DNA of 64,000 nt. It comes from Myxococcales bacterium. GTDB taxonomy: Bacteria; Lernaellota; Lernaellaia; Lernaellales; Lernaellaceae. The stretch is from contig JAAYVF010000006.1 in assembly GCA_012517325.1 (NCBI GenBank), forward strand, positions 1-64,000. Direction: 5' to 3'. How positions within the stretch are numbered: the stretch's first letter is position 1; the number at the start of each line of letters is the position of its first letter. The notes beneath the pieces are model-generated. The model was not told the origin of the DNA. It ran no database searches and saw only the letters and a program-made list of their open reading frames with translations. The position numbers were made by a program, and so were the translations under genes. Positions 1 to 64,000 of the stretch are shown here, piece by piece.

Positions 1-111
1 GCCATCGACCAATATGTCCGCTGGTACAATGAAAAACGAATCCACTCGGCGCTCGGTTACCGGACGCCGAACGAGGTCGAAGCGGCTTACCTCACCCTAA
101 AAGCCGCCTAA
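1..111 (+). CDS. IS3-family transposase, C-terminal fragment (partial)
   Basis: The window opens inside a gene. The frame from base 1 encodes 36 residues before a TAA and contains WYNEKRIHSALGYRTPNEVE, the end of the rve integrase core of IS3-type OrfB transposases, with the last catalytic Glu region and the usual H-S-A-L-G-Y-x-T-P motif. Only the C-terminus is visible, so intactness cannot be judged. The 30 bases after the stop are G-rich (a ggggggacac stretch) and may include the right terminal repeat of the element, but the partner repeat lies outside the window. Confidence 0.8.
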   Translation, partial: AIDQYVRWYNEKRIHSALGYRTPNEVEAAYLTLKAA

Positions 112-208
112 ATCTGTCTTGCTTTCGGGGGGACACTACGTGAGGGCTTTATCAACCCTCACCCCGGCTTCGCCGCCCTTTTACCGCCCGCCGCTTGATG
201 TAAATCCA

Positions 209-664
209 TTACTCCCGGCAATACACCCGGATGCCGCCCTTTGTTTCGACGCGCAACAGCTTGTCTTTCACCAGCGCGTCGAGGGCGGTCAGAATCGTCG
301 GCTCGTCGTTTTTACGTAGAAATTTGCGGACGATCTTTTCCTTGGTTTTGCCGGTTTCGCAGAATTGCCGGATATCCTGCTGCAGGCGGTCGAGGGCGGT
401 CGGCAGCGTCCCCCGCGGCTCGACGATCGTGTAGCCGGGATTGCCGTCGATCTTCTCGCCGCAAATGTAGGTGAGGCGGTCGCGGTGCCGGTGAAGCAGG
501 CGGTGCAGTTCCCGCTTGATGGTCCGGCCGGCGTCGCCCGTGGAACTGTAGCCGTGAATGACGTGCAGCGGCGCCCGGCGGCCGGTGCGCACTTCCTCGT
601 TGTACCGGCGCACGAAAAACGCCAGCGCCTCGTCCACCGTCATGCCGTGCAGGTCGAGTTCCAT
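209..664 (-). CDS. Smr-domain protein
   Basis: This is a 151-residue protein. It starts MELDLHGMTVDEAL and carries the small MutS-related (Smr) core: the LDLHG motif, then HVIHGYSSTGDAG (the H-G-x-G-like loop) and GNPGYTIVEPRG. Smr domains are nucleases that nick DNA or cleave RNA. About 60 C-terminal residues (KTKEKIVRKFLRKNDEP onward) look like a winged-helix-like extension absent from minimal Smr proteins. I chose the ATG at 664 because the Smr motif begins immediately after it and it lies six bases behind the stop of the upstream methyltransferase, which suggests a two-gene operon. The frame stays open further upstream, but only as a shadow of the methyltransferase. Confidence 0.8.
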   Translation of the reverse strand: MELDLHGMTVDEALAFFVRRYNEEVRTGRRAPLHVIHGYSSTGDAGRTIKRELHRLLHRHRDRLTYICGEKIDGNPGYTIVEPRGTLPTALDRLQQDIRQFCETGKTKEKIVRKFLRKNDEPTILTALDALVKDKLLRVETKGGIRVYCRE

Positions 665-669
665 GGCTT

Positions 670-1176
670 TCAGATCGGCTTGCCGAATTTTTGCTTTAAA
701 AAATGTTCCTCGCGCCGCACCCGCCAGATGACGACGGTGGTGTAAGGCACGAGCGCCAACCAGGTCCAACGAACGCCGGCGCCCCAGAAAAAGCCGATCA
801 GCGTCAGGGCATTGCCCAGGTAGATCGGGTGCCGGAACCAGCGATAGGGCCCCGAGCGCACCAGGGTTTGTGAAGGGCTGGGATTGTCCGCTTCGGGCGT
901 GTAGTTGTCGCCCAGGTGCCGGTAGCTCCAGTGTGTCCAGAGTCGGGCCAGGATCGCCAAACCCCAGCCGGGCAGTTGCCAGGTCGCAAAGCGAATCACC
1001 GGCATCGCGATCAACTCGGCCAGCATGAAACCCAAGCCGGCGGAATAGGTCAGCGAAAGCGCCCAATAGGACGGGTCGTCCCGCCCGACGGGTCCCTTGC
1101 GCCGCAACAGAAAACTCGCGTGGAAAAGCAGAAAAAATCCGCCGGTAAAACCCAGGCCGATCAAGATGGTGTTCAT
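670..1176 (-). CDS. Isoprenylcysteine carboxyl methyltransferase (ICMT/PEMT)-family membrane protein
   Basis: This is a 168-residue integral membrane protein with about four or five hydrophobic segments. It contains RSGPYRWFRHPIYLGN, the SAM-binding signature of the ICMT/phospholipid methyltransferase superfamily, and near the end RREEHFLKQKFG, the conserved E-E-x-x-L motif. Bacterial members methylate small lipophilic or thiol substrates or are uncharacterised, so no substrate is assigned. It is the first gene of a pair with the Smr protein. It is of some interest because secreted proteins ending in Cys-Gly-Cys are encoded just upstream. Confidence 0.8.
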   Translation of the reverse strand: MNTILIGLGFTGGFFLLFHASFLLRRKGPVGRDDPSYWALSLTYSAGLGFMLAELIAMPVIRFATWQLPGWGLAILARLWTHWSYRHLGDNYTPEADNPSPSQTLVRSGPYRWFRHPIYLGNALTLIGFFWGAGVRWTWLALVPYTTVVIWRVRREEHFLKQKFGKPI

Positions 1177-1227
1177 GCGCTCGTTTTAGACTAAGGGATT
1201 ATTGGCGGCAAGTGGAGAAAACAATAA

Positions 1228-1329
1228 TGGGGAATGCCGAATGGGGAATGCCAAATGGGGAATGCCGAATGGGGAATGAGGAATGAGGAATGCGGAATGC
1301 GGAATGTCGAATGTCGAATGCCGAATTGG
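1228..1329. repeat. Heptanucleotide tandem repeat tract (GGAATGC/CGAATGG type)
   Basis: About fourteen consecutive 7-base units share a GAATG core with variable flanks (GGAATGC, CGAATGG, GGAATGA, CGAATGT). The tract lies between two minus-strand genes. Any reading frame through it gives a repetitive peptide and is not counted as a gene. There are no spacers, so it is not CRISPR. Confidence 0.85.
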
Positions 1330-1430
1330 GAGGCCCAGTCAAGACAAAGGCAATGGTTTTGGTTCGGAACATCATTGAAATACGCCACCTGCCATGAGTG
1401 CAGCCGAAGAATCCTCGTCACGATTCTTCG

Positions 1431-2123
1431 CTAACAGCCGCAACCTTTGTCGCTGTCCTCGTTATCCGAATCGGCATTGTCGTCATCATTACTGTCGTTA
1501 TCGTTATCATCATCCTCGTCGACCGTGTCATCGCCACCGGCGGGCTCGGGAAAACAATAATGGTCATCGACGGCGGTAGCCGGATCGGCGTCGCCGGTCA
1601 GCACATAGTCGAAGCAGTTGTACCAGTAGCCGCCGTAGAACGGGTCGGCTTTACTGCCGGTTGTCGCCACGAACGTGAGAGAAACGTGCTCGCTTTCGCG
1701 GATATTGCCGATTCCGGGCGTAGCGGTGGGGCCGGTGTATAACCAGGTGAGCGTATCCGTGGCGTCGTCGAATGAAACCGCCCAGGTACCGGCTTCCTCG
1801 CCCTCGTGGATCAGCGCGGCGGGCGCGGCCAGGGTGGCTTGGTCGAGAACGCAAGTAGGATCGGGCAGGGTGATCGCAATTTTCTTGATGGCTTCATTGC
1901 CGCCGGTCATGTTCCACACGTCAAAAGCGAAGGTGTATTGCGTACTGGGCCATAAGTACATGCCACCGATGCCGTCAGCCCAGCCGATCACACCGAATAC
2001 ATCATCGGTTTGGGGCGTATCGTCGTCGAGGATGGGCGTGGTATCGTCGTCCTGCGCAAATGCCGAAACCGCGCCGACCAATAGTAAAATCACGATCATC
2101 ATTAAAACTCTTTTTCCAAACAT
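1431..2123 (-). CDS. Secreted protein with Asp-rich linker and C-terminal KGCGC
   Basis: This is a 230-residue protein. Residues 1-24 are a signal peptide (cleavage probably after SAFA). A beta-rich domain follows, containing STQYTFAFDVWNM, then IKKIAITLPDP and HEGEEAGTWAVSFDD. The tail is an Asp/Asn/Ser-rich linker of about 30 residues ending exactly in KGCGC. The organisation resembles a secreted ligand-binding or cell-surface domain on a flexible stalk. The terminal Cys-Gly-Cys could be a lipidation or disulfide anchor; that is inference. It is a tandem paralogue of the next gene upstream (2166-2819), with long stretches of matching sequence. I recognise no characterised family. Confidence 0.75.
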   Translation of the reverse strand: MFGKRVLMMIVILLLVGAVSAFAQDDDTTPILDDDTPQTDDVFGVIGWADGIGGMYLWPSTQYTFAFDVWNMTGGNEAIKKIAITLPDPTCVLDQATLAAPAALIHEGEEAGTWAVSFDDATDTLTWLYTGPTATPGIGNIRESEHVSLTFVATTGSKADPFYGGYWYNCFDYVLTGDADPATAVDDHYCFPEPAGGDDTVDEDDDNDNDSNDDDNADSDNEDSDKGCGC

Positions 2124-2165
2124 GCCCTTCTCCGATCAAAAACTAGCGGCAGTCGCGGTTAATCG

Positions 2166-2819
2166 CTAGCAGCCGCAACCCTTGTCGTCGTTATCGTCAT
2201 CATCCGAATCGGCATCATTGCTGTCGTTGGTATCGTCGCCGACTGTGTCGTCATCACCGGCAGGAGACGCGAAATGCCAAGTACCCTCAATGACAGTCGG
2301 CGGAACGGCGTCGCCGGTCATTACATGATCGAACCAATAGTGTAAGGCGCCTGGATGGTAAAGGCATTGGTCGCTATCGGTTGTTGCAATAAAAGTAAAA
2401 GTCAGGTATTCGGTTTCGCGAATATTGCCAATTTCGGGAGTGGCGCTGGGGCCGGTGTATTCGCAAAAGATTGTCGAGGTTGCGCTATCGAAGGTAACCG
2501 CCCAGGTCCCGGTCTCCTCGCCTTCGTGAGTCAATGCGACAGGCGGGATCAGGGAGCTTTGATCGAGAACGTAATCCGGGTCCGGAAAAGTCGCCGAGAA
2601 TTTCTTGATTGCCTCTGAACCGCCGTACATATTCCAAACATCGAAACCGAAAGTGTATGTGGTGCTTGGTTGCAGCCATGTCGTGTCACTGCCATTAGCT
2701 TTTCCCATGGCCTGGAATATATTATTCCCACATGGTGTGTCATCGTCTTGCGCAAAGGCCGAGATTGAAATAAGCAATAAAGAAGCTGCCAGAAAAACCA
2801 CTATTCTTCTTCCTAACAT
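2166..2819 (-). CDS. Secreted protein with Asp-rich linker and C-terminal KGCGC (paralogue)
   Basis: This is a 217-residue protein with a signal peptide (residues 1-23, ending ISAFA). The domain is clearly homologous to the neighbouring 230-residue protein: TYTFGFDVWNMYGGSEAIKK, HEGEETGTWAVTFD and EYTGPSATPEIGNIRE recur with few changes. It ends in a shorter Asp/Asn/Ser linker and again exactly DDKGCGC. Conservation of the tail across two paralogues whose linkers differ in length suggests the tail is functional. About 40 bases separate the two genes, so co-transcription is likely. Function unknown. Confidence 0.75.
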   Translation of the reverse strand: MLGRRIVVFLAASLLLISISAFAQDDDTPCGNNIFQAMGKANGSDTTWLQPSTTYTFGFDVWNMYGGSEAIKKFSATFPDPDYVLDQSSLIPPVALTHEGEETGTWAVTFDSATSTIFCEYTGPSATPEIGNIRETEYLTFTFIATTDSDQCLYHPGALHYWFDHVMTGDAVPPTVIEGTWHFASPAGDDDTVGDDTNDSNDADSDDDDNDDKGCGC

Positions 2820-3150
2820 TGCATTCTCCTTTCCATATTGAGATGCTGAAAGAATAATTGTTTGCCGTCCATCACGGCTTGGAGAGCTGAAAACAATTCA
2901 GCTATTTGTCCAAGTCGGCAATCGCTGTTCGAATTACACAATCTGTGATCGCCTACAGCAACTATCCAGAGGTTAGCAAAACAATGATTTGCCTGCAAGG
3001 ATAATATTATTGACACTAGTTTTTTATTGATAAACTATGGAAGTCAAATGGGGCCCTTCATCAAGAAAATATAAAATTAAAAACATTTTCTAGCCGCATA
3101 TGAGTAGTTCGTCTGCGGTTAAAAACCAGCGTATTGAAAGGAGTATAATC
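2820..3150. other. AT-rich divergent intergenic region
   Basis: A 331-base gap between the minus-strand secreted-protein pair and the plus-strand DUF6345 gene. It is noticeably AT-richer than the surrounding genome and carries a plausible plus-strand promoter near 3010. I see no convincing open frame, tRNA or terminator. Confidence 0.5.
3010..3036 (+). promoter_or_regulatory. Candidate sigma-70 promoter upstream of the DUF6345 gene
   Basis: A perfect TTGACA at 3010-3015 is followed after 15 bases by TAAACT (3031-3036). The spacing is shorter than the usual 17, so this is tentative. It is about 115 bases upstream of the chosen start codon. Confidence 0.3.
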
Positions 3151-4005
3151 ATGACAAAACGAACTGGATTATTCACTATGCTAGTTATCTTCTTTCTGAT
3201 CGGTTTTTGGGTGAGGTATGTGAAAAGCAGCTATGATGTCAATTTTTATTTGATGGAAAAATATAGTAATGATGCGGAATGTTTAAATGGCCCGCTTTTT
3301 TCACAATCAATGCTGCAAGATTATATGGATGAAATGGACGAACATGGGTGGGATCAAAATTTAAATGCAAATTATGTCTATCACTATATGTTTTGGGACC
3401 CGGATAAAGTTACATATGGCCAGGATTCCAACTACCTAGATGATGGGATGATCGGATTCATCGGCGCTCATGGCGGTGTCAACGCCAGTAATCATATTTA
3501 TATTAGTATGAATCGATTCAATGCCATCACGAATAGCTGCAAAGTAATCCCGTATGACCAAATGCAGCTTGGCGATATCGCCAACGGCAACAAATGGCTT
3601 CATTTGGATTCCTGCCATAGCATGCATGTTGACGACAATGCTCTTCAATCCTGGCGCCCGGTGTTTCAAGGGGTTCACCAGATCGATGGTTTTCACGGAA
3701 ATGGCTGGATCTCGGATCAATTACTAGATGATTACGGTAATTTTGCCAACCATAGCCATATCCTAGCCATAGCCCGCGAGTGGGTTCAGGAACTGACGGA
3801 ATTTGATTTCGATGGAGATGTCGACCTCTGTCCGGTCGCCTATACCGGTCGTTATACCGAAGATTCCTGTGAGGATATTCTGACTAACGAGAAGTATCCG
3901 ACACCCGGACAGATAAACCTATTGTATGCGGATACCCCTAGTCCGACCGTATGGCGGCGGCATTATCGGGCCGGTTGTGATCCGAATGCCGGCGATCCAT
4001 TGTGA
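3151..4005 (+). CDS. DUF6345-like secreted protein (possible caspase-fold hydrolase)
   Basis: This is a 284-residue protein. An N-terminal hydrophobic segment (about residues 7-25) acts as signal or anchor. The core has GMIGFIGAHGG, then WLHLDSCHSM, then WRPVFQGVHQIDGF. This His...Cys arrangement, with W-x-x-x-F-x-G-x-H-x-x-x-GF downstream, matches my recollection of DUF6345 proteins, which look like caspase-fold peptidases. The assignment is by motif only. I chose the ATG at 3151 over an in-frame one at 3100 because GAAAGGAG lies seven bases before it. The gene is more AT-rich than the informational genes, hinting at recent acquisition. The next gene probably encodes its partner. Confidence 0.6.
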   Translation: MTKRTGLFTMLVIFFLIGFWVRYVKSSYDVNFYLMEKYSNDAECLNGPLFSQSMLQDYMDEMDEHGWDQNLNANYVYHYMFWDPDKVTYGQDSNYLDDGMIGFIGAHGGVNASNHIYISMNRFNAITNSCKVIPYDQMQLGDIANGNKWLHLDSCHSMHVDDNALQSWRPVFQGVHQIDGFHGNGWISDQLLDDYGNFANHSHILAIAREWVQELTEFDFDGDVDLCPVAYTGRYTEDSCEDILTNEKYPTPGQINLLYADTPSPTVWRRHYRAGCDPNAGDPL

Positions 4006-4080
4006 TCAAATCGTTCCATCTAACTACCTATTGGTATCGAACAAGTGAAACAAATAGAAACACAAAAACCGGAGGGATTC

Positions 4081-4917
4081 ATGAAACGGTTTTTCTTAAT
4101 ACTTACCTCGATCGTTCTGGCTGCTTCGATGGCCGCGATTGCTCAAGCGGGTTCGACTCAATTTGGCAATACATATCAAATCCTGACTCCCGTTGAGCCT
4201 TCGGTGCAACTCATCGACGATGCCTTGGCATTGGGTATCGACCTGACCGATGCCGAATTGCATGAAGCGCGGCGTGGCTGGTGGAGACTGGAAAACGCCG
4301 AATACATTTTATCGCGCAATGCGATATCGGGGCATTTTTCACTTCTTAAAAAAGAGCCGCAGCCAAGTGAATGGAAACGATACGAAATCGGAAACGAGCC
4401 GGTTTCCGAAATCGACCTTCACGATGAGGCGGAGGATTTGTTGGAGCTATTGGGTGTACCGCTCGATGAAATCCGCGAGATCAAAGTGGAGCGGATTGTC
4501 GGCCAGACCGAGGACGAAATAGGCAATGACGTGGGCGAACCGACTACCGAGAACTTTCTTCTCTATACGGTGCGCGAGCTCGATGGTTATTATGTTTCTG
4601 GGTCCAACGCGAAATTAATGTTTTCGCCCGAAGGTGAGTTACAGGAAATTACCATTCGCTGGCGGAATGTCGACAAAGAACTTATCGCGAGCGAGCCGCT
4701 GATCGCACTGGAACTGTTGGAAGAGGAAAGTCGTAATGAATGCGAGGCCGAGGCCGAATACTCCAAAACATCGCTGACCCTTTTCTATGCCGGCTTCGCT
4801 TATGTCGAGGCCAACGCCTCCGAGGCACAAGAAACCTTCGAAATGCAATATGCTTATCGTTGCGGATTCGAGGATTCTCCCATCTATTTCCATGAACGGA
4901 GCGCGATCAAGCGATAG
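4081..4917 (+). CDS. Secreted protein of unknown function, possible partner of the DUF6345 protein
   Basis: This is a 278-residue protein with a clear signal peptide (MKRFFLILTSIVLAASMAAI, cleavage near AQAGS). The ATG at 4081 follows an ACCGGAGGG ribosome site; an in-frame ATG at 4045 lacks one. The mature region contains AEDLLELLGVPLDEI, then DGYYVSGSNAKLMFSPEGEL and ITIRWRNV. This has the look of a PepSY- or propeptide-like fold with a beta sheet, and similar strings occur N-terminal to DUF6345 domains as I remember them. That suggests a protein split in two here, or an inhibitor/chaperone. Four Cys lie in the C-terminal third. Function not established. Confidence 0.55.
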   Translation: MKRFFLILTSIVLAASMAAIAQAGSTQFGNTYQILTPVEPSVQLIDDALALGIDLTDAELHEARRGWWRLENAEYILSRNAISGHFSLLKKEPQPSEWKRYEIGNEPVSEIDLHDEAEDLLELLGVPLDEIREIKVERIVGQTEDEIGNDVGEPTTENFLLYTVRELDGYYVSGSNAKLMFSPEGELQEITIRWRNVDKELIASEPLIALELLEEESRNECEAEAEYSKTSLTLFYAGFAYVEANASEAQETFEMQYAYRCGFEDSPIYFHERSAIKR

Positions 4918-4944
4918 TCGGTGTAACAAGTCATTGGTGGCCAC

Positions 4945-4974
4945 TCCCTGCCTTTCGGAAACGAAAGGCAGGGA
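4945..4974. terminator. 12-bp perfect stem-loop after the 4081 gene
   Basis: TCCCTGCCTTTC pairs perfectly with GAAAGGCAGGGA across a six-base loop, 28 bases after the stop codon. No T-run follows on the plus strand, so it may be a U-poor terminator or an RNA 3' end stabiliser. Confidence 0.5.
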
Positions 4975-5099
4975 AAAATCAAACGATAAGACATTGAATT
5001 TGAATAAAACGAAGCTGCCACGAGGTTGAATCTCGCTAATCATTCTTACCCGATTCGGCTTCGACCATTGACCGGGCGTTCAATTTGCGTTACAACTCT

Positions 5100-5128
5100 A
5101 ACCCGCCGGAGAACGTCTCCGACGGGTT
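5100..5128 (+). other. Stem-loop in the leader of purF
   Basis: Two nested arms (AACCCG/CGGGTT and CGGAGA/TCTCCG) form an interrupted 12-bp hairpin with a three-base loop, about 75 bases before the purF start. It could be a regulatory leader element or the end of the preceding unit. I do not recognise a known riboswitch consensus. Confidence 0.35.
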
Positions 5129-5201
5129 GAAAACCGAGTAAAATTAGGCCGATCTACCCGGACCGACAACCAGCAACAACGATGAAACGAGAATCGAAGA
5201 A

Positions 5202-6677
5202 ATGTGTGGAATTTTCGGATTAATCGGCAAGGAACAAGTTTCGCCGCGGTTGATCGCCGGCGCGGCCCGGTTGCAAAACCGCGGTCACCGCAGCACGAAG
5301 GTTTTCACCTTTGACGGCAAGTTCTTCTACAATCACGGCGGATTGGCGCCGGCGACACTGCTGTTCATGGATTACGATCCGCGCCAATTGCACGGCACCA
5401 GCGGCATCACTCACACCCGTTACGTCACCGCCGGCAAAACCTCCGAGGAATTCCTGTGGCGCAACATCCAGCCGGTGTTTTCCGACCGGCCCGGCATGGC
5501 CACGTGCAACAACGGCGACCTGATCAACGTCTACAGCCAGACCCAATCGCTCAAGGACAAGGGCTTTTCCTTCCAGACCGAAGTGGACGCCAAAGTCATC
5601 CAAAATACCCTGATCGACGGCCTGATGCGGGAAAAGGCCTATCTGCACGCCAAGCGCCCGCAGTTGTGGATCAAGCATTTGTGGAAGGCCGTCGAACAGG
5701 TGATGACCGAATGCATCGGCGCCTACAGCGTGCTGTGCCTGATGGAAAACGGCCTGCTGGCGTTCCGCGATTCGCACGGCATCCGGCCGTTGTGCATGGC
5801 GCGGCGGCTCGACGCCGAAGGCAAGACGATCGAGGTCGGGTTCAGCAGCGAATCGAGCGTCTTCAACTATTTCGGCGATTACCACGACGTGCGCGACGTC
5901 GCGCCGGGCGAGGCGGTGTGGGTCGACCGCGAATGGCTCAATCCCGTGGCGCAGACGATCCTGCCCGAACGCGAGGCGTTCTGTTTCTTCGAATACGTTT
6001 ATTTCGCGCGGCCCGATTCGACGATGAAGGAACAGCGCGTCGAGATGGCGCGGGCGGAACTGGGCGCGGTGCTGGCCGAGGAATGCCGCGATCTGGCGCC
6101 CGAAATCGACGTGGTTTGCGGGCTGCCCGGCACCAGCATCTCGGCCGGCCAGACCTTCGCCCACATTTTGCAAAAGCAGTACCTCAACGCGATCATCAAG
6201 GTCGACAACCGCCGCAGCTTCCAGGAAACCTCCGACGAAAAGCGGCGCAAGGCGATCGACGACAAGTTCATCTTCATCCGCGATTTCATCGAGGGCAAAC
6301 GCATCGCGATCATCGACGATTCCAACGTGCGCGGCACGACGGCCAAGAAAATCGTCCGCCGGCTCTTCGACCTGGGCGCCACGGCGGTCCACATGCTGTA
6401 TTTTTCGCCGCCAATCATCGGCCCGTGTTTTTACGGTATCGACACGCCCGACGAAACCAAGCTGATCGCCTTCGGCAAGGACCTCGAGGAGATCCGCGCG
6501 GAAATGGGCTGCACCACGGTCCGCTACATCAGCCACAAGGGCTTGTACCGCGGCCTGGGCGTGCCCGAAGGCGAACTGTGCACGGCGTGCATCACGCGGA
6601 ATTATCCGACCGACACCAGCGAACTGATCGCGCGGGCCGAGGGCCGGCGCCAGGAGCGGAAAGCTTCCGATTCCTAG
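5202..6677 (+). CDS. purF: Amidophosphoribosyltransferase-like protein (PurF type)
   Basis: This is a 491-residue protein. It begins MCGIFGLIG, so Cys2 is the N-terminal glutaminase nucleophile after Met removal. HTRYVTAGK, CNNGDLIN and FRDSHGIRPL follow in the glutaminase half, and FFEYVYFARPDS marks the junction. The phosphoribosyltransferase half has the PRPP loop IAIIDDSNVRGTTAKK. Iron-sulfur ligand positions of the Bacillus-type enzyme appear kept: a Cys before FFEYVYF, PPIIGPCFYG, and CTAC near the end. It would make phosphoribosylamine from PRPP and glutamine, the first step of purine synthesis. The usual K-N-R-Y-x-x-R-T-F substrate loop is replaced by KVDNRRSFQE, so a diverged paralogue is possible. 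No other purine gene is adjacent. Confidence 0.8.
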   Translation: MCGIFGLIGKEQVSPRLIAGAARLQNRGHRSTKVFTFDGKFFYNHGGLAPATLLFMDYDPRQLHGTSGITHTRYVTAGKTSEEFLWRNIQPVFSDRPGMATCNNGDLINVYSQTQSLKDKGFSFQTEVDAKVIQNTLIDGLMREKAYLHAKRPQLWIKHLWKAVEQVMTECIGAYSVLCLMENGLLAFRDSHGIRPLCMARRLDAEGKTIEVGFSSESSVFNYFGDYHDVRDVAPGEAVWVDREWLNPVAQTILPEREAFCFFEYVYFARPDSTMKEQRVEMARAELGAVLAEECRDLAPEIDVVCGLPGTSISAGQTFAHILQKQYLNAIIKVDNRRSFQETSDEKRRKAIDDKFIFIRDFIEGKRIAIIDDSNVRGTTAKKIVRRLFDLGATAVHMLYFSPPIIGPCFYGIDTPDETKLIAFGKDLEEIRAEMGCTTVRYISHKGLYRGLGVPEGELCTACITRNYPTDTSELIARAEGRRQERKASDS

Positions 6678-6729
6678 GTTCGCGGAGCATCGGCTCTCGT
6701 TGAGCAAACCCCGGCGCGGGAGGAATGCG

Positions 6730-7785
6730 GTGCGACGCTTCGGCTGGCTGCTCGTTTGGCTTTTCCTCCTCGGGTTGGCGGCCTGCGACGTCGACCAGGA
6801 CGATCCTTACCGCGACCAGGAAGGCGTGGAAATCGACTTTCCCTCGCTCGATCCCAACCGCTACCACTGGGACGGCTTTTCCAATCCCTATTACGAAGGC
6901 TGGTTTTTCCGCGTTCTGGCCGCGCCGGACACGACCTTCGCCTTCATCTACGGCGTGCAGAATCCGGGGGTGCCGGACGCCGACAGCAGTTCGTCGTACG
7001 TCGTCGTCGCGCGCAACGGCGAACCGGCGGCGACGACGCTGTACCCCGTCGACGCGTTTGACGCCAGCCGGCAACGGCTCGCGGTGCGCGTCGGCGACAA
7101 CGTCGCCACGGCGGACGGCCTGGCGGGATCCCTGACCGACGACGGCGAGGATATCCGCTGGAACCTGCGCTTCACCATCGAGGATTATTGGGCCGAAACG
7201 ATGGGCCTACTGACCAACATCCCGGGCCTGCCGGTCAACTGGTACGTCGGCATGCTGCGCGGCCGCGCCGACGGTGAGATCATCTGGAAAGGCGAATCCT
7301 TCGCGGTGGAAGGGGCGCCGATTTACAGCGACAAGAACTGGGGCACCGTGTTTCCGACTTCGTATATCTGGATTCAGGCCGGCGGCACTTCGCCCGAACA
7401 GGACGCGCTGGCGTTCGCCGGCGGCGATATCGGGGTCATGGCGGGGATGTTCATCTGGCGCGGCGCGGGGCGGAATTACGAAATGCGCAGCCAGGATTTG
7501 AATACCCTGGTCGACATCTGGGCGGCGGCCGATCAGGGCCGGGTGCGGATCGACCTGCGGCAGGGCGACACGCGCCTCGTGCTCGACGGCGCGTTCGGCG
7601 ACGATGAGCCGGTGCTGCTGCCGGCGCCGACTGACGAGGGCTACGCACCCTACACGCGCATGGCTTTGCTGGGTGAGCTGCAAATCGAAGTGTACGCGCG
7701 GACCGGCTGGGATTATCGACTGCTCGAAACGGTGCGGCCCGACCAGGCGGCCGTTGAAATCGGCGGCGCCTATTGGGGCGAGTGA
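6730..7785 (+). CDS. Tocopherol-cyclase-like domain lipoprotein
   Basis: This is a 351-residue protein. I prefer the GTG at 6730 (MRRFGWLLVWLFLLGLAACD) because GGGAGG lies six bases upstream and it gives a compact lipoprotein signal with lipobox L-A-A-C; the TTG at 6700 is the alternative. The mature part opens YHWDGFSNPYYEGWFFRV and later has IYSDKNWGTVFPTSYIWIQ. Both are hallmarks of the tocopherol cyclase-like family (beta-barrel lipocalin-like proteins). Bacterial members outside cyanobacteria are rarely characterised; a role in lipid or hydrophobic-ligand handling at the envelope is inferred. Confidence 0.65.
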   Translation: MRRFGWLLVWLFLLGLAACDVDQDDPYRDQEGVEIDFPSLDPNRYHWDGFSNPYYEGWFFRVLAAPDTTFAFIYGVQNPGVPDADSSSSYVVVARNGEPAATTLYPVDAFDASRQRLAVRVGDNVATADGLAGSLTDDGEDIRWNLRFTIEDYWAETMGLLTNIPGLPVNWYVGMLRGRADGEIIWKGESFAVEGAPIYSDKNWGTVFPTSYIWIQAGGTSPEQDALAFAGGDIGVMAGMFIWRGAGRNYEMRSQDLNTLVDIWAAADQGRVRIDLRQGDTRLVLDGAFGDDEPVLLPAPTDEGYAPYTRMALLGELQIEVYARTGWDYRLLETVRPDQAAVEIGGAYWGE

Positions 7786-7817
7786 ACCGCGCCGCGAACG
7801 GTTGAAGGGGGGGGACC

Positions 7818-8507
7818 ATGAAACGCGATTGGGATGGGATCAAGGCCAAGGCGAGGGAGATGTACGACTCGATCGAGCGCGCGGTCCGCGACGAGATCGA
7901 CGACGAACGCAACGAACAGGCGCCGATCCGGCGGATCATCATGGCTTACAGCGCCGCCGCGGCCGGCGCCTCGATCAATCCGCTGCCGCTTTCCGGACTG
8001 GCGCTGGTCACGCCGATCCACGTCGCCCTGGTGCTGCACGTCGGCAAGCGGCTGGGCCATCCGCTGACGATCGAAAACGCCGGCGAGGTTTTCAAGGAAC
8101 TCGTCGGCGCGGTCGGCCTGTCGATCGCCTCGCGGCTGACGGCCGGGGCGTTGCTGAAAATCGGCCTGCCGCTGATCGGCGGGCTACTTCGGGCGCCGGT
8201 GGTCTTTGCGCTTACCTATGGGCTGGGCCGCGTGGCCGAGGATTATTTCCTGCGCCGGGAAAAGGGGCTGACCTTCGACAAGCGCACCGCGCGGGAAGTC
8301 TTCGCGAAGGGCGTCGCGGAAGGCCGGGTCGAGGGCGCCTACGCCGATTACATCAAACGGGAAACGAAACGGAAGAATCCGGCCAGCCAACCGGCCGCGA
8401 AAGAGCCGGTGAAAGAACCGGTGAAAAAGTCGGTGAAAAAGCCGGCGAAAAAACCGGTGAAAAAACCGGCGAAAAAACCGGTGAAAAAACCGGCGAAAAA
8501 ATCCTAG
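7818..8507 (+). CDS. DUF697-like membrane protein with Lys/Pro/Ala-repeat tail
   Basis: This is a 229-residue protein. Residues about 1-40 are charged and helical. Residues 40-150 are hydrophobic with INPLPLSGLALVTPIHVALV, typical of the DUF697/YcjF-type domain. The last 35 residues are a histone-H1-like array of (V/A)KKP units (KKPAKKPVKKP). The tail is highly basic and could bind nucleic acid, phosphate polymers or acidic lipids. The start follows a GGGGGGG ribosome site. The gene's last four bases overlap the stop of the convergent OppD-type gene. Confidence 0.65.
   Translation: MKRDWDGIKAKAREMYDSIERAVRDEIDDERNEQAPIRRIIMAYSAAAAGASINPLPLSGLALVTPIHVALVLHVGKRLGHPLTIENAGEVFKELVGAVGLSIASRLTAGALLKIGLPLIGGLLRAPVVFALTYGLGRVAEDYFLRREKGLTFDKRTAREVFAKGVAEGRVEGAYADYIKRETKRKNPASQPAAKEPVKEPVKKSVKKPAKKPVKKPAKKPVKKPAKKS
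8398..8503 (+). repeat. 12-base coding repeat (AAAAAACCGG(T/C)G units)
   Basis: About eight 12-base units encode the K-K-P-(A/V) array at the end of the DUF697 protein. Near-identity between units suggests expansion by slippage. Confidence 0.7.
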
Positions 8508-9472
8508 CCGCCGACCTTCTCGTACAACCAACAGGCGACTTGCGACGCCTCGCGTATAAACAGCGGCGGCGGCGTTTCGCGGCAGCGCGGCAGGACGTCG
8601 GGGCAACGCGGATGGAAGCGGCAACCCGGCGGATAGGAGGTCGCGGGCTCCACGCGGCCGGGAATCGCCGCTTCGATCCCGCCGCGGTCCAGCGTGTGGA
8701 TGGCGCGCAGCAGGCCGCGCGTGTACGGATGCAACGGCCGGTTGAAAAGATCCGCCACCCCGGCGCTTTCCGCGATTTTACCCGCGTACAAGACGATCAC
8801 CCGTTCGCATAGCTCGGCGACGACACCCAGGTCGTGGGTGATGAACAGCACCGCCGTTCCGGTTTGCCGGCGCAGTTCGTCGATCAACCGCAACACCTGG
8901 GCCTGGGTGGTGACGTCCAGCGCGGTGGTCGGCTCGTCGGCGATCAACAATTTCGGCTTGGTGGCCATCGCCATGGCGATCATCACCCGCTGGCGCATGC
9001 CGCCGGAAAGCTGACTCGGATAAGCGCCGAGCCGTTCCTCCGGCCGCTCGATGCCCACGCGCTCCAAAGCGTTTCGCGCCTCGGCCAACGCCGCCGCGCG
9101 GCTGAGCCCCAGGTGCTGCATCAGCGGCTCGACGAGTTGTTCGCCGACGGAAAACACCGGGTTCAAGCTGGTCAGGGGATCCTGGAAAATCATCGATATT
9201 TCGCGGCCGCGGATTTTGCGCAGCCGGGTTTCGTCCAGGTCGGTCAGAGATTGGCCGCGCCATTCGATCCGTCCGCCGATCCGCGCCTGCCGTTCGGGCA
9301 GGAGGCGCATCAGCGCCAGGGCGGTGACGGATTTGCCGCAACCCGATTCGCCGACCATGCCGACGATTTCGCCTTCCTGCACGGTGAAGGAAATGCCGTC
9401 GACGGCGCGCGCCGTTCCGCCGGGAACGGGGAAATGAACGGTCAGGTCGGAAGCGGCGAGCAGGGTGGCCAT
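8504..9472 (-). CDS. Oligopeptide/dipeptide ABC transporter ATP-binding protein (OppD/DppD type)
   Basis: This is a 322-residue protein. Walker A is GESGCGKS, the Q-loop region [13 protein letters not shown], the signature LSGGMRQRV, Walker [13 protein letters not shown] and the switch His FITHDLG. The C-terminus has the oligopeptide-type extension [10 protein letters not shown] and CRFHPRCPD. It energises peptide or nickel import at the inner membrane. I chose [10 protein letters not shown] at 9472 because the reading frame further upstream runs into the preceding gene. No permease, OppF or binding-protein gene is adjacent, so it is an orphan subunit here. Confidence 0.85.
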
Positions 9473-9479
9473 GGCGCCG

Positions 9480-10157
9480 TCAGGGCTTCTGGCGCTCGTT
9501 TTCGACCCTGGCGCGGAATTCCTCATGGGTGAAGACGCCTTTTTCGATCAGCAGGTCGATCAGCGCGCGGAACGCGTAATCGTTGATGCGCTGGTCGCGT
9601 TCGACGAATTCGCCCTCGGGATTGATGATGATCGGTTCCTCGTCGGTGCCGACGAACTGGGTGTCCAGTTCGATGACGTCGGCGGTGTCGTTCAGGCCGT
9701 GACTCTCGCGCAGGCCGGAGGTGTGGTAGCAGTAATCGATGGCCCGGTTGATGTCGCTTTCCAGGGCCAGGGCGGTCACGACGCTGTGGCCGGACAGGAA
9801 TTCGACTTCCTGGATGCCGCGGAAATCGGTCGGGTCGGACATCGCCAACAGCAGCTTGCGGTGCCCCTTCTGGTTTTTCACCGCGACGGGAATGACGTTG
9901 TATTTGGCGCAGATGTTTTTCGGGATCAGCTTGAGCGCCTCGAGGTAGACGTGGCTTTTGCGAAAATTGATTTTCGCCACGCCGAGCTGATGGCTGAGCG
10001 CGTCGAGCAGTTGCTGATCGGTGATCAGTCCGGCCTTCATCAGGTGCTCGCCCAGCCGGCCGCCCCAACGTTTCTGCTCGGACAGCGCGGCCCGCAAGTG
10101 GGTTTCCGAAATCAGGCCGGCTTCCTTGAGGATCTCGCCCAGCGGCTTTTGCATCAT
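9480..10157 (-). CDS. MshEN/GspE N-terminal domain protein
   Basis: This is a 225-residue protein. It opens with two helical repeats, LGEILKEAGLISETHLRAAL and RLGEHLMKAGLITDQQLLDA. These match the T2SSE N-terminal (MshEN) pattern R-L-G-x-x-L-x-x-x-G-x-(I/L), which in some ATPases binds cyclic di-GMP. No ATPase domain follows; instead there is an acidic C-terminal region. It is therefore a stand-alone sensor or adaptor, possibly for type IV pili, secretion or gliding systems. Its stop is seven bases before the OppD-type start. A diguanylate cyclase is encoded elsewhere in the window (45156-47471). Confidence 0.7.
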   Translation of the reverse strand: MMQKPLGEILKEAGLISETHLRAALSEQKRWGGRLGEHLMKAGLITDQQLLDALSHQLGVAKINFRKSHVYLEALKLIPKNICAKYNVIPVAVKNQKGHRKLLLAMSDPTDFRGIQEVEFLSGHSVVTALALESDINRAIDYCYHTSGLRESHGLNDTADVIELDTQFVGTDEEPIIINPEGEFVERDQRINDYAFRALIDLLIEKGVFTHEEFRARVENERQKP

Positions 10158-10167
10158 TCCCTCCGCA

Positions 10168-10944
10168 TTAATTCGCCGACTCGAACTCCTGCACCCGCCA
10201 GCCGTCGGGAACCGACGGGTGGAAGAGCGATGTCTCGATCAATTGATTAACCCGAACGTCCGCCATCTTCAAGACCAGCGTTTGTTTTTGCGCCGGCCGT
10301 GCGATGGAGATTTCGTGCGGCACCGGTACGCCGTCCTCCGGGCGAACGGCCTTCCACGCGACGGTCAGCGGTTCCGGCCGCTCCAGGCGCAACGTCGCCG
10401 GCCGCCTGCCGCGCGGCTCGATGCCGACCCGCCAATCCACCGCCTGAAAATGCCACAAGTCGTGATCCTCGCCGCGCTCCGGCTTGACCGGCTCCCACGC
10501 GGGCGGGTCCAGCGCCAGGCCGCCGGCGACGAACTGCCTCAGGAAGCGCGGCTCCACCTCGATCCGCAGGGCTTTCCAGGCGGTCGCGGCGTCGGCCGGG
10601 CCGCGGCGGATCACCGTGTGCCGGTAGTCGAGCAGCAGGATTTCGTCGAGGCCGACGATCGCGGAGAACAGCGGCGTCCCGAAGGGCGTGACGACATCCA
10701 GCCGCAGCCCCTGCGCCCGGTCGAAAACGAGAAAAATATCGGCGAGCAACGGCGCGCCACGGTCGCTGACCTTGAGCGTGCCGCTCGCTTGCAGCGACGT
10801 GACCTGCCGCAGCGGCGCCGCCAGCATTTCGGTCACTTCCGCGGTGGAAACGGCCGGCGCGGTCCATTGCCCCGCGAACGGCGCGCAACCGCAGAGCCAC
10901 GCGACCACGCAGCAGGCCGCCAGGAGCCGGGCGCCGTTATTCAC
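10168..10944 (-). CDS. LolB-like outer membrane lipoprotein
   Basis: This is a 258-residue protein with a lipoprotein signal (ACCVVAWLCGCAP, lipobox L-C-G-C). The body has the alternating beta pattern of LolB/DUF4292-like lipoproteins: SLQASGTLKVSDRGAPLLAD, then GLRLDVVTPFGTPLF and EILLLDYRHTVI. It lies directly downstream of a TPR lipoprotein, overlapping it by eight bases. That pairing is one I associate with lipoprotein-localisation or envelope-biogenesis loci. The likely role is binding lipids or lipoproteins on the inner face of the outer membrane; inferred from fold resemblance only. Confidence 0.6.
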   Translation of the reverse strand: MNNGARLLAACCVVAWLCGCAPFAGQWTAPAVSTAEVTEMLAAPLRQVTSLQASGTLKVSDRGAPLLADIFLVFDRAQGLRLDVVTPFGTPLFSAIVGLDEILLLDYRHTVIRRGPADAATAWKALRIEVEPRFLRQFVAGGLALDPPAWEPVKPERGEDHDLWHFQAVDWRVGIEPRGRRPATLRLERPEPLTVAWKAVRPEDGVPVPHEISIARPAQKQTLVLKMADVRVNQLIETSLFHPSVPDGWRVQEFESAN

Positions 10945-12634
10945 CCAGTTTTCCTTTGAGGCGGGCGGACGTGTCGGGCTCGGGATTGAGCGTCATGGCC
11001 TTGCGCCAATATTCGCGTGCCTGTGACGCATCGCCCTTGGCCGCGTACGCGTCGCCGATGTGTTCGGCGATGACCGCCTCGGACGGTTCCAGTTCCAACG
11101 CGTGTTTCAGGTTCTCGATCGCCTGATCGTAACGGCCCATGCGATACAGCGCCCAGCCGTACGAATCGACGATGTGGCCGCTGTAGGGTTTCATCTTGAC
11201 GGCTTTGGCGAGCAGCTTTTCGGCGCGCGACAGGTCGGCGTTGTGGTCGGCCAGCGTGTACCCGATGAAGTTGAGGGCGTCCACGTCGTTCGGGTCTTTG
11301 TCCAGGCGTTTTTCCATGACCTGCACACCCTGCTTCCAGCGGCCCGAACGTTCGTAGAGGACCGCCAGCGAGTAGATGGATTCCGGATCATCCGGCTGAA
11401 GTTTCAGAGCGCGCTGCAGGACTTCCTCGGCCTGCTCGAAGCGGCCCATGCTCGAAAGGACCGAGCCGCGAGTGCGCAGCACGTCCAGTTCGTTGGGGAA
11501 GTCTTTTTCCAACAGGTCCAGTTCGACCAGCGCGTTGCCGTTCTGACCCAGGCGCATGAGCAGGGTGGCCAGGTTGAGGCGCGCTTCAAGGTAGTAGGAG
11601 CTTTCCTTCGGAATCTGCCGGTAGTTGTCCAGCGCCTCGGGGATTTTGTTCAGCCGCGCCAGGCACACGGCCGCCAGATAGCGGGCCTGGTTGTTCTTCG
11701 GCTCTTTTTCGAGCACCAGATTGAACTGCGCCAGCGCGTCGACCGTCCGGCCCTGGTGAAAGAGCACCACGCCGCGCGTAATGGTGGTGTCCGCGGTGCC
11801 GCCGCCGAGCAGCTCCAGGCGCTGAGTTTCCGCCATGGCGGCGTCCGGGTTGTTGGTGCGCAGGTGCAGGCCGATGAGCTGGCGGTGCAGGGCACGGTCG
11901 TCCGGATTGAGTTCGATCGCGCGCTGGTAGGCGACGATCGCGGCGGGGCGGTCGCCCAGGCCCTCGCAGGCGAAACCCAGGCCGATCCAGCCGCGGGCGA
12001 ATTCCGGTTCGAGCTCGGTCACCTTGGTGAAATATTTTTTCGCCGCGGCCCATTGTTCGTCGACCAGGTTCAGGCGGCCCAGCTCGAAGAACGATTGATA
12101 GGCTTCGGGATTGCGCTTGGTGAATTGCTCGAGGGCTTTTTCGGCTTTGCGGTTTTCGCCGGTTTCCTCGTAGAGCCCCGCGATGAAAATCGCGGCCATC
12201 TCGTAATCGGGCTTCAGATCCAGGATGGTCCGATAAATTTCGATGGCTTCCTCGCGCTTGCCGGTGGCGGCCAGGACGCCCGCCTTCAACGCCAGCGTCT
12301 CGACGTCCCGGGGAGCCTGTTGCAGCGCCAATTCGATCTCGCCCATGGCCTGATCGATCGCGCCGCTCTGAATCAGGATGATCGCCTTGAGGCGGAGGAT
12401 TTCCGGAATGACGTAACCCAGTTCCTGGATCCGGTCGAAAAGCTGAAAGGCGAGCGGGGCATTGCCTTCCTGCAGGGAGAGATAGCCCTGGGACAGTAAA
12501 AACAGCAGCCGCGCCTTGTCGATCATCGACGGCTCGTGGTTGGCGGTCGCCGGCGTTTCCGGCTTGACGCCGGTGGTGGCGCAGGCGGCGACGACGAGCA
12601 GCAGGCAGAGCAATCCGAAAAGTTGTTTTTTCAT
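10937..12634 (-). CDS. TPR-repeat lipoprotein
   Basis: This is a 565-residue protein with a signal peptide and lipobox V-A-A-C (LLLVVAACATTG). The rest is a near-continuous array of roughly a dozen tetratricopeptide repeats with the usual W/L-G-Y-A-F-A-P pattern, for example FARGWIGLGFACEGLGD, ALNFIGYTLADHNADLSRAE and HIVDSYGWALYRMGRYDQAI. It is predicted to be a periplasmic protein-interaction scaffold anchored to a membrane. The last eight bases overlap the LolB-like gene, so the two are translated together. Confidence 0.85.
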   Translation of the reverse strand: MKKQLFGLLCLLLVVAACATTGVKPETPATANHEPSMIDKARLLFLLSQGYLSLQEGNAPLAFQLFDRIQELGYVIPEILRLKAIILIQSGAIDQAMGEIELALQQAPRDVETLALKAGVLAATGKREEAIEIYRTILDLKPDYEMAAIFIAGLYEETGENRKAEKALEQFTKRNPEAYQSFFELGRLNLVDEQWAAAKKYFTKVTELEPEFARGWIGLGFACEGLGDRPAAIVAYQRAIELNPDDRALHRQLIGLHLRTNNPDAAMAETQRLELLGGGTADTTITRGVVLFHQGRTVDALAQFNLVLEKEPKNNQARYLAAVCLARLNKIPEALDNYRQIPKESSYYLEARLNLATLLMRLGQNGNALVELDLLEKDFPNELDVLRTRGSVLSSMGRFEQAEEVLQRALKLQPDDPESIYSLAVLYERSGRWKQGVQVMEKRLDKDPNDVDALNFIGYTLADHNADLSRAEKLLAKAVKMKPYSGHIVDSYGWALYRMGRYDQAIENLKHALELEPSEAVIAEHIGDAYAAKGDASQAREYWRKAMTLNPEPDTSARLKGKLGE

Positions 12635-12776
12635 CTAATTGTCAGTCCTTGAAGCAGACCCGTTTGGAAAAACTTAGCACCGGCGGCGAGCCTGGGCAAG
12701 CAGCGCGGAAGCAAATAACGAGCGCTTTCCTTTCTGGGGCGCGGCCGAATTCGCGCGCGCCGAGATAACGCGGGAA

Positions 12777-13168
12777 CCGGAGCGGCCTTGTAAGCCGGGT
12801 TCTGTACGCTTGGCGCCCGTTCCCGCCGACGGGCGGCCAAGGCAGTGACCATTCGTCTACGACGGCGGTTGCCCGCCGCCTCCAGCGGCTCATTGAACGC
12901 TCGGGCGGACCTCCCTCAAACGCGTTCGCTCGGCCTTGCATCGGGTGGGGTTTACCGCACCGCCGGTTCCCCGGCTGTCGTGGGTGCGCTCTTACCGCAC
13001 CATTTCACCTTTGCCTGTGCCCCGCGGAGCGGGGCCATCGGCCGTGTCATTTCTGTGGCACTTTCCCTAGGGTCGCCCCCGCCTGCCGTTAGCAGGCACC
13101 TGGTCCGCGATGCCCGGACTTTCCTCCCGCGATCCGCGGATCGCCGGCGGTCACCCCGGCCGCTCCGG
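12777..13168 (-). ncRNA. rnpB: RNase P RNA, class A
   Basis: Read on the minus strand, the 5' part has GAGGAAAGTCCGGGC (P3/P4 core) and the 3' part has ACAGAACCCGGCTTA, the complementary P4 strand. Between them are GGTGAAATGGTGCGGTAAGA and GGTAAACCCCACC with GATGCAAGGCC; the GGTAA is the loop that pairs with the tRNA CCA end. The ends were set from the P1 helix, CCGGAGCGGCC with GGCCGCTCCGG. The length of about 392 nucleotides is normal for the bacterial A type. It is the catalytic subunit that matures tRNA 5' ends. Confidence 0.93.
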
Positions 13169-13179
13169 TTCTGTTTTGT

Positions 13180-13207
13180 TGATAACGAGAAACTAATCCT
13201 CGGTCAA
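13180..13207 (-). promoter_or_regulatory. Candidate promoter for rnpB
   Basis: On the minus strand TTGACC (13207-13202) is followed after 16 bases by TTATCA (13185-13180). That would place the start of transcription very near the predicted rnpB 5' end. The -35 box lies inside the end of the RNase HI gene. Confidence 0.4.
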
Positions 13208-13855
13208 TGCGGCTTGCTTTTTGTTCTTGACGCGCGGGGCGCGCTCGTCGAGCACGCGGTTGACCAGGTCGTCGGCGAACCGGTTTTCCTCGCGCCGGAT
13301 ATGGCGGATTTCCCAGTGGGGAAATTCGCGCAGCGCCCTGACCGCGGCGAGAAACAGCGGCAGGATGTTCTTGTTCTTGACCTTGTATTCTCCCTGCAAC
13401 TGCTTGACGACCAGTTCGCTGTCGCCTTGCAGCAAGAGCCGTTTGACGCCCATTTCCCCGGCCAGTTCGATGGCCAACAGCAGGCCGTGATACTCGGCGA
13501 CGTTGTTGGTGTTTTTATCCAGAAAGCGGCTCCGTTCGACCAGGGCCTCGCCGTTGGCGTCCAGCGCGATCGCCACGCCGGCCGCCGGGCCGGGATTGCC
13601 GCGGCTGCCGCCGTCGAACACGAAGACCAGATCGTCGCGGCCGGCGGCGATTTGCTTCGCGTTCTCCATCCGGCGGTGTTCCGCGGCTTCGACTTCTTCC
13701 TGGTGGCGACCCTGCCGATTCAGTCGATAGGCCAGGTCTTGCAGGGTCTCGCGGGCCTGATCGAGGTCGAAATCGGCCCGTTCGGCGGCCTGACCAAGCG
13801 GCACGCCGTCGGCCAGCGCCTTGAGCAGCGCCGCCGCGCGACGGAGATCAACCAC
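13193..13855 (-). CDS. Ribonuclease HI-family protein
   Basis: This is a 220-residue protein. Residues about 75-205 form an RNase H fold. The four acidic catalytic residues are visible in FVFDGGSRGNPGP (first Asp), NNVAEYHGLL (Glu), LLQGDSELVVKQ (second Asp) and EENRFADDLVN (last Asp). It cleaves RNA in RNA/DNA hybrids. A 70-residue N-terminal helical region (MVDLRRAAALLKALADG) precedes the catalytic domain and is not part of the minimal enzyme. The first eight bases overlap the end of the zinc-ribbon gene. Confidence 0.85.
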   Translation of the reverse strand: MVDLRRAAALLKALADGVPLGQAAERADFDLDQARETLQDLAYRLNRQGRHQEEVEAAEHRRMENAKQIAAGRDDLVFVFDGGSRGNPGPAAGVAIALDANGEALVERSRFLDKNTNNVAEYHGLLLAIELAGEMGVKRLLLQGDSELVVKQLQGEYKVKNKNILPLFLAAVRALREFPHWEIRHIRREENRFADDLVNRVLDERAPRVKNKKQAALTED

Positions 13856-14588
13856 CGTTGGCCTCGGTTTTCTGCGCTTCTGCCTCGTAAAAAAGGATGC
13901 GGTGGCAGGAAGGGCAGGTGATGATTTCCTCGTTGCGGATGACGAGGTTGTAAACCTGGGGCGGCACGTTCATCAGGCAGCCCTGGCAGGTGCGCTTGAT
14001 GACCCGTACCACCGCGACGCCGCCGGTGATCTCCCGCAGGCGGTCGTACCGATGCAGGAAATTGCCCTCGATGGAAGGGAGAAACTTGGCGCGCTGCTCC
14101 TCGAGGATTTTCAGCTTTTCGCCGACGACCTCGAGTTTTTTATTCAGTTCGACGATCTGCACGCTCTTGAGCTTCTCGACCTCGACCAAGCGGTCTTTGG
14201 CTTTTTTCAGCGAGAGTTCGGCGCCGTCGATATCGTCCATGATCCGCAGCAGTTGATCCTCGATCTCCTCGATCATTTCCTTCTGCTTGTCGTTTTCCCG
14301 CTGGATGGCGTGGTATTCCTCGTTGGTCTTCACCGCCATCAGGCGCGCCTTGTTTTTTTCGATCTGCGCTTCGTGTTCCTGCAGTTCGCGGTCTTTTTGC
14401 CGCCGGATTTCCTGGGCGTGTTTCTGCTCGGCTTCCTTTTCCTTGACCACCTGGCGATGGTGCTCCATCTCGCTCTCGAGCGCTTCGATTTCCTTGGGTG
14501 AATTCTTGCGCAGCAACTCGATTTCCATGATTTGCTGATCGATTTGTTGCAAGTCGTGAAGCAATCTCAGTTGTTCGGCAGCGGACAA
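13848..14588 (-). CDS. Coiled-coil C4-type zinc-ribbon protein
   Basis: This is a 246-residue protein. Residues about 5-175 form a long antiparallel coiled coil, rich in E/K/Q with a hinge near NEEYHAIQRENDKQ. The end is a zinc ribbon with CQGC and CPSC (C-x2-C pairs about 22 residues apart). This is the DUF164/CT398-like family, conserved beside nif3 and rnpB in many delta-type genomes. Proposed links include RNA polymerase and flagellar or secretion chaperoning; its function is not settled. Confidence 0.85.
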   Translation of the reverse strand: MSAAEQLRLLHDLQQIDQQIMEIELLRKNSPKEIEALESEMEHHRQVVKEKEAEQKHAQEIRRQKDRELQEHEAQIEKNKARLMAVKTNEEYHAIQRENDKQKEMIEEIEDQLLRIMDDIDGAELSLKKAKDRLVEVEKLKSVQIVELNKKLEVVGEKLKILEEQRAKFLPSIEGNFLHRYDRLREITGGVAVVRVIKRTCQGCLMNVPPQVYNLVIRNEEIITCPSCHRILFYEAEAQKTEANGG

Positions 14589-14598
14589 GGCAACCTCC

Positions 14599-15726
14599 TT
14601 AAATCCGGCTGAAGGGATCGCTGTCGGTCCGGCAAACGAATACCGGCAAGGGCGACAACGAGGCGGTCAGCCGCGCGGCCAAGCTTTCGATAAACGGATA
14701 TTCGGTCGCGAAGTGTCCCAGGTCGATGACGGGAACGCGCCGTTCCCGGGCCTGAAGCGCTTCGTGATATTTCAAATCGCCGGTCAGCAGGGCATCGCCC
14801 GGCCGGCCGGCGAGGGCGTCGATGAATCCGGCCCCGGCGCCGCCGCACAGCAGCAGCCGCTCGATCCGGGTGGCGCCGTCGCCGACGAAACGTCCGGCGG
14901 GCGCGCGCCGCCGCCGCGCCGCCCAGCGGGCCAAGGCGGCCAGCGTTTGCGGCTTGGGCAACCGGCCGAGTCGGCCGCGTCCGCCCGCGGGATTCTGCCG
15001 TTCGGTCGGGAACAGGTCGAACGCTACTTCCTCGTACGGGTGCGTCGCTTTCATCGCCTCCAGCACGGCGGTGACGTTCGCCGCCGGAACGCGCACCTCG
15101 AGCCGGACCTCGTTTTCGACCGACAATTCGCCCGGCCGGCCGCTGTAGGGAGTGGCGCCCGCCCGCGGCAGGTAGGTGCCTTCGCCCCGCAGGCGATACG
15201 AGCATTTGGCGTAATTGCCGATCACGCCGCCGCCGGCCTGGAAAACGGCCTCACTCACCGCCGCGAGGTGCGATTCGGGCACGAAGACCGTCAGTTTGCG
15301 GTAGGCGACGGGATAGAGCGGTTCCCAGGGCCGCACGTCCAGCAGGCCCAGCCGTTGCGCGAGCACGTCGTTGACGCCGCCCGCCGCCCAATCGGCGTTG
15401 GTGTGGCAGGCGACGATCGCCGTGCGGCGCCGGATCGCTTCGGCGACGGTCGCGCCGACCGGCGTATCGGTGTCGAGCCGGGCGAGGGGATGGAACAACA
15501 ACGGATGATGAGTCACCAGCAAGCCACCGGCCGTTTGCCGGACGGCTTCCGGAGAGGGGTCGAGCGCGACGCCGACGCGTTTGACGGTCGCGGCGGCGGA
15601 GCCGACTTGCAGGCCGATCCGATCCCATTCCTCGGCGAGCGAGGAAGGAAAGAAGGATTCCAGAACTTCAAGGATCTCATGGACGCGTCGGGCGGCGGCG
15701 CGTCGCATGAAATTTGTTTCGGTCAT
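14599..15726 (-). CDS. Nif3-like dinuclear metal center protein
   Basis: This is a 375-residue protein of the NIF3/YbgI/YqfO family. It has EEWDRIGLQVGS near the start, LLVTHHPLLFHPL (paired His metal ligands), ACHTNADWAAGGVND (His/Asp) and, near the end, GDLKYHEALQ and DLGHFATEYPFIE (His and Glu ligands). The length fits the version with an inserted PII-like middle domain (YGSYRLR-type region replaced here by CSYRLRGEGTYLP). It is a hexameric metalloprotein, sometimes annotated GTP cyclohydrolase I type 2, whose biological role is not firmly known. It lies directly downstream of a tRNA gene. Confidence 0.88.
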   Translation of the reverse strand: MTETNFMRRAAARRVHEILEVLESFFPSSLAEEWDRIGLQVGSAAATVKRVGVALDPSPEAVRQTAGGLLVTHHPLLFHPLARLDTDTPVGATVAEAIRRRTAIVACHTNADWAAGGVNDVLAQRLGLLDVRPWEPLYPVAYRKLTVFVPESHLAAVSEAVFQAGGGVIGNYAKCSYRLRGEGTYLPRAGATPYSGRPGELSVENEVRLEVRVPAANVTAVLEAMKATHPYEEVAFDLFPTERQNPAGGRGRLGRLPKPQTLAALARWAARRRRAPAGRFVGDGATRIERLLLCGGAGAGFIDALAGRPGDALLTGDLKYHEALQARERRVPVIDLGHFATEYPFIESLAARLTASLSPLPVFVCRTDSDPFSRI

Positions 15727-15751
15727 CGTTTCCTCTGTCGTCGATCGCTCC

Positions 15752-15824
15752 TGGGCCCGGCAGGATTCGAACCTGCGACCAGCCGGTTATGAGCCGGCAG
15801 CTCTAGCCGCTGAGCTACGGGCCC
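15752..15824 (-). tRNA. tRNA with CAU anticodon (elongator Met or Ile2)
   Basis: A full cloverleaf reads on the minus strand: acceptor GGGCCCG with CGGGCCC and discriminator A; D arm GCTCAGCGGCTAGAGC; anticodon stem GCCGG/CCGGC with loop CTCATAA (anticodon CAT); T arm GCAGG-TTCGAAT-CCTGC. No CCA is encoded. CAU could be elongator methionine or, if modified to lysidine, isoleucine-2. I cannot separate these with confidence by eye. Confidence 0.95.
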
Positions 15825-15860
15825 CTAATGCGGCATCGCCCCATTCGCGTCGCGGGGGGT

Positions 15861-15890
15861 TTTATATTTCCTCGCCGCGTCGCTTGTCAA
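15861..15890 (-). promoter_or_regulatory. Promoter for the tRNA gene
   Basis: On the minus strand a perfect TTGACA (15890-15885) is followed after 18 bases by TATAAA (15866-15861), then a G-poor leader to the tRNA 5' end about 37 bases on. This is a good sigma-70 consensus. Confidence 0.65.
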
Positions 15891-15913
15891 GTTGACCGGC
15901 AATTTTTCCTAAG

Positions 15914-15937
15914 AAAAAGGCCGCCCGCGGGCGGCCC
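15914..15937 (-). terminator. Rho-independent terminator of the rpoD operon
   Basis: Immediately after the rpoD stop, GGCCGCCC pairs with GGGCGGCC across two bases and is followed on the minus strand by TTTTTCTT. It separates the rpsU-dnaG-rpoD operon from the tRNA promoter. Confidence 0.85.
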
Positions 15938-15945
15938 TTTGTCGG

Positions 15946-17697
<1,752 letters not shown>

Positions 17698-17721
17698 ACC
17701 GTAACCCCTTTAATAAAGGTG

Positions 17722-19500
17722 CTAGAATCTAATCATTTTCAAGGTTTTTCGCAAGGCGAAGATTCGGCGCTCCAAATCGTCGATGCGCGCTTGATTCCCG
17801 GTCGTCCGCGCCTGTTCCAGTTCCTGGCTCAACGCGTCGATTTCCTCCTGCAGCTTGCGCCGCTCCCGGTCTTGCAAGGCATCCCGGATCATCTGGGACG
17901 CCACCTTGGCCTCGCAGGGCGGCGCGGTCATCAGCAGGTCGCCCGCCAGGTTGCGAAGTTCGTCGGGATCCTCGGCCCGCATCAACGTCTCCGATCCGAG
18001 GGCCGATTGGTCCGCCGGCGCCTCCAGCAAGCGTTCGCCCAACGTCCGCAGAAAACCGTCGGGCAGGGCCAGAAGCAGGTTCTCCGGGTCGAAACCGCCT
18101 CTAACCCCTGGAAAATGCAAAAGCGTTGCCAAAATGGTCCATTCCGAGCTGGGCAATTGCCGCGCCACGGTTTTTACCGGCGAAACCGCCGGAGCATGTC
18201 GCCCGCGGCGGGCGCGGTCGATCTGCTGGCGAATCGTTTCCTCGGGGAGCCGGGCGCGCGCGGAAAGCGTTTTTGCCAGTAATCCTCGCTGGATAGGATT
18301 GGTAATGCGCGCCGCCAGGGCGCACGCTGCGTTCATCGCCCGCACCAGGCCGTCCTCGCCGGGGCCGGATTGCCGAAAATACCCGTCGATGACGAAATCG
18401 AGCAGCGGCGGGGCTTTTTCGATCCGGTCTTTCATCGCATCCGCGCCGTTTTTTTTCAAAAAACTGTCGGGATCCTCGCTCGGCGGCAAAACCACCGCGC
18501 GCGGCTGAAATTCCCGCGGCAGGTAAATGTCGATCAGCCGGGCCATCGCTTTCTGTCCCGCGGCATCGCCGTCAAAGACAAAGACAACGTTTTTCGTATA
18601 GCGTTCCAGCAAGGCGGCATGATTTTCGGTGAAGGCGGTGCCCAGGGCGGCCACGGCGTTGGTGAAGCCGAACTGGTGCAGCGAAACGACGTCAAAATTA
18701 CCCTCGCAAATCAGCACCTGGTCGCGCTGGGAAATCGCCTTGGTCGCCAGATGAATGCCGAAAAAAGTCCGGCTTTTCGAAAAAATATCGCTCTCCGGCG
18801 AGTTGATGTACTTCGGCCCGTCGCCGGCCAGCAGGCGCGCCGAAAAGGCCACGACCTTGCCCGCCGGGTTGCGCACCGGAAAAACCAAGCGGTTGCGGTA
18901 GCGATCGTAGTATCCCTCGCCTTGTTCGCGCTGCGCGATGACCCCGACGGCGAGCGCGTCCTGCAGCGACAGCGCCCGTTTTTGCAGATGTTGCACCAGG
19001 CGTTCCCAGCCGTCGGGCGCGTAACCGATTTCAAAGGTTTCCATCATCGAGCGCGGACAGTCGCGTTGCCGCAGATATTCGCGCGCCGCCTTGCCGATTT
19101 CCGGATGGGCCAGCATCTCGCGATAAAAGGCGAGAGCGGCGTCGTTGATGGCGAACAGGCGTTCGCGATAGCCGCGCGGCCGCGACGGGCCGCCGGCGGC
19201 GGGGATTTCGATATTCAGCCGTTCTGCCAGGAAGCGCACCGCTTCGGGAAAAGCGAGGCGCTGGGTTTCCATCAGGAAGCGGAAGACATCGCCGCCGATG
19301 CCGCAGCCGAAACATTTGAAGGCGCCGCGGTCCGGGTTGACGTAAAAACTGGGCTGCATGTCCTTGTGAAACGGGCACAAACCGACCAGGCGCGTGCCGA
19401 CGCGCTTCAAGGTCACCGTTTCGCCGATGATCTGGGCGATGTCCGCGCGGGCGCGAACCTCGGCGATCACGGCATCGGGTATGAAATCGCTTTTCGGCAT
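17722..19500 (-). CDS. dnaG: DNA primase
   Basis: This is a 592-residue protein. The N-terminal CHC2 zinc finger is CPFHKDMQPSFYVN with FKCFGCGIGGD. The RNA polymerase core includes the TOPRIM glutamate motif VLICEGNFDVVSLHQFG and the acidic pair VVFVFDGDAAGQKA. The C-terminal region is helical and would contact DnaB. It makes RNA primers at the replication fork. I chose MPKSDFIPDAVIAEVRARAD (19500) because conserved primase sequence starts there; an open extension of 19 codons upstream has no family resemblance. Confidence 0.95.
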   Translation of the reverse strand: MPKSDFIPDAVIAEVRARADIAQIIGETVTLKRVGTRLVGLCPFHKDMQPSFYVNPDRGAFKCFGCGIGGDVFRFLMETQRLAFPEAVRFLAERLNIEIPAAGGPSRPRGYRERLFAINDAALAFYREMLAHPEIGKAAREYLRQRDCPRSMMETFEIGYAPDGWERLVQHLQKRALSLQDALAVGVIAQREQGEGYYDRYRNRLVFPVRNPAGKVVAFSARLLAGDGPKYINSPESDIFSKSRTFFGIHLATKAISQRDQVLICEGNFDVVSLHQFGFTNAVAALGTAFTENHAALLERYTKNVVFVFDGDAAGQKAMARLIDIYLPREFQPRAVVLPPSEDPDSFLKKNGADAMKDRIEKAPPLLDFVIDGYFRQSGPGEDGLVRAMNAACALAARITNPIQRGLLAKTLSARARLPEETIRQQIDRARRGRHAPAVSPVKTVARQLPSSEWTILATLLHFPGVRGGFDPENLLLALPDGFLRTLGERLLEAPADQSALGSETLMRAEDPDELRNLAGDLLMTAPPCEAKVASQMIRDALQDRERRKLQEEIDALSQELEQARTTGNQARIDDLERRIFALRKTLKMIRF

Positions 19501-19517
19501 CGGTTCCAGGTCTGCGG

Positions 19518-19994
19518 TCAGGATGCGTTGAACAAGCCCAAAACGGCGTTGGCCCAACCCATCAGGTAAGGCGCCAGCGCCGAATTTTGGATCGGTCCCG
19601 TCAGGGAGACGAACAGCTTCTTTTCCATCAGCACGGCCATGAAAATGCCGCAGATGAAAGCGCCCTTCAGACCGCCGAAGACGGCGCCGAAGGTGCGGTT
19701 CAGGCTCGAGAGCTTCAGCTTTTTCGTGGCCTTGGTCAGCACCTGGCCGGCCAGGCCGAAGGCAAAGGTGATCAGGATGAACAACAGCACGAACACGATG
19801 ACGCTGGAGAGTGGCGGGTTGAAGTTCAGCAGGCCGGCCAGCATCTGGCCGAGCGGGCGATAGGCGGCGGCGGTGACGAACAGGGCGACGAAAAAGCCGA
19901 CGAACGTCAGGGCTTCGTTGAAGAAGCCTTTCCAGAAGCCTTTACCGGCGAAGATCAGCACGATGACAATAATGAGCAGATCGATGTACGGCAC
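19518..19994 (-). CDS. CvpA-family membrane protein
   Basis: This is a 158-residue protein with four hydrophobic segments. It has the family opening YIDLLIIVIVLIFAGKGFWK-GFFNEA and the middle signature LNRTFGAVFGGLKGAFICGI. CvpA homologues are named for colicin V production and are implicated in envelope homeostasis. Its position inside the rpsU-dnaG-rpoD operon recurs in delta-type genomes. Confidence 0.8.
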   Translation of the reverse strand: MPYIDLLIIVIVLIFAGKGFWKGFFNEALTFVGFFVALFVTAAAYRPLGQMLAGLLNFNPPLSSVIVFVLLFILITFAFGLAGQVLTKATKKLKLSSLNRTFGAVFGGLKGAFICGIFMAVLMEKKLFVSLTGPIQNSALAPYLMGWANAVLGLFNAS

Positions 19995-20028
19995 GATTTC
20001 ACTTTGGAAAAGAAAAGCGCGCCAGGCG

Positions 20029-20475
20029 CTAATCGGTTAACGCCTGGCGCACTTTTTGATTGACGATCTTGTTGTCGGCCCGGCCGGCGATCTTGGGTAC
20101 CAGGGCTTTCATCACCTTGCCCAGATCGCCCGCGCCATGGGCGCCGACTTCGGCAATCGTTTCCCCGATCAGGCGATCCAATTCGGCCTCATCGAGCACG
20201 GGAGGCAGATACGCGGTCAGGATTTCGTTTTCGGCGAGTTCCGCGGCGGCCTTGTCGTCGCGCCCGCCCGACCGGAACACCTCGGCCGCTTCCTGCCGCT
20301 TTTTGATCATCGAACGAATGATCGCCAGCACCTGTTCATCGCTGAGCGGATCAGGGCTGTCGATCTCCTTGTTCTTGATCTCGGCCCGCAACAGGCGGAG
20401 CACCCCGACGCGAAACTTCTGTCCCGCTTTCAGGGCTCCCACGTAATCGAGTTGGATGGTCTCGACGAGGTTCAT
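20029..20475 (-). CDS. GatB/YqeY domain-containing protein
   Basis: This is a 148-residue protein, the normal YqeY length. It has the conserved [16 protein letters not shown] opening (usually L...D...A-(M/L)-K), the middle [20 protein letters not shown] and the end [20 protein letters not shown] with [13 protein letters not shown]. It resembles the tail domain of the GatB amidotransferase subunit. YqeY is commonly paired with rpsU; its exact role is uncertain. Its ATG overlaps the rpsU stop by four bases. Confidence 0.92.
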
Positions 20476-20696
20476 CGAGCGCCGAATCCTCCCTTTTCCG
20501 CTTTTTCCTGCTTGCGGATCTTCTTCATCATGCGCTTGCGAGCGGCCGCGGCTTTCTTCTTCCGCTTGACGCTGGGTTTTTCATAATGCTCGCGCTTGCG
20601 GACCTCCGACAGGACGCCCGCTTTCTCGCACTGCTTCTTGAACCGCTTCAACGCGGTTTCGTAAGATTCGCCTTCACGTACGCGAACACCCGGCAT
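20472..20696 (-). CDS. rpsU: Small ribosomal subunit protein bS21
   Basis: This is a 74-residue basic protein with the bS21 pattern [40 protein letters not shown] (KPSVKRKKK follows) and a Lys/Arg-rich tail slightly longer than in E. coli. It is the first gene of the macromolecular-synthesis operon and is translationally coupled to yqeY. Confidence 0.95.
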
Positions 20697-20822
20697 AAGC
20701 TCTTCGACCTCCCTTCGCGCCTTGATTTCACGTCCCCGACCGAGAGAAACAGCATTGCCCGAATGAAACTATGGGACGCGAGAGCAAATGGAAATGCATT
20801 TGTGCCTCTCGGAGCGGGGGAA

Positions 20823-20850
20823 ATCATATAGAAACGAAAAGGAATGTCAA
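20823..20850 (-). promoter_or_regulatory. Promoter of the rpsU-dnaG-rpoD operon
   Basis: On the minus strand a perfect TTGACA (20850-20845) is followed after 16 bases by TATGAT (20828-20823). This leaves a leader of roughly 120 bases before rpsU, long enough for autoregulation by ribosomal protein. Confidence 0.6.
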
Positions 20851-20901
20851 GCTGGCGAAAACCCTGGCGCTCCCGGGTTGAAGATTAATAAACGTATTTT
20901 G

Positions 20902-21798
20902 CTACTCGGTCTCGGCGGGCGCGGCGGCTTGGGCAGACGTCGGGCGTCGCATGGCGAGCAGCGCGGTACCGGCGATCACCAGGACGATGCCGACGCCGTG
21001 GCCGAAGCGGATCGTTTCGCCGAAGATCGTCACCGCCGCGACGATCGGCAGCACGTTGCTGAGGATCGTCACCACGGGCGAAACGACGCTGGCGCGGCCG
21101 TTGGCGAAGGCGGTCTGGAAAAACACGCTGGCCAGCAGGTTGCCGGCGATCACGATGTAAATCGGGTAATCGGTCAGACCGGCGACCCAGGCCTCGGAGC
21201 GCAGGAGCGAGAAATCGCCGCCGATTTCGGCGACCACGCGCTGGGTCATCAGTTTGGTCATCAGGTTGCAGAGGCCGAAAATCAAGCCAGCCGAGACCGA
21301 CAGCGTGATTTCGGCGGTAAAGCCGAGCCGCCGCGCCAACAGCGCCGTGGTGGTGAGGATCGCCGTCGCCGCCGTGAACAACAGCAGGGCGCCGTTGCCG
21401 GGAATCAGCGAAGCGCCACCGCTTTCGGCCTGCGCCACCACGATCACGCCGGCAAACACCAGGCCGATCCCCGTCCATTCCACCGGCATCACCTTTTCTT
21501 TTAAAAAGGCGACGCCGATCAGCGCCGCCACCGCGCCGGTCAGACAGGTGATCGGCAATACCCGGGCGATGCCGGCGCGGCCCAACGCGGTCATGAAGAC
21601 CATGCCGCCGCCGATCATCAACAACAGGCCGACGGTCCAGATCCAGTTGGTGATCAGGGTTTTGAGGACGGGGCCGATCTGCCGGAAGAATTCACGCACC
21701 GAAATTTTCGGGAAGGCGCCGGACATGCCGTATTTTTGCATGACCGTGCCGATGCCCCAGCAAAGGCTGGCCATGACCGCGAGCAGGATCGGATTCAT
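20902..21798 (-). CDS. DMT-superfamily (EamA-type) transporter
   Basis: This is a 298-residue protein with about ten hydrophobic helices arranged as two homologous halves. The first begins MNPILLAVMASLCWGIGTVM with W-G; the second ends GRASVVSPVVTILSNVLPIV, then ETIRFGHGVGIVLVIAGTAL, typical of EamA domains. It is an inner-membrane carrier of unknown substrate. I chose the ATG at 21798 since GGGAG lies eight bases before it; an in-frame GTG-type extension to 21819 has no ribosome site. Confidence 0.8.
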   Translation of the reverse strand: MNPILLAVMASLCWGIGTVMQKYGMSGAFPKISVREFFRQIGPVLKTLITNWIWTVGLLLMIGGGMVFMTALGRAGIARVLPITCLTGAVAALIGVAFLKEKVMPVEWTGIGLVFAGVIVVAQAESGGASLIPGNGALLLFTAATAILTTTALLARRLGFTAEITLSVSAGLIFGLCNLMTKLMTQRVVAEIGGDFSLLRSEAWVAGLTDYPIYIVIAGNLLASVFFQTAFANGRASVVSPVVTILSNVLPIVAAVTIFGETIRFGHGVGIVLVIAGTALLAMRRPTSAQAAAPAETE

Positions 21799-21890
21799 CG
21801 ATTCTCCCAGGGGTGACACTTGCGTCGTGCGACATTTGACGCCGGCGGTCGGCGCCGGGCCACGAATTTTCAGCCGCTCAATTTACTTGC

Positions 21891-22349
21891 TTATTCGTCG
21901 CGGGTGAAGACCGTCCCGTTCAGGCCCAGCGAACGGCCCGCGCAGTTGTCCTCGATCAGCGTCGTGGTCAGCGTCGTCGCCGTCACCACGTAGCTGTAGC
22001 GGCCGACCTGGTTCGAATCACAGGCCAGGTCGCCCGTCAGGTCGATAACCAGAGCCGTGCAACCGTCCAGTTCGATCTGGCCGGTGACGTCGTAAGCCGT
22101 CTGGCTCACGCCGACGGCGTGAAACGACAGGTCATCGGCGATTTCGAGCGTGATCAACGGACCGGTCCAGGAGCCGGGAATCAGGTCGGCGGAGCCGCAA
22201 TCGGTGTCGTCGTCTCCCGTGTCGTCGTCGGACTCGCCGGAATCATCGTTGTCGTCATCGTCGTCATCGTCGCCGCAGGCGCCGGCGATGCCGAAAAGCC
22301 CGAGGCAGACGGTCAGCCACAAAATCAGCCAACGGTTGCTCGACTTCAT
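21891..22349 (-). CDS. Lipoprotein with poly-Asp linker
   Basis: This is a 152-residue protein. A lipoprotein signal ends FGIAGACGDD, and a 25-residue Asp-rich linker (DDDDDDDNDDSGESDDDTGD) follows at once. A small beta-rich domain comes next, with PGSWTGPLITLEIADDLSF and four Cys, reminiscent of lipocalin-like or META-like small lipoproteins. Function unknown. The acidic linker is shared with many other exported proteins in this window. Confidence 0.7.
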   Translation of the reverse strand: MKSSNRWLILWLTVCLGLFGIAGACGDDDDDDDNDDSGESDDDTGDDDTDCGSADLIPGSWTGPLITLEIADDLSFHAVGVSQTAYDVTGQIELDGCTALVIDLTGDLACDSNQVGRYSYVVTATTLTTTLIEDNCAGRSLGLNGTVFTRDE

Positions 22350-22445
22350 GTTTTTTCTCCTCTTTAAAGCCGCAACAGAGCGACTGGCATTCTATGCTTC
22401 TTTCTCCGGGAAAAGTAGCGACTTTCGGTGTCCGGCCGGGCGCCG

Positions 22446-24116
22446 CTATTTTTTCGGGCAGGTCCAACCCTTGTATTCGGGTTGGCCATCGCGGGCGCGG
22501 CGCATGTAGGTCGAGATGTAGCCGTTTTCCACCGGGTGCGAACAATACGCGTATTTTTTAATGAATTGCGGGGCGTTTTCGAGTGAAACGACGGCGGGAA
22601 GGCCTTTTTCCTTTTTGCCGGCCGGGCACTCCTGTAAAGGTGTTTTGCTGACCTCGACGCAATTTAAAATGAAATCCGGCTGGCGCGACAGCAGGTATGG
22701 CGTGTCGTATTTTTCGTGGCCGGGCACCCCGAGGCCGGTTTTCATGCGCTTGTGCGCGATGTGCTCGTCGGTCAGTCCCAGAATGTCGATCAGCGGCCGA
22801 TCCAGAATGTAACCCATTGCGCCGATGGCGACCGCCGCGACCAGCGCATCCTTCGGCAGCACGCCGTCGAGCACCTTGGCGTCCATCTCCATGCGGCGCA
22901 CGACCCCCATCCCGACGATGATTTTAAATTCGTTGATGCCCAGCACCATCATCGATACGTTTAAAACCAGGACGTACAAAATCAGCGTGCCGGCCGACAA
23001 CCGTTCGGTCGCGAACCGCCGCAGATGCCGGCCCAGAAATTTGATCCTGCCGATAAATTCGCCGTCAAATCGCGCCAGCAAACTCCAGGTCAGCAGGACG
23101 GTCAGCGGCCAGATCGGCACCAGGAAGCGGAAATAGGGCATGAAATCGCCGCCGGAAAAAACCGACTGGGCGCAAAACGCCGTGACGACGACCAGCGATA
23201 TTTTTTCCCAGCGCAACAGGGGCAGGGCGCGATCCCGTACCCGGCGGAACAGGAGGATCGCCGCCAGCGGAAACACTCCCCAGAGGAGATTCGGCACGAC
23301 GTAAAGCAGGCCGCGCCAGAGGATCGCCATGCGGATGCCGTCCACCTTGGCGTAGTAGGTGTTCGGATAGAGGTACCCGTAATACGAATAGCGCCAGGCA
23401 AAATAGACGCCATATAGCACGGCGAAGAGCAGGGCAAAGACGACGACGCGCCGGATGGGCAACGGCCGCACGAAGCAAAGCCAGGAAAGCGCCAGCGCGG
23501 CGGCCAGGGTCGTGCCTTCGGGCCGGATCAGCGCCGCCAGAACGCAAACCAGCGCGGAAAGGATCGGCCGGCGGTCATGGTCCATTTCGCTTTCGGCGAG
23601 CCAGACCGCGCCGACGACGGCGGCCATGAACCAGATGGTTTCCATGCCGGAAAGCACCCAGTGGATCATCGCCGGATTGGTGGCCATCAGCAGGGGGAAA
23701 AACAGCGACCAGTTTGCATTGTAGTTCGATTGCGGCGCCCGGGTGATTTTGCGGTATCCCAGCGCGGTGATCAGCGCCAGGCACAGGTGCGCGATCACGA
23801 CCGACACGTGGTATGGATTGATGCCCAGGGCGATGAACGGGGCGAGCACGGTCATCTGCAGAAAGGTCGTGCACCCTTCCACTTTTTCGCCCGGATTGAA
23901 AATGGGCCCGAGGCCGCGGGCGATGTTGCGCGCGTAGCGGTAGGTGATGTAGGAGTCGTCGAAAATCGCCTCGCGGATGCGAACGATGAAAAACAGGATG
24001 CCGAAGCCGGCCGTCAGCAGAAAGACCCGGACCGGGGTCAGCGCCGCGACGAAGCGCGCGACTTTCGAGGGCGATGAACCGTTGGTTCCGCTGTCCGTCA
24101 ATCCAGATTTCCCCAC
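22446..24116 (-). CDS. Polytopic GT-C glycosyltransferase (AftB/ZomB-like)
   Basis: This is a 556-residue multi-spanning membrane protein. The first loop has IFDDSYITYRYARNIARGLG then NPGEKVEGCTTFL, including the acidic pair typical of GT-C enzymes that use polyprenyl-phosphate sugars. Later come LIRPEGT and YYGYLYPNTYYAK. I associate these with the mycobacterial AftB arabinosyltransferase/ZomB family. It would add a sugar to an envelope glycan on the periplasmic side. A GTG start (24116) directly follows the stop of the acyltransferase gene, so the trio 22446-26335 is coupled. Confidence 0.7.
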   Translation of the reverse strand: MGKSGLTDSGTNGSSPSKVARFVAALTPVRVFLLTAGFGILFFIVRIREAIFDDSYITYRYARNIARGLGPIFNPGEKVEGCTTFLQMTVLAPFIALGINPYHVSVVIAHLCLALITALGYRKITRAPQSNYNANWSLFFPLLMATNPAMIHWVLSGMETIWFMAAVVGAVWLAESEMDHDRRPILSALVCVLAALIRPEGTTLAAALALSWLCFVRPLPIRRVVVFALLFAVLYGVYFAWRYSYYGYLYPNTYYAKVDGIRMAILWRGLLYVVPNLLWGVFPLAAILLFRRVRDRALPLLRWEKISLVVVTAFCAQSVFSGGDFMPYFRFLVPIWPLTVLLTWSLLARFDGEFIGRIKFLGRHLRRFATERLSAGTLILYVLVLNVSMMVLGINEFKIIVGMGVVRRMEMDAKVLDGVLPKDALVAAVAIGAMGYILDRPLIDILGLTDEHIAHKRMKTGLGVPGHEKYDTPYLLSRQPDFILNCVEVSKTPLQECPAGKKEKGLPAVVSLENAPQFIKKYAYCSHPVENGYISTYMRRARDGQPEYKGWTCPKK

Positions 24117-25403
24117 TCAGGCCGGGTTGCTTTTCTTGATCGCCTCCTTCCGCCATTTGGCGCGGAATGAAGGATAGGAAAAAGCGAACGTGCAGGCCGC
24201 CAATACCGTGCCCAGGTAAGCCACGATGGCGAAGCCCGGCATCCGGGTGGCTTTGGCCAGGCCGAAAAGCGTCAGCAGAAAACCGACGATCATGGCCGTC
24301 CGCGCCCGCTGGACGAAGCGCGGATGCGCGGCGGGGCGGCGCCGCCAATTATCCAACGGCCGCAGCAACAACGCCATGGCGCCGAACGCCAGGATCGCCC
24401 GCGAGTAGGTGAAGCCCGTTTGGAAAAACTTCACCTTGGTCGCCACCGCCAAAAACGCCACGAGCGCGGAAGCGCCCATGATGAAGATCCAGTGGAAAAC
24501 GAAGACGATCAGCGACGATTCCGACCAGAAGGCGATTGTCCGGTTGCAGGCGGCTTTGTTGCGGTAATAGGCCTTGAAGAGCAGAAACCAGATCGACGAA
24601 ATGCTGGCGGCCTGGAAGATGTAACGCGGATTCGCGCGGAAACCGAAAGCCGTCCGGCCGACAGCATCGAGTGGCGGTAGAAAAGCGCCGATCACACCGA
24701 TGCCCACCATGGCGGCCGCCACGATCCACAGCCATTTCCCTTGCAGCCGGTCGACGAAGATGCCCAGGGTGAAAAAACCGACCCAAGGGATGGGGCCGAA
24801 CAAATTGAACAGCCAGGGGGCCGGGATCAGACCGTCGATCCCCTTGTCGAGCACCTGGCCGTTGGCAATCAATTGGTTGAACAGGAAATGGCTTTTCACC
24901 GACGGGTACAACTGCACCGTGCTGCCGAAGCCGATGACGCCTGCGGCGAAGATCGCCAGGGTCACCAGCCCGACCAGGTAATTCGGAATTTTGTAGTGCA
25001 ACAGCACGTAGGTCAGCAAGGTTCCCATCGCGACGCACTGGAGAATGTCCATGTTAAACCAGGTGCGGACGAGGAAATTGTACGAGAAACCCATTAAAAA
25101 AAGCCAAACCGAGGCCTTCAGGTAAAAGCGGGTCGGTTGGAAATCCGGGGTCTTGGCCGCCGAAGCGATGAAGTTGGCCACGTTGACGCCGGAAACCAGC
25201 AGAAAGACGGTAGAGCACAATTCCAGGAAGGACATCATCGCCAACTGGATCGGGTCTTGGGAAACGCCGACGCGGAAATTGTGATAGATGACCATCAACA
25301 TCAGCATGGAACCGCGGAAAAAATCGATTTCCGGCCGTTTTTTTCGCGCCACCGGCGCGGGAGCCGGCGCGGGATTGGTCGTGAGCGTTGGTTCGGTCGT
25401 CAT
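24117..25403 (-). CDS. Membrane acyltransferase (HGSNAT/acyltransferase-3-like)
   Basis: This is a 428-residue protein with about ten or eleven membrane helices. The first contains RPEIDFFRGSMLMLMVIYHN, which fits the opening R-x-x-x-(I/L)-D-x-x-R-G pattern with a following His in HGSNAT/acyltransferase-3 proteins. They move acetyl or acyl groups across the inner membrane to glycans. It sits between an esterase (four-base overlap) and a glycosyltransferase, consistent with modification of an envelope polysaccharide. Confidence 0.7.
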   Translation of the reverse strand: MTTEPTLTTNPAPAPAPVARKKRPEIDFFRGSMLMLMVIYHNFRVGVSQDPIQLAMMSFLELCSTVFLLVSGVNVANFIASAAKTPDFQPTRFYLKASVWLFLMGFSYNFLVRTWFNMDILQCVAMGTLLTYVLLHYKIPNYLVGLVTLAIFAAGVIGFGSTVQLYPSVKSHFLFNQLIANGQVLDKGIDGLIPAPWLFNLFGPIPWVGFFTLGIFVDRLQGKWLWIVAAAMVGIGVIGAFLPPLDAVGRTAFGFRANPRYIFQAASISSIWFLLFKAYYRNKAACNRTIAFWSESSLIVFVFHWIFIMGASALVAFLAVATKVKFFQTGFTYSRAILAFGAMALLLRPLDNWRRRPAAHPRFVQRARTAMIVGFLLTLFGLAKATRMPGFAIVAYLGTVLAACTFAFSYPSFRAKWRKEAIKKSNPA

Positions 25404-26335
25404 TTGATGAATTGCCTGATGGCTTCTCCGGCGGCATCCCCCGGATCGGGAATGCTGCTGAAGATCGTTTGGTGATTGCGGTGCGGAATCAGTGCGACGG
25501 TGGCCGAGCCGCCGGCGGCAATAATCGCCCGCGCCATATCCGCGGTTTGCGACTCCTTGATCAGGTCGTCGCTCTTTCCGTTGAGAAACAAAAAGGACGG
25601 CATGCCCGCGTGAACGTAAACGAGCGGCGACATCCGGCGGAGAAAATCCTCGTCCGCGCCGTAAAGGATCCGCGTTGCCGGCCGGCCGATCAACGAGGTC
25701 GCCTTGCTGATGTCGCGCACGTCGTACAGTCCCGCGAGAGCGATCACTCCGGCGGGCACTTCCGGCGGCACTCCCAGCTCATCCAGATATTGGCGGTCGC
25801 TCGCGAGCAGGGCGCTGATGTGCGCTCCGGCGCTGTGACCCAACAGATATATGCGCTGCGGATCGCCGCCATACTCGGCGATGTGCTGGGACAGCCAGGC
25901 GACGCCGGCCGCCACATCTCGGATTTGATCGACCAGCGATACTTCCGGAACCAGGCGAAAATCGAGCGGCACGCCGATGATGCCCCGCACCGCCAGCCAT
26001 TCCGCCACTTCCTGCACGCAATCGACCTTCCGGTCGCCCGAGGTCCAGCCGCCGCCGTGCAGCACGATGACCGATGGCTTGTTTTCCCCGTCGACCGGTA
26101 CGATGAGATCGAGTAGTTGCCGTTTGTCCGGTGGCGCCGCCTCGGGAAGGTAGGCGATATTGTCGTAACGTTTGAACGGATGGCGTCCTTTGAACGTCCG
26201 TCGTTTGGCGGTCGGCTTTTCACTTATTTGATAAAAAATATCGTCGCGGTGGTTGAACTTGTAGGCGATGAAACCGCCGATCGCGAGAATCATGACGCCG
26301 AGGATAACCCAGCGAATTGATTTCCATTTCAGCAT
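25400..26335 (-). CDS. Alpha/beta hydrolase (esterase), membrane-anchored
   Basis: This is a 311-residue protein. An N-terminal helix (VILGVMILAIGGFIAYKF) anchors it. The hydrolase domain shows the oxyanion motif VIVLHGGGWTSGDR, the nucleophile elbow LLGHSAGAH, an Asp in FLNGKSDDLIK and a His in IPHRNHQT, i.e. a full Ser-Asp-His triad of the BD-FAE/carboxylesterase type. It probably removes ester groups from a periplasmic glycan or lipid. First gene of the coupled trio; its last four bases overlap the acyltransferase start. Confidence 0.82.
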   Translation of the reverse strand: MLKWKSIRWVILGVMILAIGGFIAYKFNHRDDIFYQISEKPTAKRRTFKGRHPFKRYDNIAYLPEAAPPDKRQLLDLIVPVDGENKPSVIVLHGGGWTSGDRKVDCVQEVAEWLAVRGIIGVPLDFRLVPEVSLVDQIRDVAAGVAWLSQHIAEYGGDPQRIYLLGHSAGAHISALLASDRQYLDELGVPPEVPAGVIALAGLYDVRDISKATSLIGRPATRILYGADEDFLRRMSPLVYVHAGMPSFLFLNGKSDDLIKESQTADMARAIIAAGGSATVALIPHRNHQTIFSSIPDPGDAAGEAIRQFIK

Positions 26336-26784
26336 GGACGATATCCCAGGCGAATGAAAAAATAACCGCCAGTAAAAACAGGGCCGGTGACGTGAAAATT
26401 AGGCAAAATCATGTAATAATAGGCGTTTTTGCTATGTTCTTTCAGTGTCAGCCTCGTTCATGGCAATCCAACTTTCGGCGATTTTTACTGCTTTGGCTGG
26501 TGTTGTCAATAGAGAATCCGTGCGGACAGCCGGCGGAAAATTCGGATTTACTTGGATTTACTTTGAAAACCATGAGTCGTCGAGAAGGGGTGAATCAATC
26601 GGCCGATAAATCGGCTCGCCGGGAAATCCAACTTGACAGCTATATACTTATATTATAGCTATGAAGGTGTACATGGGCTGAATGCAACTTTCTCGAAAAA
26701 CGACATTTTAAGCTTTGACGGTCTCGCGGCGACCGTGACCAGACGAACGATTTTCCCGTGCGATGAACTCTCCGGAGGGCGGCA
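26336..26784. other. Intergenic region with promoter/operator of the catabolic cluster
   Basis: A 449-base divergent gap. Apart from the promoter and inverted repeat at 26633-26660 I find nothing convincing. Short open frames here (for example 26317-26658) lack ribosome sites and familiar composition. Confidence 0.5.
26633..26660 (+). promoter_or_regulatory. Promoter overlapped by a dyad, candidate PadR operator
   Basis: A perfect TTGACA (26633-26638) runs into an inverted repeat: AGCTATA at 26638-26644 and TATAGCT at 26654-26660, nine bases apart. TATAGC at 26654 could serve as a -10 box (15-base spacing). Binding of a dimer here would block RNA polymerase. The PadR-family gene at 27245 is the obvious candidate. 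Confidence 0.5.
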
Positions 26785-27225
26785 ATGGGCAAATACTATC
26801 GCGACGCGGCAAACCTGTACGAGATCTACGGCTACTTCCTCAGCCGCATTTTGCAAGACGAAAAAATCGGCCGGAAAATGGCCAAGGCTGGAATCATCAT
26901 CCGCTTCATCTATACCGACCCCGATGCCGAGGTCACGATCGACCTGAAAAACCCGCCGGCCCAGCCAGGTTATCACGGCACTTTCTATCTGGGGCCGTGC
27001 GAATTGAAACCCGACGTTTGGACCAAACAGTCGGCCGACCATTCGCACAGCTTCTGGCACGGTCACGAAAACCCGGTCGCCTCGGTGGCGCGCGGCCAGG
27101 TCAAACAGGGCGGCAACATCGTGGCGATGCTCAAGCTGCTGCCGGTCGTCCGGCCCGCCTTCGCGATGTTCCCGGTCATTCTAAAGGAAATGGGGTTGGA
27201 TGATTTGATCCTGGTCAAGAGCTGA
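26785..27225 (+). CDS. SCP2 sterol-binding-like protein
   Basis: This is a 146-residue protein with the SCP2 fold pattern. IIIRFIYTDPDAEVTIDLKN corresponds to the strand pair that in the family reads as -x-F-x-x-x-(D/G)-. It is followed by GTFYLGPCELKPDVWTKQSA, the D-x-x-x-x-x-S/A-D helix, and then VARGQVKQGGNIVAMLKLLP with the G-K-x-x-x-x-G-(D/N) loop. Such domains bind hydrophobic ligands such as sterols or acyl chains. First gene of the catabolic cluster, after a GGAGGG ribosome site. It suggests that the substrate or an intermediate is lipid-like. Confidence 0.7.
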   Translation: MGKYYRDAANLYEIYGYFLSRILQDEKIGRKMAKAGIIIRFIYTDPDAEVTIDLKNPPAQPGYHGTFYLGPCELKPDVWTKQSADHSHSFWHGHENPVASVARGQVKQGGNIVAMLKLLPVVRPAFAMFPVILKEMGLDDLILVKS

Positions 27226-27244
27226 TCGAGGGAAGGTGACGGCC

Positions 27245-27796
27245 ATGTCGATCAAATACGCCATTCTGGGGTTGCTGCAATACAAAGACCTGCACGGCTA
27301 CCGCATCAAAAAGCTCATCGAACGCGACTTCGGTTTCATGTGGACGGTCAATTACGGCCAGATCTATCCGGCGCTCAAGGGGATGCTGGATGAAGGGCTG
27401 GTCACGATGAAGGTCGTGGAAAAGTCGGACTCGCCGAACCGCAAGCTGTATTCGATCACCGAAAAAGGCCGGCAAAGCTTCCTGTCGTGGCTGGAAGCCG
27501 AACCGGAGCGGCGGCTGTTCATCCGCGATCCGTTTCTGCTGCGGTTTCCGTTCTTCGCCTCGACCGACGCGGAACGGGTGCTCGCGGGCATCGACGAGCA
27601 GATCGGTTTTTACGGCCGGCAACTGGCGCTCCGCAAAAAATTTATCGACAACCGGCGGCGCGGCGACCGGTACGTCCGCCTCGCCACCGACCTGGGCATC
27701 CGCTTTAACGAGATGATTCTCGGCTGGCTCGGTGACGCTCGGGAGGAAATCGTCAAGAGCCTTCCGGCGCAACCGGCGCGGGCACAGAACGGCTAA
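27245..27796 (+). CDS. PadR-family transcriptional regulator
   Basis: This is a 183-residue protein. The winged helix opens MSIKYAILGLLQYKDLHGYR with IKKLIERDF and YGQIYPALKGMLDEGLVTMK, the standard PadR signature, and NRKLYSITEKG forms the wing. A C-terminal Vir-like helical dimerisation region follows (INGFYGRQLALRKKF-type). The ATG at 27245 has GGAAGG eight bases upstream. PadR proteins usually repress nearby catabolic or stress genes in response to aromatic or hydrophobic ligands. Here it sits second in the cluster downstream of a promoter with a dyad. Confidence 0.88.
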   Translation: MSIKYAILGLLQYKDLHGYRIKKLIERDFGFMWTVNYGQIYPALKGMLDEGLVTMKVVEKSDSPNRKLYSITEKGRQSFLSWLEAEPERRLFIRDPFLLRFPFFASTDAERVLAGIDEQIGFYGRQLALRKKFIDNRRRGDRYVRLATDLGIRFNEMILGWLGDAREEIVKSLPAQPARAQNG

Positions 27797-27806
27797 GGGA
27801 GAGGGC

Positions 27807-28799
27807 ATGGAATACGGGGGCATCACGCTGGTGACGGGCGCGGCGGGCTTCATGGGGCGCCATGTCGTCAAGCACCTGGCCGAAAACGGCGCCAAGGTCC
27901 GCGCCACGGCCCGCCCGAAGAAAGACACCTCGTTCTTCGACCGGTTGGGCGTCGAGTTCGTGCCGGCCGACCTGACCAAGCCCGAAACGCTGCCGCGCCT
28001 GTTCGAAGGAAACGTCGAGCGGGTGTTTCACCTCGGCGCGATCTGCAATTTCTCGACGCCCTACGAAGACCTGCGCCCCACCAACGTCCTCGGCGTGGAG
28101 CACCTCACCCGCCTGGCGCTGGAGGCCAAGGTGAAATGCTACGTCCACGTCGGTTCCACCAGCGTTTACGGGCCGTATCGCGGCCGGCCGTTCGTCGAGG
28201 ACGCCCCGCGCGAACCGCAGGACAACTACGGCCGCAGCAAGCGCGACGGTGAAAACGTCGTCTGGCAACGCATCGCCGCGGGGCTGCCGGCGATCATCAC
28301 TCGCCCCTGCACGGTTTACGGCCCCGGCTGCAACGACGGCGCCGGCAAGGCGTTTTCGCGGCCCACATCGATCACCGCCATCCCCGGCGACGGCCGCCAG
28401 CGGTTGTCCAACGTGCGGGCCGAGGACGTCGCCATCGCGGTGGAGCACCTGTCGCGGCAACCGGCGGCATTCGGCCGGGCGTTCAACCTCGGCGACGGCT
28501 GCTACCCGACGCTGGAAGAAGCGCTGCGGCTGGCCGCCGAGGCCTTCGGCCGGAAACCGCCGACGCTGCATCTGCCGCTGCCGCTGGTGAAATCGCTGGC
28601 GCGGCTCGACGGTCTGATCGCCGGTTGGCGCGGGCGGATTCCCGACCTCGAATCCGACGCGGTGGCTTACCTGGATCGCGACTACATCGTGGATACCTCG
28701 GCCCTGACGGCGACGGGCTGCCGGCTGCGGTATCCGGATTTCTCGGCATCGATGCGGCAGATCGGGCAATGGTGGCGGGAACACGGCGCGGCAAGCTGA
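27807..28799 (+). CDS. NAD(P)-dependent epimerase/dehydratase (extended SDR, 3beta-HSD-like)
   Basis: This is a 330-residue protein. The nucleotide-binding loop is LVTGAAGFMGRHVVKHLAEN, the acidic middle ATARPKKDTSF, and the catalytic Ser is in HVGSTSVYGPYRG with YGRSK (Y-x3-K) about 30 residues on. RPCTVYGPGCND is the conserved R-P-x-x-x-Y-G-P segment. Extended SDRs of this type act on nucleotide sugars or on 3-hydroxysteroids/isoprenoids; the cluster context favours a lipid-like alcohol. I chose the ATG at 27807 (GGGAGAGGGC before it) rather than an upstream codon inside the PadR gene. Confidence 0.85.
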   Translation: MEYGGITLVTGAAGFMGRHVVKHLAENGAKVRATARPKKDTSFFDRLGVEFVPADLTKPETLPRLFEGNVERVFHLGAICNFSTPYEDLRPTNVLGVEHLTRLALEAKVKCYVHVGSTSVYGPYRGRPFVEDAPREPQDNYGRSKRDGENVVWQRIAAGLPAIITRPCTVYGPGCNDGAGKAFSRPTSITAIPGDGRQRLSNVRAEDVAIAVEHLSRQPAAFGRAFNLGDGCYPTLEEALRLAAEAFGRKPPTLHLPLPLVKSLARLDGLIAGWRGRIPDLESDAVAYLDRDYIVDTSALTATGCRLRYPDFSASMRQIGQWWREHGAAS

Positions 28800-28821
28800 G
28801 GCGCGCCAAAGGAGCGTAAGG

Positions 28822-29637
28822 ATGGATGTAATCGTCATTACGGGCGTCGCGCAAGGGATGGGTCGCGAGGTGGCCAAGCTGCTGGCGGCCGGCGGCGATG
28901 CGATCGCCGGCTTCGACGTGGACGGCGCGGGCATCGAATCGCTGCAAAAGGAATTGCCGGGCGATCATCTGCTGACCCGGCTGGACGTCACGGACCTCGC
29001 GGGCATCGCCGCGTTCCGCGACCGGGTGTTGGAAAAATACGGCCACGTCGACACCGTGCTGTCCAACGTGGGCATCGGATTTTTCGGCCCCTTCGAGGAA
29101 GTGAATCTGCCCAAGGCCGCCAAGTGCCTGGAGATCAACGTGATCGGCACCGCCGCCATCTTTCAGGCCTTCATTCCGCGGATGCGCGAACGCCGCGCCG
29201 GCAAGTTGATCGCCGTCTCCTCGCTGGTCGGGCAGATCCCGTTCCCCTTCGAATCCATCTACACGGCGAGCAAGTTCGCGGTCGAAGGCCTGGTGCTTTC
29301 GATGCGGCTGGAACTGGAGCCGTTCGGCATTCGAATGGCCTTGATTCAACCGGCGCAGGTTTCGACCTCTTTCGCGGCCAAGATTCATTTTCTGCCGCCG
29401 GAGGGCTCGCCGTACCGCGACCGGGTCAACCGCTTCATCAACAAGGACAACGAGCTGATCAAGACCGCGCCGAACCCGCTCCAGGCGGCCAAGGTGATTT
29501 ACGGCGTGGTGAAAAATCCCGCGCCCAAGTTGCACAACCAGATCGATTTCAAGAGCAGGTTTTTCATGGGGCTGAACCGGGTGCTGCCGACCAAGCTGCG
29601 TGACCTGATTCTGCTCGACACGATGGACATCAAATAG
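28822..29637 (+). CDS. Short-chain dehydrogenase/reductase
   Basis: This is a 271-residue classical SDR. The cofactor loop is VIVITGVAQGMGREVAKLLA, the structural Asn motif is LSNVGIG, the catalytic Ser is in IAVSSLVGQ, and Tyr/Lys are in IYTASKFAVEG (Y-x3-K). Asp37-type residue AGFDVDG predicts NAD(H) preference. It would oxidise or reduce a secondary alcohol. It follows the epimerase by 22 bases and precedes the glycyl radical enzyme, so it probably works on the same compound. Confidence 0.88.
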   Translation: MDVIVITGVAQGMGREVAKLLAAGGDAIAGFDVDGAGIESLQKELPGDHLLTRLDVTDLAGIAAFRDRVLEKYGHVDTVLSNVGIGFFGPFEEVNLPKAAKCLEINVIGTAAIFQAFIPRMRERRAGKLIAVSSLVGQIPFPFESIYTASKFAVEGLVLSMRLELEPFGIRMALIQPAQVSTSFAAKIHFLPPEGSPYRDRVNRFINKDNELIKTAPNPLQAAKVIYGVVKNPAPKLHNQIDFKSRFFMGLNRVLPTKLRDLILLDTMDIK

Positions 29638-29676
29638 CGGCGCGCGAACGATCAACAATTTCGGGAGGCGTTTCCC

Positions 29677-32049
29677 ATGCCGGCAATCGCAACGATCAGG
29701 GGTACGGAACGGGTGCGGCGCTTGCGCCGGCGCATCATCGACGCGCCGCGCGAGGTCTGCGTCGAACGCGCCCGCTATCTGACGCAGGCCATGGCGGAAA
29801 ACTGGAACGAACCGGCGCTGACGCGAATGAGCCGGGCGTTCTCGCACGTCCTGGGAAACATCAGCGTCATCATCCGCGACGACGAGCTGATCGTCGGTTG
29901 CCGCACCAGCCGGCTCAACGGCGCGCCGCTGTTTCCGGAAAACAAGAGCGGCTGGATCGAAGGGGATCTGGAAACCTTCAACGACCGCGAATTGCAGCGG
30001 GTGACCATCACGCCGGAACAGCAGCGCGAGCTGCGCGAGGACATCCTGCCGTTCTGGTCCGGCAAGACCGTGCAAAACCGCTTCGAGGAACTGGCGCCGC
30101 CCGACGTGCTCGCCGACATGGACAAGTACATCTTCACCATGATTCTGGAAATCACCTACGGCGTAGGCCATTTCACGATGAACCACGAAAAAATGCTGCG
30201 CGTGGGCCTCGCCGGCATCATCGCCGAGGCCGAGGAGCATTGGCGCCGGCTGTCGGCCGCGGAGCGCGCCGGTGAAAAAGGGCTCTTTTACCAGGCGTTG
30301 ATTTGCTCGTGCCGAGCGCTGGTGCGCTTTGCCAATCGTTACGCCGAACTGGCCGAAAAAATGGCCGGGGAAGCGGCCGATCCCCGGCGGGCCGCCGAAC
30401 TGAAAAGCATCGCCGCGATCTGCCGCCGCGTACCCGAGCATCCGGCGACTTCCTTCCGCGAGGCGATCCAGGCGGTTTACTTCACGCACCTGGCGGCGCA
30501 GATCGAATCCGGCGGTAACTCCATTTCCATCGGGCGGATCGATCAGATTCTGCATCCTTATTTTCAAAAGGATGCGCTGGCCGGCGCGATCACGCCGGAC
30601 GAGGCCGAGGAACTGCTGTCGCTGCTGTACCTCAAAACCAACGAAATCTGGAACATCCTGGAGGAAGCGTTCATTCCCGGTGGCGAAGGGCCCGAGGGCA
30701 AAACCACGCAGAATGTCGTGGTCGGCGGCGTCGGACCGGACGGCCGGGACGCCACGAACGAACTGAGCTATCTCGCGCTGGACGCGTACGCCGCGGTGCA
30801 GACCGTTCAGCCTAATTTCGGCGTGCGGCTCGGCCCGGACGCGCCCGCCGATTTTGTCGCCCGCGCGGTGCAATACGCCCGCGACGGCGTGCTGCTGCAC
30901 CTGTTCAACGACCGGGTGATCATCGACTCGCTGCAAAAAGCGGGGCATACGCTGCCGGACGCGCGCAATTACGGGGTCGTCGGCTGCCTCGAGCCCAACG
31001 CGCAGGGAAAGACCTACGGCTCGACCTTCGCGGTGCAATTCAGCGGCATCAAGTGCCTGGAACTGGCGCTGAGCAACGGCATCGACGGCGTCTTCGGCAA
31101 TCAGGCGGGCCTCGAAACCGGCGACCCGGCGGCTTTCGCCTCGTTCGACGAGGTTTGGAACGCCTATCACGCCCAGTCGGCGCATTTCCTGAAGCAGATG
31201 GTCCGGGGCATGGCCGCGATGGATCAGGCGGTGGCCGAACTGGCGCCGTCGCCGTTCGCCTCGGCGATGATCGAGGGGCCGATGGCGAAGGGGCTCGACC
31301 TGACGCGCGGCGGGGCCGTCTACAACTCGACCGGCGTGGAATTGATCGGTTTCGCCAACGTGGCCGACAGCCTGTACGCGATTCAAAAGGGCGTGTTCGA
31401 GGATCGCGTGCTGACGATGGCGGAACTGGCCGCTTTCCTGGCCGACGATTGGGACGGCGCCGAGGAAAAGCAGGCCTATCTGGCGAACAAGATCGCCAAG
31501 TTCGGCAACGACGACGACGCGGTCGACGCCATGGGCGCCCGGGTCGTCGCGCATTTCTGCGACGAGGTGCTGAAACACGAGAACTACCGCGGCGGCCGCT
31601 TCTGGCCGGGGATTTTTTCGGTCGGGTTCCACGTGGCGATGGGCGCGTTCGCCGGCGCCAGCCCCGACGGCCGCCCCGCCGGCGGCATCCTGGGCAATGG
31701 CATCACGCCCGCCAACGGCCGGGCGCTCAAGGGGCCGACGGCGGTGTTCAATTCGGTGACCAAGCTGCCGCTCGGCCGCATTCACAACGGCGTGAACCTG
31801 AACATGCGGTTCAACCGCGAGTATTTGCGGCCGGATGTCCTGCAGGCGCTGGTGCGGGCCTATTTCGCCAAGGGCGGCGTGCAGGTGCAGTTCAACATGA
31901 TCGACTCGGAACAGTTGCGCCAAGCGCAGGCTCACCCCGACGAGTACCGCGACCTCGTGGTGCGGGTCAGCGGCTATTCGGCACTGTTCACGGGGCTGAG
32001 CGAAACGGCGCAGAACGAAATCATCGAGCGCACGGAGTATCAGGCCTGA
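29677..32049 (+). CDS. Glycyl radical enzyme, dehydratase/lyase class
   Basis: This is a 790-residue protein of the pyruvate formate-lyase superfamily. The thiyl Cys is in VVGCLEPNAQGKTYGS (about residue 437) with Glu at 439, and the glycyl radical is in RVSGYSALF (Gly near 766). One Cys followed by x-Glu, and this spacing and length, match glycerol/diol dehydratase, choline lyase and hydroxyproline dehydratase rather than PFL (Cys-Cys). A His in GVGHFTMNHEK (about 165) fits the substrate pocket. The segment ESGGNSISIGR has Asn where those enzymes usually have His, so the substrate is probably different. No activating radical SAM enzyme is adjacent. Oxygen-sensitive. Confidence 0.9.
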   Translation: MPAIATIRGTERVRRLRRRIIDAPREVCVERARYLTQAMAENWNEPALTRMSRAFSHVLGNISVIIRDDELIVGCRTSRLNGAPLFPENKSGWIEGDLETFNDRELQRVTITPEQQRELREDILPFWSGKTVQNRFEELAPPDVLADMDKYIFTMILEITYGVGHFTMNHEKMLRVGLAGIIAEAEEHWRRLSAAERAGEKGLFYQALICSCRALVRFANRYAELAEKMAGEAADPRRAAELKSIAAICRRVPEHPATSFREAIQAVYFTHLAAQIESGGNSISIGRIDQILHPYFQKDALAGAITPDEAEELLSLLYLKTNEIWNILEEAFIPGGEGPEGKTTQNVVVGGVGPDGRDATNELSYLALDAYAAVQTVQPNFGVRLGPDAPADFVARAVQYARDGVLLHLFNDRVIIDSLQKAGHTLPDARNYGVVGCLEPNAQGKTYGSTFAVQFSGIKCLELALSNGIDGVFGNQAGLETGDPAAFASFDEVWNAYHAQSAHFLKQMVRGMAAMDQAVAELAPSPFASAMIEGPMAKGLDLTRGGAVYNSTGVELIGFANVADSLYAIQKGVFEDRVLTMAELAAFLADDWDGAEEKQAYLANKIAKFGNDDDAVDAMGARVVAHFCDEVLKHENYRGGRFWPGIFSVGFHVAMGAFAGASPDGRPAGGILGNGITPANGRALKGPTAVFNSVTKLPLGRIHNGVNLNMRFNREYLRPDVLQALVRAYFAKGGVQVQFNMIDSEQLRQAQAHPDEYRDLVVRVSGYSALFTGLSETAQNEIIERTEYQA

Positions 32050-32080
32050 CGCCCGGCCGGGCGGCCGGCGGAGGAGTGGC

Positions 32081-33016
32081 ATGTCCAAGACCATGACGAT
32101 GACGAAGGCGGTCGCGCAGTTCGTGCACGACGGCGATTTTCTGTTTATCGGCGGCTATATCTGCCGCACGCCGTTCGCCGCGATCCACGAGATCATCCGG
32201 CAGGGTAAGAAGAATCTGACGATCACCCGCAGCAACGCCGCCGACGATTTCGACCTGCTGATCGGGGCGGGACTGGTGAAGCGCTTCATCGCGACGTTTC
32301 TATCGCTCGGTTTTTACGGCCTGGGGCGCTGTTACCGGCGCAGCCTGGAGCAGGGGATTCCGCACCGGATCGAGGTCGAGGAATACACCAACCTGTCGCT
32401 GCCGATGATGCTCATGGCCGGTTCGATGGGCATGCCCTTCGTGCCGGTGAAGGACATGGCCGGTTCGGACCTGCTCAACGTGAAATCGTTTCTGGGCGAA
32501 GGCAAGTACAAGGTGATCGATTCGCCGTTCGACGGCCGGAAGACCGTGTTGGTGCCGGCGTTGAATCCGGACCTGGCCATCATTCACGTGCAACAGGCCG
32601 ACGAGGACGGCAACGCCCAGATGTGGGGCATCGGCGGCGATTGCCAGGTCGGCGCCATGGCGGCGAAAAAAGTCATCGTCAGTTGCGAGCGGATCGTCAG
32701 CCGCGAAACCGTCGGCAAGGATCCGTCGCGGACCATCGTGCCGGATTTCAAGGTCGTCGCGGTGGTGGAGGAACCGTTCGGCGCGCACCCCGGCTACACG
32801 CCCGGCTTTTACGACGTCGATTTCGCGTTCGGCAACCTTTACAAAGACGCCTCCGCGACCGTGGAGGGATTTCAAAAATTTCTCGACGAATGGGTCTTGG
32901 GCGTGCCGAGCCGCACCAAGTACATCGAGCATTACATCGACAAAATGGGGTACGCGGCCTATCGCAACCTGCAAGCCAAATTCGATTACGGCTACCCGGT
33001 CAGTTACTCGTACTAG
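32081..33016 (+). CDS. CoA-transferase, alpha subunit (glutaconate CoA-transferase-like)
   Basis: This is a 311-residue class I CoA-transferase alpha subunit. The N-terminal GDFLFIGGYICRTPFA carries the G-x-G-G-like CoA loop; LTITRSNAADDFDLLIGAGL, MAGSMGMPFVPV and PDLAIIHVQQADEDGNAQMW follow. It resembles GctA. With the next gene it would move CoA from acetyl-CoA or another donor onto a carboxylate produced in the pathway. It starts 31 bases after the glycyl radical enzyme. Confidence 0.85.
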   Translation: MSKTMTMTKAVAQFVHDGDFLFIGGYICRTPFAAIHEIIRQGKKNLTITRSNAADDFDLLIGAGLVKRFIATFLSLGFYGLGRCYRRSLEQGIPHRIEVEEYTNLSLPMMLMAGSMGMPFVPVKDMAGSDLLNVKSFLGEGKYKVIDSPFDGRKTVLVPALNPDLAIIHVQQADEDGNAQMWGIGGDCQVGAMAAKKVIVSCERIVSRETVGKDPSRTIVPDFKVVAVVEEPFGAHPGYTPGFYDVDFAFGNLYKDASATVEGFQKFLDEWVLGVPSRTKYIEHYIDKMGYAAYRNLQAKFDYGYPVSYSY

Positions 33017-33051
33017 GCGTCGCCGCGACGCCGCTCAGTGGGAGTGGAAAA

Positions 33052-33852
33052 ATGGTTGAACATGCCGCCGATTACATCAAGCCGGAACTGATGGCCTGTT
33101 GCGGCGCGCGGGAAATCCAGGACGGCAACATCGTGCTGGTGGGCACCGGTTTTCCCACCATGTCGGCGAACATCGCCCGGTACACTCACGCGCCCAACGC
33201 GCGGCTGATGCAGGAGTCGGGCGTCTACGACGCGCAGCCGAAGCGCCCCGCGCTCTCGGTCGGCGACCCGTGCCTGAATCCGGGCGCCGCGATGGTCGGC
33301 GGCCTGCTCGAAATCATGGGAATGTTTCTGCAGGGAGGCTGCGTCGACGTGGGCTTTCTGGCGGGCTCCCAGGTCGACAAATTCGGCAACATCAACACCA
33401 CTGTCATCGGCGATTACCACCATCCGAAAAGCCGGCTACCGGGCAGTGGCGGCGCCAATCCGATCGGTTCGCTGGCGAAAAAGACGCTGATCATCGCGCT
33501 GCACGACACCCGCCGGCTGACCGAAAAAGTCGATTTCATCACCACGCCGGGTTACATCGACGGCGCGGGGGCGCGCGAAAAATGGGGCCTGCCGCCGAAC
33601 ACCGGGCCCGAGGTCATCATCACCAACAAGGCCGTGCTGCGGTTCGACCGGGCCACCGGCGAAGCCTATCTGGCGACCTATCACCCCGGCACGACGGTCG
33701 ACGAAGTCGTCAAGAACACGCCGTGGGATTTGAAAATCGCCGACGACGTGCACGAAACCGAGCCGCCGCGCGCCGCCGAGATCCGCGCGCTGCGTGAAAT
33801 CCTCGATCCCAATCGGATGATCAAGATTTACGAAAGCCGCGGCTACGTTTGA
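33052..33852 (+). CDS. CoA-transferase, beta subunit (glutaconate CoA-transferase-like)
   Basis: This is a 266-residue protein. The ATG at 33052 follows GGGAGTGG. LMQESGVYDAQPKRP carries the likely catalytic Glu (E-S-G), which forms the glutamyl-CoA thioester in this family. QVDKFGNINTTVIGDYHHPK, then GSGGANPIGSLAKKT are typical of GctB-like subunits. The open frame extends about 140 codons upstream, but that part overlaps the alpha subunit out of frame and is not real. Confidence 0.85.
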   Translation: MVEHAADYIKPELMACCGAREIQDGNIVLVGTGFPTMSANIARYTHAPNARLMQESGVYDAQPKRPALSVGDPCLNPGAAMVGGLLEIMGMFLQGGCVDVGFLAGSQVDKFGNINTTVIGDYHHPKSRLPGSGGANPIGSLAKKTLIIALHDTRRLTEKVDFITTPGYIDGAGAREKWGLPPNTGPEVIITNKAVLRFDRATGEAYLATYHPGTTVDEVVKNTPWDLKIADDVHETEPPRAAEIRALREILDPNRMIKIYESRGYV

Positions 33853-33871
33853 GCCGCGATCGACGGGAAGG

Positions 33872-35245
33872 ATGCCGATGGACGAAACGAAAAAACTGGC
33901 CGATTTCGCGGCGGCGATCGCCTACGACGAATTGCCGGCGGCGGTCGTCGAAAAGGCCAAGCATTGCCTGCTCGATTTTTTCGCCAATATCTACGGCTCG
34001 CTGCAAATCGAAGAGGTCGCCCGCGTGGTCGCGTCCGTGCGCGCGCAAGGCGGACCGGAAACCGCGACGGTTTTAGGCGCCGGCTTTGCGACCGGCGTCC
34101 AGCCGGCCGCTTTTCTGAATGGCGTTCTGGCCGAAGCCCTCGAGGCCCAGGACGGATTGCGGTTCGGCGGCAACCACCCGGGCGTCGCCGTCATTCCGGC
34201 GGCGTTGGCGTTGGGCGAGCAACGGCGCCTCGACGGCAAACGGCTGATCGAAGCGATCGTCGCCGGCTATGAAGTGGCCGGCCGCGTCGCCGCCGCCATT
34301 CATCCGCACCACACGCTGTCCGGCTTTTTGCCGACGGGAACCTGCGGCGCGTTCGCGGCCGCGGCGGCGGCGGCGAAAATGCTGGGGCAGGACACCGCGC
34401 GGACGCTGCAGTCGCTGGGCATCGCCGGCTACCTCGCGCCGCTTTCGATGGCCGAACACCTGATGGGCGGATTCACCGCGAAAATCCTGCAGGGCGGGCA
34501 GGCGGCCGGCGCCGGCCTGATGGCGGCCGATCTGGCCGGGGCGGGGCTGACGGGCGCGCCCTATGTGCTCGAGGGGTCGCACCTGAACGGCGGTTTTACG
34601 CAGATCACCACGAAGAACAACGCCAACCTGGAACGGATCACCCAGGGCCTCGGCGCGGCGTACTCGATCAGCGACATTTATTTCAAGCCTTATACCGCCT
34701 GCCGCCACACGCACGGCAGCGCCCAGGCCGCGCTGGCCTTGAGCCACGAACATTCTATTGCGCCCGGCGACATCGCGGCGGTGGACGTTTACACCTACAT
34801 GATCGCGGCGATCGCGGTCGGCAAGGGCGTCGAGAAAAACAGTTCCTTCGTCGCGGCGCAATTCTCCATTCCCTACGTGGTCGCGGCTTGCCTGATCGAC
34901 GGCGACATGGGGCCGTTGCAGTTCCGCCGCGAACGCATCGCCGACGAGGCGATTCTCGGCCTGGCGAAAAAAGTCACGGTTCACGCCGATAGCGAATTGA
35001 GCGAGCGTTATCCCGCGCAAACGGCGAGCCGCGTGGAAATCAAACTGGCCGACGGCCGCACGCTTACGCGGCAAGTCGACGAACCCAAGGGCGACCCGCG
35101 CGATCCGATGACCGCGGCCGACCTGGAAGCCAAGTTGCAACGTTTTGCCCCGGCGGACAAGAAAAACGGAACGGCGGAAATCGCCGCGTTGACGCTGGCG
35201 CTCGAGCAAATCGACGACCTTCGCCGATTGACATCCATAATTTAA
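33872..35245 (+). CDS. MmgE/PrpD-family protein
   Basis: This is a 457-residue protein of the MmgE/PrpD family (2-methylcitrate dehydratase, cis-aconitate decarboxylase and relatives). It has the N-terminal LADFAAAIAYDELPAAVVEK helix pair, GTCGAFAAAAAAAKMLGQD, the active-site-region YFKPYTACRHTHGSAQAALA, and QFSIPYVVAACLIDGD. It would hydrate/dehydrate or decarboxylate a hydroxy-acid or a cis-enoic acid. No citrate synthase or AcnD is nearby, so this is not a methylcitrate locus. Its role in this cluster is open. Confidence 0.85.
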   Translation: MPMDETKKLADFAAAIAYDELPAAVVEKAKHCLLDFFANIYGSLQIEEVARVVASVRAQGGPETATVLGAGFATGVQPAAFLNGVLAEALEAQDGLRFGGNHPGVAVIPAALALGEQRRLDGKRLIEAIVAGYEVAGRVAAAIHPHHTLSGFLPTGTCGAFAAAAAAAKMLGQDTARTLQSLGIAGYLAPLSMAEHLMGGFTAKILQGGQAAGAGLMAADLAGAGLTGAPYVLEGSHLNGGFTQITTKNNANLERITQGLGAAYSISDIYFKPYTACRHTHGSAQAALALSHEHSIAPGDIAAVDVYTYMIAAIAVGKGVEKNSSFVAAQFSIPYVVAACLIDGDMGPLQFRRERIADEAILGLAKKVTVHADSELSERYPAQTASRVEIKLADGRTLTRQVDEPKGDPRDPMTAADLEAKLQRFAPADKKNGTAEIAALTLALEQIDDLRRLTSII

Positions 35246-35257
35246 CGAGGTGGGTCC

Positions 35258-36424
35258 ATGGATTTTTCATTGAACGACGAACAACAAATGCTGGTGGATA
35301 TGTTGCGCAAGATGGGCCAGCGCGAAAATTTCAAGGATCTGGCCGTCGAGATCGACCGCACCGGAAAATTTCCGAAGCAACTGATGAAGAAGTACGCCGA
35401 CCTGGGTCTGCTGGGCATGACGCTTTCGCCCGAGTACGGCGGCGGCGGTCAGCCGGGCATCAACGCGGTGTTGGCCATCGAGGAACTGGCCAAGTTCAGC
35501 CCGATGATCGCCGCGCCGGTGTTCGAATCGAATGTCGGGCCGGTCAAGGTGATCAACAACTTCGGCACCGAGGAACAAAAACGGCAGATCATCCCCAACG
35601 TCTGCAAGGGCGAGATGAGCGTCTCGGTATCCATGACCGAGCCAGACGCCGGGTCCGATCTGGTTTCCCTGACCACGAAGCTGACGCCGGACGGTGACGA
35701 CTATCGGCTCAACGGCCGCAAGGCGTTCATCACCGGCGGCGAGGAAGCCAGCCATTACTTCGTCTATTGCCGGTTCGGCGACAAGCCCGGCTACGGCGGC
35801 ATCGGCGGCGTCCTGGTCGAAAAAGGCATGCCCGGTTTCAGCTTCGGCAAACAGGAAGAGTTTATGGGCTTGCGCGGAATGCCCTCGTGCGACCTGATTT
35901 TCGAGGACGTGCGCGTGCCGAAGGAAAACGTGGTCATTCAAAAGGGCCAGTTCAAGGATCTGATGACGACCTTCGACCTGGAGCGTTGCGGCAACGCGGC
36001 GATGTGCCTGGGCACGGCCGGCGGCGCGCTGGAAGAGGCCCGGAAATACGCCGGCGAACGCAATGCCTTCGGTAAACCGATCTGCGAATTCCAGGACATT
36101 CAATTCAAGATCGTCAACATGGCGATGAAACTGGACGCGGCCCGGCTGCTCGTCTATCGCGCGGCGGTCGGCGCCGGCCGCGGCTTCCCGTCGATGTACG
36201 AATCGGCGATGGGCAAATGCTTCGCCAACGAAATGGTCGCCGAGGTGACCGACGCGGCAATGCTGGTTTTCGGCGGCTACGGCTACAGCCGCGAGTTCCC
36301 GTTGGAGCGCATGCACCGCGACGCGCTGGCGTGGCGCGTGGCGGGCGGCACCGTACAGATGCTGCGGATCACCATGGCTTCGATCCTGTTCGCCCGCCGG
36401 TTCAATCAGCGCACGGGCGAATGA
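35258..36424 (+). CDS. Acyl-CoA dehydrogenase
   Basis: This is a 388-residue flavoprotein with the signatures VSVSMTEPDAGSDL and RNAFGKPICEFQDIQFK. The C-terminal segment reads VAGGTVQMLRIT: the Glu of the usual Y-E-G-T motif is absent, as in isovaleryl/long-chain-type enzymes where the base is a Glu on another helix, probably that in TFDLERCGN. That placement is from memory and worth modelling. It introduces an alpha,beta double bond into an acyl-CoA. Start 13 bases after PrpD. An electron-transfer flavoprotein must come from elsewhere. Confidence 0.9.
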   Translation: MDFSLNDEQQMLVDMLRKMGQRENFKDLAVEIDRTGKFPKQLMKKYADLGLLGMTLSPEYGGGGQPGINAVLAIEELAKFSPMIAAPVFESNVGPVKVINNFGTEEQKRQIIPNVCKGEMSVSVSMTEPDAGSDLVSLTTKLTPDGDDYRLNGRKAFITGGEEASHYFVYCRFGDKPGYGGIGGVLVEKGMPGFSFGKQEEFMGLRGMPSCDLIFEDVRVPKENVVIQKGQFKDLMTTFDLERCGNAAMCLGTAGGALEEARKYAGERNAFGKPICEFQDIQFKIVNMAMKLDAARLLVYRAAVGAGRGFPSMYESAMGKCFANEMVAEVTDAAMLVFGGYGYSREFPLERMHRDALAWRVAGGTVQMLRITMASILFARRFNQRTGE

Positions 36425-36472
36425 GGGCGCGCCGCGCGCTGGTCGCGGGCCAGAAAACAAGTCGAGGAAAAC

Positions 36473-38461
36473 ATGAAACACGCGGTCATGGGCAAGGTCC
36501 TTTGGGTCGATCTGACGACGGGCCGGTTCACGCCGGAAACGATCGCCGACGAGCTGTACGAAGCTTATCTCAGCGGGGTCGGGCTGGGCGCGCGCCTGCT
36601 TTACGACCGGATTCCGGCGGGCGCCGATCCGCTGGGCCCGGATAACATCCTGGGCGTCACCAGCGGTTTTCTCTGCGGCACCGGCGCGTTGTTCATGGGG
36701 CGCTGGATGGTGATGAGTAAAAGCCCGCTGACCGGCGGCTGGGGCGATTCCAACTGCGGCGGCAATTTCTCGCTGGCGATCAAACGCACCGGTTTCGACG
36801 CCATTTTCTTTTCCGGCATCAGCCCCCGGCCGGTCTACCTCAAGATTGTCGGTGGCCAGATCGAGCTGGTGGACGCGGCCCATTTGTGGGGCGTCGACGC
36901 CATCGAGGCCGAGGAAAAGCTGATCGCCGAATGCGGCGATAGCAAGGCCAAGGCGATCACCATCGGCCCGGCCGGCGAAAAGCTCAGCCTGATCTCGGGC
37001 ATCGTCAACGACGGCGGACGGATCGCCGCGCGGTCGGGCCTGGGCGCGGTCATGGGCAGCAAACGGCTGAAGGGCGTCGTGCTGGCCGGTAAAACGCCCC
37101 CCAAGGGCGCCGACGCGGAAAAAATCAAGGAACTGAACAAGAAGTTCATGAAGTGGTTCAGCAAAGGCGCCGGCCTGCAAAAGGTGCTCACCGGCGGCTT
37201 TCTCAATTTCTTCGCCCGGTTCCAACGGGTTTCGCCGATCGCCATGGCCGTGGCGCCGGATTTATTCAAGGCCGTCATGAGAAAATTCGGCACCATCAGT
37301 TCGAACGTGCTTTCCTCCGAGGGCGGCGATTCGCCGGTGAAAAACTGGAAGGGATCGGGCACGAAGGATTTTCCCATCGGTACGCACGCCGACCGGCTCA
37401 ATCCGCAAAAAATCATCGACCGCGAAACGAAAAAATATCATTGCTATTCGTGCCCTCTGGGCTGCGGCGGCGAGGTGACCCTCAAAAACGGCGGTAAAAG
37501 CCACAAGCCGGAATACGAGACCACCAGCGCCTTCGGCTCGCTGCTTCTGAACAACGACATCGAAGCGCTGTTTCAGGTCAACGACCTGCTCAACCGCGCC
37601 GGCATGGATACCATCTCTGCCGGCGGCACCGCCGCTTTCGCCATCGAATGCCTGGAAGAGGGCATCCTGACCAAGGAAGATTTGGACGGCCTGGATCTCA
37701 AGTGGGGCAACGCCGAAGCCGTCGTCGAATTGATCAAAAAAATGATTCGCCGGGAGGGCATCGGCGACGTATTGGCCGACGGCGTGAAGGTCGCCGCGGC
37801 GAAGATCGGCAAGGACGCGCACCGCTTCGCGATCCATGCCGGCGGGCAGGAACTGCCGATGCACGATTCGCGCTTCGACCCCGGGTTCGCCATCGCCTAT
37901 GCCTTGGAACCGACGCCGGGCCGGCACACGAATCACGGTTACCAATGGATCGATCTGTTCGCCTTGCACAAGATTTTCCCCGGTCTGCCGAAAACCAAAC
38001 CCTTGTCGCTCGTCAAATCGAAATACGATCCGACCGACAAGTGGATCCTGCAGGTGGCGGCCAGCAAATACATGCAATTGATGAATGCCGCCGGCGGCTG
38101 TTTGTTCGGCGCCGAGTTGGGCGGCCATCTGCCGATCATCGAATACCTGAACGCCGCCGCCGGTTGGGACCATCCGCCGCATTACTACCTGCAAGTCGGC
38201 GAACGGATTCAAACCTTGCGGCAAGCCTTCAATTTCAAACACGGCAAGCAACCGTTAAAAGATTTTGCCCTGCCGGCCCGCGCCACGGGTGAAGAGCCGC
38301 TGACTTCCGGACCGATGAAGGGCGTCAAGCTGGATATGGAACGCCTGACGCTCGATTTCCTGCAAGGGATGGGTTGGGATCCGCAAACGGCCAAGCCGAC
38401 CAGACAAAAACTGGAAGATTTGGGCCTCACCGACGTCGCCGCCGACATCAACGCCGTTTGA
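36473..38461 (+). CDS. Aldehyde ferredoxin oxidoreductase (tungsten type)
   Basis: This is a 662-residue protein of the AOR family. The N-terminal domain has GKVLWVDLTTGRFT, SGVGLGARLLYDRIP and SPLTGGWGDSNCGGNF. The [4Fe-4S] cluster ligands are CYSCPLGC (C-x2-C-x3-C) and a Cys in AAGGCLFGAE. HAGGQELPMHDSRFDPG is the conserved cofactor-proximal loop. The enzyme oxidises aldehydes to carboxylates with ferredoxin, or reduces acids, using tungstopterin. Next to a dehydratase-class glycyl radical enzyme it is well placed to take an aldehyde product. Last gene of the cluster. Confidence 0.93.
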   Translation: MKHAVMGKVLWVDLTTGRFTPETIADELYEAYLSGVGLGARLLYDRIPAGADPLGPDNILGVTSGFLCGTGALFMGRWMVMSKSPLTGGWGDSNCGGNFSLAIKRTGFDAIFFSGISPRPVYLKIVGGQIELVDAAHLWGVDAIEAEEKLIAECGDSKAKAITIGPAGEKLSLISGIVNDGGRIAARSGLGAVMGSKRLKGVVLAGKTPPKGADAEKIKELNKKFMKWFSKGAGLQKVLTGGFLNFFARFQRVSPIAMAVAPDLFKAVMRKFGTISSNVLSSEGGDSPVKNWKGSGTKDFPIGTHADRLNPQKIIDRETKKYHCYSCPLGCGGEVTLKNGGKSHKPEYETTSAFGSLLLNNDIEALFQVNDLLNRAGMDTISAGGTAAFAIECLEEGILTKEDLDGLDLKWGNAEAVVELIKKMIRREGIGDVLADGVKVAAAKIGKDAHRFAIHAGGQELPMHDSRFDPGFAIAYALEPTPGRHTNHGYQWIDLFALHKIFPGLPKTKPLSLVKSKYDPTDKWILQVAASKYMQLMNAAGGCLFGAELGGHLPIIEYLNAAAGWDHPPHYYLQVGERIQTLRQAFNFKHGKQPLKDFALPARATGEEPLTSGPMKGVKLDMERLTLDFLQGMGWDPQTAKPTRQKLEDLGLTDVAADINAV

Positions 38462-38471
38462 GCGGGGACAG

Positions 38472-38487
38472 TGGCACGCCTTAAGCT
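38472..38487 (+). promoter_or_regulatory. Sigma-54-like promoter upstream of the Cys-rich lipoprotein
   Basis: TGGCAC at 38472, five bases, then AAGCT. GG (38473) and GC (38485) are 12 bases apart start-to-start as sigma-54 requires, though the -12 element lacks TT. It is about 80 bases before the next start codon. Confidence 0.35.
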
Positions 38488-38567
38488 TTCCTGCTAAAAT
38501 AAATCGTTTAAAAAGCGTATAAATATTTTGACACTCCGGTGTTCGCCGCGCGACAAGGAATTTACGC

Positions 38568-39215
38568 ATGAAACATGAGCATCTGTTGCTGCTATTGGTC
38601 CTCGGCAACTTCATCTTCGGGGCGATCTTTTGTTTTTCCTGCGTGGACGGCGAGGACGGCCGGGACGGCCGTGACGGCGAGGTCATCGGCGCCGCGGACG
38701 ACGACCATGACGGCGGCCCGGATGACGAAACGGAAGAACCGGACGACGATGGCGGTGGCGACGACGACCAGACCGGCGATGACGACGGCACCGGCGACGA
38801 TGACGACGGCCTGACCGCCGATGATCTGCCCTACGCCGACGACTGCCCCGATCTCGCGGACTGCGTCGTGGCGGCCTGTCAGGCGACTCCCGATCCGGAC
38901 AGCTACGCGCTGCTGAAATGCACTTTGCAGAATTGTTCCGATCCGTACGCGGCCTGTTTCGGCCCTTACGGCGACGAGGCCTGCGTCACCGTGCTCAAAT
39001 GCCTCGAAGCCTGCCTGCCGGCCGATTGCCTCCAGGACTGCATGGCGCCGGCTTCCTACGAATCGCTGCTGCAATTCGCCGATGCCGGCATCTGTGTGGA
39101 AGAGAATTGTCCGGAAGCGCTGGCGGATCCGCTGCACAACATCGGTTGCTTCCTGGGCCCCTGCAACGCCCCGATTGCCGTCTGTTGCGGCGGTTCCGTT
39201 CTCGGGTGCATGTAA
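38568..39215 (+). CDS. Secreted Asp-rich, Cys-rich protein (probable lipoprotein)
   Basis: This is a 215-residue protein. A hydrophobic signal ends in IFCFSC, and the Cys is followed at once by collagen-like triplets GEDGRDGRDGE. An Asp/Gly linker of about 45 residues is next. The C-terminal 110 residues hold 18 Cys in pairs (ADC, AAC, QNC, CLEACLPADCLQDC), indicating a compact disulfide-rich domain. The lipobox is not ideal. No family recognised. Its start is 107 bases after the AOR gene, and the flavoprotein gene follows 48 bases on, whose product has the same post-Cys triplets. Confidence 0.65.
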   Translation: MKHEHLLLLLVLGNFIFGAIFCFSCVDGEDGRDGRDGEVIGAADDDHDGGPDDETEEPDDDGGGDDDQTGDDDGTGDDDDGLTADDLPYADDCPDLADCVVAACQATPDPDSYALLKCTLQNCSDPYAACFGPYGDEACVTVLKCLEACLPADCLQDCMAPASYESLLQFADAGICVEENCPEALADPLHNIGCFLGPCNAPIAVCCGGSVLGCM

Positions 39216-39263
39216 TCAATCCTATTTCCAACCGCTCGATCCAGCAGGAAAGGGAAATCGTCG

Positions 39264-40814
39264 ATGGAAGAAAAAGCGGGAAAGCCGATCAGCCGGAGAA
39301 AGTTTTTGTTCTGGGGCGCGGTGGCCACGACCGGCGTCTTGGTCGGTTGCGCGGGCAGCGACGGCAAGGACGGCCGGAACGGCAAGGACGCGGTTTTGTT
39401 CTCGGTCGATTGGGATGAAGAAACCGACGTCGTCGTCATCGGTGCGGGCGGTGCGGGCCTGGTGGCGGCCATCGAAGCCAAAAGCAAGGGCGCGGGCGTT
39501 ATCGTGCTGGAAAAATCCGACAACCTCGGCGGCAACACCGCTTTTTCCGGGGGTGTCGTCCAGGCCTCGGGCACCAAATACCAGCAGCAGTTCGGCATTT
39601 CCGGCGATACGCCGGAAAAGCATTACCAATATTGGCTGGAAGCCGGCGAAGGCGTCGCCGACGCCGAACTGGTCCGCACGATGGCCTACAATTCCGCCGG
39701 CGATCTGGACTGGCTGGTGGGGATGGGCCTGACCATCACCAAGATCTACGCGATCGATCCGATCCCTTACATCGATCCCGAGCTGATTCCGGCGCGGTTG
39801 CACGTCGCCGACGGTCTCGGCGGCGGCTATTTCAGCGTGCTCAAGGAACAGGCGCAGAAATCCCAGGTGGATATCCGCATCGAAAGCCCGGTCACGCAGT
39901 TGATCGCCGACGCGGACAAACGGGTGGTCGGCGTTTGCGTCGGCGACGGCGAGGATGCGTTGTACATCAAGGCGCGCCGGGCCGTAGTCGTAGCCGCCGG
40001 CGGTTTCGATTGCAACGACGAGCTGGCGAAAGCCTATTCGCCGCAATTGTACAAGGATCTGGAAAACCAACTGAGCCTGGCCTGCACCGGCAACACCGGT
40101 GATGTTTTGAAAATGGGCCTGGCGATCGGCGCGGCGCCAGCCGGCTTCGGCGGCACGATCGCCTATCCGGCGATGCGCATCGGGCGAAACGAGGCCGATC
40201 TGCCGATTCCCGGCATCTGGGTGAACAAGTACGGCCAGCGGTTCGTCAACGAAGCCGCGCATTACGGCTACGTCGCGCGTGCGGTGTTCGACCAGGAAGA
40301 ACACATCGCCTGGGCGGTGTTCGATGAAAACGTCCGGCAAATGGGCGGTTCCGTGATCGGCGGCTGGAGCGACGACCTGGCGGCGGAAATCGCCAGCGGC
40401 AAGATTCTCACCGCCGACACGCCGGAAGCGTTGGCCGACGCCATGGGCGTGAATGCCGGGCAGTTGGCGCTGACCCTGCAAAAATGGAACGCGGACATCG
40501 CCGACGAAGACGCGGATACCCTCTATCAAAAAGCCGTCGCGCTCCAGGCGCTCGACACGCCGCCGTACTACGCGACCTCGGTATATTTCTACAATGTCGG
40601 TTCGGTCGGCGGCTTGAAGATCAACTCCAAGGCCCAGGTCATCGGCAATGACGGCGAGCCGATCATGGGACTTTACGCCGCCGGAATGGCCGCCGGCGGT
40701 TTCATCGGTCCTTACTATCCGGGCAGCGGCACGGCCGTGACCGCGACGATCGTCTTCGGCCGCCTGGCCGGCCGCAATGCCGCGGCGGAAACCGCGGTCG
40801 CCGACGGCGATTGA
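39264..40814 (+). CDS. Tat-exported FAD-dependent oxidoreductase (fumarate reductase/KstD-like flavoprotein)
   Basis: This is a 516-residue protein. The N-terminus has a twin-arginine motif ISRRKFLFWGA and a lipobox L-V-G-C, so it is probably folded in the cytoplasm and anchored outside as a lipoprotein. GSDGKDGRNGKDA triplets follow. The FAD loop is DVVVIGAGGAGLVAAIEAKS, and NLGGNTAFSGGVVQASGT matches the fumarate reductase/urocanate reductase/3-ketosteroid dehydrogenase family; the end has GLYAAGMAAGGFIGPYYPGS. It lacks its own haem or FMN domain. It could serve as a terminal reductase for an enoate-like electron acceptor. Confidence 0.85.
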   Translation: MEEKAGKPISRRKFLFWGAVATTGVLVGCAGSDGKDGRNGKDAVLFSVDWDEETDVVVIGAGGAGLVAAIEAKSKGAGVIVLEKSDNLGGNTAFSGGVVQASGTKYQQQFGISGDTPEKHYQYWLEAGEGVADAELVRTMAYNSAGDLDWLVGMGLTITKIYAIDPIPYIDPELIPARLHVADGLGGGYFSVLKEQAQKSQVDIRIESPVTQLIADADKRVVGVCVGDGEDALYIKARRAVVVAAGGFDCNDELAKAYSPQLYKDLENQLSLACTGNTGDVLKMGLAIGAAPAGFGGTIAYPAMRIGRNEADLPIPGIWVNKYGQRFVNEAAHYGYVARAVFDQEEHIAWAVFDENVRQMGGSVIGGWSDDLAAEIASGKILTADTPEALADAMGVNAGQLALTLQKWNADIADEDADTLYQKAVALQALDTPPYYATSVYFYNVGSVGGLKINSKAQVIGNDGEPIMGLYAAGMAAGGFIGPYYPGSGTAVTATIVFGRLAGRNAAAETAVADGD

Positions 40815-40848
40815 CGGACCGCCGGTTTTTCCGGCCAATCATCCGGGC

Positions 40849-42798
40849 TTAGATATTGATGGTTTCGATGGCCAGACTGCTGTCGGTTTCAAGGCCGAAG
40901 TAGTCGGTAATCGGCTTGCTGAGCCGGTTCAGGCGGCTGAAAAACAGCAGGCGGCCGCGTTCCCGAAGGGACTTGCCGGGCGTGATGAAGCGTTCCATCC
41001 CGATCAGCACGAGCCATTTCTTGGGATCGCGCGGGATCTTGATTTGCTGGGAATTTTTCAACTCCGCCAGCACCGCACGCACGTTGGGTTGTTCCATGTA
41101 ACCGTAGTGGGTTTGCACCGAGGCGATGGTTCCCTCTTCGCCCTGGCTGAGGATTTGCGCCGTGGTTCGTCCGGCTTCGGGGATGAACGGCGTGTTTTCC
41201 TGGAAGACGGAGAAAAAGATCAGGTGCTTGGGCAGGATTTTCCAGCTTTTGTAATGGGCGGCCATCACCGGTGGCACGGTGTCTTTGATCGTCAGCACCG
41301 GCCGGGAAGCCATCACGACCAGTGAAACCGAGGAGATCGGATCGGTGTGCTGCCGCTTTTTCTCGATCAGCGCCTCGACGGTCAACTCGTGTGTGCCGAA
41401 CCGCCGCTGGTAAGCCGCCGAAAGCCATTGGCGCCCCCAGCGCCAGTTGTCCATGACCAGGAAGAAGGCCAAACCGATGATGACCGGCACGTACCCGCCG
41501 CTGGAAAATTTCATCAGGTTGGAAAAGAAAAAGGACAGATCGACCGCGAAAAGAACAAGGAAAACGGGAAGAATCCAGCGCAGTTTCCATTGCAGCACGT
41601 AATGCGTCACGACGAAGAAGGAGAGGGTGGTAATGACCATGGTGCCGGTCACGGCCAGGCCGTAAGCCGCCGCCAGATTTCCGGAGGAGCGGAAACCGAG
41701 AACGAGCGTCACGCAACCGATGAACAGAAGAAAATTGATAAACGGCACGTAGATCTGACCACGCACCTCGGGATTGGTGTGAATGATCTTGAGGCGCGGG
41801 AACACGCCCAAGGCGATCGCCTGTTGGGTCATTGAAAACGCACCGGAAATCAGCGCCTGACTGGCGATGATCGTGGCGACGGTGGCGAGAATGACCATGG
41901 GGATCATGAGCATCGCCGGACAGACGGCGTAGAACACGTGGTTATTGGCGATCGGCTGGCCGCTCAGGAGCACGGCGCCTTGCCCGAAGTAATTCAGTAG
42001 GAGGCAGGGGAAAACGATGCCCAGCCAGGACTGGCCGATAGCGCGGTGGCCGAAGTGGCCCATATCCGCATACAGCGCTTCGCCGCCGGTCACGCAGAGC
42101 ACCACGGCGCCCAGGATGTAAACCGAACTTAATTTGTAATGCGCCAGCAGGTTGACGGCATAAACGGGATTGAGGGCTTTAATCACCTCGGGATGTTTCA
42201 GAATTTGCAGCACACCCAGCAGGGCGATCGCCACGAACCATATAAGCATGACCGGCCCGAAGAGCCACCCCAGGCTGCGCGAGCCTCGCTTCTGGATGGA
42301 AAACAGCGAGGCCAAGATCAACAGCGTTACCGGGACGACGTAGGGTTGGGCCGCGGGAGTGACGACCTGGAGGCCTTCCACCGCCGAAAGAACGGAGATG
42401 GCCGGGGTGATCATGCCGTCGCCGTAGAGCAGGCAGGCGCCGATGAGAATCGGCACCGCGATGCCGGCGCCGATCCAGGAGGGAATCCGCTGTTTCGTTT
42501 TTGGCGAGCGCTGGTTGTTGGTGATCAACGCCCAGAGAGCGAAAATGCCGCCTTCGCCGTTGTTGTCGGCGCACATGATCAAGCCGACGTACTTGACGGA
42601 GATGACGATGGTCAGGGCCCAAAAGATCAGGGAAATCGCGCCGAAAACGTTATCCGGCGTCGTCGGAATGTGAAAGTGGCCGAAAAACGTCTCGCTGACG
42701 GCATACAGCGGTGATGTGCCGATATCCCCGTAAACGACACCGAGGGCGCCGAGTAGGAGAAGAGAGGTAGCGGACCGGTGTCCGGCGGTGTCGGTCAT
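40849..42798 (-). CDS. kup: Low-affinity potassium transporter Kup
   Basis: This is a 649-residue protein, full length for KUP/HAK/KT transporters. It begins with LLLLGALGVVYGDIGTSPLY, the family hallmark, then ADNNGEGGIFALWALI, GGEALYADMGHFG and a 150-residue cytoplasmic C-terminus. About twelve membrane helices. It takes up potassium with protons. Monocistronic by position; convergent with the flavoprotein gene, with a GCCGG/CCGGC hairpin between them. Confidence 0.95.
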   Translation of the reverse strand: MTDTAGHRSATSLLLLGALGVVYGDIGTSPLYAVSETFFGHFHIPTTPDNVFGAISLIFWALTIVISVKYVGLIMCADNNGEGGIFALWALITNNQRSPKTKQRIPSWIGAGIAVPILIGACLLYGDGMITPAISVLSAVEGLQVVTPAAQPYVVPVTLLILASLFSIQKRGSRSLGWLFGPVMLIWFVAIALLGVLQILKHPEVIKALNPVYAVNLLAHYKLSSVYILGAVVLCVTGGEALYADMGHFGHRAIGQSWLGIVFPCLLLNYFGQGAVLLSGQPIANNHVFYAVCPAMLMIPMVILATVATIIASQALISGAFSMTQQAIALGVFPRLKIIHTNPEVRGQIYVPFINFLLFIGCVTLVLGFRSSGNLAAAYGLAVTGTMVITTLSFFVVTHYVLQWKLRWILPVFLVLFAVDLSFFFSNLMKFSSGGYVPVIIGLAFFLVMDNWRWGRQWLSAAYQRRFGTHELTVEALIEKKRQHTDPISSVSLVVMASRPVLTIKDTVPPVMAAHYKSWKILPKHLIFFSVFQENTPFIPEAGRTTAQILSQGEEGTIASVQTHYGYMEQPNVRAVLAELKNSQQIKIPRDPKKWLVLIGMERFITPGKSLRERGRLLFFSRLNRLSKPITDYFGLETDSSLAIETINI

Positions 42799-43015
42799 TT
42801 CAGTCCATTCGTTTTCGTTTAATTGAAGCAGTCTGATCCGACAGATCGACCGTGGCCGATCACTCGGCCATGATGCGCTAAAAATGTTGCCGGGCGCAAA
42901 CTGTTTTTCCGGATTGTTGCGAGGCGCGCCCGGCTCGGCCGAGGCGATAAGATGAACAACAATAGGTTGATCGTCAAGCGCTTGAGGCGCTTCGGGGATG
43001 ACGGGACAATGTGTG

Positions 43016-43891
43016 CTATCCGACCAGATTTCGCACGAAAACCAGCACGCCGCGCACCGTTTGCAGCAATTCGACCAGGGCGCCGGGCATCGGCTTGCCG
43101 GCGAACAAGTCGGCGATCGGCCCGAGCAGCTCGTCGACCGGGGTCGGCAGCAGGATGCCGGGCAGTTTGAATTCGCCTTCCAGGCGCAGCAGATTGGCCG
43201 GCACCAGGTCGTCGGATTGGTCGTCGATTTCGGCGATGATTTCCGCGATGCCGTCGATCAGCAGGTCGATCCCGGCGATCATTTCGTCCAGGCCGGCGAC
43301 CAGCAGGGTGTTGTCGATCAGCCGGCTTGGATGCAGCAGTACGCCGAGCCAGTCGCCGACGCCCAGCAGATTGCCGGTGGTCCGGGAACCGCCGAGCGAA
43401 TCGACGACGTCGGCCACGCCCCAAATCAGATGGCCGGCCGCGTCGAGAATGAAGGCTTCGCCGCGATCCACCTCAACCCGGCCCAGTGCCGTGCTGCCGC
43501 CCTGTTCGGTCATGACGAATCGCTCGATGATCCGCGAGAAATCGAGATCCGTTTCGGCCACGGGCATCAGGACCGCAAGATCCTGGCCCACCTCCCGGCC
43601 GTCGCCAAGAATGGTGTCGATGGTCGTCAGCAGGTCGGTTTCGTCGAGCATGTACCGGCTGACGTCATCGAGGACGCCGAACGCGAACCGGACTGTTTCG
43701 ACCACGCCGGTCGCCAGTTGCGCGGCCGCGTCGTCGGCCGGCGCGGCGGCCAGGCGGTCGAGCGCCGAATAGAAGTCGCCGCGCGCCAGGTAGTAGTAGC
43801 CCCAGTCGGTCGGGTCGTCGCCGGACGGCGGATGGATGTAGTCGTCGGTCGTCGCCTGGGCGGCCGGCAGCGCCGTCTCCGGTTCGTAGGT
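43016..43891 (-). pseudogene. Reading frame lacking a start, directly behind an in-frame TAG
   Basis: The minus-strand frame from 43891 to 43016 is open for 291 codons, and its first codon follows the TAG that ends the GH88/105 gene, in the same frame. The beginning (DWGYYYLARGDFYSALDRLA) looks like the interior of a mature helical-repeat protein. It has no ATG; the only start-like codon is a GTG at 43705 without a ribosome site. The C-terminal part is Leu/Ile-rich amphipathic helices (LDEMIAGIDLLIDGIAEI). Simplest view: a lipoprotein gene that lost its 5' end. Stop readthrough fusing it to the upstream protein is the alternative. Confidence 0.5.
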
Positions 43892-45067
43892 CTAGCGCGC
43901 CGTGACGGCGATCAGCGTCGCGCCGATGCCGTAGGTCACCTGTTCGCCCTTGAGGACGTAATCGTACATTTCCCAGGTGGAGGGGCCGGTGCCGTAGCTG
44001 GTGCCCAGCAGGATGGTTTCGCCGAGTTCGTCGGTCACGGCCTGGTCGAGGGCGCCGCGCAACCCGCGCCGGGCCAGTTCCAGCAGGGAGTCGTTCGCCT
44101 CGCCGGCCAGCGCCGCGTGGTAGATGCCCGACGCGACCAGCGGCCCGACGCTCGTTTCGAGGTAGGTCTCCGGCCGATTCATGATGGTGTGCCAGCGATT
44201 GCCGGTGTCGATCAACGCGCCCATCGCCGCGGCCTGCTGAACGAAGCGGTCCCGGATTCCCGCATAGCCTTCGTGCTCCGGCGGCATGGCTTCCAGGGCG
44301 ATGCCCGAGGCGGCGATCACCCAGGCGTTGCCGCGGCCCCAGTAGTCTTTTTCCGCCGGCGTTACGGTGTCGGTCTCGGCGTCATACATGTGGCGGTAAA
44401 GGCCGGTATCCGCGTCGCGCAGATGCTTGGCGAAGACCTCGAACTGCAACACCGATTCGTCGAAACAGGCGTTGTCGTCGTCGGCCGCGCCGAGTTCCAG
44501 CAAAAAGGTGAGCATGAACAACGTATCCACCCAAATCTGCTGGCCGGAGATCCAACCCATGTGGTTGAGGCCGCCGTCTGGCAGCCGGTCGGCTTTTTCG
44601 AAAATGTAGTAGCGCGTGTCGTCGACCACCTTCCGGTACTTTGCCTCGCCGGTTTCCTCCCACAGCCGCAGCGCCAGACGGCCGGGAGGCACGTGGTCGT
44701 TGAAGGCGATCGTGTAGCCGATCGAGATGTGATAGTCCATCCACGTTTGCACGTAATCGTGGTAGCGGTTCTCGCCGGTCTGCCGGTAAAGCTCCCAGAT
44801 GCCGAGCATCAGCAGGCCGCTGTCCCAGCTCCACCCCATGGTTTCGGGGGTATAGGTGTCGATCCAGGTGTCGGCCAGCGCCCGGGCGGTGTCGAGCGGC
44901 GCGGTGGTGTCGTTATCGTCGTCATTGTCGTTGTCGTCGTCGTCGCCGGCCGGCGGCGAGGAATCGTCATCGTCGTCCGAGTCGTTTTTCGAACTGCAGG
45001 AAGCCAGCGCCGTCGTCGCAAGAACCAACAGCAGCAGGAGGATCGCGATTCGCTTCAGCATGTACAT
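43892..45067 (-). CDS. GH88/GH105-like glycosidase lipoprotein
   Basis: This is a 391-residue protein. A lipoprotein signal ends L-A-S-C, followed by an Asp/Asn linker (SDDDDDSS, DNDNDDDND). The catalytic domain is an alpha/alpha barrel with GWSWDSGLLMLGIWELY, GGLNHMGWISGQQIWVDTLF (Asp of I-W-V-D-T-L-F is the acid/base in YteR/UGL) and YWGRGNAWVI. This is the unsaturated glucuronyl/rhamnogalacturonyl hydrolase fold. It would trim unsaturated uronic-acid oligosaccharides at the cell surface. I chose the ATG at 45067 because GAGG lies seven bases upstream. Confidence 0.85.
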   Translation of the reverse strand: MYMLKRIAILLLLLVLATTALASCSSKNDSDDDDDSSPPAGDDDDNDNDDDNDTTAPLDTARALADTWIDTYTPETMGWSWDSGLLMLGIWELYRQTGENRYHDYVQTWMDYHISIGYTIAFNDHVPPGRLALRLWEETGEAKYRKVVDDTRYYIFEKADRLPDGGLNHMGWISGQQIWVDTLFMLTFLLELGAADDDNACFDESVLQFEVFAKHLRDADTGLYRHMYDAETDTVTPAEKDYWGRGNAWVIAASGIALEAMPPEHEGYAGIRDRFVQQAAAMGALIDTGNRWHTIMNRPETYLETSVGPLVASGIYHAALAGEANDSLLELARRGLRGALDQAVTDELGETILLGTSYGTGPSTWEMYDYVLKGEQVTYGIGATLIAVTAR

Positions 45068-45155
45068 ACCATCGCCTCGTTCCATTTACGTTGCGCGCTA
45101 TCTTACAACATTTTACGGCTTCCAGTAGCGGCGGGAGGGCGACGCGCGCCGGCGG

Positions 45156-47471
45156 TCATTCCGGACGCCAAAGCAGGACGCGGCCCTTGCCCTCGCGTTT
45201 GGCCTGGTACATTGCGGCGTCGGCACGGGCCAGGTACTCGTCCAGCGAAAGCACTTTATCCGGGCCGATTTCCACCACGCCCGCGCTGAACGAACATTGC
45301 AGCCCCAAAGCGCCGATGGGCTTGGCGCGGAAGACCTGCAGAATGCGCTGCATCAACCGCACCGCGTTGGCGCCCGACGATTCCGGGAAGCAAAGCACGA
45401 ATTCCTCGCCGCCGTAACGGCCGAGGAGATCGACCGAGCGCAATTCGCCGACCAGGGTCGTCGCCAGTTCGATCAGCACCTGATCCCCGGTTTGATGGCC
45501 GTGGCTGTCATTGACATGTTTGAAATTGTCGACGTCGAGAAACGCCAGGCTCAAGACGCCGCCATAGCGGGCCAATTTTTCCATTTCATGACCGACGGCC
45601 TGCGTCCACGCTCCGCGGTTGAGCAAGCCGGTCAACCGATCGCGCAGCGCGAGATGCTCATGCTCGGCCTTGCGTTGCAGAATGCCGCGAATTTTGACCA
45701 GCAATACGTCGAAGGAAAAGGGTTTGGTGAGACAGTCGATCGCGCCGGATTCGAGGCTTTCGAGCACCGCCTCGCGGGAGGTTTTCGCGGTCAGCAGGAT
45801 GACCGGGATGGTTTTCAACCGTTCGTCCGCCTGCAGGGCGCGGCAGAGGACGTGCCCGTTCATCACCGGCATCATCACGTCGCTGACGATCAACTGTGGT
45901 TGGTGGAGGCGCGCTTTTTCCAGGCCATCCTCGCCGTTGACCGCGGCGATCACCCGATAGCGGGTTTTGATGCCTTTGCACAAATATTCGCGCATGTCAG
46001 GGTTGTCCTCGACCACCAGAATTACCGGCTGCTTGCCCGGCGGCGTTTCGGCGGCGGCCGCTTCGAGGGGCGGCGATTCCAGGCCGTTGGATTCCAGTTC
46101 GGCGTAGGCGAAGCCGAAGGCCTCGGCGGCGGGAATCGGCGGCGCCGTTTGCTCGCGCGGCAGGAAAATGTCGAAAACGGTCCCGCGGCCGGGTTCGCTT
46201 CGCACCGCGATGCGGCCGCCGTGCAGACGCACCAGTTCCTGAACCAGGCTCAGCCCGATTCCCGTTCCCTCGTGCGACCGCGTCGTCGAGCCGTCCACCT
46301 GGTGGAAGCGGTCGAAAATGGTGGCGAGATCGGCCGGCGCGATGCCGATGCCCGTGTCCCGCACCGCGATGCCGACTTCCCGGTGTCCCGGTGGCGCGGT
46401 CACCGACACCTCGACCCGGCCGCCGGCCGGTGTGAACTTGCAGGCGTTCGATAGAAGGTTGGAGACGACTTTCTCGATGATCTCGGGGTCGAAATCCGCC
46501 GTGACGCCGTCGCCGGAATCCCTGACCGCCAGCGCGATGCCTTTTTGCTCGGCGTAGGCGGCGAAGGAGCGGGTGAGGTCTTCGACGAAGGCCGACAGGT
46601 TGCCGCTCCGGGGCGACAAGCCGACCTTGCCCGCGTCGATTTTCGAGAGATCCAACAGTTGGTTGATCAGACGCAACAATCGCCGGGCGTTGCGCATCAT
46701 CATTTCCAGACGGCGGCGGTGCGATTCGCCGAGCGCCGCGTCGTCGTCGGCGAGCAGCCCTTCGAGCGGCCCGAGAATCAGCGTCAGAGGCGTCCGGAGT
46801 TCGTGCGAGACGTTCTGGAAAAATTCGGTCTTGCGGCGATCTTCTTCTTGAAGGCGTGAGAGGAGATCGGCTGACCGCTGCTGTTCGGCGCGCAGCCGGT
46901 CCTCGGTGATGCTCGCCCCCAGGCGCCCGATGGCGGCATTGACGGAAATCGCGATGAACAGGCCGACGGCGACGAACCCCCGCAAAATGTGTAACTGGTG
47001 GGTGGTCAGTTGATAAAAGGGGCCGTAGGCGCCGACCAGGACCAGCGCGGCGGCATAGGAGGCGATCACCATCGCGAAGGCCATGATGACCGGCTTGATG
47101 TCGCCGCGCGGAATCATCGTGATCGCGCCGCCGATGCCGCAGAGGATCAGCAGCGGCATCAGGGTGTCGCTGCCGAGCGCAACGGTCGTGATGACCAGAT
47201 GCGCATTGACCAGAATCCCGTAAAAAATGTTGGCCGCTTCGTGGCGACCGCGCCGATTGAGCGCCGTGGTCAGCAGAATCAAGCCGTTAAACAGGCACAT
47301 TTCAAGAAAAAGCAGCCGCCAGCCATTGAGCAGGCACAAGACCAGAAACGGCAACATCACGGGGATCATGACCAGCGAACTGAGGTTGGCCATCTGAATG
47401 TACTTGGCCTGCTCCGGGTTCATTTCCTTCGGGACGCCGATATTGATCAAGCGGGACAGGATTTCTTGCAT
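45156..47471 (-). CDS. Hybrid sensor histidine kinase, response regulator and diguanylate cyclase
   Basis: This is a 771-residue protein. Residues about 25-190 hold six membrane helices. The HisKA box is FFQNVSHELRTPLTLILGPL; HATPase boxes are LLSNACKFTPAGG, DTGIGI and GTGIGLSLV. A receiver domain (ILVVEDNPDMREYLCKGI, phospho-Asp in IVSDVMMPVMNG, Lys in TKPFSF) and a GGDEF domain with GRYGGEEF and an upstream RSVD inhibitory site follow. It senses a membrane signal and would make cyclic di-GMP from the same chain. Its start overlaps the stop of the upstream membrane protein gene by one base. Confidence 0.92.
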   Translation of the reverse strand: MQEILSRLINIGVPKEMNPEQAKYIQMANLSSLVMIPVMLPFLVLCLLNGWRLLFLEMCLFNGLILLTTALNRRGRHEAANIFYGILVNAHLVITTVALGSDTLMPLLILCGIGGAITMIPRGDIKPVIMAFAMVIASYAAALVLVGAYGPFYQLTTHQLHILRGFVAVGLFIAISVNAAIGRLGASITEDRLRAEQQRSADLLSRLQEEDRRKTEFFQNVSHELRTPLTLILGPLEGLLADDDAALGESHRRRLEMMMRNARRLLRLINQLLDLSKIDAGKVGLSPRSGNLSAFVEDLTRSFAAYAEQKGIALAVRDSGDGVTADFDPEIIEKVVSNLLSNACKFTPAGGRVEVSVTAPPGHREVGIAVRDTGIGIAPADLATIFDRFHQVDGSTTRSHEGTGIGLSLVQELVRLHGGRIAVRSEPGRGTVFDIFLPREQTAPPIPAAEAFGFAYAELESNGLESPPLEAAAAETPPGKQPVILVVEDNPDMREYLCKGIKTRYRVIAAVNGEDGLEKARLHQPQLIVSDVMMPVMNGHVLCRALQADERLKTIPVILLTAKTSREAVLESLESGAIDCLTKPFSFDVLLVKIRGILQRKAEHEHLALRDRLTGLLNRGAWTQAVGHEMEKLARYGGVLSLAFLDVDNFKHVNDSHGHQTGDQVLIELATTLVGELRSVDLLGRYGGEEFVLCFPESSGANAVRLMQRILQVFRAKPIGALGLQCSFSAGVVEIGPDKVLSLDEYLARADAAMYQAKREGKGRVLLWRPE

Positions 47472-48277
47472 TACGAAGCTCTCTTTCCATCGACCAACCA
47501 GGCGCGCAGGGCGTTTTCAACGCGCAGGGAAAGGTCCTTCCAAATCAAAATCGCCAGCATCCACCAGAGGACGATCCACAGCGGGACGCCGCCGATCCAA
47601 CCCAGATAATATTGATGGAGATGCCCGACCCGGATGTACAGCATTTCCATCGCCGGTCCGCCGACGAAGAATACGGCCAGCAGTTTCAGGTCGTGCCGGC
47701 TGGGGAAAAAGAAAAGCAGATAGATCGCCAGCGAAGCGAGAAACGGCAACCAGGAAAAAAGCGGATCGAGGTAGGTGCGATAGATCCATTGTCGGGTCGC
47801 CAAAATCAGAAGCAATTGAGCGCCGACCTTCAACGCCGGGCTCTCGACAAACCAGTCGCCGATGCCGATCCGATCGGCGGGCCGCGCCGGCGGGCCGAGA
47901 TTTTTCCAGCGCGCCAGGCGGGCGAAAAAACGAAGGATCATGCCCCAAAAAAGCAGCATCCAGGTCGGGATGGTGGAAAAGGCGGAATCGTACGGCACCG
48001 TATAGCGGTAAATACGGTGATGAACGACCGAGTTCCAATCGTTGAAGGCGCCGAGCAGGGTGCAGAGAATGAAGAACGGGATTTCGACGCGCCAGACGAC
48101 GCCCTTGGCAAAAATGCCGAGAGCCGCCATCCGCGCGAGGATCGCCAGCGGCACTAAAACCGATTGCCGGCCGAGCCGGTCGCTCCAGAGGCAGATGGTC
48201 ACGCTGATGACGGCGACCGTCAGGGCATCGATGGCGACGAGGATGTCCGGGTCGGGCGGCCGATCACGGTGCATCAT
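47471..48277 (-). CDS. Polytopic membrane protein of unknown function
   Basis: This is a 268-residue protein with about seven hydrophobic segments, including IPFFILCTLLGAFNDWNSVV, FSTIPTWMLLFWGMILRF and PLWIVLWWMLAILIWKDLSL. Conserved-looking polar spots are HHRIYRYTVPYD and HLHQYYLGW, which could be metal or haem ligands. I recognise no family. I chose the ATG at 48277 because it overlaps the radical SAM stop (ATGA); the frame upstream of it is a shadow. Its own stop touches the histidine kinase start, so three products are made together. Confidence 0.65.
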   Translation of the reverse strand: MMHRDRPPDPDILVAIDALTVAVISVTICLWSDRLGRQSVLVPLAILARMAALGIFAKGVVWRVEIPFFILCTLLGAFNDWNSVVHHRIYRYTVPYDSAFSTIPTWMLLFWGMILRFFARLARWKNLGPPARPADRIGIGDWFVESPALKVGAQLLLILATRQWIYRTYLDPLFSWLPFLASLAIYLLFFFPSRHDLKLLAVFFVGGPAMEMLYIRVGHLHQYYLGWIGGVPLWIVLWWMLAILIWKDLSLRVENALRAWLVDGKRAS

Positions 48278-49524
48278 CCGCGGCCGCCGTGAAAAGCGAA
48301 TTCCAGCAGTTCGCCGACAAAGCCGCTGCCGAGCGGATTGATAATGCCGTCCAGGTAGCGGGCCGTCGTGTAGTTCTGCATCCAGGCGCAATGCCCGCCG
48401 CATTGGTTTTTACCGGGGCCGTGGAAGAAATTCGGATTGACCTCCTTCCGGGCCGCCGCGTAGGCCTCGTCGAAGCCGGCATAATCCAAAAGATTGATAT
48501 CGGCCGGGGGGACATTGGCCGTGGCGCGACAGGGGAAGGTCAGGTGGCCGTTGGACCAGACGTGCGGTTTCAGCGCGGTCAGGCATTGGTAGGGTTGAGC
48601 GAAGAGCAGCCGTTCCAGCAGCGTCGGCGAGCCGATGATCGGTTGGCCGGCCCGTTTCCGCGCCACGATTTGCCCGGCGAGGTCCCGGTAGGCCGGGTCG
48701 TCGAGCAGTTCGCGGTTGGGTTCGTGCCGATAATTGACCGGCACGGGAACGAACCAGAGATCCAGGTCGGCGCATAAATCGAGGATCGCCCGCGCTTCCG
48801 GAATGTTGTCGCGGGTGATCACCGTATTGACCGCGAGCTTGAAGGTAACTTCCCGCCGCAACCGCCGCAACAACAGCAAATTGACGAAGACCTGTTCGAC
48901 CTGCTTGACGCGCCACAGCTTCCGCAGACCTTCGAGCTGCAAGCCGTCCAGACTGACGATCACCAGATCCATCTGCCGGAGAAAAGACCGGTAGGCCGGC
49001 TTGACCAACAGTTTGTGCAACAAGCCGCCGTTGGTGTTGATCATGTTGGGGAAATAGCCCAGATGCCAGGCGTAATCGAGCAGTTCCGGCAAATCCGGAC
49101 GCAGGGTCGGCTCGCCGCCGCACCAGTAGATGGCCGAGGTTCCGGTGATCATGCGCCGCAACAGGTCTTTGCCTTGCGCGGTGTCCAGGCGGTCCGGGTC
49201 CTTGTGGTCGTAGTAGTGCTCGCCCTGGTGGTTGTCGCAATAGGTGCAGCGGAAATTGCAATCGTTGAGCATCGTCCAAATTACGTAAAGGGGACGTAGC
49301 GCATGATCGCCCCGGCGATAACGCCGGCGATTGACGATCAGGTTCTCGCCCGCTTGCCTCAAGGCTTTCGCCTTGCGCCAGGCATCCGCCAGCCGGTCGG
49401 CGGGGGTGAGGTCGGAATCTTTGAGGATGACCGGCAGAATTCGCTCGGCCAGTTCCCGAGCTTGCCGGTCGCACGTTTCCCAATTGGGGTGTCCGCTTGC
49501 GGGGCGGTACCGGGTGAATTCCAC
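48274..49524 (-). CDS. Radical SAM protein with C-terminal Cys cluster
   Basis: This is a 416-residue protein. The radical SAM motif is NDCNFRCTYCDNHQ (C-x3-C-x2-C). IYWCGGEPTLRPDL is the GGEP-type SAM ribose loop, and MINTNGGLL is typical of the fold. The C-terminal part has further Cys in YQCLTALK, FPCRATA and NQCGGHCAWM, suggesting an auxiliary (SPASM/twitch-like) cluster. Such enzymes modify peptides, lipids or cofactors. A GTG start at 49524 is preferred (GAGGGAG eight bases upstream). First gene of the operon with the membrane protein and the hybrid kinase. Confidence 0.85.
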   Translation of the reverse strand: MEFTRYRPASGHPNWETCDRQARELAERILPVILKDSDLTPADRLADAWRKAKALRQAGENLIVNRRRYRRGDHALRPLYVIWTMLNDCNFRCTYCDNHQGEHYYDHKDPDRLDTAQGKDLLRRMITGTSAIYWCGGEPTLRPDLPELLDYAWHLGYFPNMINTNGGLLHKLLVKPAYRSFLRQMDLVIVSLDGLQLEGLRKLWRVKQVEQVFVNLLLLRRLRREVTFKLAVNTVITRDNIPEARAILDLCADLDLWFVPVPVNYRHEPNRELLDDPAYRDLAGQIVARKRAGQPIIGSPTLLERLLFAQPYQCLTALKPHVWSNGHLTFPCRATANVPPADINLLDYAGFDEAYAAARKEVNPNFFHGPGKNQCGGHCAWMQNYTTARYLDGIINPLGSGFVGELLEFAFHGGRG

Positions 49525-49572
49525 TGGTTTTTCTCCCTCGTCGGATCGGCGGAAAATCGGTTGCTTTACCCT

Positions 49573-49578
49573 ATTATA
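49573..49578 (-). promoter_or_regulatory. -10 box for the radical SAM operon
   Basis: A perfect TATAAT reads on the minus strand about 50 bases before the GTG start. No strong -35 hexamer lies at the right distance. Confidence 0.35.
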
Positions 49579-49733
49579 ACAGACCTCGAATAAAAACAGG
49601 GTAGCCGGATGGCGATCGCTTCCGGCCGAGCGGCATCCTGGCACGCTTGCTATTTATTGGATGAATGGAAAATCCCTTGCCAATTGAAGATGGATCGGGC
49701 AATAATCTGACGGGGGCGAAATGGAGGTTCGAT

Positions 49734-50534
49734 ATGAAACGGTTGCTCGGCCTCATTCTTTTTCTTGGTGTAAGCCTGGCGCCGGCGTGGCTTCTCGCCA
49801 ATCCGATTCCCGACGACAACGAACTGCCCCTGCAACAGGATCAAGGCAGCGTCTGCATCGGTTTTCGGCTCGATCAGAAAACCGCCATGGTTGATGGCGC
49901 AGTCCATGTATCCTCTGAATTGGAGATGAATTACCGCATCCGGCGGTATCTTGGCGATGAGGTGTCCGATATCGTCCCGGCGCGCCAATTTACGGCCGCC
50001 GAAGCCCTGGCGCGGGTCACCGAATGCACCCACATGGCCACCGATGACGACAGCGACATTTCCAGCGCCGCGGCTGACGCCGAGTGCGAACAGAATCCCG
50101 ATGAATGCGTGGATTGCGACGGCGACGGAACTCCCGATTGCTTCGGCCTGTGTTACGAGATGTTGTATTTCGTCATCGCGGATTTGTGCGCTCCCGCCGG
50201 CAGCGCCGATTACCTGATGGAAATGAAAGCTGAAGACGGCGACGACTGGAATGATTGGATGTCGGCTTCCATTACCATTAATCCGCCGTCCGGCGATTGT
50301 GTCGATACGACCGCTACGGTCTGTCAGAAAGTCTTTTGGACCGATTTGCCGCCGGATGCCTACGGCGACGACGATTCCGCCGACGGCGCGGCTGATGACG
50401 ACAACGACGATGATAACGACGACGACTCAGGCGGTTGCAGCGTCGGCCGGGGCGATCCGTTACTTTCACTGCTCGGCGCGATGGCGGCGATCGGCCTGGT
50501 CGCCTTGGCCGTCTCCCGGCGGCGGGAGCGCTGA
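49734..50534 (+). CDS. Secreted Cys-containing protein with MYXO-CTERM-like anchor
   Basis: This is a 266-residue protein. A signal peptide (MKRLLGLILFLGVSLAPAWL) precedes a domain with PLQQDQGSVCIGFRLDQKTA, CVDCDGDGTPDCFGLCYEM and YFVIADLCAPAG, then an Asp-rich linker. The C-terminus is GGCSVGRG, a hydrophobic helix (LLSLLGAMAAIGLVALAV) and SRRRER. That is the MYXO-CTERM layout, in which the Cys is processed and lipidated to hold the protein on the cell surface. The ATG at 49734 has GGAGG six bases upstream. Tandem paralogue of 50659-51399. Domain function unknown. Confidence 0.75.
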   Translation: MKRLLGLILFLGVSLAPAWLLANPIPDDNELPLQQDQGSVCIGFRLDQKTAMVDGAVHVSSELEMNYRIRRYLGDEVSDIVPARQFTAAEALARVTECTHMATDDDSDISSAAADAECEQNPDECVDCDGDGTPDCFGLCYEMLYFVIADLCAPAGSADYLMEMKAEDGDDWNDWMSASITINPPSGDCVDTTATVCQKVFWTDLPPDAYGDDDSADGAADDDNDDDNDDDSGGCSVGRGDPLLSLLGAMAAIGLVALAVSRRRER

Positions 50535-50658
50535 ATATCGCTTGGAAAACGGTCGCTTCGCCAAAGACGTATCGCCGGATTTCCTTCGGTCAGGCAAGGG
50601 CCGGATGGTCCGGGTTCTGTCACACAAAAAATCAGGTGTATGTTAGAGGAGTCCTCGG

Positions 50659-51399
50659 ATGAGAATTTCAGCCGTCGTGATTTGCTTCGCGGTTCTGTTT
50701 GTCGTTTCGAACGCGGTTTTCGCCAACCCGGTTTCCAACGAGCAGGATTTGCCTCTGCAACAAGACCATGGCAGCGTTTGTATCGGCTTTCGGTTGGATA
50801 AAAAAACATGGATGGACGACGGCGATCTCCAGATTTCTTCCGACTTGGATAGCCAATTCCGGATCCATCGCGAGATCGGCGAGGAAACGACGACCATTCT
50901 GCCCGATGGTTTGCTTGCCGAGAATGAAGCCCTCGCGCATGTCTATTCCGAATGCGGGCACATGAACAACGAACCGGAAATCGATTGCGAAAAAACCCCC
51001 GAAAAGTGCGTGGATTGCGACGGCGATCAAGTGCCGGAATGCACCGGCATGTGCTACGAGATGTTCTATTTCGTCATTGCCGATCTCTGTGCGCCGGCCG
51101 GTAAAGCCCGGTATGCCATCGAGCAGCAATCCAAGGTAACCCAGGATTGGTACGAGATCATGACCGGCACCATTAAAATCGATCCGCCGGACGGTATTTG
51201 TGCCGATAAGGCTTACTCCGTCTGTCAGGAAGTCTTTTGGATGGATTTACCATCGGACGCATACAATGAGGACAATATCGACGACGACGACTCCGGTGGG
51301 TGCAGTGTCAGCCGGGGCGATCCGCTGCTTTCGCTGCTGGGTGCGATGGCGGCGATCGGCCTGGTCGCCTTGGCCGTCTCCCGGCGGCGGGAGCGCTGA
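50659..51399 (+). CDS. Secreted Cys-containing protein with MYXO-CTERM-like anchor (paralogue)
   Basis: This is a 246-residue protein with a signal peptide ending NAVFAN. The domain matches its neighbour: LPLQQDHGSVCIGFRLDKKT, EKCVDCDGDQVPECTGMCYE and YFVIADLCAPAGKA. The linker is short (EDNIDDDDSGG) and the terminal anchor (GCSVSRGDPLLSLLG to RRRER) is almost identical to its neighbour's. The linker has diverged while the anchor stayed the same, consistent with gene duplication and selection for surface attachment. No separate terminator is seen between the two. Confidence 0.75.
   Translation: MRISAVVICFAVLFVVSNAVFANPVSNEQDLPLQQDHGSVCIGFRLDKKTWMDDGDLQISSDLDSQFRIHREIGEETTTILPDGLLAENEALAHVYSECGHMNNEPEIDCEKTPEKCVDCDGDQVPECTGMCYEMFYFVIADLCAPAGKARYAIEQQSKVTQDWYEIMTGTIKIDPPDGICADKAYSVCQEVFWMDLPSDAYNEDNIDDDDSGGCSVSRGDPLLSLLGAMAAIGLVALAVSRRRER
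51295..51399 (+). repeat. Near-identical copy of the 50430-50534 anchor-coding DNA
   Basis: The last 105 bases of the two paralogues are highly similar, with the final 60 or so bases apparently identical, much closer than the rest of the genes. This points to recent duplication or gene conversion of the anchor segment. Confidence 0.6.
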
Positions 51400-51717
51400 G
51401 CATCGCCCCCGGGGAATGGTTGCTTCGACACACGCTTTCAGAATCCGCAAATGAGTTTTGGCGCCATTTTTTACGCTTTGTAGCGGTGTGTATCGGCCTA
51501 ATGAGCCTGGCCAAGTTTCAGCACTGCTAAAAATTGAGCGCATTCATTTCCCGCGAATCCACACCTCAGAAATTCGCTAATTTGTTTCTAACAAGAGGCA
51601 AACGCGATGTTTATCGGGCCCGGATCGGCTGGCACGCTTTTTGCCCTCCTGATGGACAGGATCGAGTAACCGTCAGTTTCCGGCGATTTTCCGGAGACCT
51701 TTTTCGAGGGAGAGAGC
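51400..51717. other. Intergenic region before the CotH operon
   Basis: A 318-base gap containing a good sigma-54-like promoter at 51630. An open frame runs through it from 51534 but has no ribosome site or recognisable product. Confidence 0.5.
51630..51645 (+). promoter_or_regulatory. Sigma-54-like promoter of the CotH-VTC operon
   Basis: TGGCAC-GCTTT-TTGCC, with GG (51631) and GC (51643) exactly 12 bases apart. This is a near-perfect -24/-12 element, about 85 bases upstream of the operon's first start codon. Activation by an enhancer-binding protein would be expected. Confidence 0.55.
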
Positions 51718-53361
51718 GTGAAAATGAAAAGCCGGCGAATCATTCGTGTCCTTTTGTTTCTTCTGTTCGCGGTGCTTGCCTTGGCGGTCTGGGGTTGCGC
51801 CAATAGCGGCGATGATGACGACGACTCGGGCTCCGATGATGACGCCGCCGATGACGACGCCGCCGACGACGATGACAACGACCAAAGCGACGACGATAGC
51901 GGCGACGACACGGCGGGCGGGACGATCGTCCTCAACGAAATCGACTGCCATGGCCGCGACTGGGTGGAACTCGTCAACACCTCGGCGGCGGAAATCGACA
52001 TCAGCGGCTGGTACGTCGCCGACGATCTGACCGAGGACGGCCATCAGTACGAGGTGCCCGCCGGCAGCGTCGTGCAACCGGACGAGCATTACGTCATCAA
52101 ACAGGAAGAAGATTTGGAGGAGGGTTTCACCTTCGGGCTCAAGTGCGCCGAGGATACCGTCTACCTGTTGGATTCGTCCATGAACGTCATGGCGCAAGAG
52201 ACCATCGGCGAAGTGCCCGACGGCAGCACCTGGGGCCGGTTGCCCGACGTCACGGGCGATTGGCAGGAAACCAGCCCGACTCAAGGGGAGACGAACCAGG
52301 AGCCTTATTCCTCCTCCTCGACCTTTTTCAATCCGCTGACCATCAACACCGTGCGCATCACCTTGTCCGACGGCGCGGTCACCTCCTTGACCAATGAGCC
52401 GTATGAATTCGTCGAGGGACAAATCCAAGTCGTTTCCGGCGAGGTCACCAGCGATTTGCTGACCGTCGGCGTCCGCCTGAAAAGCGGCGAGTCCTTCCAG
52501 CCGATCACCGGCAAGGCTGCCTTCAAAATCAAGATCAACGAATACGACACGACGGCGCGGCTGTTCGGCCTGAAGGGTTTCAGCCTGAACAACATGATCG
52601 ACGATCCGACCATGATGCATGAAACGCTCGCCTACACGATTTTTCGCGGCATCGGGATTCCGGCGATTCGCGCCGGTTATGCCTGGGTGCTGGTCAACGG
52701 CGAGGCGCGCGGCTTGTACGCGACGATCGAAAACTACGACGACGTTTTCGCCGCCTTTCAGTTCGAGAACACCTCGCACGTCTACGAAGGAACCGCGGAC
52801 CTCGATTCCACCCATGTCGGTCAGATCGACGTCGACGAGGGCGACGAATCCGATCGGCAGGATCTGCTGACTTTGGTCGATGTGTTGAACAATACCGCCG
52901 ACGACTCCTGGACCGCCGCGGTCGCCGCGCTCTTCGATTTTGATCTCTTTCTCGATCTGTGGGCGGTGGAGAACTACATCGGCCAGACCGACGGGTATGC
53001 GCAAGCGGCCAACAACTATTTCCTGCACAGCGACAACGACGGCTATTTCACCATGATGCCCTGGGGAACCGATCGCGCCTTCACCGACAAACCGGCGTTT
53101 CCCAGTGGCACGAGCATCGTCTGCTCCCGTTGCCTGGGCATCAGCGGTTGCGCCGACCTGTACGACACCGCGTTGCCGACGATCGTCGCCGCCATCGAAA
53201 ACCTAGATCCGGACACCCTGATCACGGAAATCGACTCGACGATCGCCAGCCACGTGCAGGACGATGAATACGCCCAGTATACCTATGCCGAGTATCAGGC
53301 CGCCGTGGCAGGTTTGCGCGAATATCTCGCCGACCGGCCCGACGAAGCCAGCGCGATCTGA
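51718..53361 (+). CDS. Lamin-tail domain plus CotH kinase lipoprotein
   Basis: This is a 547-residue protein. A signal ends AVWGCANSG (probable lipobox), then an acidic linker (SDDDAADDDAADDDDND). Residues about 70-190 are a lamin-tail domain (IVLNEIDCHGRDWVELVNTS, ISGWYVADD). The CotH kinase-like domain follows with FGLKGFSLNNMIDDPTMMHE, GYAWVLVNGEARGLYATIEN, LWAVENYIGQTDGYAQAANN and MMPWGTDRAF. The last motif usually has D-x-D in my recollection; here the first is Gly, which might affect catalysis. CotH proteins phosphorylate coat or surface proteins. GTG start after GAGGGAGAGAGC. First gene of the operon. Confidence 0.85.
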   Translation: MKMKSRRIIRVLLFLLFAVLALAVWGCANSGDDDDDSGSDDDAADDDAADDDDNDQSDDDSGDDTAGGTIVLNEIDCHGRDWVELVNTSAAEIDISGWYVADDLTEDGHQYEVPAGSVVQPDEHYVIKQEEDLEEGFTFGLKCAEDTVYLLDSSMNVMAQETIGEVPDGSTWGRLPDVTGDWQETSPTQGETNQEPYSSSSTFFNPLTINTVRITLSDGAVTSLTNEPYEFVEGQIQVVSGEVTSDLLTVGVRLKSGESFQPITGKAAFKIKINEYDTTARLFGLKGFSLNNMIDDPTMMHETLAYTIFRGIGIPAIRAGYAWVLVNGEARGLYATIENYDDVFAAFQFENTSHVYEGTADLDSTHVGQIDVDEGDESDRQDLLTLVDVLNNTADDSWTAAVAALFDFDLFLDLWAVENYIGQTDGYAQAANNYFLHSDNDGYFTMMPWGTDRAFTDKPAFPSGTSIVCSRCLGISGCADLYDTALPTIVAAIENLDPDTLITEIDSTIASHVQDDEYAQYTYAEYQAAVAGLREYLADRPDEASAI

Positions 53362-53418
53362 AGCGTCTCCGATTCCCGGCCGGCGATTTCACGTTTCCGG
53401 CGGTGGAGTGCAAGCGTC

Positions 53419-54099
53419 ATGGAAAATCTGCTCTTGAGCTTCGGTTCGATGAAACTGGAATGGAGCGGCGTGCTTCTTTCCTTCCTGGTCACGTTTCTTT
53501 GTTCCAGCCTGGTTGCCGCGACCTATGAGAAAACCTTTCAAGGGCTCTCCTGGTCGCGCGGGTTGTTGCATACCATGATTCTGGGCAGCCTGACTTCCAG
53601 CCTGATCATGATCGCGATCGGCGACAACGTGGCGCGCGGCATCGGCATCGTCGGTTCGCTGGCGATCATTCGTTTCCGCACCAATTTGCGCGATCCCCGC
53701 GATTTGATCTTCCTCTTCGTTTCCATGGGCGTCGGCGTGGCGAGCGGCGTGCAAAGTTACATCAGCGCCATTCTCGGCACGGCCTTTTTCTGCCTGGTCG
53801 CGATCGGCCTCAATCGCACGCAATTCGGCCGGCGGTACTCGCACGACGGCCTGGTGCGGTTTCAGGTGCCGGCCGGCCCGACCGGTTCCGAGCAGGTGGC
53901 GCGGGTGATGAGCACGATTCCGGCGCACTTCGCCCTGGTGACGATGCGCTCGGCTGCTCAGGGCGACGTGGTGGATTACGCCTATCAGGTGCGGTTGGCG
54001 CGCGAGGGCGAGGAAGGGGTGTTGCTTCGCGAGTTGGAAGGCGTTTCGGGGATTCGCGGTCTCGTCTATGTGAATCAACAAACGACGGTCGAATTGTAG
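53419..54099 (+). CDS. DUF4956 membrane protein
   Basis: This is a 226-residue protein with three or four N-terminal membrane helices, then the DUF4956 signature ARGIGIVGSLAIIRFRTNLR-DPRDL (the R-F-R-T-x-x-(R/K)-D-x-x-D segment), another hydrophobic stretch and a C-terminal ferredoxin-like cytoplasmic domain. DUF4956 proteins are repeatedly found beside VTC polyphosphate polymerases and CotH kinases, as here. They probably form the membrane part of a polymer-making complex; that role is inferred from neighbourhood. Confidence 0.88.
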   Translation: MENLLLSFGSMKLEWSGVLLSFLVTFLCSSLVAATYEKTFQGLSWSRGLLHTMILGSLTSSLIMIAIGDNVARGIGIVGSLAIIRFRTNLRDPRDLIFLFVSMGVGVASGVQSYISAILGTAFFCLVAIGLNRTQFGRRYSHDGLVRFQVPAGPTGSEQVARVMSTIPAHFALVTMRSAAQGDVVDYAYQVRLAREGEEGVLLRELEGVSGIRGLVYVNQQTTVEL

Positions 54100-54106
54100 G
54101 TGCGCG

Positions 54107-56143
54107 ATGAAAGATCTGGGGCGCTACAAATTTCATCTCATCTGGCTGACCATGGCCCTCTTCACGTTCGGATTCTATTTCGTTTACCACGTCAACGCCG
54201 ACCTGCTCGGCATCGTGGAAACGCGGACGCATAAGCTCGGCGCCCTGGAGTCGGGACGCATCCGGTCCATTCACGTCGCGCTGGGCGATGAAGTGACGAC
54301 GAACCAAGTGCTGGTCGAACTGGATACAGCCGATCTGGAGATCGAGCACGACGGGCTGGCGCAGGAACTGAATCGCCTGGGCGGCATGTTCGAAAGCGAC
54401 CGGCGGCGCTACACGCTGGAATACGAAAAACTGCGGCTGCAGCGCGACACGGAAGCGGCGCGGCTGGAATCGAAAAGAGCCGAACTGAACGCGCTCAACA
54501 ATGAAATCGAGCGGTTGAACGAGGCGGAACAGGCGGGCTTCGGCCGGCCGCGCAACTTGACCGACCTCATCATCCGCCGCGACATCGCGGCCGGGTACGT
54601 GAAAAAGGAAAGCGCCCGCGACACCTCTTCCTGGCGGCATTCGCGCGCGCCGGGGGCCAACGAGAAAGCCTTGCCGGGCGATAATCTGGTCTTATCGATG
54701 CTCAACGACCGGATTTCGCAAATGCATGAGCTCGAATTGAAAACCAAATTGATCGAGGACCGGATCGAGCGGCGGCGCGTCATTTCCCCCTGCAACGGCC
54801 GGATCGTCAACATCAATTACCTGCCGGGCGATTCGGTCGAAGGTTTTTCCACCATTCTGACCGTCGAGGAACCCGAGGCCAGCTTCGTGGACGTCTTCAT
54901 TCCGGAAAGCTCCGACATCGTTCCGCAATTGGGCGAGCGGGTCGACGTGATGCCGCATCGCTTCGGCGTCGCGGACACCAAGGGCACCATCATTTTCGTC
55001 GATCCGGGTTATTCGGCGATTCCCGAGCGGTTGGCTTTTCGCAAGGTCATCTACTGGGCGCGCAAGTTCCGCGTGCGCTTGGACGAAGGGCATCATCTGC
55101 GGCCCGGCGAATCGGTCGAGGTCGGCATTCGCGGGGAAATCGTGCCGTCCGGCGCCGCGCAGGCGATGGAAACCAAGCCGGAACTTCGCCGACCGAAGAC
55201 GCCGGAACCGCCGGCCACGTTGACGGCGGCCGCATTGTCGACCGTCACCGTGAGCGATCGCCTGCGCGCGATCAGCCGATTCGAGCCGTCCGGCATTGCC
55301 TGGCTGGACGACCTCAAGCGGTATGTGCTGGTCAGTGACGACACCAGCCGCCAGGACCCGGAGCACCAGCCCTGGATTTACCTGATGGACGAGGCCGGCA
55401 ATTTGGACGAGCAACCCGTCCCCTTGCACGGCGTGGATTCGGTCAACGACCTGGAGTCGATCGTTTCGGCTCCGAACGGGGTGCTCTACCTGGTGTCGTC
55501 GATGAATGCCAGCCACCGCGGCAAACGCCCCCCCGATCGGCAGCGGATTTACCGGGTCGTCCATACCGGCCGTTCGTTCAAGGTGACCGGCGTGGTGAAT
55601 TTCCTTTCGGTTTTGTGCCAGTCCTATCAGCCCGCTCAACTGGGGCGGCTCGGGCTGGATCCTTTGCTCGGCGATGCGATCGAACTGAATATCGAAGGCG
55701 CCACCTGGTACAAGGGCGATGTCCTTTTCGGATTGAAGCAACCGCGTCCGGCCAAAGGGGCGATTGTCTGGCGGTTGAAGGATCCCGAACGATTGTTCGC
55801 AACCAATACCCTGGCGCCGGGGCAACTGGAGGTCTTCGGCTATGCGGATTTGCGGACTCCGGACGGAAGGCCGGCCGGGATTTCCGATCTGCTGGCCGAG
55901 TCTTCCGGCCGTCTCTTGGCCTTGTCCACCGTGCCGCAAGCCGAAAAAAGCAAGCAGGTCGGCGGATTGCATATTCTCGTCGAAACCAAAACCGACCGGC
56001 TGTTGGTCAAGCCGATGCTGAACTTTCCCGCCCTCAAGCCGGAAGGGCTGTGCGCCCGCGACGCGGATCGGCTGACGATCGTTTTCGACTCGGATGACGA
56101 ACCGCCCTTTTACTACCACACCCTAGGATCGCTCGACCAATGA
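54107..56143 (+). CDS. Membrane-fusion protein fused to a C-terminal beta-propeller-like domain
   Basis: This is a 678-residue protein. A single anchor helix (LIWLTMALFTFGFYFVYHV) is followed by the first half of a barrel-sandwich (lipoyl-like) domain, GALESGRIRSIHVALGDEVT. Then come coiled-coil arms (residues about 80-150 and 200-225) and the second half, ISPCNGRIVNINYLPGDSVE, i.e. an HlyD/RND-type periplasmic adaptor. After a Pro-rich linker (about 350-375), some 300 residues look like a phytase-like or DUF3616-like propeller: GIAWLDDLKRYVLVSDDT, SIVSAPNGVLYLVSSMN, IEGATWYKGDVLFGLKQ. I know no adaptor with this fusion. The stop overlaps the TolC-like start. Confidence 0.75.
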   Translation: MKDLGRYKFHLIWLTMALFTFGFYFVYHVNADLLGIVETRTHKLGALESGRIRSIHVALGDEVTTNQVLVELDTADLEIEHDGLAQELNRLGGMFESDRRRYTLEYEKLRLQRDTEAARLESKRAELNALNNEIERLNEAEQAGFGRPRNLTDLIIRRDIAAGYVKKESARDTSSWRHSRAPGANEKALPGDNLVLSMLNDRISQMHELELKTKLIEDRIERRRVISPCNGRIVNINYLPGDSVEGFSTILTVEEPEASFVDVFIPESSDIVPQLGERVDVMPHRFGVADTKGTIIFVDPGYSAIPERLAFRKVIYWARKFRVRLDEGHHLRPGESVEVGIRGEIVPSGAAQAMETKPELRRPKTPEPPATLTAAALSTVTVSDRLRAISRFEPSGIAWLDDLKRYVLVSDDTSRQDPEHQPWIYLMDEAGNLDEQPVPLHGVDSVNDLESIVSAPNGVLYLVSSMNASHRGKRPPDRQRIYRVVHTGRSFKVTGVVNFLSVLCQSYQPAQLGRLGLDPLLGDAIELNIEGATWYKGDVLFGLKQPRPAKGAIVWRLKDPERLFATNTLAPGQLEVFGYADLRTPDGRPAGISDLLAESSGRLLALSTVPQAEKSKQVGGLHILVETKTDRLLVKPMLNFPALKPEGLCARDADRLTIVFDSDDEPPFYYHTLGSLDQ

Positions 56144-57381
56144 AAGCTCTTCTGCTCTGGTGCCTGTCGGCCTTGGCTCTGCTCGGCGGACTCGCTTGGG
56201 CGGGCGAGCCGTTGACGCAAGCCCGGGCGATTCAATTGACCCTGGCGCGTTCGCCGGAATTGACTGCGGAACTGGCGGCGGCGGCGGCCCAGGGGGAATT
56301 GGCGGACTCCGTGGCCGGGGCGATCGAGAACCCTGAAATCCGCTTGGAGGATCTCACCACGAAGTATTTCGATCCCGAGCAGGAGCGCGATTTTCAACTC
56401 GGTTTTCGGTGGAGCCCGCCGCGGATCGGCGAACCGGCGTTGCGGCGGCAGGAGGAGACCGTCGACTGGTTCGAGAAAAAACTGAAGGCCGACGCGACCC
56501 GGCGCAAACTGATCGCGGAAGCCGGGCAACTGTTCGCGGAAACCGCGATGCTACGCGAAAGCGCGGACCTGGCCGCGCGCACCGCCGATTTGGAGGAACA
56601 GCGGTTGTCGCGGGTCGAGCAATTCGTCCAGTTGGGCGAAGCCGATTTGCTGGAGCGATTGAAGACGCAGCGGCGCCTGACCAAGAACCGGGGCGAGGCG
56701 CGGAGCCTGCAATCCCGGTTGGCGGCCTGCGAAACCCGCTTGCGAGCGCTGACCGGTTTGTCCGGAGAATTGACGTTGGCCGCCGATCCGCCGCCGAATG
56801 TCGAGTTTGATCCCGCGAAGCTGCGCCTCATCGCGACGAGAAACCGGGCGGAAATGTCCTGGCGACAACAATGGGAGCGTCTGGCGCAACGACGGTACGA
56901 CGCCGCCCGCTATCGTTTGATTCCCCAGTTTTCCTTCATCGAAGTGGATCATCATTTTGAAGGCGACGATGACGATTTCGATGAACTGCGGGTCGGCGTG
57001 GAAATCCCGCTCTTCAATTGGACGGTCGCCGATCGTCGGGCGACCGCGATCCTTCGCAGGACCGCCGCAGACCGTGAAAACGCGACCGCCGAAGGGATCG
57101 GAAGGGAAATCGACTCGAGCCTGGCGAATTACCGCGAGGCGCTGGCGGTGTGGCGGGCGACGCGGGGCGATGCCGAAAAAACGCGAGATCTGTGCGCTCA
57201 ACAACTCGAAATCGCGCGCCGGCAGGGGCTGTTATCGTCCGTCGAATTGCTGGACCTGGAAATCGAGGGAATCGCCGCGCGCCGCGCGCTGGCCGAGGCG
57301 CTTTATGAATTGCGGGCGGCCGCCGTCGAGCTGCAGGCGGCGACCGGAGCCGCGGGTTGGGAAGAACTGATCGCGCTGTGA
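56140..57381 (+). CDS. TolC-family outer membrane channel protein
   Basis: This is a 413-residue protein. Signal peptide residues 1-22 (ALALLGGLAWAG). The opening LTQARAIQLTLARSPELTAE and later EARSLQSRLAACETRLRAL and the second repeat IDSSLANYREALAVWRATRG are the paired long-helix pattern of outer membrane efflux proteins. VGVEIPLFNWTVADRR is the conserved P-(L/I)-F strand. It would form the outer-membrane exit for the adaptor encoded just upstream. Four-base overlap (ATGA) with that gene and a short gap to the VTC gene. No inner-membrane pump is encoded here. Confidence 0.87.
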   Translation: MKALLLWCLSALALLGGLAWAGEPLTQARAIQLTLARSPELTAELAAAAAQGELADSVAGAIENPEIRLEDLTTKYFDPEQERDFQLGFRWSPPRIGEPALRRQEETVDWFEKKLKADATRRKLIAEAGQLFAETAMLRESADLAARTADLEEQRLSRVEQFVQLGEADLLERLKTQRRLTKNRGEARSLQSRLAACETRLRALTGLSGELTLAADPPPNVEFDPAKLRLIATRNRAEMSWRQQWERLAQRRYDAARYRLIPQFSFIEVDHHFEGDDDDFDELRVGVEIPLFNWTVADRRATAILRRTAADRENATAEGIGREIDSSLANYREALAVWRATRGDAEKTRDLCAQQLEIARRQGLLSSVELLDLEIEGIAARRALAEALYELRAAAVELQAATGAAGWEELIAL

Positions 57382-57390
57382 GGGATGCCG

Positions 57391-58164
57391 ATGCGTAACG
57401 ATAGCATGGTGATTTCCCGCTACGAAAACAAATACCTCATCCGCGAGACGATGGCGCGGGCCATCGCCGATTACCTGCGCGGGATTTGCGTGCCGGACAA
57501 GCACGCCGGCGCCGACGGCCGGTACATGGTGAACAACTTGTATTTCGACACGCCGGACCTGCGCTTCTACCACGACACGCGCAACAAGCGTTATACGCGC
57601 TTCAAACCACGGGTCCGCTATTACGGCCCGCGGCCGACCGATTTTCTCTGGATCGAACTGAAACACAAAGTGAAGAACGTCACCTGGAAGAAACGGCGCC
57701 GGATCGCGGTGGCGGATTGGCCCGAGTTTCTGCACGATGGTTCGTGCCGGCCGCCGGCGAACCCGGCGTGGATCACGCTGGCCGATTCGTTCGAGGACGC
57801 GGTCTGCCGCTTCGGCGCGCATCCGGTGGTTCAGGTGCAGTACATTCGCGAGCCCTACGTCAGCGAATTGGACGATTATTGTCGCATAACCTTTGATCGC
57901 TGTCTGACTTTCCGATCGGTGCGCGGCAGTTACGAACTCGTCGCGAACGAGAATTTGACTTACTTCGACAATACCGTGGATACCGCCTTTTGTTCGTGCG
58001 AGTCGCCGGTGATCCTGGAAATCAAAACGGAAACCAACGTGCCGATCTGGGTGCTCCGGTTGATCCGCCGCTTTGAGTTGATCCAACGAGGATTTTCCAA
58101 ATACTGCAATGCGATCGAGGCCGCCATGGGATACACGGCTTGTTCGCTGCGCCGGCTCGCTTAG
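57391..58164 (+). CDS. VTC-domain polyphosphate polymerase
   Basis: This is a 257-residue protein with the VTC tunnel fold. ISRYENKYLIRETMA carries the basic/acidic opening, NLYFDTPDLRFYHDT and RFKPRVRYYG (R-x-R) follow, then FLWIELKHKVKNVTWKKRR (E-x-K). CRITFDRCLTFR and VILEIKTETN (E-x-K) complete the metal and triphosphate site, and GFSKYCNAIE ends the domain. Such enzymes make polyphosphate from ATP. I chose the ATG at 57391 because GAGGG is six bases upstream; an ATG at 57385 abuts that site. Last gene of the operon. Confidence 0.9.
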   Translation: MRNDSMVISRYENKYLIRETMARAIADYLRGICVPDKHAGADGRYMVNNLYFDTPDLRFYHDTRNKRYTRFKPRVRYYGPRPTDFLWIELKHKVKNVTWKKRRRIAVADWPEFLHDGSCRPPANPAWITLADSFEDAVCRFGAHPVVQVQYIREPYVSELDDYCRITFDRCLTFRSVRGSYELVANENLTYFDNTVDTAFCSCESPVILEIKTETNVPIWVLRLIRRFELIQRGFSKYCNAIEAAMGYTACSLRRLA

Positions 58165-58188
58165 GCTGAATGCTGAAGAGAAGACGGA

Positions 58189-58803
58189 TCAATAATTCGT
58201 GTACGCGGTCACCCGCAATTCCCGCCGCGCGGCGTCCAGCACCGCCAGAATGAAATCGTTTTGATCGCCGGTTTTGTCCAGGCATTCCCGCTTTACGGCA
58301 TGCAACAAATTATCGCCGGCGGTCAGGCAGCGATACCAACCCTGTTGCGCGTCCAAGGGAAGACGCGGCGCCTGCCACGAAGCCAGGATTTCGTCGGCGC
58401 CGGGAATCGGGCGGATCTGTTCCGGCCGGTTCTGCTTCTGATACTGCTCGTTGAGGGTTTGCAGTCCCCGTTGTCGGCTCGCGACGCCGAGCATTTTTAC
58501 CAGCAACTCGCGCGGCACGGGCAGGGGACGCCACGACGTTCCCTCGGTCGTTTGTCGGCGGAAAGCCTCGAATTGCGCCGGATCGAACCCGAAAGTGGCC
58601 TCGATGGTCAAACCTTCGCGGCCGAACCAGCCGGCCTGATCGGCGGGCGGCGAGGCTTGCAAACCGAGCAAGCGGACCTCCGACGGAATCGACAGACTGC
58701 GACGCAGGACCGCTTCGTCCGAGAGCGGATGACCGCAACCGCAGACAAAGCCGGCGAACAGAAACGCGAGCAGAAGCAAGGTCCGTGATGGCCCGATTTG
58801 CAT
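58189..58803 (-). CDS. Lipoprotein of unknown function
   Basis: This is a 204-residue protein. The signal LLLLAFLFAGFVCGCGHP has lipobox V-C-G-C. The mature part has SEVRLLGLQASPPADQAGW, GLTIEATFGFDPAQFEAFR and CLTAGDNLLHAVKRECL, which do not match a family I know. The ATG at 58803 follows AAGGTG; the long open frame upstream overlaps the dockerin-type gene region antisense and is not plausible. It is convergent with the VTC gene, so not part of that operon. Confidence 0.65.
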   Translation of the reverse strand: MQIGPSRTLLLLAFLFAGFVCGCGHPLSDEAVLRRSLSIPSEVRLLGLQASPPADQAGWFGREGLTIEATFGFDPAQFEAFRRQTTEGTSWRPLPVPRELLVKMLGVASRQRGLQTLNEQYQKQNRPEQIRPIPGADEILASWQAPRLPLDAQQGWYRCLTAGDNLLHAVKRECLDKTGDQNDFILAVLDAARRELRVTAYTNY

Positions 58804-58848
58804 TTTCACCTTCCTGGGCGCGGCGGCCGCCGGCGCGTCGAAATAAAA

Positions 58849-58872
58849 GGAGCCTCCGGCGACGGAGGCTCC
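58849..58872 (-). terminator. Terminator of the dockerin-tailed lipoprotein gene
   Basis: A perfect 10-bp stem, GGAGCCTCCG with CGGAGGCTCC, has a four-base loop and is followed on the minus strand by TTTTATTT, 22 bases after the stop codon. Confidence 0.8.
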
Positions 58873-58894
58873 CCAGTCATTCCGCGAAGAAACC

Positions 58895-61243
58895 CTAGTA
58901 CCAGCAGCCAATCGCGGCGGTGAAGAACGCCTGATCCTCCTCGTCCATGAGGCCGCTGCGATCCAAGTCGCCGCCGTCGCACCAACTGTTGTCGACGGTG
59001 CAGGCGATGGAATTCGGCGGGCCGTAGGTCGCCCAGGCGGACTCAAAGAGCGTCTGATCCGCGCTATCCACGAGCCCCGAGGCGTCGAGGTCGGGCCGTT
59101 CGCAACCCAGCGCGGCCCACTCGCAATCCAGCACGTTCGGCGCGAGCACGCAGGCCGGCAACATCTTCCAGAGGTCGAGGCCGCCGAACCACTGGTGCGA
59201 AATGTTGGCGATCTCATGGAAGTCGCCGTCGAGCCCCACCGCTTCGTAGTTGTCGCCGAGGCGGCGCAACGGCTTATCGGCCTCGGTGGGGAAGCGCTCC
59301 CAGTACCGATCGTAGGTCAGCGGCCGATCGGCGTAGCCGTCCAATTCGGCCAGGATGCGTTCCCAGATGTACTCGTCGGTCATCAGGCCGCGCAGGGAAG
59401 AATCGGGGCGGTTCAACACCGCTTCGAAGCCTTCGTTGTAGTTTTCCTCGTTGACGAAGTCGAACGGGTCGAAATCGGCGTTGCCGACGCCGCCGATGTG
59501 GGCGTACAGCGCGGCCATGGTCAGGTAGTGTTCGGCCTGATTGGCCGCGTTGGTGTTCGGCGGATCCTGCGCCATGGCCCAGTCATAGACCAATTGCGAA
59601 GCGCGGCGCTGGATTTCGACGATGTGCCAAAGCGTTTCCTGCGAGGCGTGAAGCAATTCGTCCTTGCCGGCGGTGATGCGAGCGTAATAGACGACCGCGA
59701 AAATCGCCATTTCCGGCTGATCCAGCGCGTCAGCCAGATCGAGCAATACCGGCCATACCTCGTCCGGGTAGAGTTCCAGCACGGTGGCGATCAGATCCCA
59801 CAACGGCACACCGAAAACTTCCAGGGTCAGGAACGAGCCGAAGGGCAGACCGACGAAAAAGTCGTCGATGTTGTGGCAGGTCTTGGTGATTTCCGGTGGC
59901 TGCAGGCCGAGCAGTTCGAACAACGCCTTGATGCCCAGAATCTCGTAGGAGCCGGGTGTCTCGACCGCCTCGTCGGGCGAGCTCAGACCGGTGGTCGACA
60001 TCGCCTTGGCCATGTAGGACATCTGGCACATGTTCATCGAGCCCAGCCACTCGGGTCCTTCGTCGGTGCCGTCCGGCCGCAGTTCGCCGGCGACGATCAG
60101 GTGATCGGCGTCGTAAGGCTCGAACTCGCCGACGGTCATCAGGTTGTAACCGTTCTCGACGACCGAATCGCCGACCCGTTTACCGGAATTGCAGGCGCGT
60201 TCCGCCGAGGCGCGCACGTCGGCGTCGGCGTTCGGATCGTCCTTGGCTTCGCAGGCGGCGAAATAACCCATGGCGAAATCCGGGAAGTTGTCGCGCGAAT
60301 TGTGGTTGCCCCAGAAATAGCCGGCGAAGGTGCCGAGCTGCGAAACCATGAAGGACGAGCAGCAGTTGGAAATGCGCAGGTAGTTGGGCATTTCCGCGAA
60401 GACAAAGGTCACCGCGTAGTCGGCCGGGTTCAGGATCGGCTCGATGTGGAAATAGGTGTCGGTCGGGTCGGCGCGCACGTTGTACACGCCGTCGGCGAAG
60501 AAGGCGTCGACGATTTCCGCCTCGAGGGAGGGATCGTACGCTTCGGCCGGATCGATGGGATCGCCGTCCTTGGTCCGCGTAATCGTGCCGGTCAGGCCGT
60601 CGATGTTGATGGTGAAACCGGGCCACCATTCGCGGCAGGTCAGGCCGGGGATGCCGGAGATTTCCTCGGCGACCGCCAACCCCTCGAACTGCCGGATCAG
60701 GGTCAAGGCCTGGTCGCGCCGGCCGAAATATTTATAGGCCTGGTAGACGTTGAACGCCGACCAGCCGAAGTCGTTGTTGTCCACGGGATGCAGCGCCACG
60801 TCGTAATTCGTGCCGCTTTTCGCGATGGCCGTCGAACCCAGCGTCATCGCGGGAACGACGTCGCCGACGAGCTTGAAGCGGTTGTAGGCCGGCAAAATGC
60901 GGGAAAGGCGTTCTTTGTAGTAAAGCCGGAACGCGTCCGCCTTGGCGTTCGGGTTTTCCCAGACCGTGAACGGCGTGGTGTCGTTGTCGTCATTGTCGTC
61001 GTTGTCGTTGTCGTTGTCGTCGTTGTCGTTGTCGTCGTTATCGTCGTTGTCATCGTCATTGTCGTCGTTGTCGTCATTGTCGTCATCGTCGTCGCCCGGC
61101 GGCGGCGTGAAATCATCGTTGTCGTCGTCGTCCGTCGTGCCCGGACGATCGTCGTCATCGTCGCCCGTGCTGCCGCAGCCGGCGAAAAACAACGCGAGAA
61201 GAACCAGAAGGGCGAATCCCCGGAAGATTTTTTTTCTCGACAT
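58895..61243 (-). CDS. Large lipoprotein with Asp/Asn repeat linker and dockerin-like tail
   Basis: This is a 782-residue protein. The signal ends ALFFAGCGST (lipobox F-A-G-C). A 65-residue D/N repeat (DNDDNDDNDDDNDDNDDND) follows. The bulk is a helical domain with an alpha/alpha-barrel-like look (WSAFNVYQAYKYFGRRDQAL, WHIVEIQRRASQLVYDW). The C-terminus has two EF-hand-like repeats, DLDASGLVDSADQTLFE and DLDRSGLMDEEDQAFFTA, as in type I dockerins, each with a nearby Cys. It may dock onto a cohesin-type partner or simply bind calcium. No enzyme family recognised. Confidence 0.75.
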   Translation of the reverse strand: MSRKKIFRGFALLVLLALFFAGCGSTGDDDDDRPGTTDDDDNDDFTPPPGDDDDDNDDNDDNDDDNDDNDDNDNDDNDNDNDDNDDNDTTPFTVWENPNAKADAFRLYYKERLSRILPAYNRFKLVGDVVPAMTLGSTAIAKSGTNYDVALHPVDNNDFGWSAFNVYQAYKYFGRRDQALTLIRQFEGLAVAEEISGIPGLTCREWWPGFTINIDGLTGTITRTKDGDPIDPAEAYDPSLEAEIVDAFFADGVYNVRADPTDTYFHIEPILNPADYAVTFVFAEMPNYLRISNCCSSFMVSQLGTFAGYFWGNHNSRDNFPDFAMGYFAACEAKDDPNADADVRASAERACNSGKRVGDSVVENGYNLMTVGEFEPYDADHLIVAGELRPDGTDEGPEWLGSMNMCQMSYMAKAMSTTGLSSPDEAVETPGSYEILGIKALFELLGLQPPEITKTCHNIDDFFVGLPFGSFLTLEVFGVPLWDLIATVLELYPDEVWPVLLDLADALDQPEMAIFAVVYYARITAGKDELLHASQETLWHIVEIQRRASQLVYDWAMAQDPPNTNAANQAEHYLTMAALYAHIGGVGNADFDPFDFVNEENYNEGFEAVLNRPDSSLRGLMTDEYIWERILAELDGYADRPLTYDRYWERFPTEADKPLRRLGDNYEAVGLDGDFHEIANISHQWFGGLDLWKMLPACVLAPNVLDCEWAALGCERPDLDASGLVDSADQTLFESAWATYGPPNSIACTVDNSWCDGGDLDRSGLMDEEDQAFFTAAIGCWY
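60975..61090 (-). repeat. GTC/GTT/ATT codon-repeat tract encoding the Asp/Asn linker
   Basis: A trinucleotide-rich stretch (GTCGTTGTCGTCGTTGTCGT pattern on the plus strand) encodes the longest D/N linker. It is expected to vary in length between strains by slippage. Confidence 0.75.
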
Positions 61244-61270
61244 GGCCGTTTCCTTGGATTTGGGTTGGCG

Positions 61271-62659
61271 TCATCCACAACCGCAGCCGGATTCGTCGCG
61301 GTCCGAATCGGCGGCCGACGATTGCCCATTCGGCGTATCATCGCCGTTATCGTTGTCGTTGTCATCATCGGATATCGCGTCGTCATCCGCGGCGTCGTCG
61401 TCGGTAGGCTGATAATCGGGATACCGGACGACGAAATTCCGTTCGTAGAGGTCGCCCAGCATCAGCCAGGGTGCGAGCCCGTAATACTCGCCCCGGGTCA
61501 AGTCCGCCCACGCCAGGCACTCGGCGCAGGGCGGGCGATGGAAAGTCTGCGTGTAGCCGCCCTCGTAGACGCGATAAAAAGCGAACCCTTGCGGGTATTC
61601 CTTGGTTGCCGGCGTCTCGACGTAGGGCACCCAGCCGGTGCGATCGTCGAAGTTGAGCCGCGCCCGGTGGCTGTGCCCGGCGAACAGGCCGACGAAATTC
61701 GGGTAGTTCGCCAGCAATTCGGTAAACTGCCGGCAATCGGCCGGATTCACCGCGTAAGCCAGCGCGCCGTGCAAGGCGAACGTGTGGTGGCTGAAAATCA
61801 TCACGCGCCGACCGGCGTCGCGCGCATCATTTAATACATCCGCCAGCCAGGGGAATTGTTCGTCGGAGAGGTCGCCGCTGCCCAGTTCGTTGTTGGTGTC
61901 CAAGATGATGAACCGCAACGGGCCGTGGTCGAAGTAGTAATAGGTCGGGTCGATCCCGAGCACTTCCTTAAAATAGTCGTGCCCGTCGCGCGGGCGGTCG
62001 TGATTGCCGCGCGCATAATAAAGATCGGCGTCTAGTTCGCCGAAAATGGCCTGCGCGTCCGCGAATTGCTCGGCCTCGGCGGTCGAGGTGACGTCGCCTT
62101 TGTGAATGACGAAATCCGGCGCCAGCTCATTGATCGTCGCCACGGCCGCTTCGTTGGTGAAAAGCCAGTAGGGCCGGTCGGGATCGTCCCAGGTGAATCC
62201 AGGCGTCAACACCAGACCGCCGATGACGATCAGGCCGGCCGTTTCCTCGCCGACGTGCGTGTCGTTGAGCGTCACGAATGAAAAGAGGTAGTTGCCGGGC
62301 GGCGCTTGTTGCGTGTGAACCCAACCGGGCGAAAACGGATTTTCATCCGCGCTCGCCGGCGTGGTATCGAGGGAGGTCGAATAAAAATAGGTCGTATCGG
62401 GTTCCAGATCGTCCACCCAGACCAGATGCATGGCTGTCAGTTCGGCTGACTCTTCCCAGGGAGTCAAATCATCGGGATCCGCACTGTAATACAGAATCGA
62501 CAGTGTCGGTTCGTCGGTTTTCCAGGCGACCGCGAACCCGTTTTCGCTGACCGAAAGCAGCTCTTCGTACTCGACTTGAGCGCCCAGAGCCAAAAAGGGG
62601 AGCAATAAAATAGCGCAAAAGACACATTTCCCGACACATCGTTTGATTGTTTCGATCAT
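61271..62659 (-). CDS. Secreted metallophosphoesterase with Asp-rich linker and GCGCG tail
   Basis: This is a 462-residue protein. A signal peptide (CVFCAILLLPFLALGA) precedes a fibronectin-III-like domain of about 80 residues (FAVAWKTDEPTLSILYYS, TTYFYSTS) as in purple acid phosphatases. The calcineurin-like core follows: TLNDTHVG (D-x-H), VIHKGDVTS (G-D), YARGNHDRPRDG (G-N-H-D), MIFSHHTFALHG and GLFAGHSHRARL. All metal ligands appear present. After an Asp/Asn linker it ends DRDESGCGCG, echoing the KGCGC tails at 1431-2819. It would hydrolyse phosphomonoesters or diesters outside the cell. Confidence 0.85.
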   Translation of the reverse strand: MIETIKRCVGKCVFCAILLLPFLALGAQVEYEELLSVSENGFAVAWKTDEPTLSILYYSADPDDLTPWEESAELTAMHLVWVDDLEPDTTYFYSTSLDTTPASADENPFSPGWVHTQQAPPGNYLFSFVTLNDTHVGEETAGLIVIGGLVLTPGFTWDDPDRPYWLFTNEAAVATINELAPDFVIHKGDVTSTAEAEQFADAQAIFGELDADLYYARGNHDRPRDGHDYFKEVLGIDPTYYYFDHGPLRFIILDTNNELGSGDLSDEQFPWLADVLNDARDAGRRVMIFSHHTFALHGALAYAVNPADCRQFTELLANYPNFVGLFAGHSHRARLNFDDRTGWVPYVETPATKEYPQGFAFYRVYEGGYTQTFHRPPCAECLAWADLTRGEYYGLAPWLMLGDLYERNFVVRYPDYQPTDDDAADDDAISDDDNDNDNGDDTPNGQSSAADSDRDESGCGCG

Positions 62660-63733
62660 CCAAGAATTGAAACTTGATTTGAATGATCAGTCAAGAATTA
62701 AACGTGTTAAAAAACGACGATTGAGTTTCAAAAGCGCCATTTTCCGTTATAAAAAGAGCATGATATATAATATCAAGCACGACTTGATTTGTCGTTGGCC
62801 AAATGCCGATCTATTTAGAAAATGCACGAAAAATGCGAGAAAAAGAAAGAAAATAGAATATTGAAGACGATAGCTATATGAAAATAAATTCATGGATAAA
62901 AAAGAAGTAAGAAGAAAGAACAATGAGTGAATAGATAAAGAATAATAGAAAATGAAAATGTGGAAAAATAAAAATGCGAAATGAATGAACGTTGCCATGA
63001 AAAACAAGATAAATTAGTGTGACATGGCATTAAATATAAAAAAAGAAAAAAGAATTAATAAACACTAACATATTGAAAATATACAGGAATACAAATTTAA
63101 GTAAGGCAGAATTAAATTTCTATTGACAAGCAGTACACACATAATCTATTTAATGGCCGCACAAGGATTTGAATGAGTCTTCAGTGAGATATGTTCTTTC
63201 ATGTAAATGGATCATGGCGCGCGATGGCTTGATGTCATCTTTGAAAATGCCTGAAGGTGAAAAACAACCGCCCGAAGGCGTTTGTTGACGGTTTCTACTG
63301 AATTAAAGCCAAGCAGTTACAACTTTGGTCATTCGCCAAGTCCAAAAAATGAACAACTAAGTGAATAACACCGAGTGTTTGCGACGGCCGATGCGGCCAA
63401 CGGCCTCAATCTTTTGCGCCAGCATTCGTGTGTTGGGGTTTTCTTGCTTTTAAGGCTTATTTATCTCTTAAAAGAATAATTAAGCATGCAATGTTATGGG
63501 TTCCGGAAGAGGTGTCTAACAGCTTGAAATAAAATGGTTAATGTCAATCCGTTACATTTGATCGGTAGAGGTGTTGAAACAACACTGTTGATAAATTTGC
63601 GCCCACGCCGATCGGTGTCCTGTTTAGCCCCTTTTAATCCATACGACTTCTCCGAAAATAAAATCAATATAATAATCATATCTCATTATTTATACGAGGG
63701 TTTTCGCAACAAACCGGGAGGCGGGAGGGGAGA
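62660..63733. other. AT-rich region, no gene identified
   Basis: About 1.07 kb of markedly AT-rich DNA, very unlike the GC-rich genes on both sides. Open frames are short and give low-complexity, implausible peptides. A possible plus-strand promoter (TTGACA at 63123, TATTTA 18 bases on) and a few small hairpins are the only signals. I see no tRNA, known ncRNA or insertion element. Confidence 0.5.
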
Positions 63734-64000
63734 ATGAAAGTCCTTTATACGATCATCCTGACGATTTTGACCATTTGTTTGCTTTCCATATCGGTTTATG
63801 CCACCGAACCCTGGTGTCAAGGAGTCCCGGGAGTCTGTATTACCAATGTTACTTCGACTGCATTTTCGGTATCTTGGACTACCTACGGTGTCGATGAGGA
63901 AGGCTATGTACGCTGGGGCACCAATCCCGGTTCCATCATAAACACCGCCTATGATGACCGCAGTGAGACCGCCTCCGAAGAAACGCACCATGTGACGATC
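63734..64000 (+). CDS. Secreted fibronectin-III-like protein (partial, cut by window end)
   Basis: 89 codons are visible. A signal peptide (YTIILTILTICLLSISVYAT) is followed by GVCITNVTSTAFSVSWTTYG and EGYVRWGTNP, the start of a fibronectin type III or purple-acid-phosphatase-like N-terminal domain. The ATG follows GGAGGGGAGA, a strong ribosome site. The gene continues beyond the window. It resembles the N-terminal part of the phosphoesterase at 61271. Confidence 0.75.
   Translation, partial: MKVLYTIILTILTICLLSISVYATEPWCQGVPGVCITNVTSTAFSVSWTTYGVDEEGYVRWGTNPGSIINTAYDDRSETASEETHHVTI

Follow-up and report, generated by a model that had tools for sequence, protein, structure and literature searches.

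Glycyl radical enzymes (GREs) catalyse reactions that are among the most difficult in anaerobic metabolism, and the solved enzymes nearest in sequence to the one described here are the B12-independent diol dehydratases, in one of which, from Clostridium butyricum, we take Asn156, His281, Tyr/Phe339, Asp447 and Tyr640 to form the polyol-binding shell. According to the accessible part of PMC7077986, a CXE motif marks the GRE eliminases, including the C-N and C-S lyases CutC and IslA, and His160 and Glu436 are essential in HypD. For enzymes of the fumarate-adding type, a fumarate-binding Arg at position Cys+15 is described in the accessible part of PMC12358834 (BSS, R508/C493; MASS, R492/C477). 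The itaconate/methylsuccinate cluster, as far as the available text of PMC12290011 describes it, also brings together a CoA-transferase, an MmgE/PrpD isomerase and a methylsuccinyl-CoA dehydrogenase, and its methylsuccinate isomerases carry the residue set His, acid, His, Tyr, His, Lys, Lys. Two further candidates, the benzene 'Magic' cluster (PMC13101534) and a limonene GRE (PMC12583861), were rejected as matches since both are different systems, judging from the accessible parts of these articles, and no description of the gene combination reported here was found in the titles and abstract openings of the matches listed from the open-licence PMC literature.

The window, i.e., the whole stretch of 64,000 nucleotides that was analysed, contains a block of ten genes, all on the + strand, spanning positions 26785-38461 and separated by gaps of 19, 10, 22, 39, 31, 35, 19, 12, and 48 bp. 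The genes encode an SCP2-like protein, a PadR regulator, two SDR-family oxidoreductases, a GRE, a two-subunit CoA-transferase (CoTAB), an MmgE/PrpD-family enzyme, an acyl-CoA dehydrogenase (ACAD) and an aldehyde:ferredoxin oxidoreductase (AOR). The initial annotation had described ten same-strand genes with catabolic content, and all were found where it had placed them, with Pfam domains in agreement for every gene save the SCP2-like one. What it had called two alcohol dehydrogenases are indeed two oxidoreductases, but one is an extended SDR of the NAD-dependent epimerase/3beta-HSD type (27807..28799; PF01370 114 bits, PF01073 51.5 bits) and the other a classical SDR (28822..29637; PF00106 (adh_short) 142.7 bits). 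Both retain Tyr-x3-Lys, as Tyr141/Lys145 in 10 of 10 readable rows for the extended SDR and as Ser134/Tyr147/Lys151 in 13 of 13 rows for the classical SDR. The PadR-family regulator (27245..27796; PF03551 66.9 bits) carries a Vir_act_alpha_C domain.

A comparison of the neighbourhoods of GRE homologues, suggested in the initial annotation and run here, showed that the block recurs beside the GRE, whole or partial, among 16 relatives' loci, under labels including Chloroflexota, delta-proteobacterial lineages, Actinomycetota, Zymogenus and two more genomes of the window's phylum. Counted by tblastn (E<=1e-20), the GRE is present in all 16 loci, the classical SDR, CoTA, CoTB, MmgE/PrpD and ACAD genes in 12 each, the extended SDR gene in 10, the SCP2-like and PadR genes in 8 each, and AOR in 1. 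The counts include a locus with a partial GRE (L021), which was left out of the GRE alignment, as well as an ACAD of just 54% identity on the opposite strand (L013), and two loci at 35-40% identity (L022 and L023) were excluded from the clade counts. All nine non-AOR genes occur together in six of the 16 loci (L012, L014, L018, L024, L028, and L029), and the remaining loci, several of them cut by contig ends, hold one to seven block genes. The block and its spread can thus be read directly from the sequences, and since the same neighbours recur across the relatives' loci, the gathering of these genes is not due to chance. PadR is always accompanied by the extended SDR, in L024 genes for an ALDH and an Fe-ADH sit between the SDR and the GRE, and an MFS gene lies immediately downstream of the GRE in L012, L016, and L024. 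Nine genes are under purifying selection in comparison to the relative G006 (dN 0.08-0.20, dS 0.68-1.07); the MmgE/PrpD gene, whose G006 counterpart is interrupted by an in-frame stop, was compared with the relative G004 alone (dN 0.33, dS 1.07).

The GRE (29677..32049; 790 aa; PF02901 649 bits, PF01228) has the PFL-like domain, the glycyl-radical loop, the active-site Cys437 and Gly766 expected of the superfamily. It matches TIGR01774 at 686.6 bits (cut-off 678.2), and every equivalog model stays under its cut-off, the NCBIfam scores being 535 bits for sulfopropanediol dehydratase, 509 for HypD (cut-off 1100), 454 for CutC and 371 for indoleacetate decarboxylase. Together with its relatives it forms a clade of 16 sequences with a tree support of 100/100, and Cys437, Glu439 of the CXE motif, His165, Ser282 and Gly766 are kept in 16 of 16 members. 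The closest solved structures by sequence are glycerol dehydratase (554 bits) and two 1,2-propanediol dehydratases (530 and 514 bits); by fold, the closest among the matches listed are likewise diol dehydratases (Z 38.1-39.6), with HypD (37.9) and CutC (37.8) tying with the lower of these. Of the dehydratase-class assignment in the initial annotation, the eliminase class is upheld by the CXE motif and the fold matches, and by its residues the enzyme is a GRE of the eliminase type.

The diol-to-aldehyde reaction that had been suggested for this enzyme found no support in a comparison of the pocket. Fold, CXE loop, His165, Ser282 and glycyl loop are alike in the B12-independent diol dehydratases (1r8w, C. 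butyricum glycerol; 5i2a, Roseburia 1,2-propanediol; 9rco), but these have Asn, His, Tyr/Phe, Asp and Tyr where the clade has Leu157, Asn281, Thr344, Phe451 and Phe647 in 16 of 16 members, and their gene neighbours differ as well. The polyol-binding shell is thus altered at all five positions, while the unchanged set is common to the three solved diol dehydratases and one pdu-linked GRE, leaving the diol reading without residue support. Three of the five changes are to less polar residues (Asn to Leu157, Asp to Phe451, Tyr to Phe647) and two are without loss of polarity (His to Asn281, Tyr/Phe to Thr344); in the predicted model, the loops around 326-344 and 439-450 have pLDDT <50. HypD resembles the clade in its CXE motif and in its essential His160, which has a counterpart here, but has Asp in place of Asn281, and the block holds no proline-pathway gene. 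None of 14 compared GREs has the five-residue combination, so that the leaving group may be other than water, and we propose, from the pocket signature, that the clade represents a new GRE subclass.

Both CoA-transferase subunits (A, 32081..33016; B, 33052..33852; CoA_trans) have glutaconate CoA-transferase GctAB as their closest solved relative (1poi_A 190 bits, 1poi_B 207 bits), followed for subunit A by 5mzw (85 bits) and 6con (78 bits), the latter of which we take to be IpdA. Eleven of 14 genomes have a subunit A with at least 72% identity, and the E55-S56-G57 motif of subunit B, with the catalytic Glu55, is kept in 13 of 13 sequences. The two-subunit CoA-transferase named in the initial annotation was thereby corroborated, and by sequence it is a class I, glutaconate-CoA-transferase-like enzyme. 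A role as an IpdAB-type ring hydrolase, a group not known to have the transferase Glu, was rejected from the retained Glu and the scores of 190 against 78 bits. The neighbours of CoTAB presumably differ from the glutamate-fermentation neighbours of GctAB, and the transferase of the itaconate/methylsuccinate cluster belongs to a different family.

The MmgE/PrpD-family enzyme (33872..35245; PF03972 188 bits, PF19305 143 bits) keeps His102, Glu91, Lys204 and Lys272 in 13 of 13 sequences, but its substrate pocket is altered, Glu88, Thr148 and Leu153 (13/13) replacing His85, Tyr145 and His150 of IDS epimerase, so that three positions of the methylsuccinate isomerase set are lost. The ACAD (35258..36424; Acyl-CoA_dh N, M, and C domains) has its catalytic base on helix G (Glu242, 13/13), and in 12 of 12 readable rows the J/K loop has AGGT instead of its Glu, an arrangement in common with isovaleryl-CoA (IVD) and long-chain acyl-CoA dehydrogenase (LCAD); its closest family models, however, are acryloyl-CoA reductase (342 bits, cut-off 640) and 3-sulfinopropanoyl-CoA desulfinase, both below cut-off. 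In the available parts of the respective articles, the helix-G base of IVD is reported to give a wider pocket, suited to acyl chains with a beta branch (PMC5798300), and LCAD, the other helix-G-base enzyme, to accept branched and bulky acyl-CoAs, bulky-substrate binding being credited to a helix-E proline and not to the catalytic base (PMC11153573); the alpha-branched acyl-CoA enzymes IBD and methylsuccinyl-CoA dehydrogenase retain the usual base (PMC11153573; PMC5798300). Compared by numbering alone, Pro82 (13/13) and Pro87 (12/13) of the block ACAD lie near the LCAD proline.

The AOR (36473..38461; PF02730 228 bits, PF01314 326 bits), with AFOR N and C domains and 1aor as the closest solved structure (308 bits), forms a lineage-specific end of the block. 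An identity above 54% was found solely in G006 (79%) among nine genomes searched, the window's own included, and G006 is also the one relative of 16 in which AOR adjoins the block. The AOR may remove an aldehyde, as initially suggested, but it does not belong to the core of the block.

At the other end, the 146-aa SCP2-like protein (26785..27225) gave no Pfam match at E<=0.001, and the SCP2 family was not among the Pfam matches at E<=1, where the HMMER filters drop most weak matches. Profile matches were 3cnu (E 0.14) and 3bn8 (E 0.17), and fold matches of the low-confidence model (pLDDT 60.5; best Foldseek E 2.1) were 1wfr (Z 5.0), 8af3 (Z 3.6) and UbiJ (Z 2.8), the last being level with unrelated rows, which reach Z 3.2 and below. 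From this weak predicted fold, the protein may serve to carry hydrophobic ligands. No second copy was found in the genome at E<=0.1, and kinship to the N-terminal extension found on a different GRE of the same genome (L002) was looked for without success (hhalign probability 0.3%, no SCP2 match).

A search for PF00936 gave no hits in the whole window genome, so that the reported lack of microcompartment shell genes holds genome-wide for this family; 16 of 17 genomes searched lack it, and the remaining one (G018) has its shell genes on a contig other than that of its GRE block. Multiple EBDH/S25DH-type hydroxylases per genome were found in exactly those three genomes of the 17 that lack CoTA. 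No radical-SAM activase is encoded within the ten-gene block. Of 15 relatives' loci surveyed, 4 have one near the GRE, and L024 carries GRE and activase in a single locus; L010, a 6.3 kb contig outside this survey, showed no activase-size extra ORF.

Taken together, we tentatively favour the reading, to which we give somewhat less than an even chance, that the block is one operon, probably controlled by PadR, through which a hydroxylated compound of lower polarity, probably branched or bulky, is broken down anaerobically and without recourse to a microcompartment. Co-transcription, the order of reactions, the leaving group and the substrate are what we infer from the genes and from the catalytic residues kept or lost in the sequences. 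The SCP2-like protein would help handle the substrate and the two SDRs would adjust one of its hydroxyls in oxidation state or stereochemistry. A radical-SAM activase from outside the block would activate the GRE in trans, and the GRE would then use the Cys437 thiyl radical to abstract a hydrogen from the substrate and, via Glu439 and His165, eliminate a neighbouring group, most likely water, to give a carbonyl. The aldehyde would be oxidised to the acid by AOR here and by ALDH/ADH in one relative, the MmgE/PrpD enzyme may act as an epimerase or dehydratase on the alpha carbon of the acid, CoTAB would form the CoA ester, and the helix-G-base ACAD would yield an enoyl-CoA for beta-oxidation by genes elsewhere.

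The closest relatives by sequence and fold would also suit a microcompartment-free diol dehydratase, by which glycerol or 1,2-propanediol is converted to an aldehyde (GRE), an acid (AOR), a CoA ester (CoTAB) and, in an acryloyl-CoA-type step, by the ACAD, whose best NCBIfam model is acryloyl-CoA reductase. Yet the five pocket changes, the absence of shell genes from the window genome and the lack of an obvious place for the SDRs, the SCP2-like protein and MmgE/PrpD make this route distinctly unlikely. A lyase or decarboxylase cleaving a C-C, C-N or C-S bond and feeding the same acid-to-enoyl-CoA module would agree with the pocket combination, absent from all compared GREs, and with the CXE motif that is common to CutC and IslA (PMC7077986, accessible part); the arylacetate decarboxylase models, however, score below the eliminases, and we consider this reading unlikely.

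CoA-transferase, MmgE/PrpD and ACAD are part of the itaconate/methylsuccinate cluster (PMC12290011, in the text available), and CoTAB resembles a dicarboxylate CoA-transferase, which would suit a GRE adding its substrate to fumarate, followed by epimerisation of the substituted succinate by MmgE/PrpD, activation by CoTAB and oxidation by the ACAD, as in methylsuccinate use. In contrast to that cluster, the trio of the block comes after a GRE, which has Ala452 instead of Arg at Cys+15 in 16 of 16 members, and MmgE/PrpD is without the two carboxylate-binding His and the second base Tyr; in the block as searched, the SCP2-like gene is moreover the sole other small gene. The missing Arg and the MmgE/PrpD pocket changes led us to reject fumarate addition, which has the slightest of chances. 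A biosynthetic or lipid-modifying operon could accommodate the SCP2-like protein and the two SDRs, the extended one being weakly like HpnA (best model, 102 bits, cut-off 368) and SdmB (third, 62 bits, cut-off 600), but the CoA-transferase, the ACAD, the AOR/ALDH/ADH partners and the MFS transporter of one lineage point to degradation, so that this, too, is very unlikely.

Returning to the breakdown of a hydroxylated compound, our best guess, that the substrate is less polar and branched or bulky, is based on its fit to the GRE pocket, the ACAD, the weak SCP2 fold and the three transferase-less relatives with hydroxylases. The terpenoid or steroid-like substrate hinted at in the initial annotation is compatible with the last three of these, but no EBDH-type hydroxylase was found in the window genome at E<=1e-60, and the link to these enzymes thus concerns relatives. 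Also counting against the favoured reading, MmgE/PrpD has no clear part in the proposed route, and the closest folds to the predicted GRE model among the matches listed are those of 1,2-propanediol and glycerol dehydratases. In a more specific and rather improbable version, the GRE would found an eliminase subclass for branched, hydrophobic hydroxylated side chains of isoprenoid or steroid type, taking the branch via an aldehyde to a branched acid, whose alpha carbon MmgE/PrpD would adjust before CoA activation and desaturation by the helix-G-base ACAD. If true, radical chemistry would here take the part that the ATP-dependent 25-hydroxy shift plays in anaerobic cholesterol degraders, and in the three relatives the GRE would act together with the multiple S25DH/EBDH-type hydroxylases.

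The fixed pocket signature and the recurring neighbours define a GRE clade in lineages known mainly from metagenome assemblies, and an assay of one member could annotate the whole clade. Should it act on a branched lipid, or on a derivative of a terpenoid or steroid, the clade would partly fill a gap in the oxygen-free breakdown of such carbon.

The block at 26785-38461 on the forward strand of the window comprises the genes for an SCP2-like protein, a PadR regulator, an extended SDR, a classical SDR, the glycyl radical enzyme (GRE), the CoA-transferase subunits CoTA and CoTB, MmgE/PrpD, an acyl-CoA dehydrogenase (ACAD) and an aldehyde:ferredoxin oxidoreductase (AOR), in that order and with intergenic gaps of 10-48 bp; gene calls and Pfam thus confirmed the ten same-strand genes of the initial annotation. 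Promoter-like and terminator-like matches were near expectation (4 vs. 2.6 and 12 vs. 16.2 in shuffled sequence, respectively), and the two promoter-like sites on the forward strand, at 26392 ahead of the block and at 38471 past it, are compatible with a single transcript without proving one. At 38568-39215 (+) lies a gene for a predicted exported protein in which a Cys close to the N-terminus precedes Asp-rich linkers, as also found at L028:17176-19026 (-) and L029:1837-3318 (+), the three being in three genomes of the window's phylum. The gene at 39264-40814 (+) encodes an FAD protein with a Tat-like signal, near flavocytochrome c models (262 bits, slightly under the cut-off of 285) and more weakly matched by 3-ketosteroid-dehydrogenase models; no counterpart was seen by eye among the longer ORFs of L028 and L029.

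A scan of the genome collection yielded 16 related loci, 14 with a GRE 62-71% identical to that of the window and two distant ones (35-40%). Within the window's phylum, three of the seven genomes searched carry the GRE at E<=1e-150, namely the window's own, G006 (78%) and G004 (68%). G006 has the identical ten genes in identical order, although a single in-frame stop codon, due to decay or to an assembly error, interrupts its MmgE/PrpD gene (L028:11273-12640, +), and G004 has nine block genes, with AOR not adjoining. Over 16 relatives' loci, made up of the 14 closer ones from the scan and those of G006 and G004, the classical SDR, CoTA, CoTB, MmgE/PrpD and ACAD were each found in 12, the extended SDR in 10, the SCP2-like and PadR genes in eight each and AOR in one, counts that are lower bounds since contig ends fall inside the block in several loci. 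All nine non-AOR genes occur together in six of the 16 (L012, L014, L018, L024, L028, and L029), five to seven of them in the Chloroflexota loci L009, L010, and L020, and L019 has the GRE only. The SCP2-like gene lies 3' of ACAD in L012, L014, L016, L018, and L024, hence the gene set is kept while its order shifts. By their labels, the hosts are Chloroflexota, delta-proteobacterial lineages (Myxococcota, Thermodesulfobacteriota), Actinomycetota, Binatota and Zymogenus. The block is real and conserved and would form a recurring operon, and its gene combination was not found described in the titles or opening abstract text of the literature searched. AOR, closest among solved structures to 1aor (308 bits), is present as initially annotated but is peripheral, adjoining the block in that single relative.

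The GRE scores above the cut-off of the general PFL2/glycerol dehydratase subfamily model (686.6 bits against 678.2) but far below that of each equivalog model listed in the NCBIfam comparison. In a 30-row tree, the 16 aligned clade sequences, including the window's, formed one group (support 100/100), with relations to other GREs poorly resolved. Its predicted structure (pLDDT 76.7) most resembled those of 1,2-propanediol and glycerol dehydratases (Z 39.6-38.1, rmsd 2.4-2.5, 740-754 residues aligned), with HypD (Z 37.9) and CutC (Z 37.8) close enough to tie with the lower dehydratase rows; the enzyme thus belongs among the eliminases. All 16 aligned sequences retain the full catalytic set of Cys437, Glu439, His165, Ser282, and Gly766; the counterparts of Glu439 and His165 are reported as essential in HypD (PMC7077986). 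The window's genome holds six GRE genes in all (nine match rows; contigs 6, 7, 8, 62, 94, and 119, loci L001-L008), and the other five all score under the cut-offs of the GRE equivalog models listed. In the contig 62 enzyme CTD replaces the CXE motif, and L006:583-3978 (+) is a single 1132-aa open frame joining a region like a radical-SAM activase (TIGR02494, 208 bits, above cut-off) to a full GRE, so that either the two are fused or a gene boundary was missed.

Three solved diol dehydratases have in common Asn156, His281, Tyr/Phe339, Asp447, and Tyr640 (C. butyricum numbering, pairwise alignments), which we take to be residues lining the polyol site, and at the corresponding positions a Kosakonia GRE adjoining pduA/pduB carries Asn, His, Phe, Asp, and Tyr. 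In all 16 sequences of the window clade these positions are Leu157, Asn281, Thr344, Phe451, and Phe647; of the 14 other GREs in the comparison, none shares Thr344 or Phe647, one shares Phe451, two share Leu157 and three share Asn281. Polarity at the site falls with three of the changes (Asn to Leu, Asp to Phe, Tyr to Phe) but not with the other two (His to Asn, Tyr/Phe to Thr). These residues speak against a small polyol as the substrate and, with less force, in favor of a less polar compound. The diol step proposed initially thereby lost its residue support, while the remainder of that path, from aldehyde through acid and acyl-CoA to enoyl-CoA, may still hold. Fumarate addition is disfavored as well, since all 16 sequences have Ala452 at the position 15 residues past the Cys, where BSS and MASS have an Arg that binds fumarate (PMC12358834).

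Both CoA-transferase subunits were nearest to glutaconate CoA-transferase (CoTA 190 bits, CoTB 207 bits; next entries <=85 and <=49), and the Glu of ESG in CoTB is kept in 13/13, which favors a transferase over an enzyme of the IpdAB or AibAB type. ACAD has AGGT at the J/K-loop position of the Glu of most members and Glu242 in the helix-G segment (13/13), the same base arrangement as in IVD and LCAD. In IVD this arrangement is described as giving a wider pocket for a beta-branched chain, enzymes for alpha-branched substrates having the usual base (PMC5798300), and LCAD is described as accepting branched and bulky acyl-CoAs, including a sterol-derived one, an acceptance credited to a helix E proline (PMC11153573). 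In MmgE/PrpD the catalytic His, an acidic residue and the two Lys are conserved, whereas the positions of His85, Tyr145, and His150 of IDS epimerase are occupied by Glu, Thr, and Leu, respectively; as the known members are described as all acting on a 1,4-dicarboxylate backbone (PMC12290011), this altered set suggests another kind of acid as substrate. Overall, we favor a less polar, branched or bulky compound as a still hypothetical substrate.

The SCP2-like protein has no Pfam match, and Foldseek alone gave nothing significant. The two best structure matches of its low-confidence model (pLDDT 60.5) are sterol-carrier entries (Z 5.0 and 3.6), and UbiJ SCP2 appeared amid unrelated rows (Z 2.8 and 2.5), all at levels that are common according to the tool; profile matches were 3cnu and 3bn8 ('putative sterol carrier protein 2'; E 0.14 and 0.17). 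The SCP2 label is plausible but weak. An N-terminal extension of ~230 residues without Pfam match on another GRE of this genome (L002:778-3867, +) looked SCP2-like by eye, which neither profile nor PDB search confirmed.

The reported absence of microcompartment shell genes was borne out, as PF00936, the sole shell family used, was absent from the window's genome and eight others in a profile search. It was found in one of eight further genomes, the Ardenticatenales MAG carrying L010 (G018; three shell-domain matches on contig 266, CoTA on contig 103), and thus in one of 17 genomes and never beside the block. L024 has aldehyde dehydrogenase and iron alcohol dehydrogenase genes between SDR and GRE, and in L012, L016, and L024 an MFS transporter gene lies immediately 3' of the GRE (88-90% identity among copies); a scan of the L024 copy alone gave carriers of conjugated bile salt (172 bits, cut-off 400) and of lactate/oxalate as best matches, none of them reaching cut-off. 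Aldehyde oxidation may therefore be supplied by differing enzymes across lineages, and the transporter may carry an organic anion. A radical-SAM activase gene lies near the GRE in four of 15 relatives' loci tested (L011, L012, L013, and L024). Since no such gene lies in the window block and the L011 activase has its best match in this genome (58%) beside another GRE, on contig 119, we infer activation in trans.

CoTA was found at >=72% identity in 11 of the 14 genomes behind the loci, with no match at E<=1e-60 in G008, G009, and G010, all MAGs and possibly incomplete. At the same threshold, the molybdenum hydroxylase (EBDH-type) alpha subunit of L013 matched in exactly these three of 17 genomes (8, 21, and 5 EBDH/S25DH-type stretches, respectively, some being parts of one gene) and in none of the other fourteen, including the window's. 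The hosts (G009, G008, and G010) are a Binatota MAG and two delta-proteobacterial MAGs, and all three have SDR orthologs. L013 has activase, EbdB and EbdA genes following its SDR ortholog (65%) on the same strand, L019 has an EBDH gene ~5 kb away on the opposite strand, and L011 has none within its contig. Because the GRE tree places L013 and L019 as sister sequences, the link represents at most two independent cases, and it associates genomes without establishing a pathway. Sterolibacterium denitrificans, which degrades cholesterol, is described as having eight S25DH-like alpha subunits (PMC6016249). The clade thus also occurs in genomes rich in hydroxylases of a type that uses water to hydroxylate hydrocarbons or sterol side chains, and we read the GRE as a new subclass of a known kind of enzyme, in a recurring operon.

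Follow-up and report, generated by a model that had tools for sequence, protein, structure and literature searches.

Genes for a VTC-domain polymerase, the membrane protein DUF4956, and a CotH protein lie in one operon with genes for a periplasmic adaptor and a TolC-family channel, and no pump gene accompanies them. What could these five genes do together? The operon is contained in a 64,000-nucleotide stretch of bacterial DNA, referred to here as the window. The five genes recur in a dozen or so phyla and resemble an apparatus that makes a phosphate chain in the cell and moves it over both membranes to a protein at the surface. The main reading is that they encode a single trans-envelope exporter of the tripartite kind, with DUF4956 as its inner-membrane channel and polyphosphate as its feed; we give it a probability of about 45%. 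Joint function of the five genes is well supported; polyphosphate export is what we infer.

Organization of the operon

The operon occupies positions 51718-58164 of the + strand, in the order CotH with a lamin-tail domain (LTD), DUF4956, HlyD-propeller, TolC, and VTC. The five ORFs of the first-pass annotation are confirmed, with their strand, coordinates, and tight spacing, and family searches agree on what they encode. The CotH and DUF4956 genes are separated by 57 bp, the DUF4956 and HlyD genes by 7 bp, and the TolC and VTC genes by 3 bp; the HlyD and TolC genes overlap by 4 bp. Just 5' of the CotH gene, a hairpin followed by a T run (51676-51698, + strand) resembles a terminator, a weak assignment by consensus match only, such sites numbering 16 against 9.5 expected. 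The operon had been described as lacking a pump, and indeed no RND, ABC, or MFS pump gene is found within it by Pfam; DUF4956 adjoins the adaptor and TolC in the place of a pump. At least one ABC ATPase domain occurs in the 39 other ORFs of the window, far from the operon (among the best 25 of 102 families). No pel gene adjoins the operon in Pfam searches.

The VTC polymerase

The last gene (57385-58164, + strand) encodes a soluble, cytoplasmic protein of 259 aa with the VTC domain of triphosphate-tunnel polymerases (Pfam VTC, 1.2e-34). Its profile matches yeast Vtc4 (3g3q, 5.1e-14), which is the nearest of the solved structures; the paralogues Vtc2 and Vtc3 match more weakly. Tunnel residues R76, R78, E91, K93, K102, R155, E212, and K214 are invariant in 87/87 homologues; R76, R78, and E212 are the equivalents of R264, R266, and E426 in the tunnel of yeast Vtc4 (PMC9911596).

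The window's genome has only this one VTC gene. Neither PPK1 nor PPK2 is found in that genome, and thus VTC is its sole predicted polyphosphate synthase of a known type; genome G004 likewise has neither. The idea that VTC replaces PPK1 is unsupported: PPK1 is absent from 7/7 genomes of the window's phylum whether or not VTC is present, and the remaining phyla show no complementary distribution of the two (6/18 vs 21/60). Bacteroidota usually possess PPK1. It is present in 16/16 of the VTC-free Bacteroidota genomes, a count that is confounded by ancestry and represents one evolutionary event.

The membrane protein, adaptor, and outer-membrane channel

The DUF4956 gene (53419-54099, + strand) encodes 226 aa (Pfam DUF4956, 9e-11). 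In an AlphaFold2 model (pLDDT 82.9), residues 15-133 form 4-5 membrane helices and residues 143-219 an ACT-like C-terminal domain. The motif AIIRFRTNLRDPRD at residues 82-95 includes R85 and R87, which are invariant in the alignment, monoderm rows included. The protein shares its plan of membrane helices plus ACT domain with MgtC, the Pfam match to which (2.3e-4, 21.9 bits) is below the cut-off of 31.4. The Foldseek matches of the model begin with ACT domains, and the C-terminal domain of MgtC (2lqj) comes 28th. A sequence search against solved structures gives nothing significant, and no match to Vtc1 appears in Pfam or PDB searches. Relatives of MgtC are known as regulators.

The adaptor gene (54107-56143, + strand) was assigned to the HlyD type by family searches and a structural model. 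Residues 1-345 comprise a membrane helix (4-29), a barrel-sandwich, a long alpha-hairpin (75-222), and a beta-barrel (277-345); the protein thus has the membrane anchor and the hairpin, lipoyl, and barrel domains of adaptors in tripartite systems. The match to Pfam HlyD_D23 (4.3e-6) is below the Pfam cut-off, that to the NCBIfam EmrA-type adaptor reaches 4.7e-10, and the best Foldseek match of the model is EmrA of EmrAB-TolC (7.4e-16). The C-terminus carries a beta-propeller (about residues 381-674; model pLDDT 83.7) with conserved polar residues E393, S395, D411, E450, R478, E530, K544, D594, E646, and D661. EmrA's own pump has no large periplasmic parts. The next gene (56140-57381, + strand) encodes a TolC-family channel of 413 aa with a signal sequence and two OEP repeats (Pfam OEP, 1.9e-17 in two stretches; type_I_sec_TolC, 8.5e-9).

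The CotH protein

The first gene (51718-53361, + strand; GTG start) encodes 547 aa resembling a surface lipoprotein: a signal sequence, a Cys after VWG, an Asp-rich linker, a lamin-tail domain at 65-162, and a CotH kinase-fold domain at 266-541 (Pfam CotH, 1.4e-40; LTD, 7.4e-15; spore coat protein H, 5jd9, 1.1e-6). In Bacillus subtilis CotH, D228 and D251 are the catalytic Asp residues (PMC7821199). Alignment columns place D425 of the window protein at D228 and G450 at D251, so that PWDxD reads PWGTD. The second position is Asp in 55/59 CotH homologues, the relative in G004 keeps PWDxD, and Gly also occurs at loci L027 and L039. Kinase action of the window CotH is therefore doubtful, and with it the earlier proposal that CotH decorates a surface target in this genome. 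CotH is nevertheless the gene tied most faithfully to the locus in genomes with a single CotH, VTC-less ones included: the window's genome has no CotH gene beyond that of the operon, and in 8/8 surveyed single-CotH genomes the gene lies at this locus.

Conservation and distribution of the module

When 129 DUF4956 proteins are placed in a tree, linkage to HlyD and TolC is limited to a single clade of 80 rows (support 100/99). This clade spans about 12 phyla; its members adjoin HlyD and usually TolC too, with median gaps of 8 bp and -1 bp, respectively, and VTC is next in about half of the loci. Judged from sequence, this single-clade linkage is a stable partnership with DUF4956. Among 73 loci with DUF4956 of this kind (71 from a scan with DUF4956 only, the window, and G004), a matching HlyD is found in 72/73 and a matching TolC in 67/73; the five-gene module thus recurs in relatives, as the first-pass annotation needed it to. 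Consecutive pairs lie no more than 300 bp apart in 63/63 cases for DUF4956-HlyD and 73/73 for HlyD-TolC. A chance gene cluster is ruled out by this conservation across loci and tree. Clustering of the genes at the 71 related loci finds no recurrent pump family beyond the core families.

One Bacteroidota branch of 28 loci retains DUF4956-HlyD-TolC and has no VTC at the locus; VTC is missing altogether from 16 genomes of the branch, and gene clusters at these loci show no recurrent extra gene that might substitute for it. Cultured isolates have both forms, Desulfonema magnum (L029) the one with VTC, and Algoriphagus and Pleomorphovibrio the VTC-less one. It follows that DUF4956, rather than VTC, is the fixed inner-membrane partner of the conduit. 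The earlier coupling of a VTC polymerase to the conduit thus stands for the enzyme, which has every tunnel residue of a polyphosphate polymerase, and falls for VTC as the conduit's invariant partner. The propeller is present on HlyD in 23/23 determinable VTC loci and in 0 of the VTC-less branch, and since it sits on a periplasmic adaptor, VTC appears to affect the periplasmic side.

At the six monoderm loci examined, VTC-DUF4956 occurs, in many cases together with CotH, and neither HlyD nor TolC is present. A strict rule that diderms have the conduit and monoderms do not fails for diderms: VTC-DUF4956-CotH stands alone in Spirochaetota and in some Pseudomonadota, Desulfobacterota, and Bacteroidota. 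The conduit is therefore no general diderm need. A second, separate adaptor family (MFP2) joined VTC-DUF4956 once in Bacteroidota (14 rows, support 98/83), and a DUF2490 beta-barrel adjoins the pair in a Bacteroides-type lineage; envelope parts thus seem to have been recruited to VTC-DUF4956 more than once. At two Saprospiraceae loci, an apparently secreted CYTH protein is encoded between DUF4956 and CotH. The CYTH family includes inorganic triphosphatases.

A model for export and its alternatives

In the proposed exporter, VTC would polymerise phosphate from ATP in the cytoplasm and hand the chain to DUF4956, a membrane protein that is small and MgtC-like, has a conserved motif rich in Arg, and carries its ACT domain on the cytoplasmic side. 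DUF4956 is the proposed inner-membrane channel: it would form a passage at the place of EmrB or MacB and function like the membrane channel of yeast Vtc1/3/4, which is lined with Arg and Lys and translocates the chain in a manner coupled to its synthesis (PMC9911596). From there, the EmrA-like adaptor and TolC would take the chain over the periplasm and outer membrane, and the adaptor-fused propeller might bind, gate, or trim the VTC product. Outside, the CotH/LTD lipoprotein may use the chain as a ligand, an anchor, or a source of phosphoryl groups. Gene order and its conservation, enzyme residues, adaptor and TolC architecture, the single-clade linkage, and the links of propeller to VTC and of CotH to the locus are read from the genes; we infer the physical complex, the polyphosphate cargo, the direction of transport, and the role of CotH.

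Beside the yeast channel, the DUF4956 membrane part with its invariant Arg residues was counted in favour of export. So were the conserved operon and its single-clade linkage, the VTC-less branch that keeps DUF4956 with the conduit, the repeated recruitment of envelope parts, the tunnel residues shared with Vtc4, the lack of PPK1 and PPK2, the restriction of the propeller to VTC loci, the single-copy CotH at the locus, the monoderms without HlyD/TolC, the EmrA-nearest adaptor, and the apparently secreted CYTH protein at the two Saprospiraceae loci. Counted against it are the many diderms with VTC-DUF4956-CotH and no conduit, the known regulators among MgtC relatives, the deletion phenotypes in Streptococcus intermedius given below, and the VTC-less branch, which must export another cargo or polyphosphate made by PPK1. 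A bolder version, dedicated polyphosphate secretion in which a VTC- or PPK1-made chain passes the DUF4956 channel and adaptor/TolC to surface CotH for phosphorylation or anchoring, and thus permits ATP-free extracytoplasmic phosphorylation, appears doubtful.

DUF4956-HlyD-TolC could instead export another substrate, such as an ion, a small anion, or a glycan precursor, with VTC as an add-on and polyphosphate as a cytoplasmic store, counter-ion, or energy source. VTC is dispensable, as the 28 Bacteroidota loci show, and the MgtC kinship of DUF4956 points to ion or phosphate homeostasis. In Streptococcus intermedius, deletion of the VTC gene brought no reported change, whereas Pel and aggregation were altered in strains deleted for the homologue of DUF4956 or of CotH (PMC12345266); VTC may thus be an accessory part. 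However, VTC adjoins DUF4956 in monoderms and diderms alike, with or without the conduit, which suits direct hand-over, and the propeller appears on the periplasmic adaptor solely when VTC is present. A different substrate is possible and, on balance, somewhat unlikely. It is also conceivable, if unlikely, that the genes assemble or control a surface matrix, the ACT domain of DUF4956 sensing a metabolite, CotH modifying or scaffolding a surface glycan or protein, and adaptor/TolC secreting a matrix component. CotH faithfulness even without VTC agrees with this, as does the Gram-positive arrangement in which VTC-DUF4956-CotH neighbours genes for Pel or another polysaccharide (PMC7112168; PMC12345266; a Pseudobutyrivibrio plasmid). 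Yet no glycosyltransferase or Pel gene is present in the window operon or recurrent across the 71 diderm loci, and strict DUF4956-HlyD-TolC adjacency in the pump's place is left unexplained. That VTC makes another product here, e.g. triphosphate or a phosphorylated surface precursor, seems improbable given the invariant polymerase tunnel and Vtc4 as the nearest solved structure, even though the literature searched yielded no report of bacterial VTC activity and PMC8233210 and PMC4641920 describe several activities in the triphosphate-tunnel fold.

If the exporter reading holds, DUF4956, which had so far not been linked to an adaptor/TolC export channel, gains a testable role as the inner-membrane part of one, and by kinship so perhaps do the long-puzzling MgtC-type proteins. 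It would also offer a candidate route for bacterial polyphosphate to the cell exterior, for which the literature searched supplies none, and would explain why VTC, DUF4956, and CotH travel together.

Comparison with known systems

No paper joining VTC or DUF4956 with HlyD/TolC was found in the freely accessible literature searched. The yeast VTC complex (Vtc1/Vtc3/Vtc4) has a homologous tunnel polymerase with identical catalytic residues, and its synthesis is proposed to be tied to passage of the chain via a basic channel in the membrane. In contrast, the membrane partner in the window is DUF4956 (MgtC-like plus ACT) rather than a Vtc1-type domain, VTC is without an SPX domain, and the adaptor and TolC prolong the path over a second membrane.

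The Pel accessory genes of Gram-positives (PMC7112168; SIR_1592-1594 in PMC12345266) likewise place CotH, polyphosphate polymerase, and DUF4956 side by side; HlyD/TolC are absent there, and Pel genes are absent from the window operon. Synteny of the trio was stated as not found outside Pel loci (PMC12345266), whereas here it occurs in many non-Pel contexts and is not Pel-specific. EmrAB-TolC and MacAB-TolC share the adaptor fold (EmrA being closest) and the TolC channel, encoded by adjacent genes, but the window has no MFS or ABC pump; it has instead the 226-aa DUF4956, together with a polymerase and an adaptor-fused propeller. The spore-coat kinase CotH of Bacillus has a homologous domain, of which the window protein retains the first catalytic Asp (D228 equivalent); unlike it, the window protein is a predicted surface lipoprotein with a lamin-tail domain and has Gly at the D251 equivalent.

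Operon organization and neighboring genes

The five genes lie where the first-pass annotation had placed them (window 51718–58164, + strand), all on the same strand and with gaps of 57, 7, −4, and 3 bp. Pfam assigns their products to CotH with a lamin-tail domain (LTD), DUF4956, a HlyD-type adaptor carrying a propeller at its C-terminus, a TolC-family channel, and VTC. In the 5.2 Mb genome (G000, 97% complete), VTC and CotH are each encoded by a single gene, both in the operon.

A radical SAM protein without a curated NCBIfam family, every match being below cut-off, adjoins the operon (48274–49644, − strand). Just upstream of the operon is a tandem pair of paralogous secreted proteins (49665–50534 and 50659–51399, + strand) with a weak, MYXO-CTERM/JDVT-CTERM-like C-terminal sorting signal. 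A secreted calcineurin-like phosphoesterase (61271–62659, − strand), with a purple-acid-phosphatase-like N-terminus and an Asp-rich tail, is encoded 3 kb from the VTC gene.

Features of the encoded proteins

A profile of 32 VTC homologues matches Vtc4 at 5e-14. Mutation of R264, R266, or E426 abolishes the function of yeast Vtc4 (PMC9911596); these residues correspond to R76, R78, and E212 of the window VTC. Eight tunnel residues are unchanged in every one of 87 sequences. DUF4956 has five helices followed by an ACT-like domain (model pLDDT 82.9), which is the plan of MgtC and also of S. intermedius SIR_1592 (PMC12345266). Its R85 and R87 are invariant, monoderm rows included. The adaptor model comprises a membrane helix, a hairpin of ~145 residues, and lipoyl and barrel domains, and its best structural match is EmrA of EmrAB-TolC. 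Successive blades of the propeller carry conserved residues, acidic as well as basic, in a pattern resembling that of phytase-like and SdiA-regulated propellers, and the domain may bind phosphate or Ca. CotH matches a solved spore-coat kinase, keeping the D228 equivalent and carrying Gly at the D251 equivalent. Because its PWGTD motif recurs at two surveyed loci (L027 and L039), the sequences argue for a subfamily rather than decay.

Distribution of the operon

Among seven genomes of the window's phylum, VTC occurs besides G000 only in G004, from a different family. There, DUF4956, HlyD (without propeller), TolC, VTC, a lamin-tail lipoprotein, and two CotH-lectin proteins are encoded consecutively, the last two being that genome's sole CotH genes.

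Across 84,980 species genomes, a search with DUF4956 as the only query (survey A3) gave 71 loci, or 73 counting the window and G004, and partner genes were scored by profiles built from the proteins of these two. HlyD was present at 72/73 of these loci, TolC at 67/73, VTC at 41/73, CotH at 28/73, LTD at 26/73, and the HlyD propeller at 28/73. Consecutive genes lie within 300 bp for DUF4956-HlyD (63/63, median 8 bp), HlyD-TolC (73/73, median −1 bp), and TolC-VTC (34/36, median 4.5 bp). Phyla with loci include Gemmatimonadota, Myxococcota, Calditrichota, KSB1, Fidelibacterota (Neomarinimicrobiota), Ignavibacteriota, Thermodesulfobacteriota, Fibrobacterota, Acidobacteriota, Spirochaetota, Sumerlaeota, Pseudomonadota, Nitrospirota, and Bacteroidota.

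Since the A3 query was itself of the HlyD/TolC type, the survey could be biased, and wider samples drawn by family were added as a check. DUF4956 was found in 59 of 198 Bacteroidota genomes, and VTC in 5 of 148 Desulfobacterota, 8 of 349 Pseudomonadota, and 10 of 149 Spirochaetota genomes. Five monoderm plasmid loci were also added. Six monoderm loci are counted in all, namely records from Paenibacillus, Acetoanaerobium, Enterococcus, Nonomuraea, and Pseudobutyrivibrio together with a C. perfringens locus from the literature, in which the gene beside VTC was named tubulin-like (PMC2879425) and is taken to be DUF4956 from its position and size.

Five arrangements were seen in all. VTC-DUF4956 stands alone, often with CotH, in monoderms, most Spirochaetota, and some others. 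In the Bacteroides type, VTC-DUF4956, often with CotH, is joined by a DUF2490 outer-membrane barrel (Pfam 1e-22 to 1e-29; L145, L148, L149, L151, L153–L156, L160, L195), and this operon membership offers a possible role for DUF2490. A third arrangement places MFP2, an independent HlyD-like adaptor, before VTC-DUF4956, at times with a separate SdiA-regulated/phytase-like propeller protein; in Bacteroidota (L164–L191), MFP2 is about 355 aa, directly upstream, with a weak Pfam match or none. The remaining two are DUF4956-HlyD-TolC-VTC, as in the window, and DUF4956-HlyD-TolC without VTC. On a short Desulfobacterota contig (L186, G091:C113), a VTC domain is encoded twice, in neighboring frames that overlap.

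DUF4956 as the constant partner

A tree of 129 DUF4956 proteins groups all 74 HlyD+TolC-linked rows inside one clade of 80 (support 100/99). Five of its other six rows have HlyD with TolC unscored, some on broken-off contigs, and L025 has neither. MFP2-linked rows form a single clade of 14 (98/83). Nested in the HlyD/TolC clade is a 28-row Bacteroidota branch (98/92) whose loci are without VTC; among 22 of its genomes checked, 16 lack any VTC and six have it elsewhere, in four shown beside its own DUF4956. This branch keeps DUF4956-HlyD-TolC, and therefore the constant partner of the conduit is DUF4956.

Among 27 classified loci with propeller-bearing HlyD, 22 have VTC within 6 kb and L009 has it further away; in the remaining four, the contig ends in or after TolC. 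The propeller was found in none of the VTC-less Bacteroidota branch. This co-occurrence ties the periplasmic domain to the VTC product. Exactly one CotH gene is present in 8 of 24 genomes searched (G000, G008, G016, G018, G021, G027, G028, G035), and by coordinates it lies within ~7 kb of the DUF4956 locus in all eight, three of which are without VTC.

At two Saprospiraceae VTC loci, a CYTH-domain protein is encoded between DUF4956 and CotH (L194:9138–10016, − strand; L197:971–1843, + strand). Its N-terminal signal-like stretch suggests secretion, and it is apparently a second, extracytoplasmic tunnel-type phosphate enzyme. CYTH enzymes include inorganic triphosphatases (PMC3440374).

A proposed model of synthesis-coupled export

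Synthesis-coupled export is the most parsimonious interpretation. In it, VTC would feed its chain into a DUF4956 channel, much as yeast Vtc4 feeds the Vtc1/3/4 channel, and the EmrA-type adaptor with TolC would prolong the path to the cell exterior. That all five products work together is highly probable (about 0.85), and DUF4956 is likely to be the adaptor's inner-membrane partner. Polyphosphate as the exported cargo is a more tentative proposal. Genome searches found neither PPK1 nor PPK2 in G000 and G004, so VTC is the predicted sole polyphosphate synthase of known type in both. The VTC-less branch would transport PPK1-made chains or some other cargo. PPK1 is present in 16/16 of its VTC-free genomes, but these stand for a single evolutionary event, and PPK1 is usual in the phylum; outside Bacteroidota, a comparison found no VTC/PPK1 complementarity.

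Comparison with known systems

CotH, a polyphosphate polymerase, and DUF4956 are reported together in Gram-positive Pel loci (PMC7112168, PMC12345266). Synteny of this trio was reported to be absent outside Pel loci (PMC12345266), which the present survey contradicts. Nothing in the literature searched joins VTC or DUF4956 to HlyD/TolC; every family is known individually, and no tripartite arrangement that lacks a pump and includes a polymerase is described there. If polyphosphate secretion is shown, the arrangement would call for a categorically new reading.
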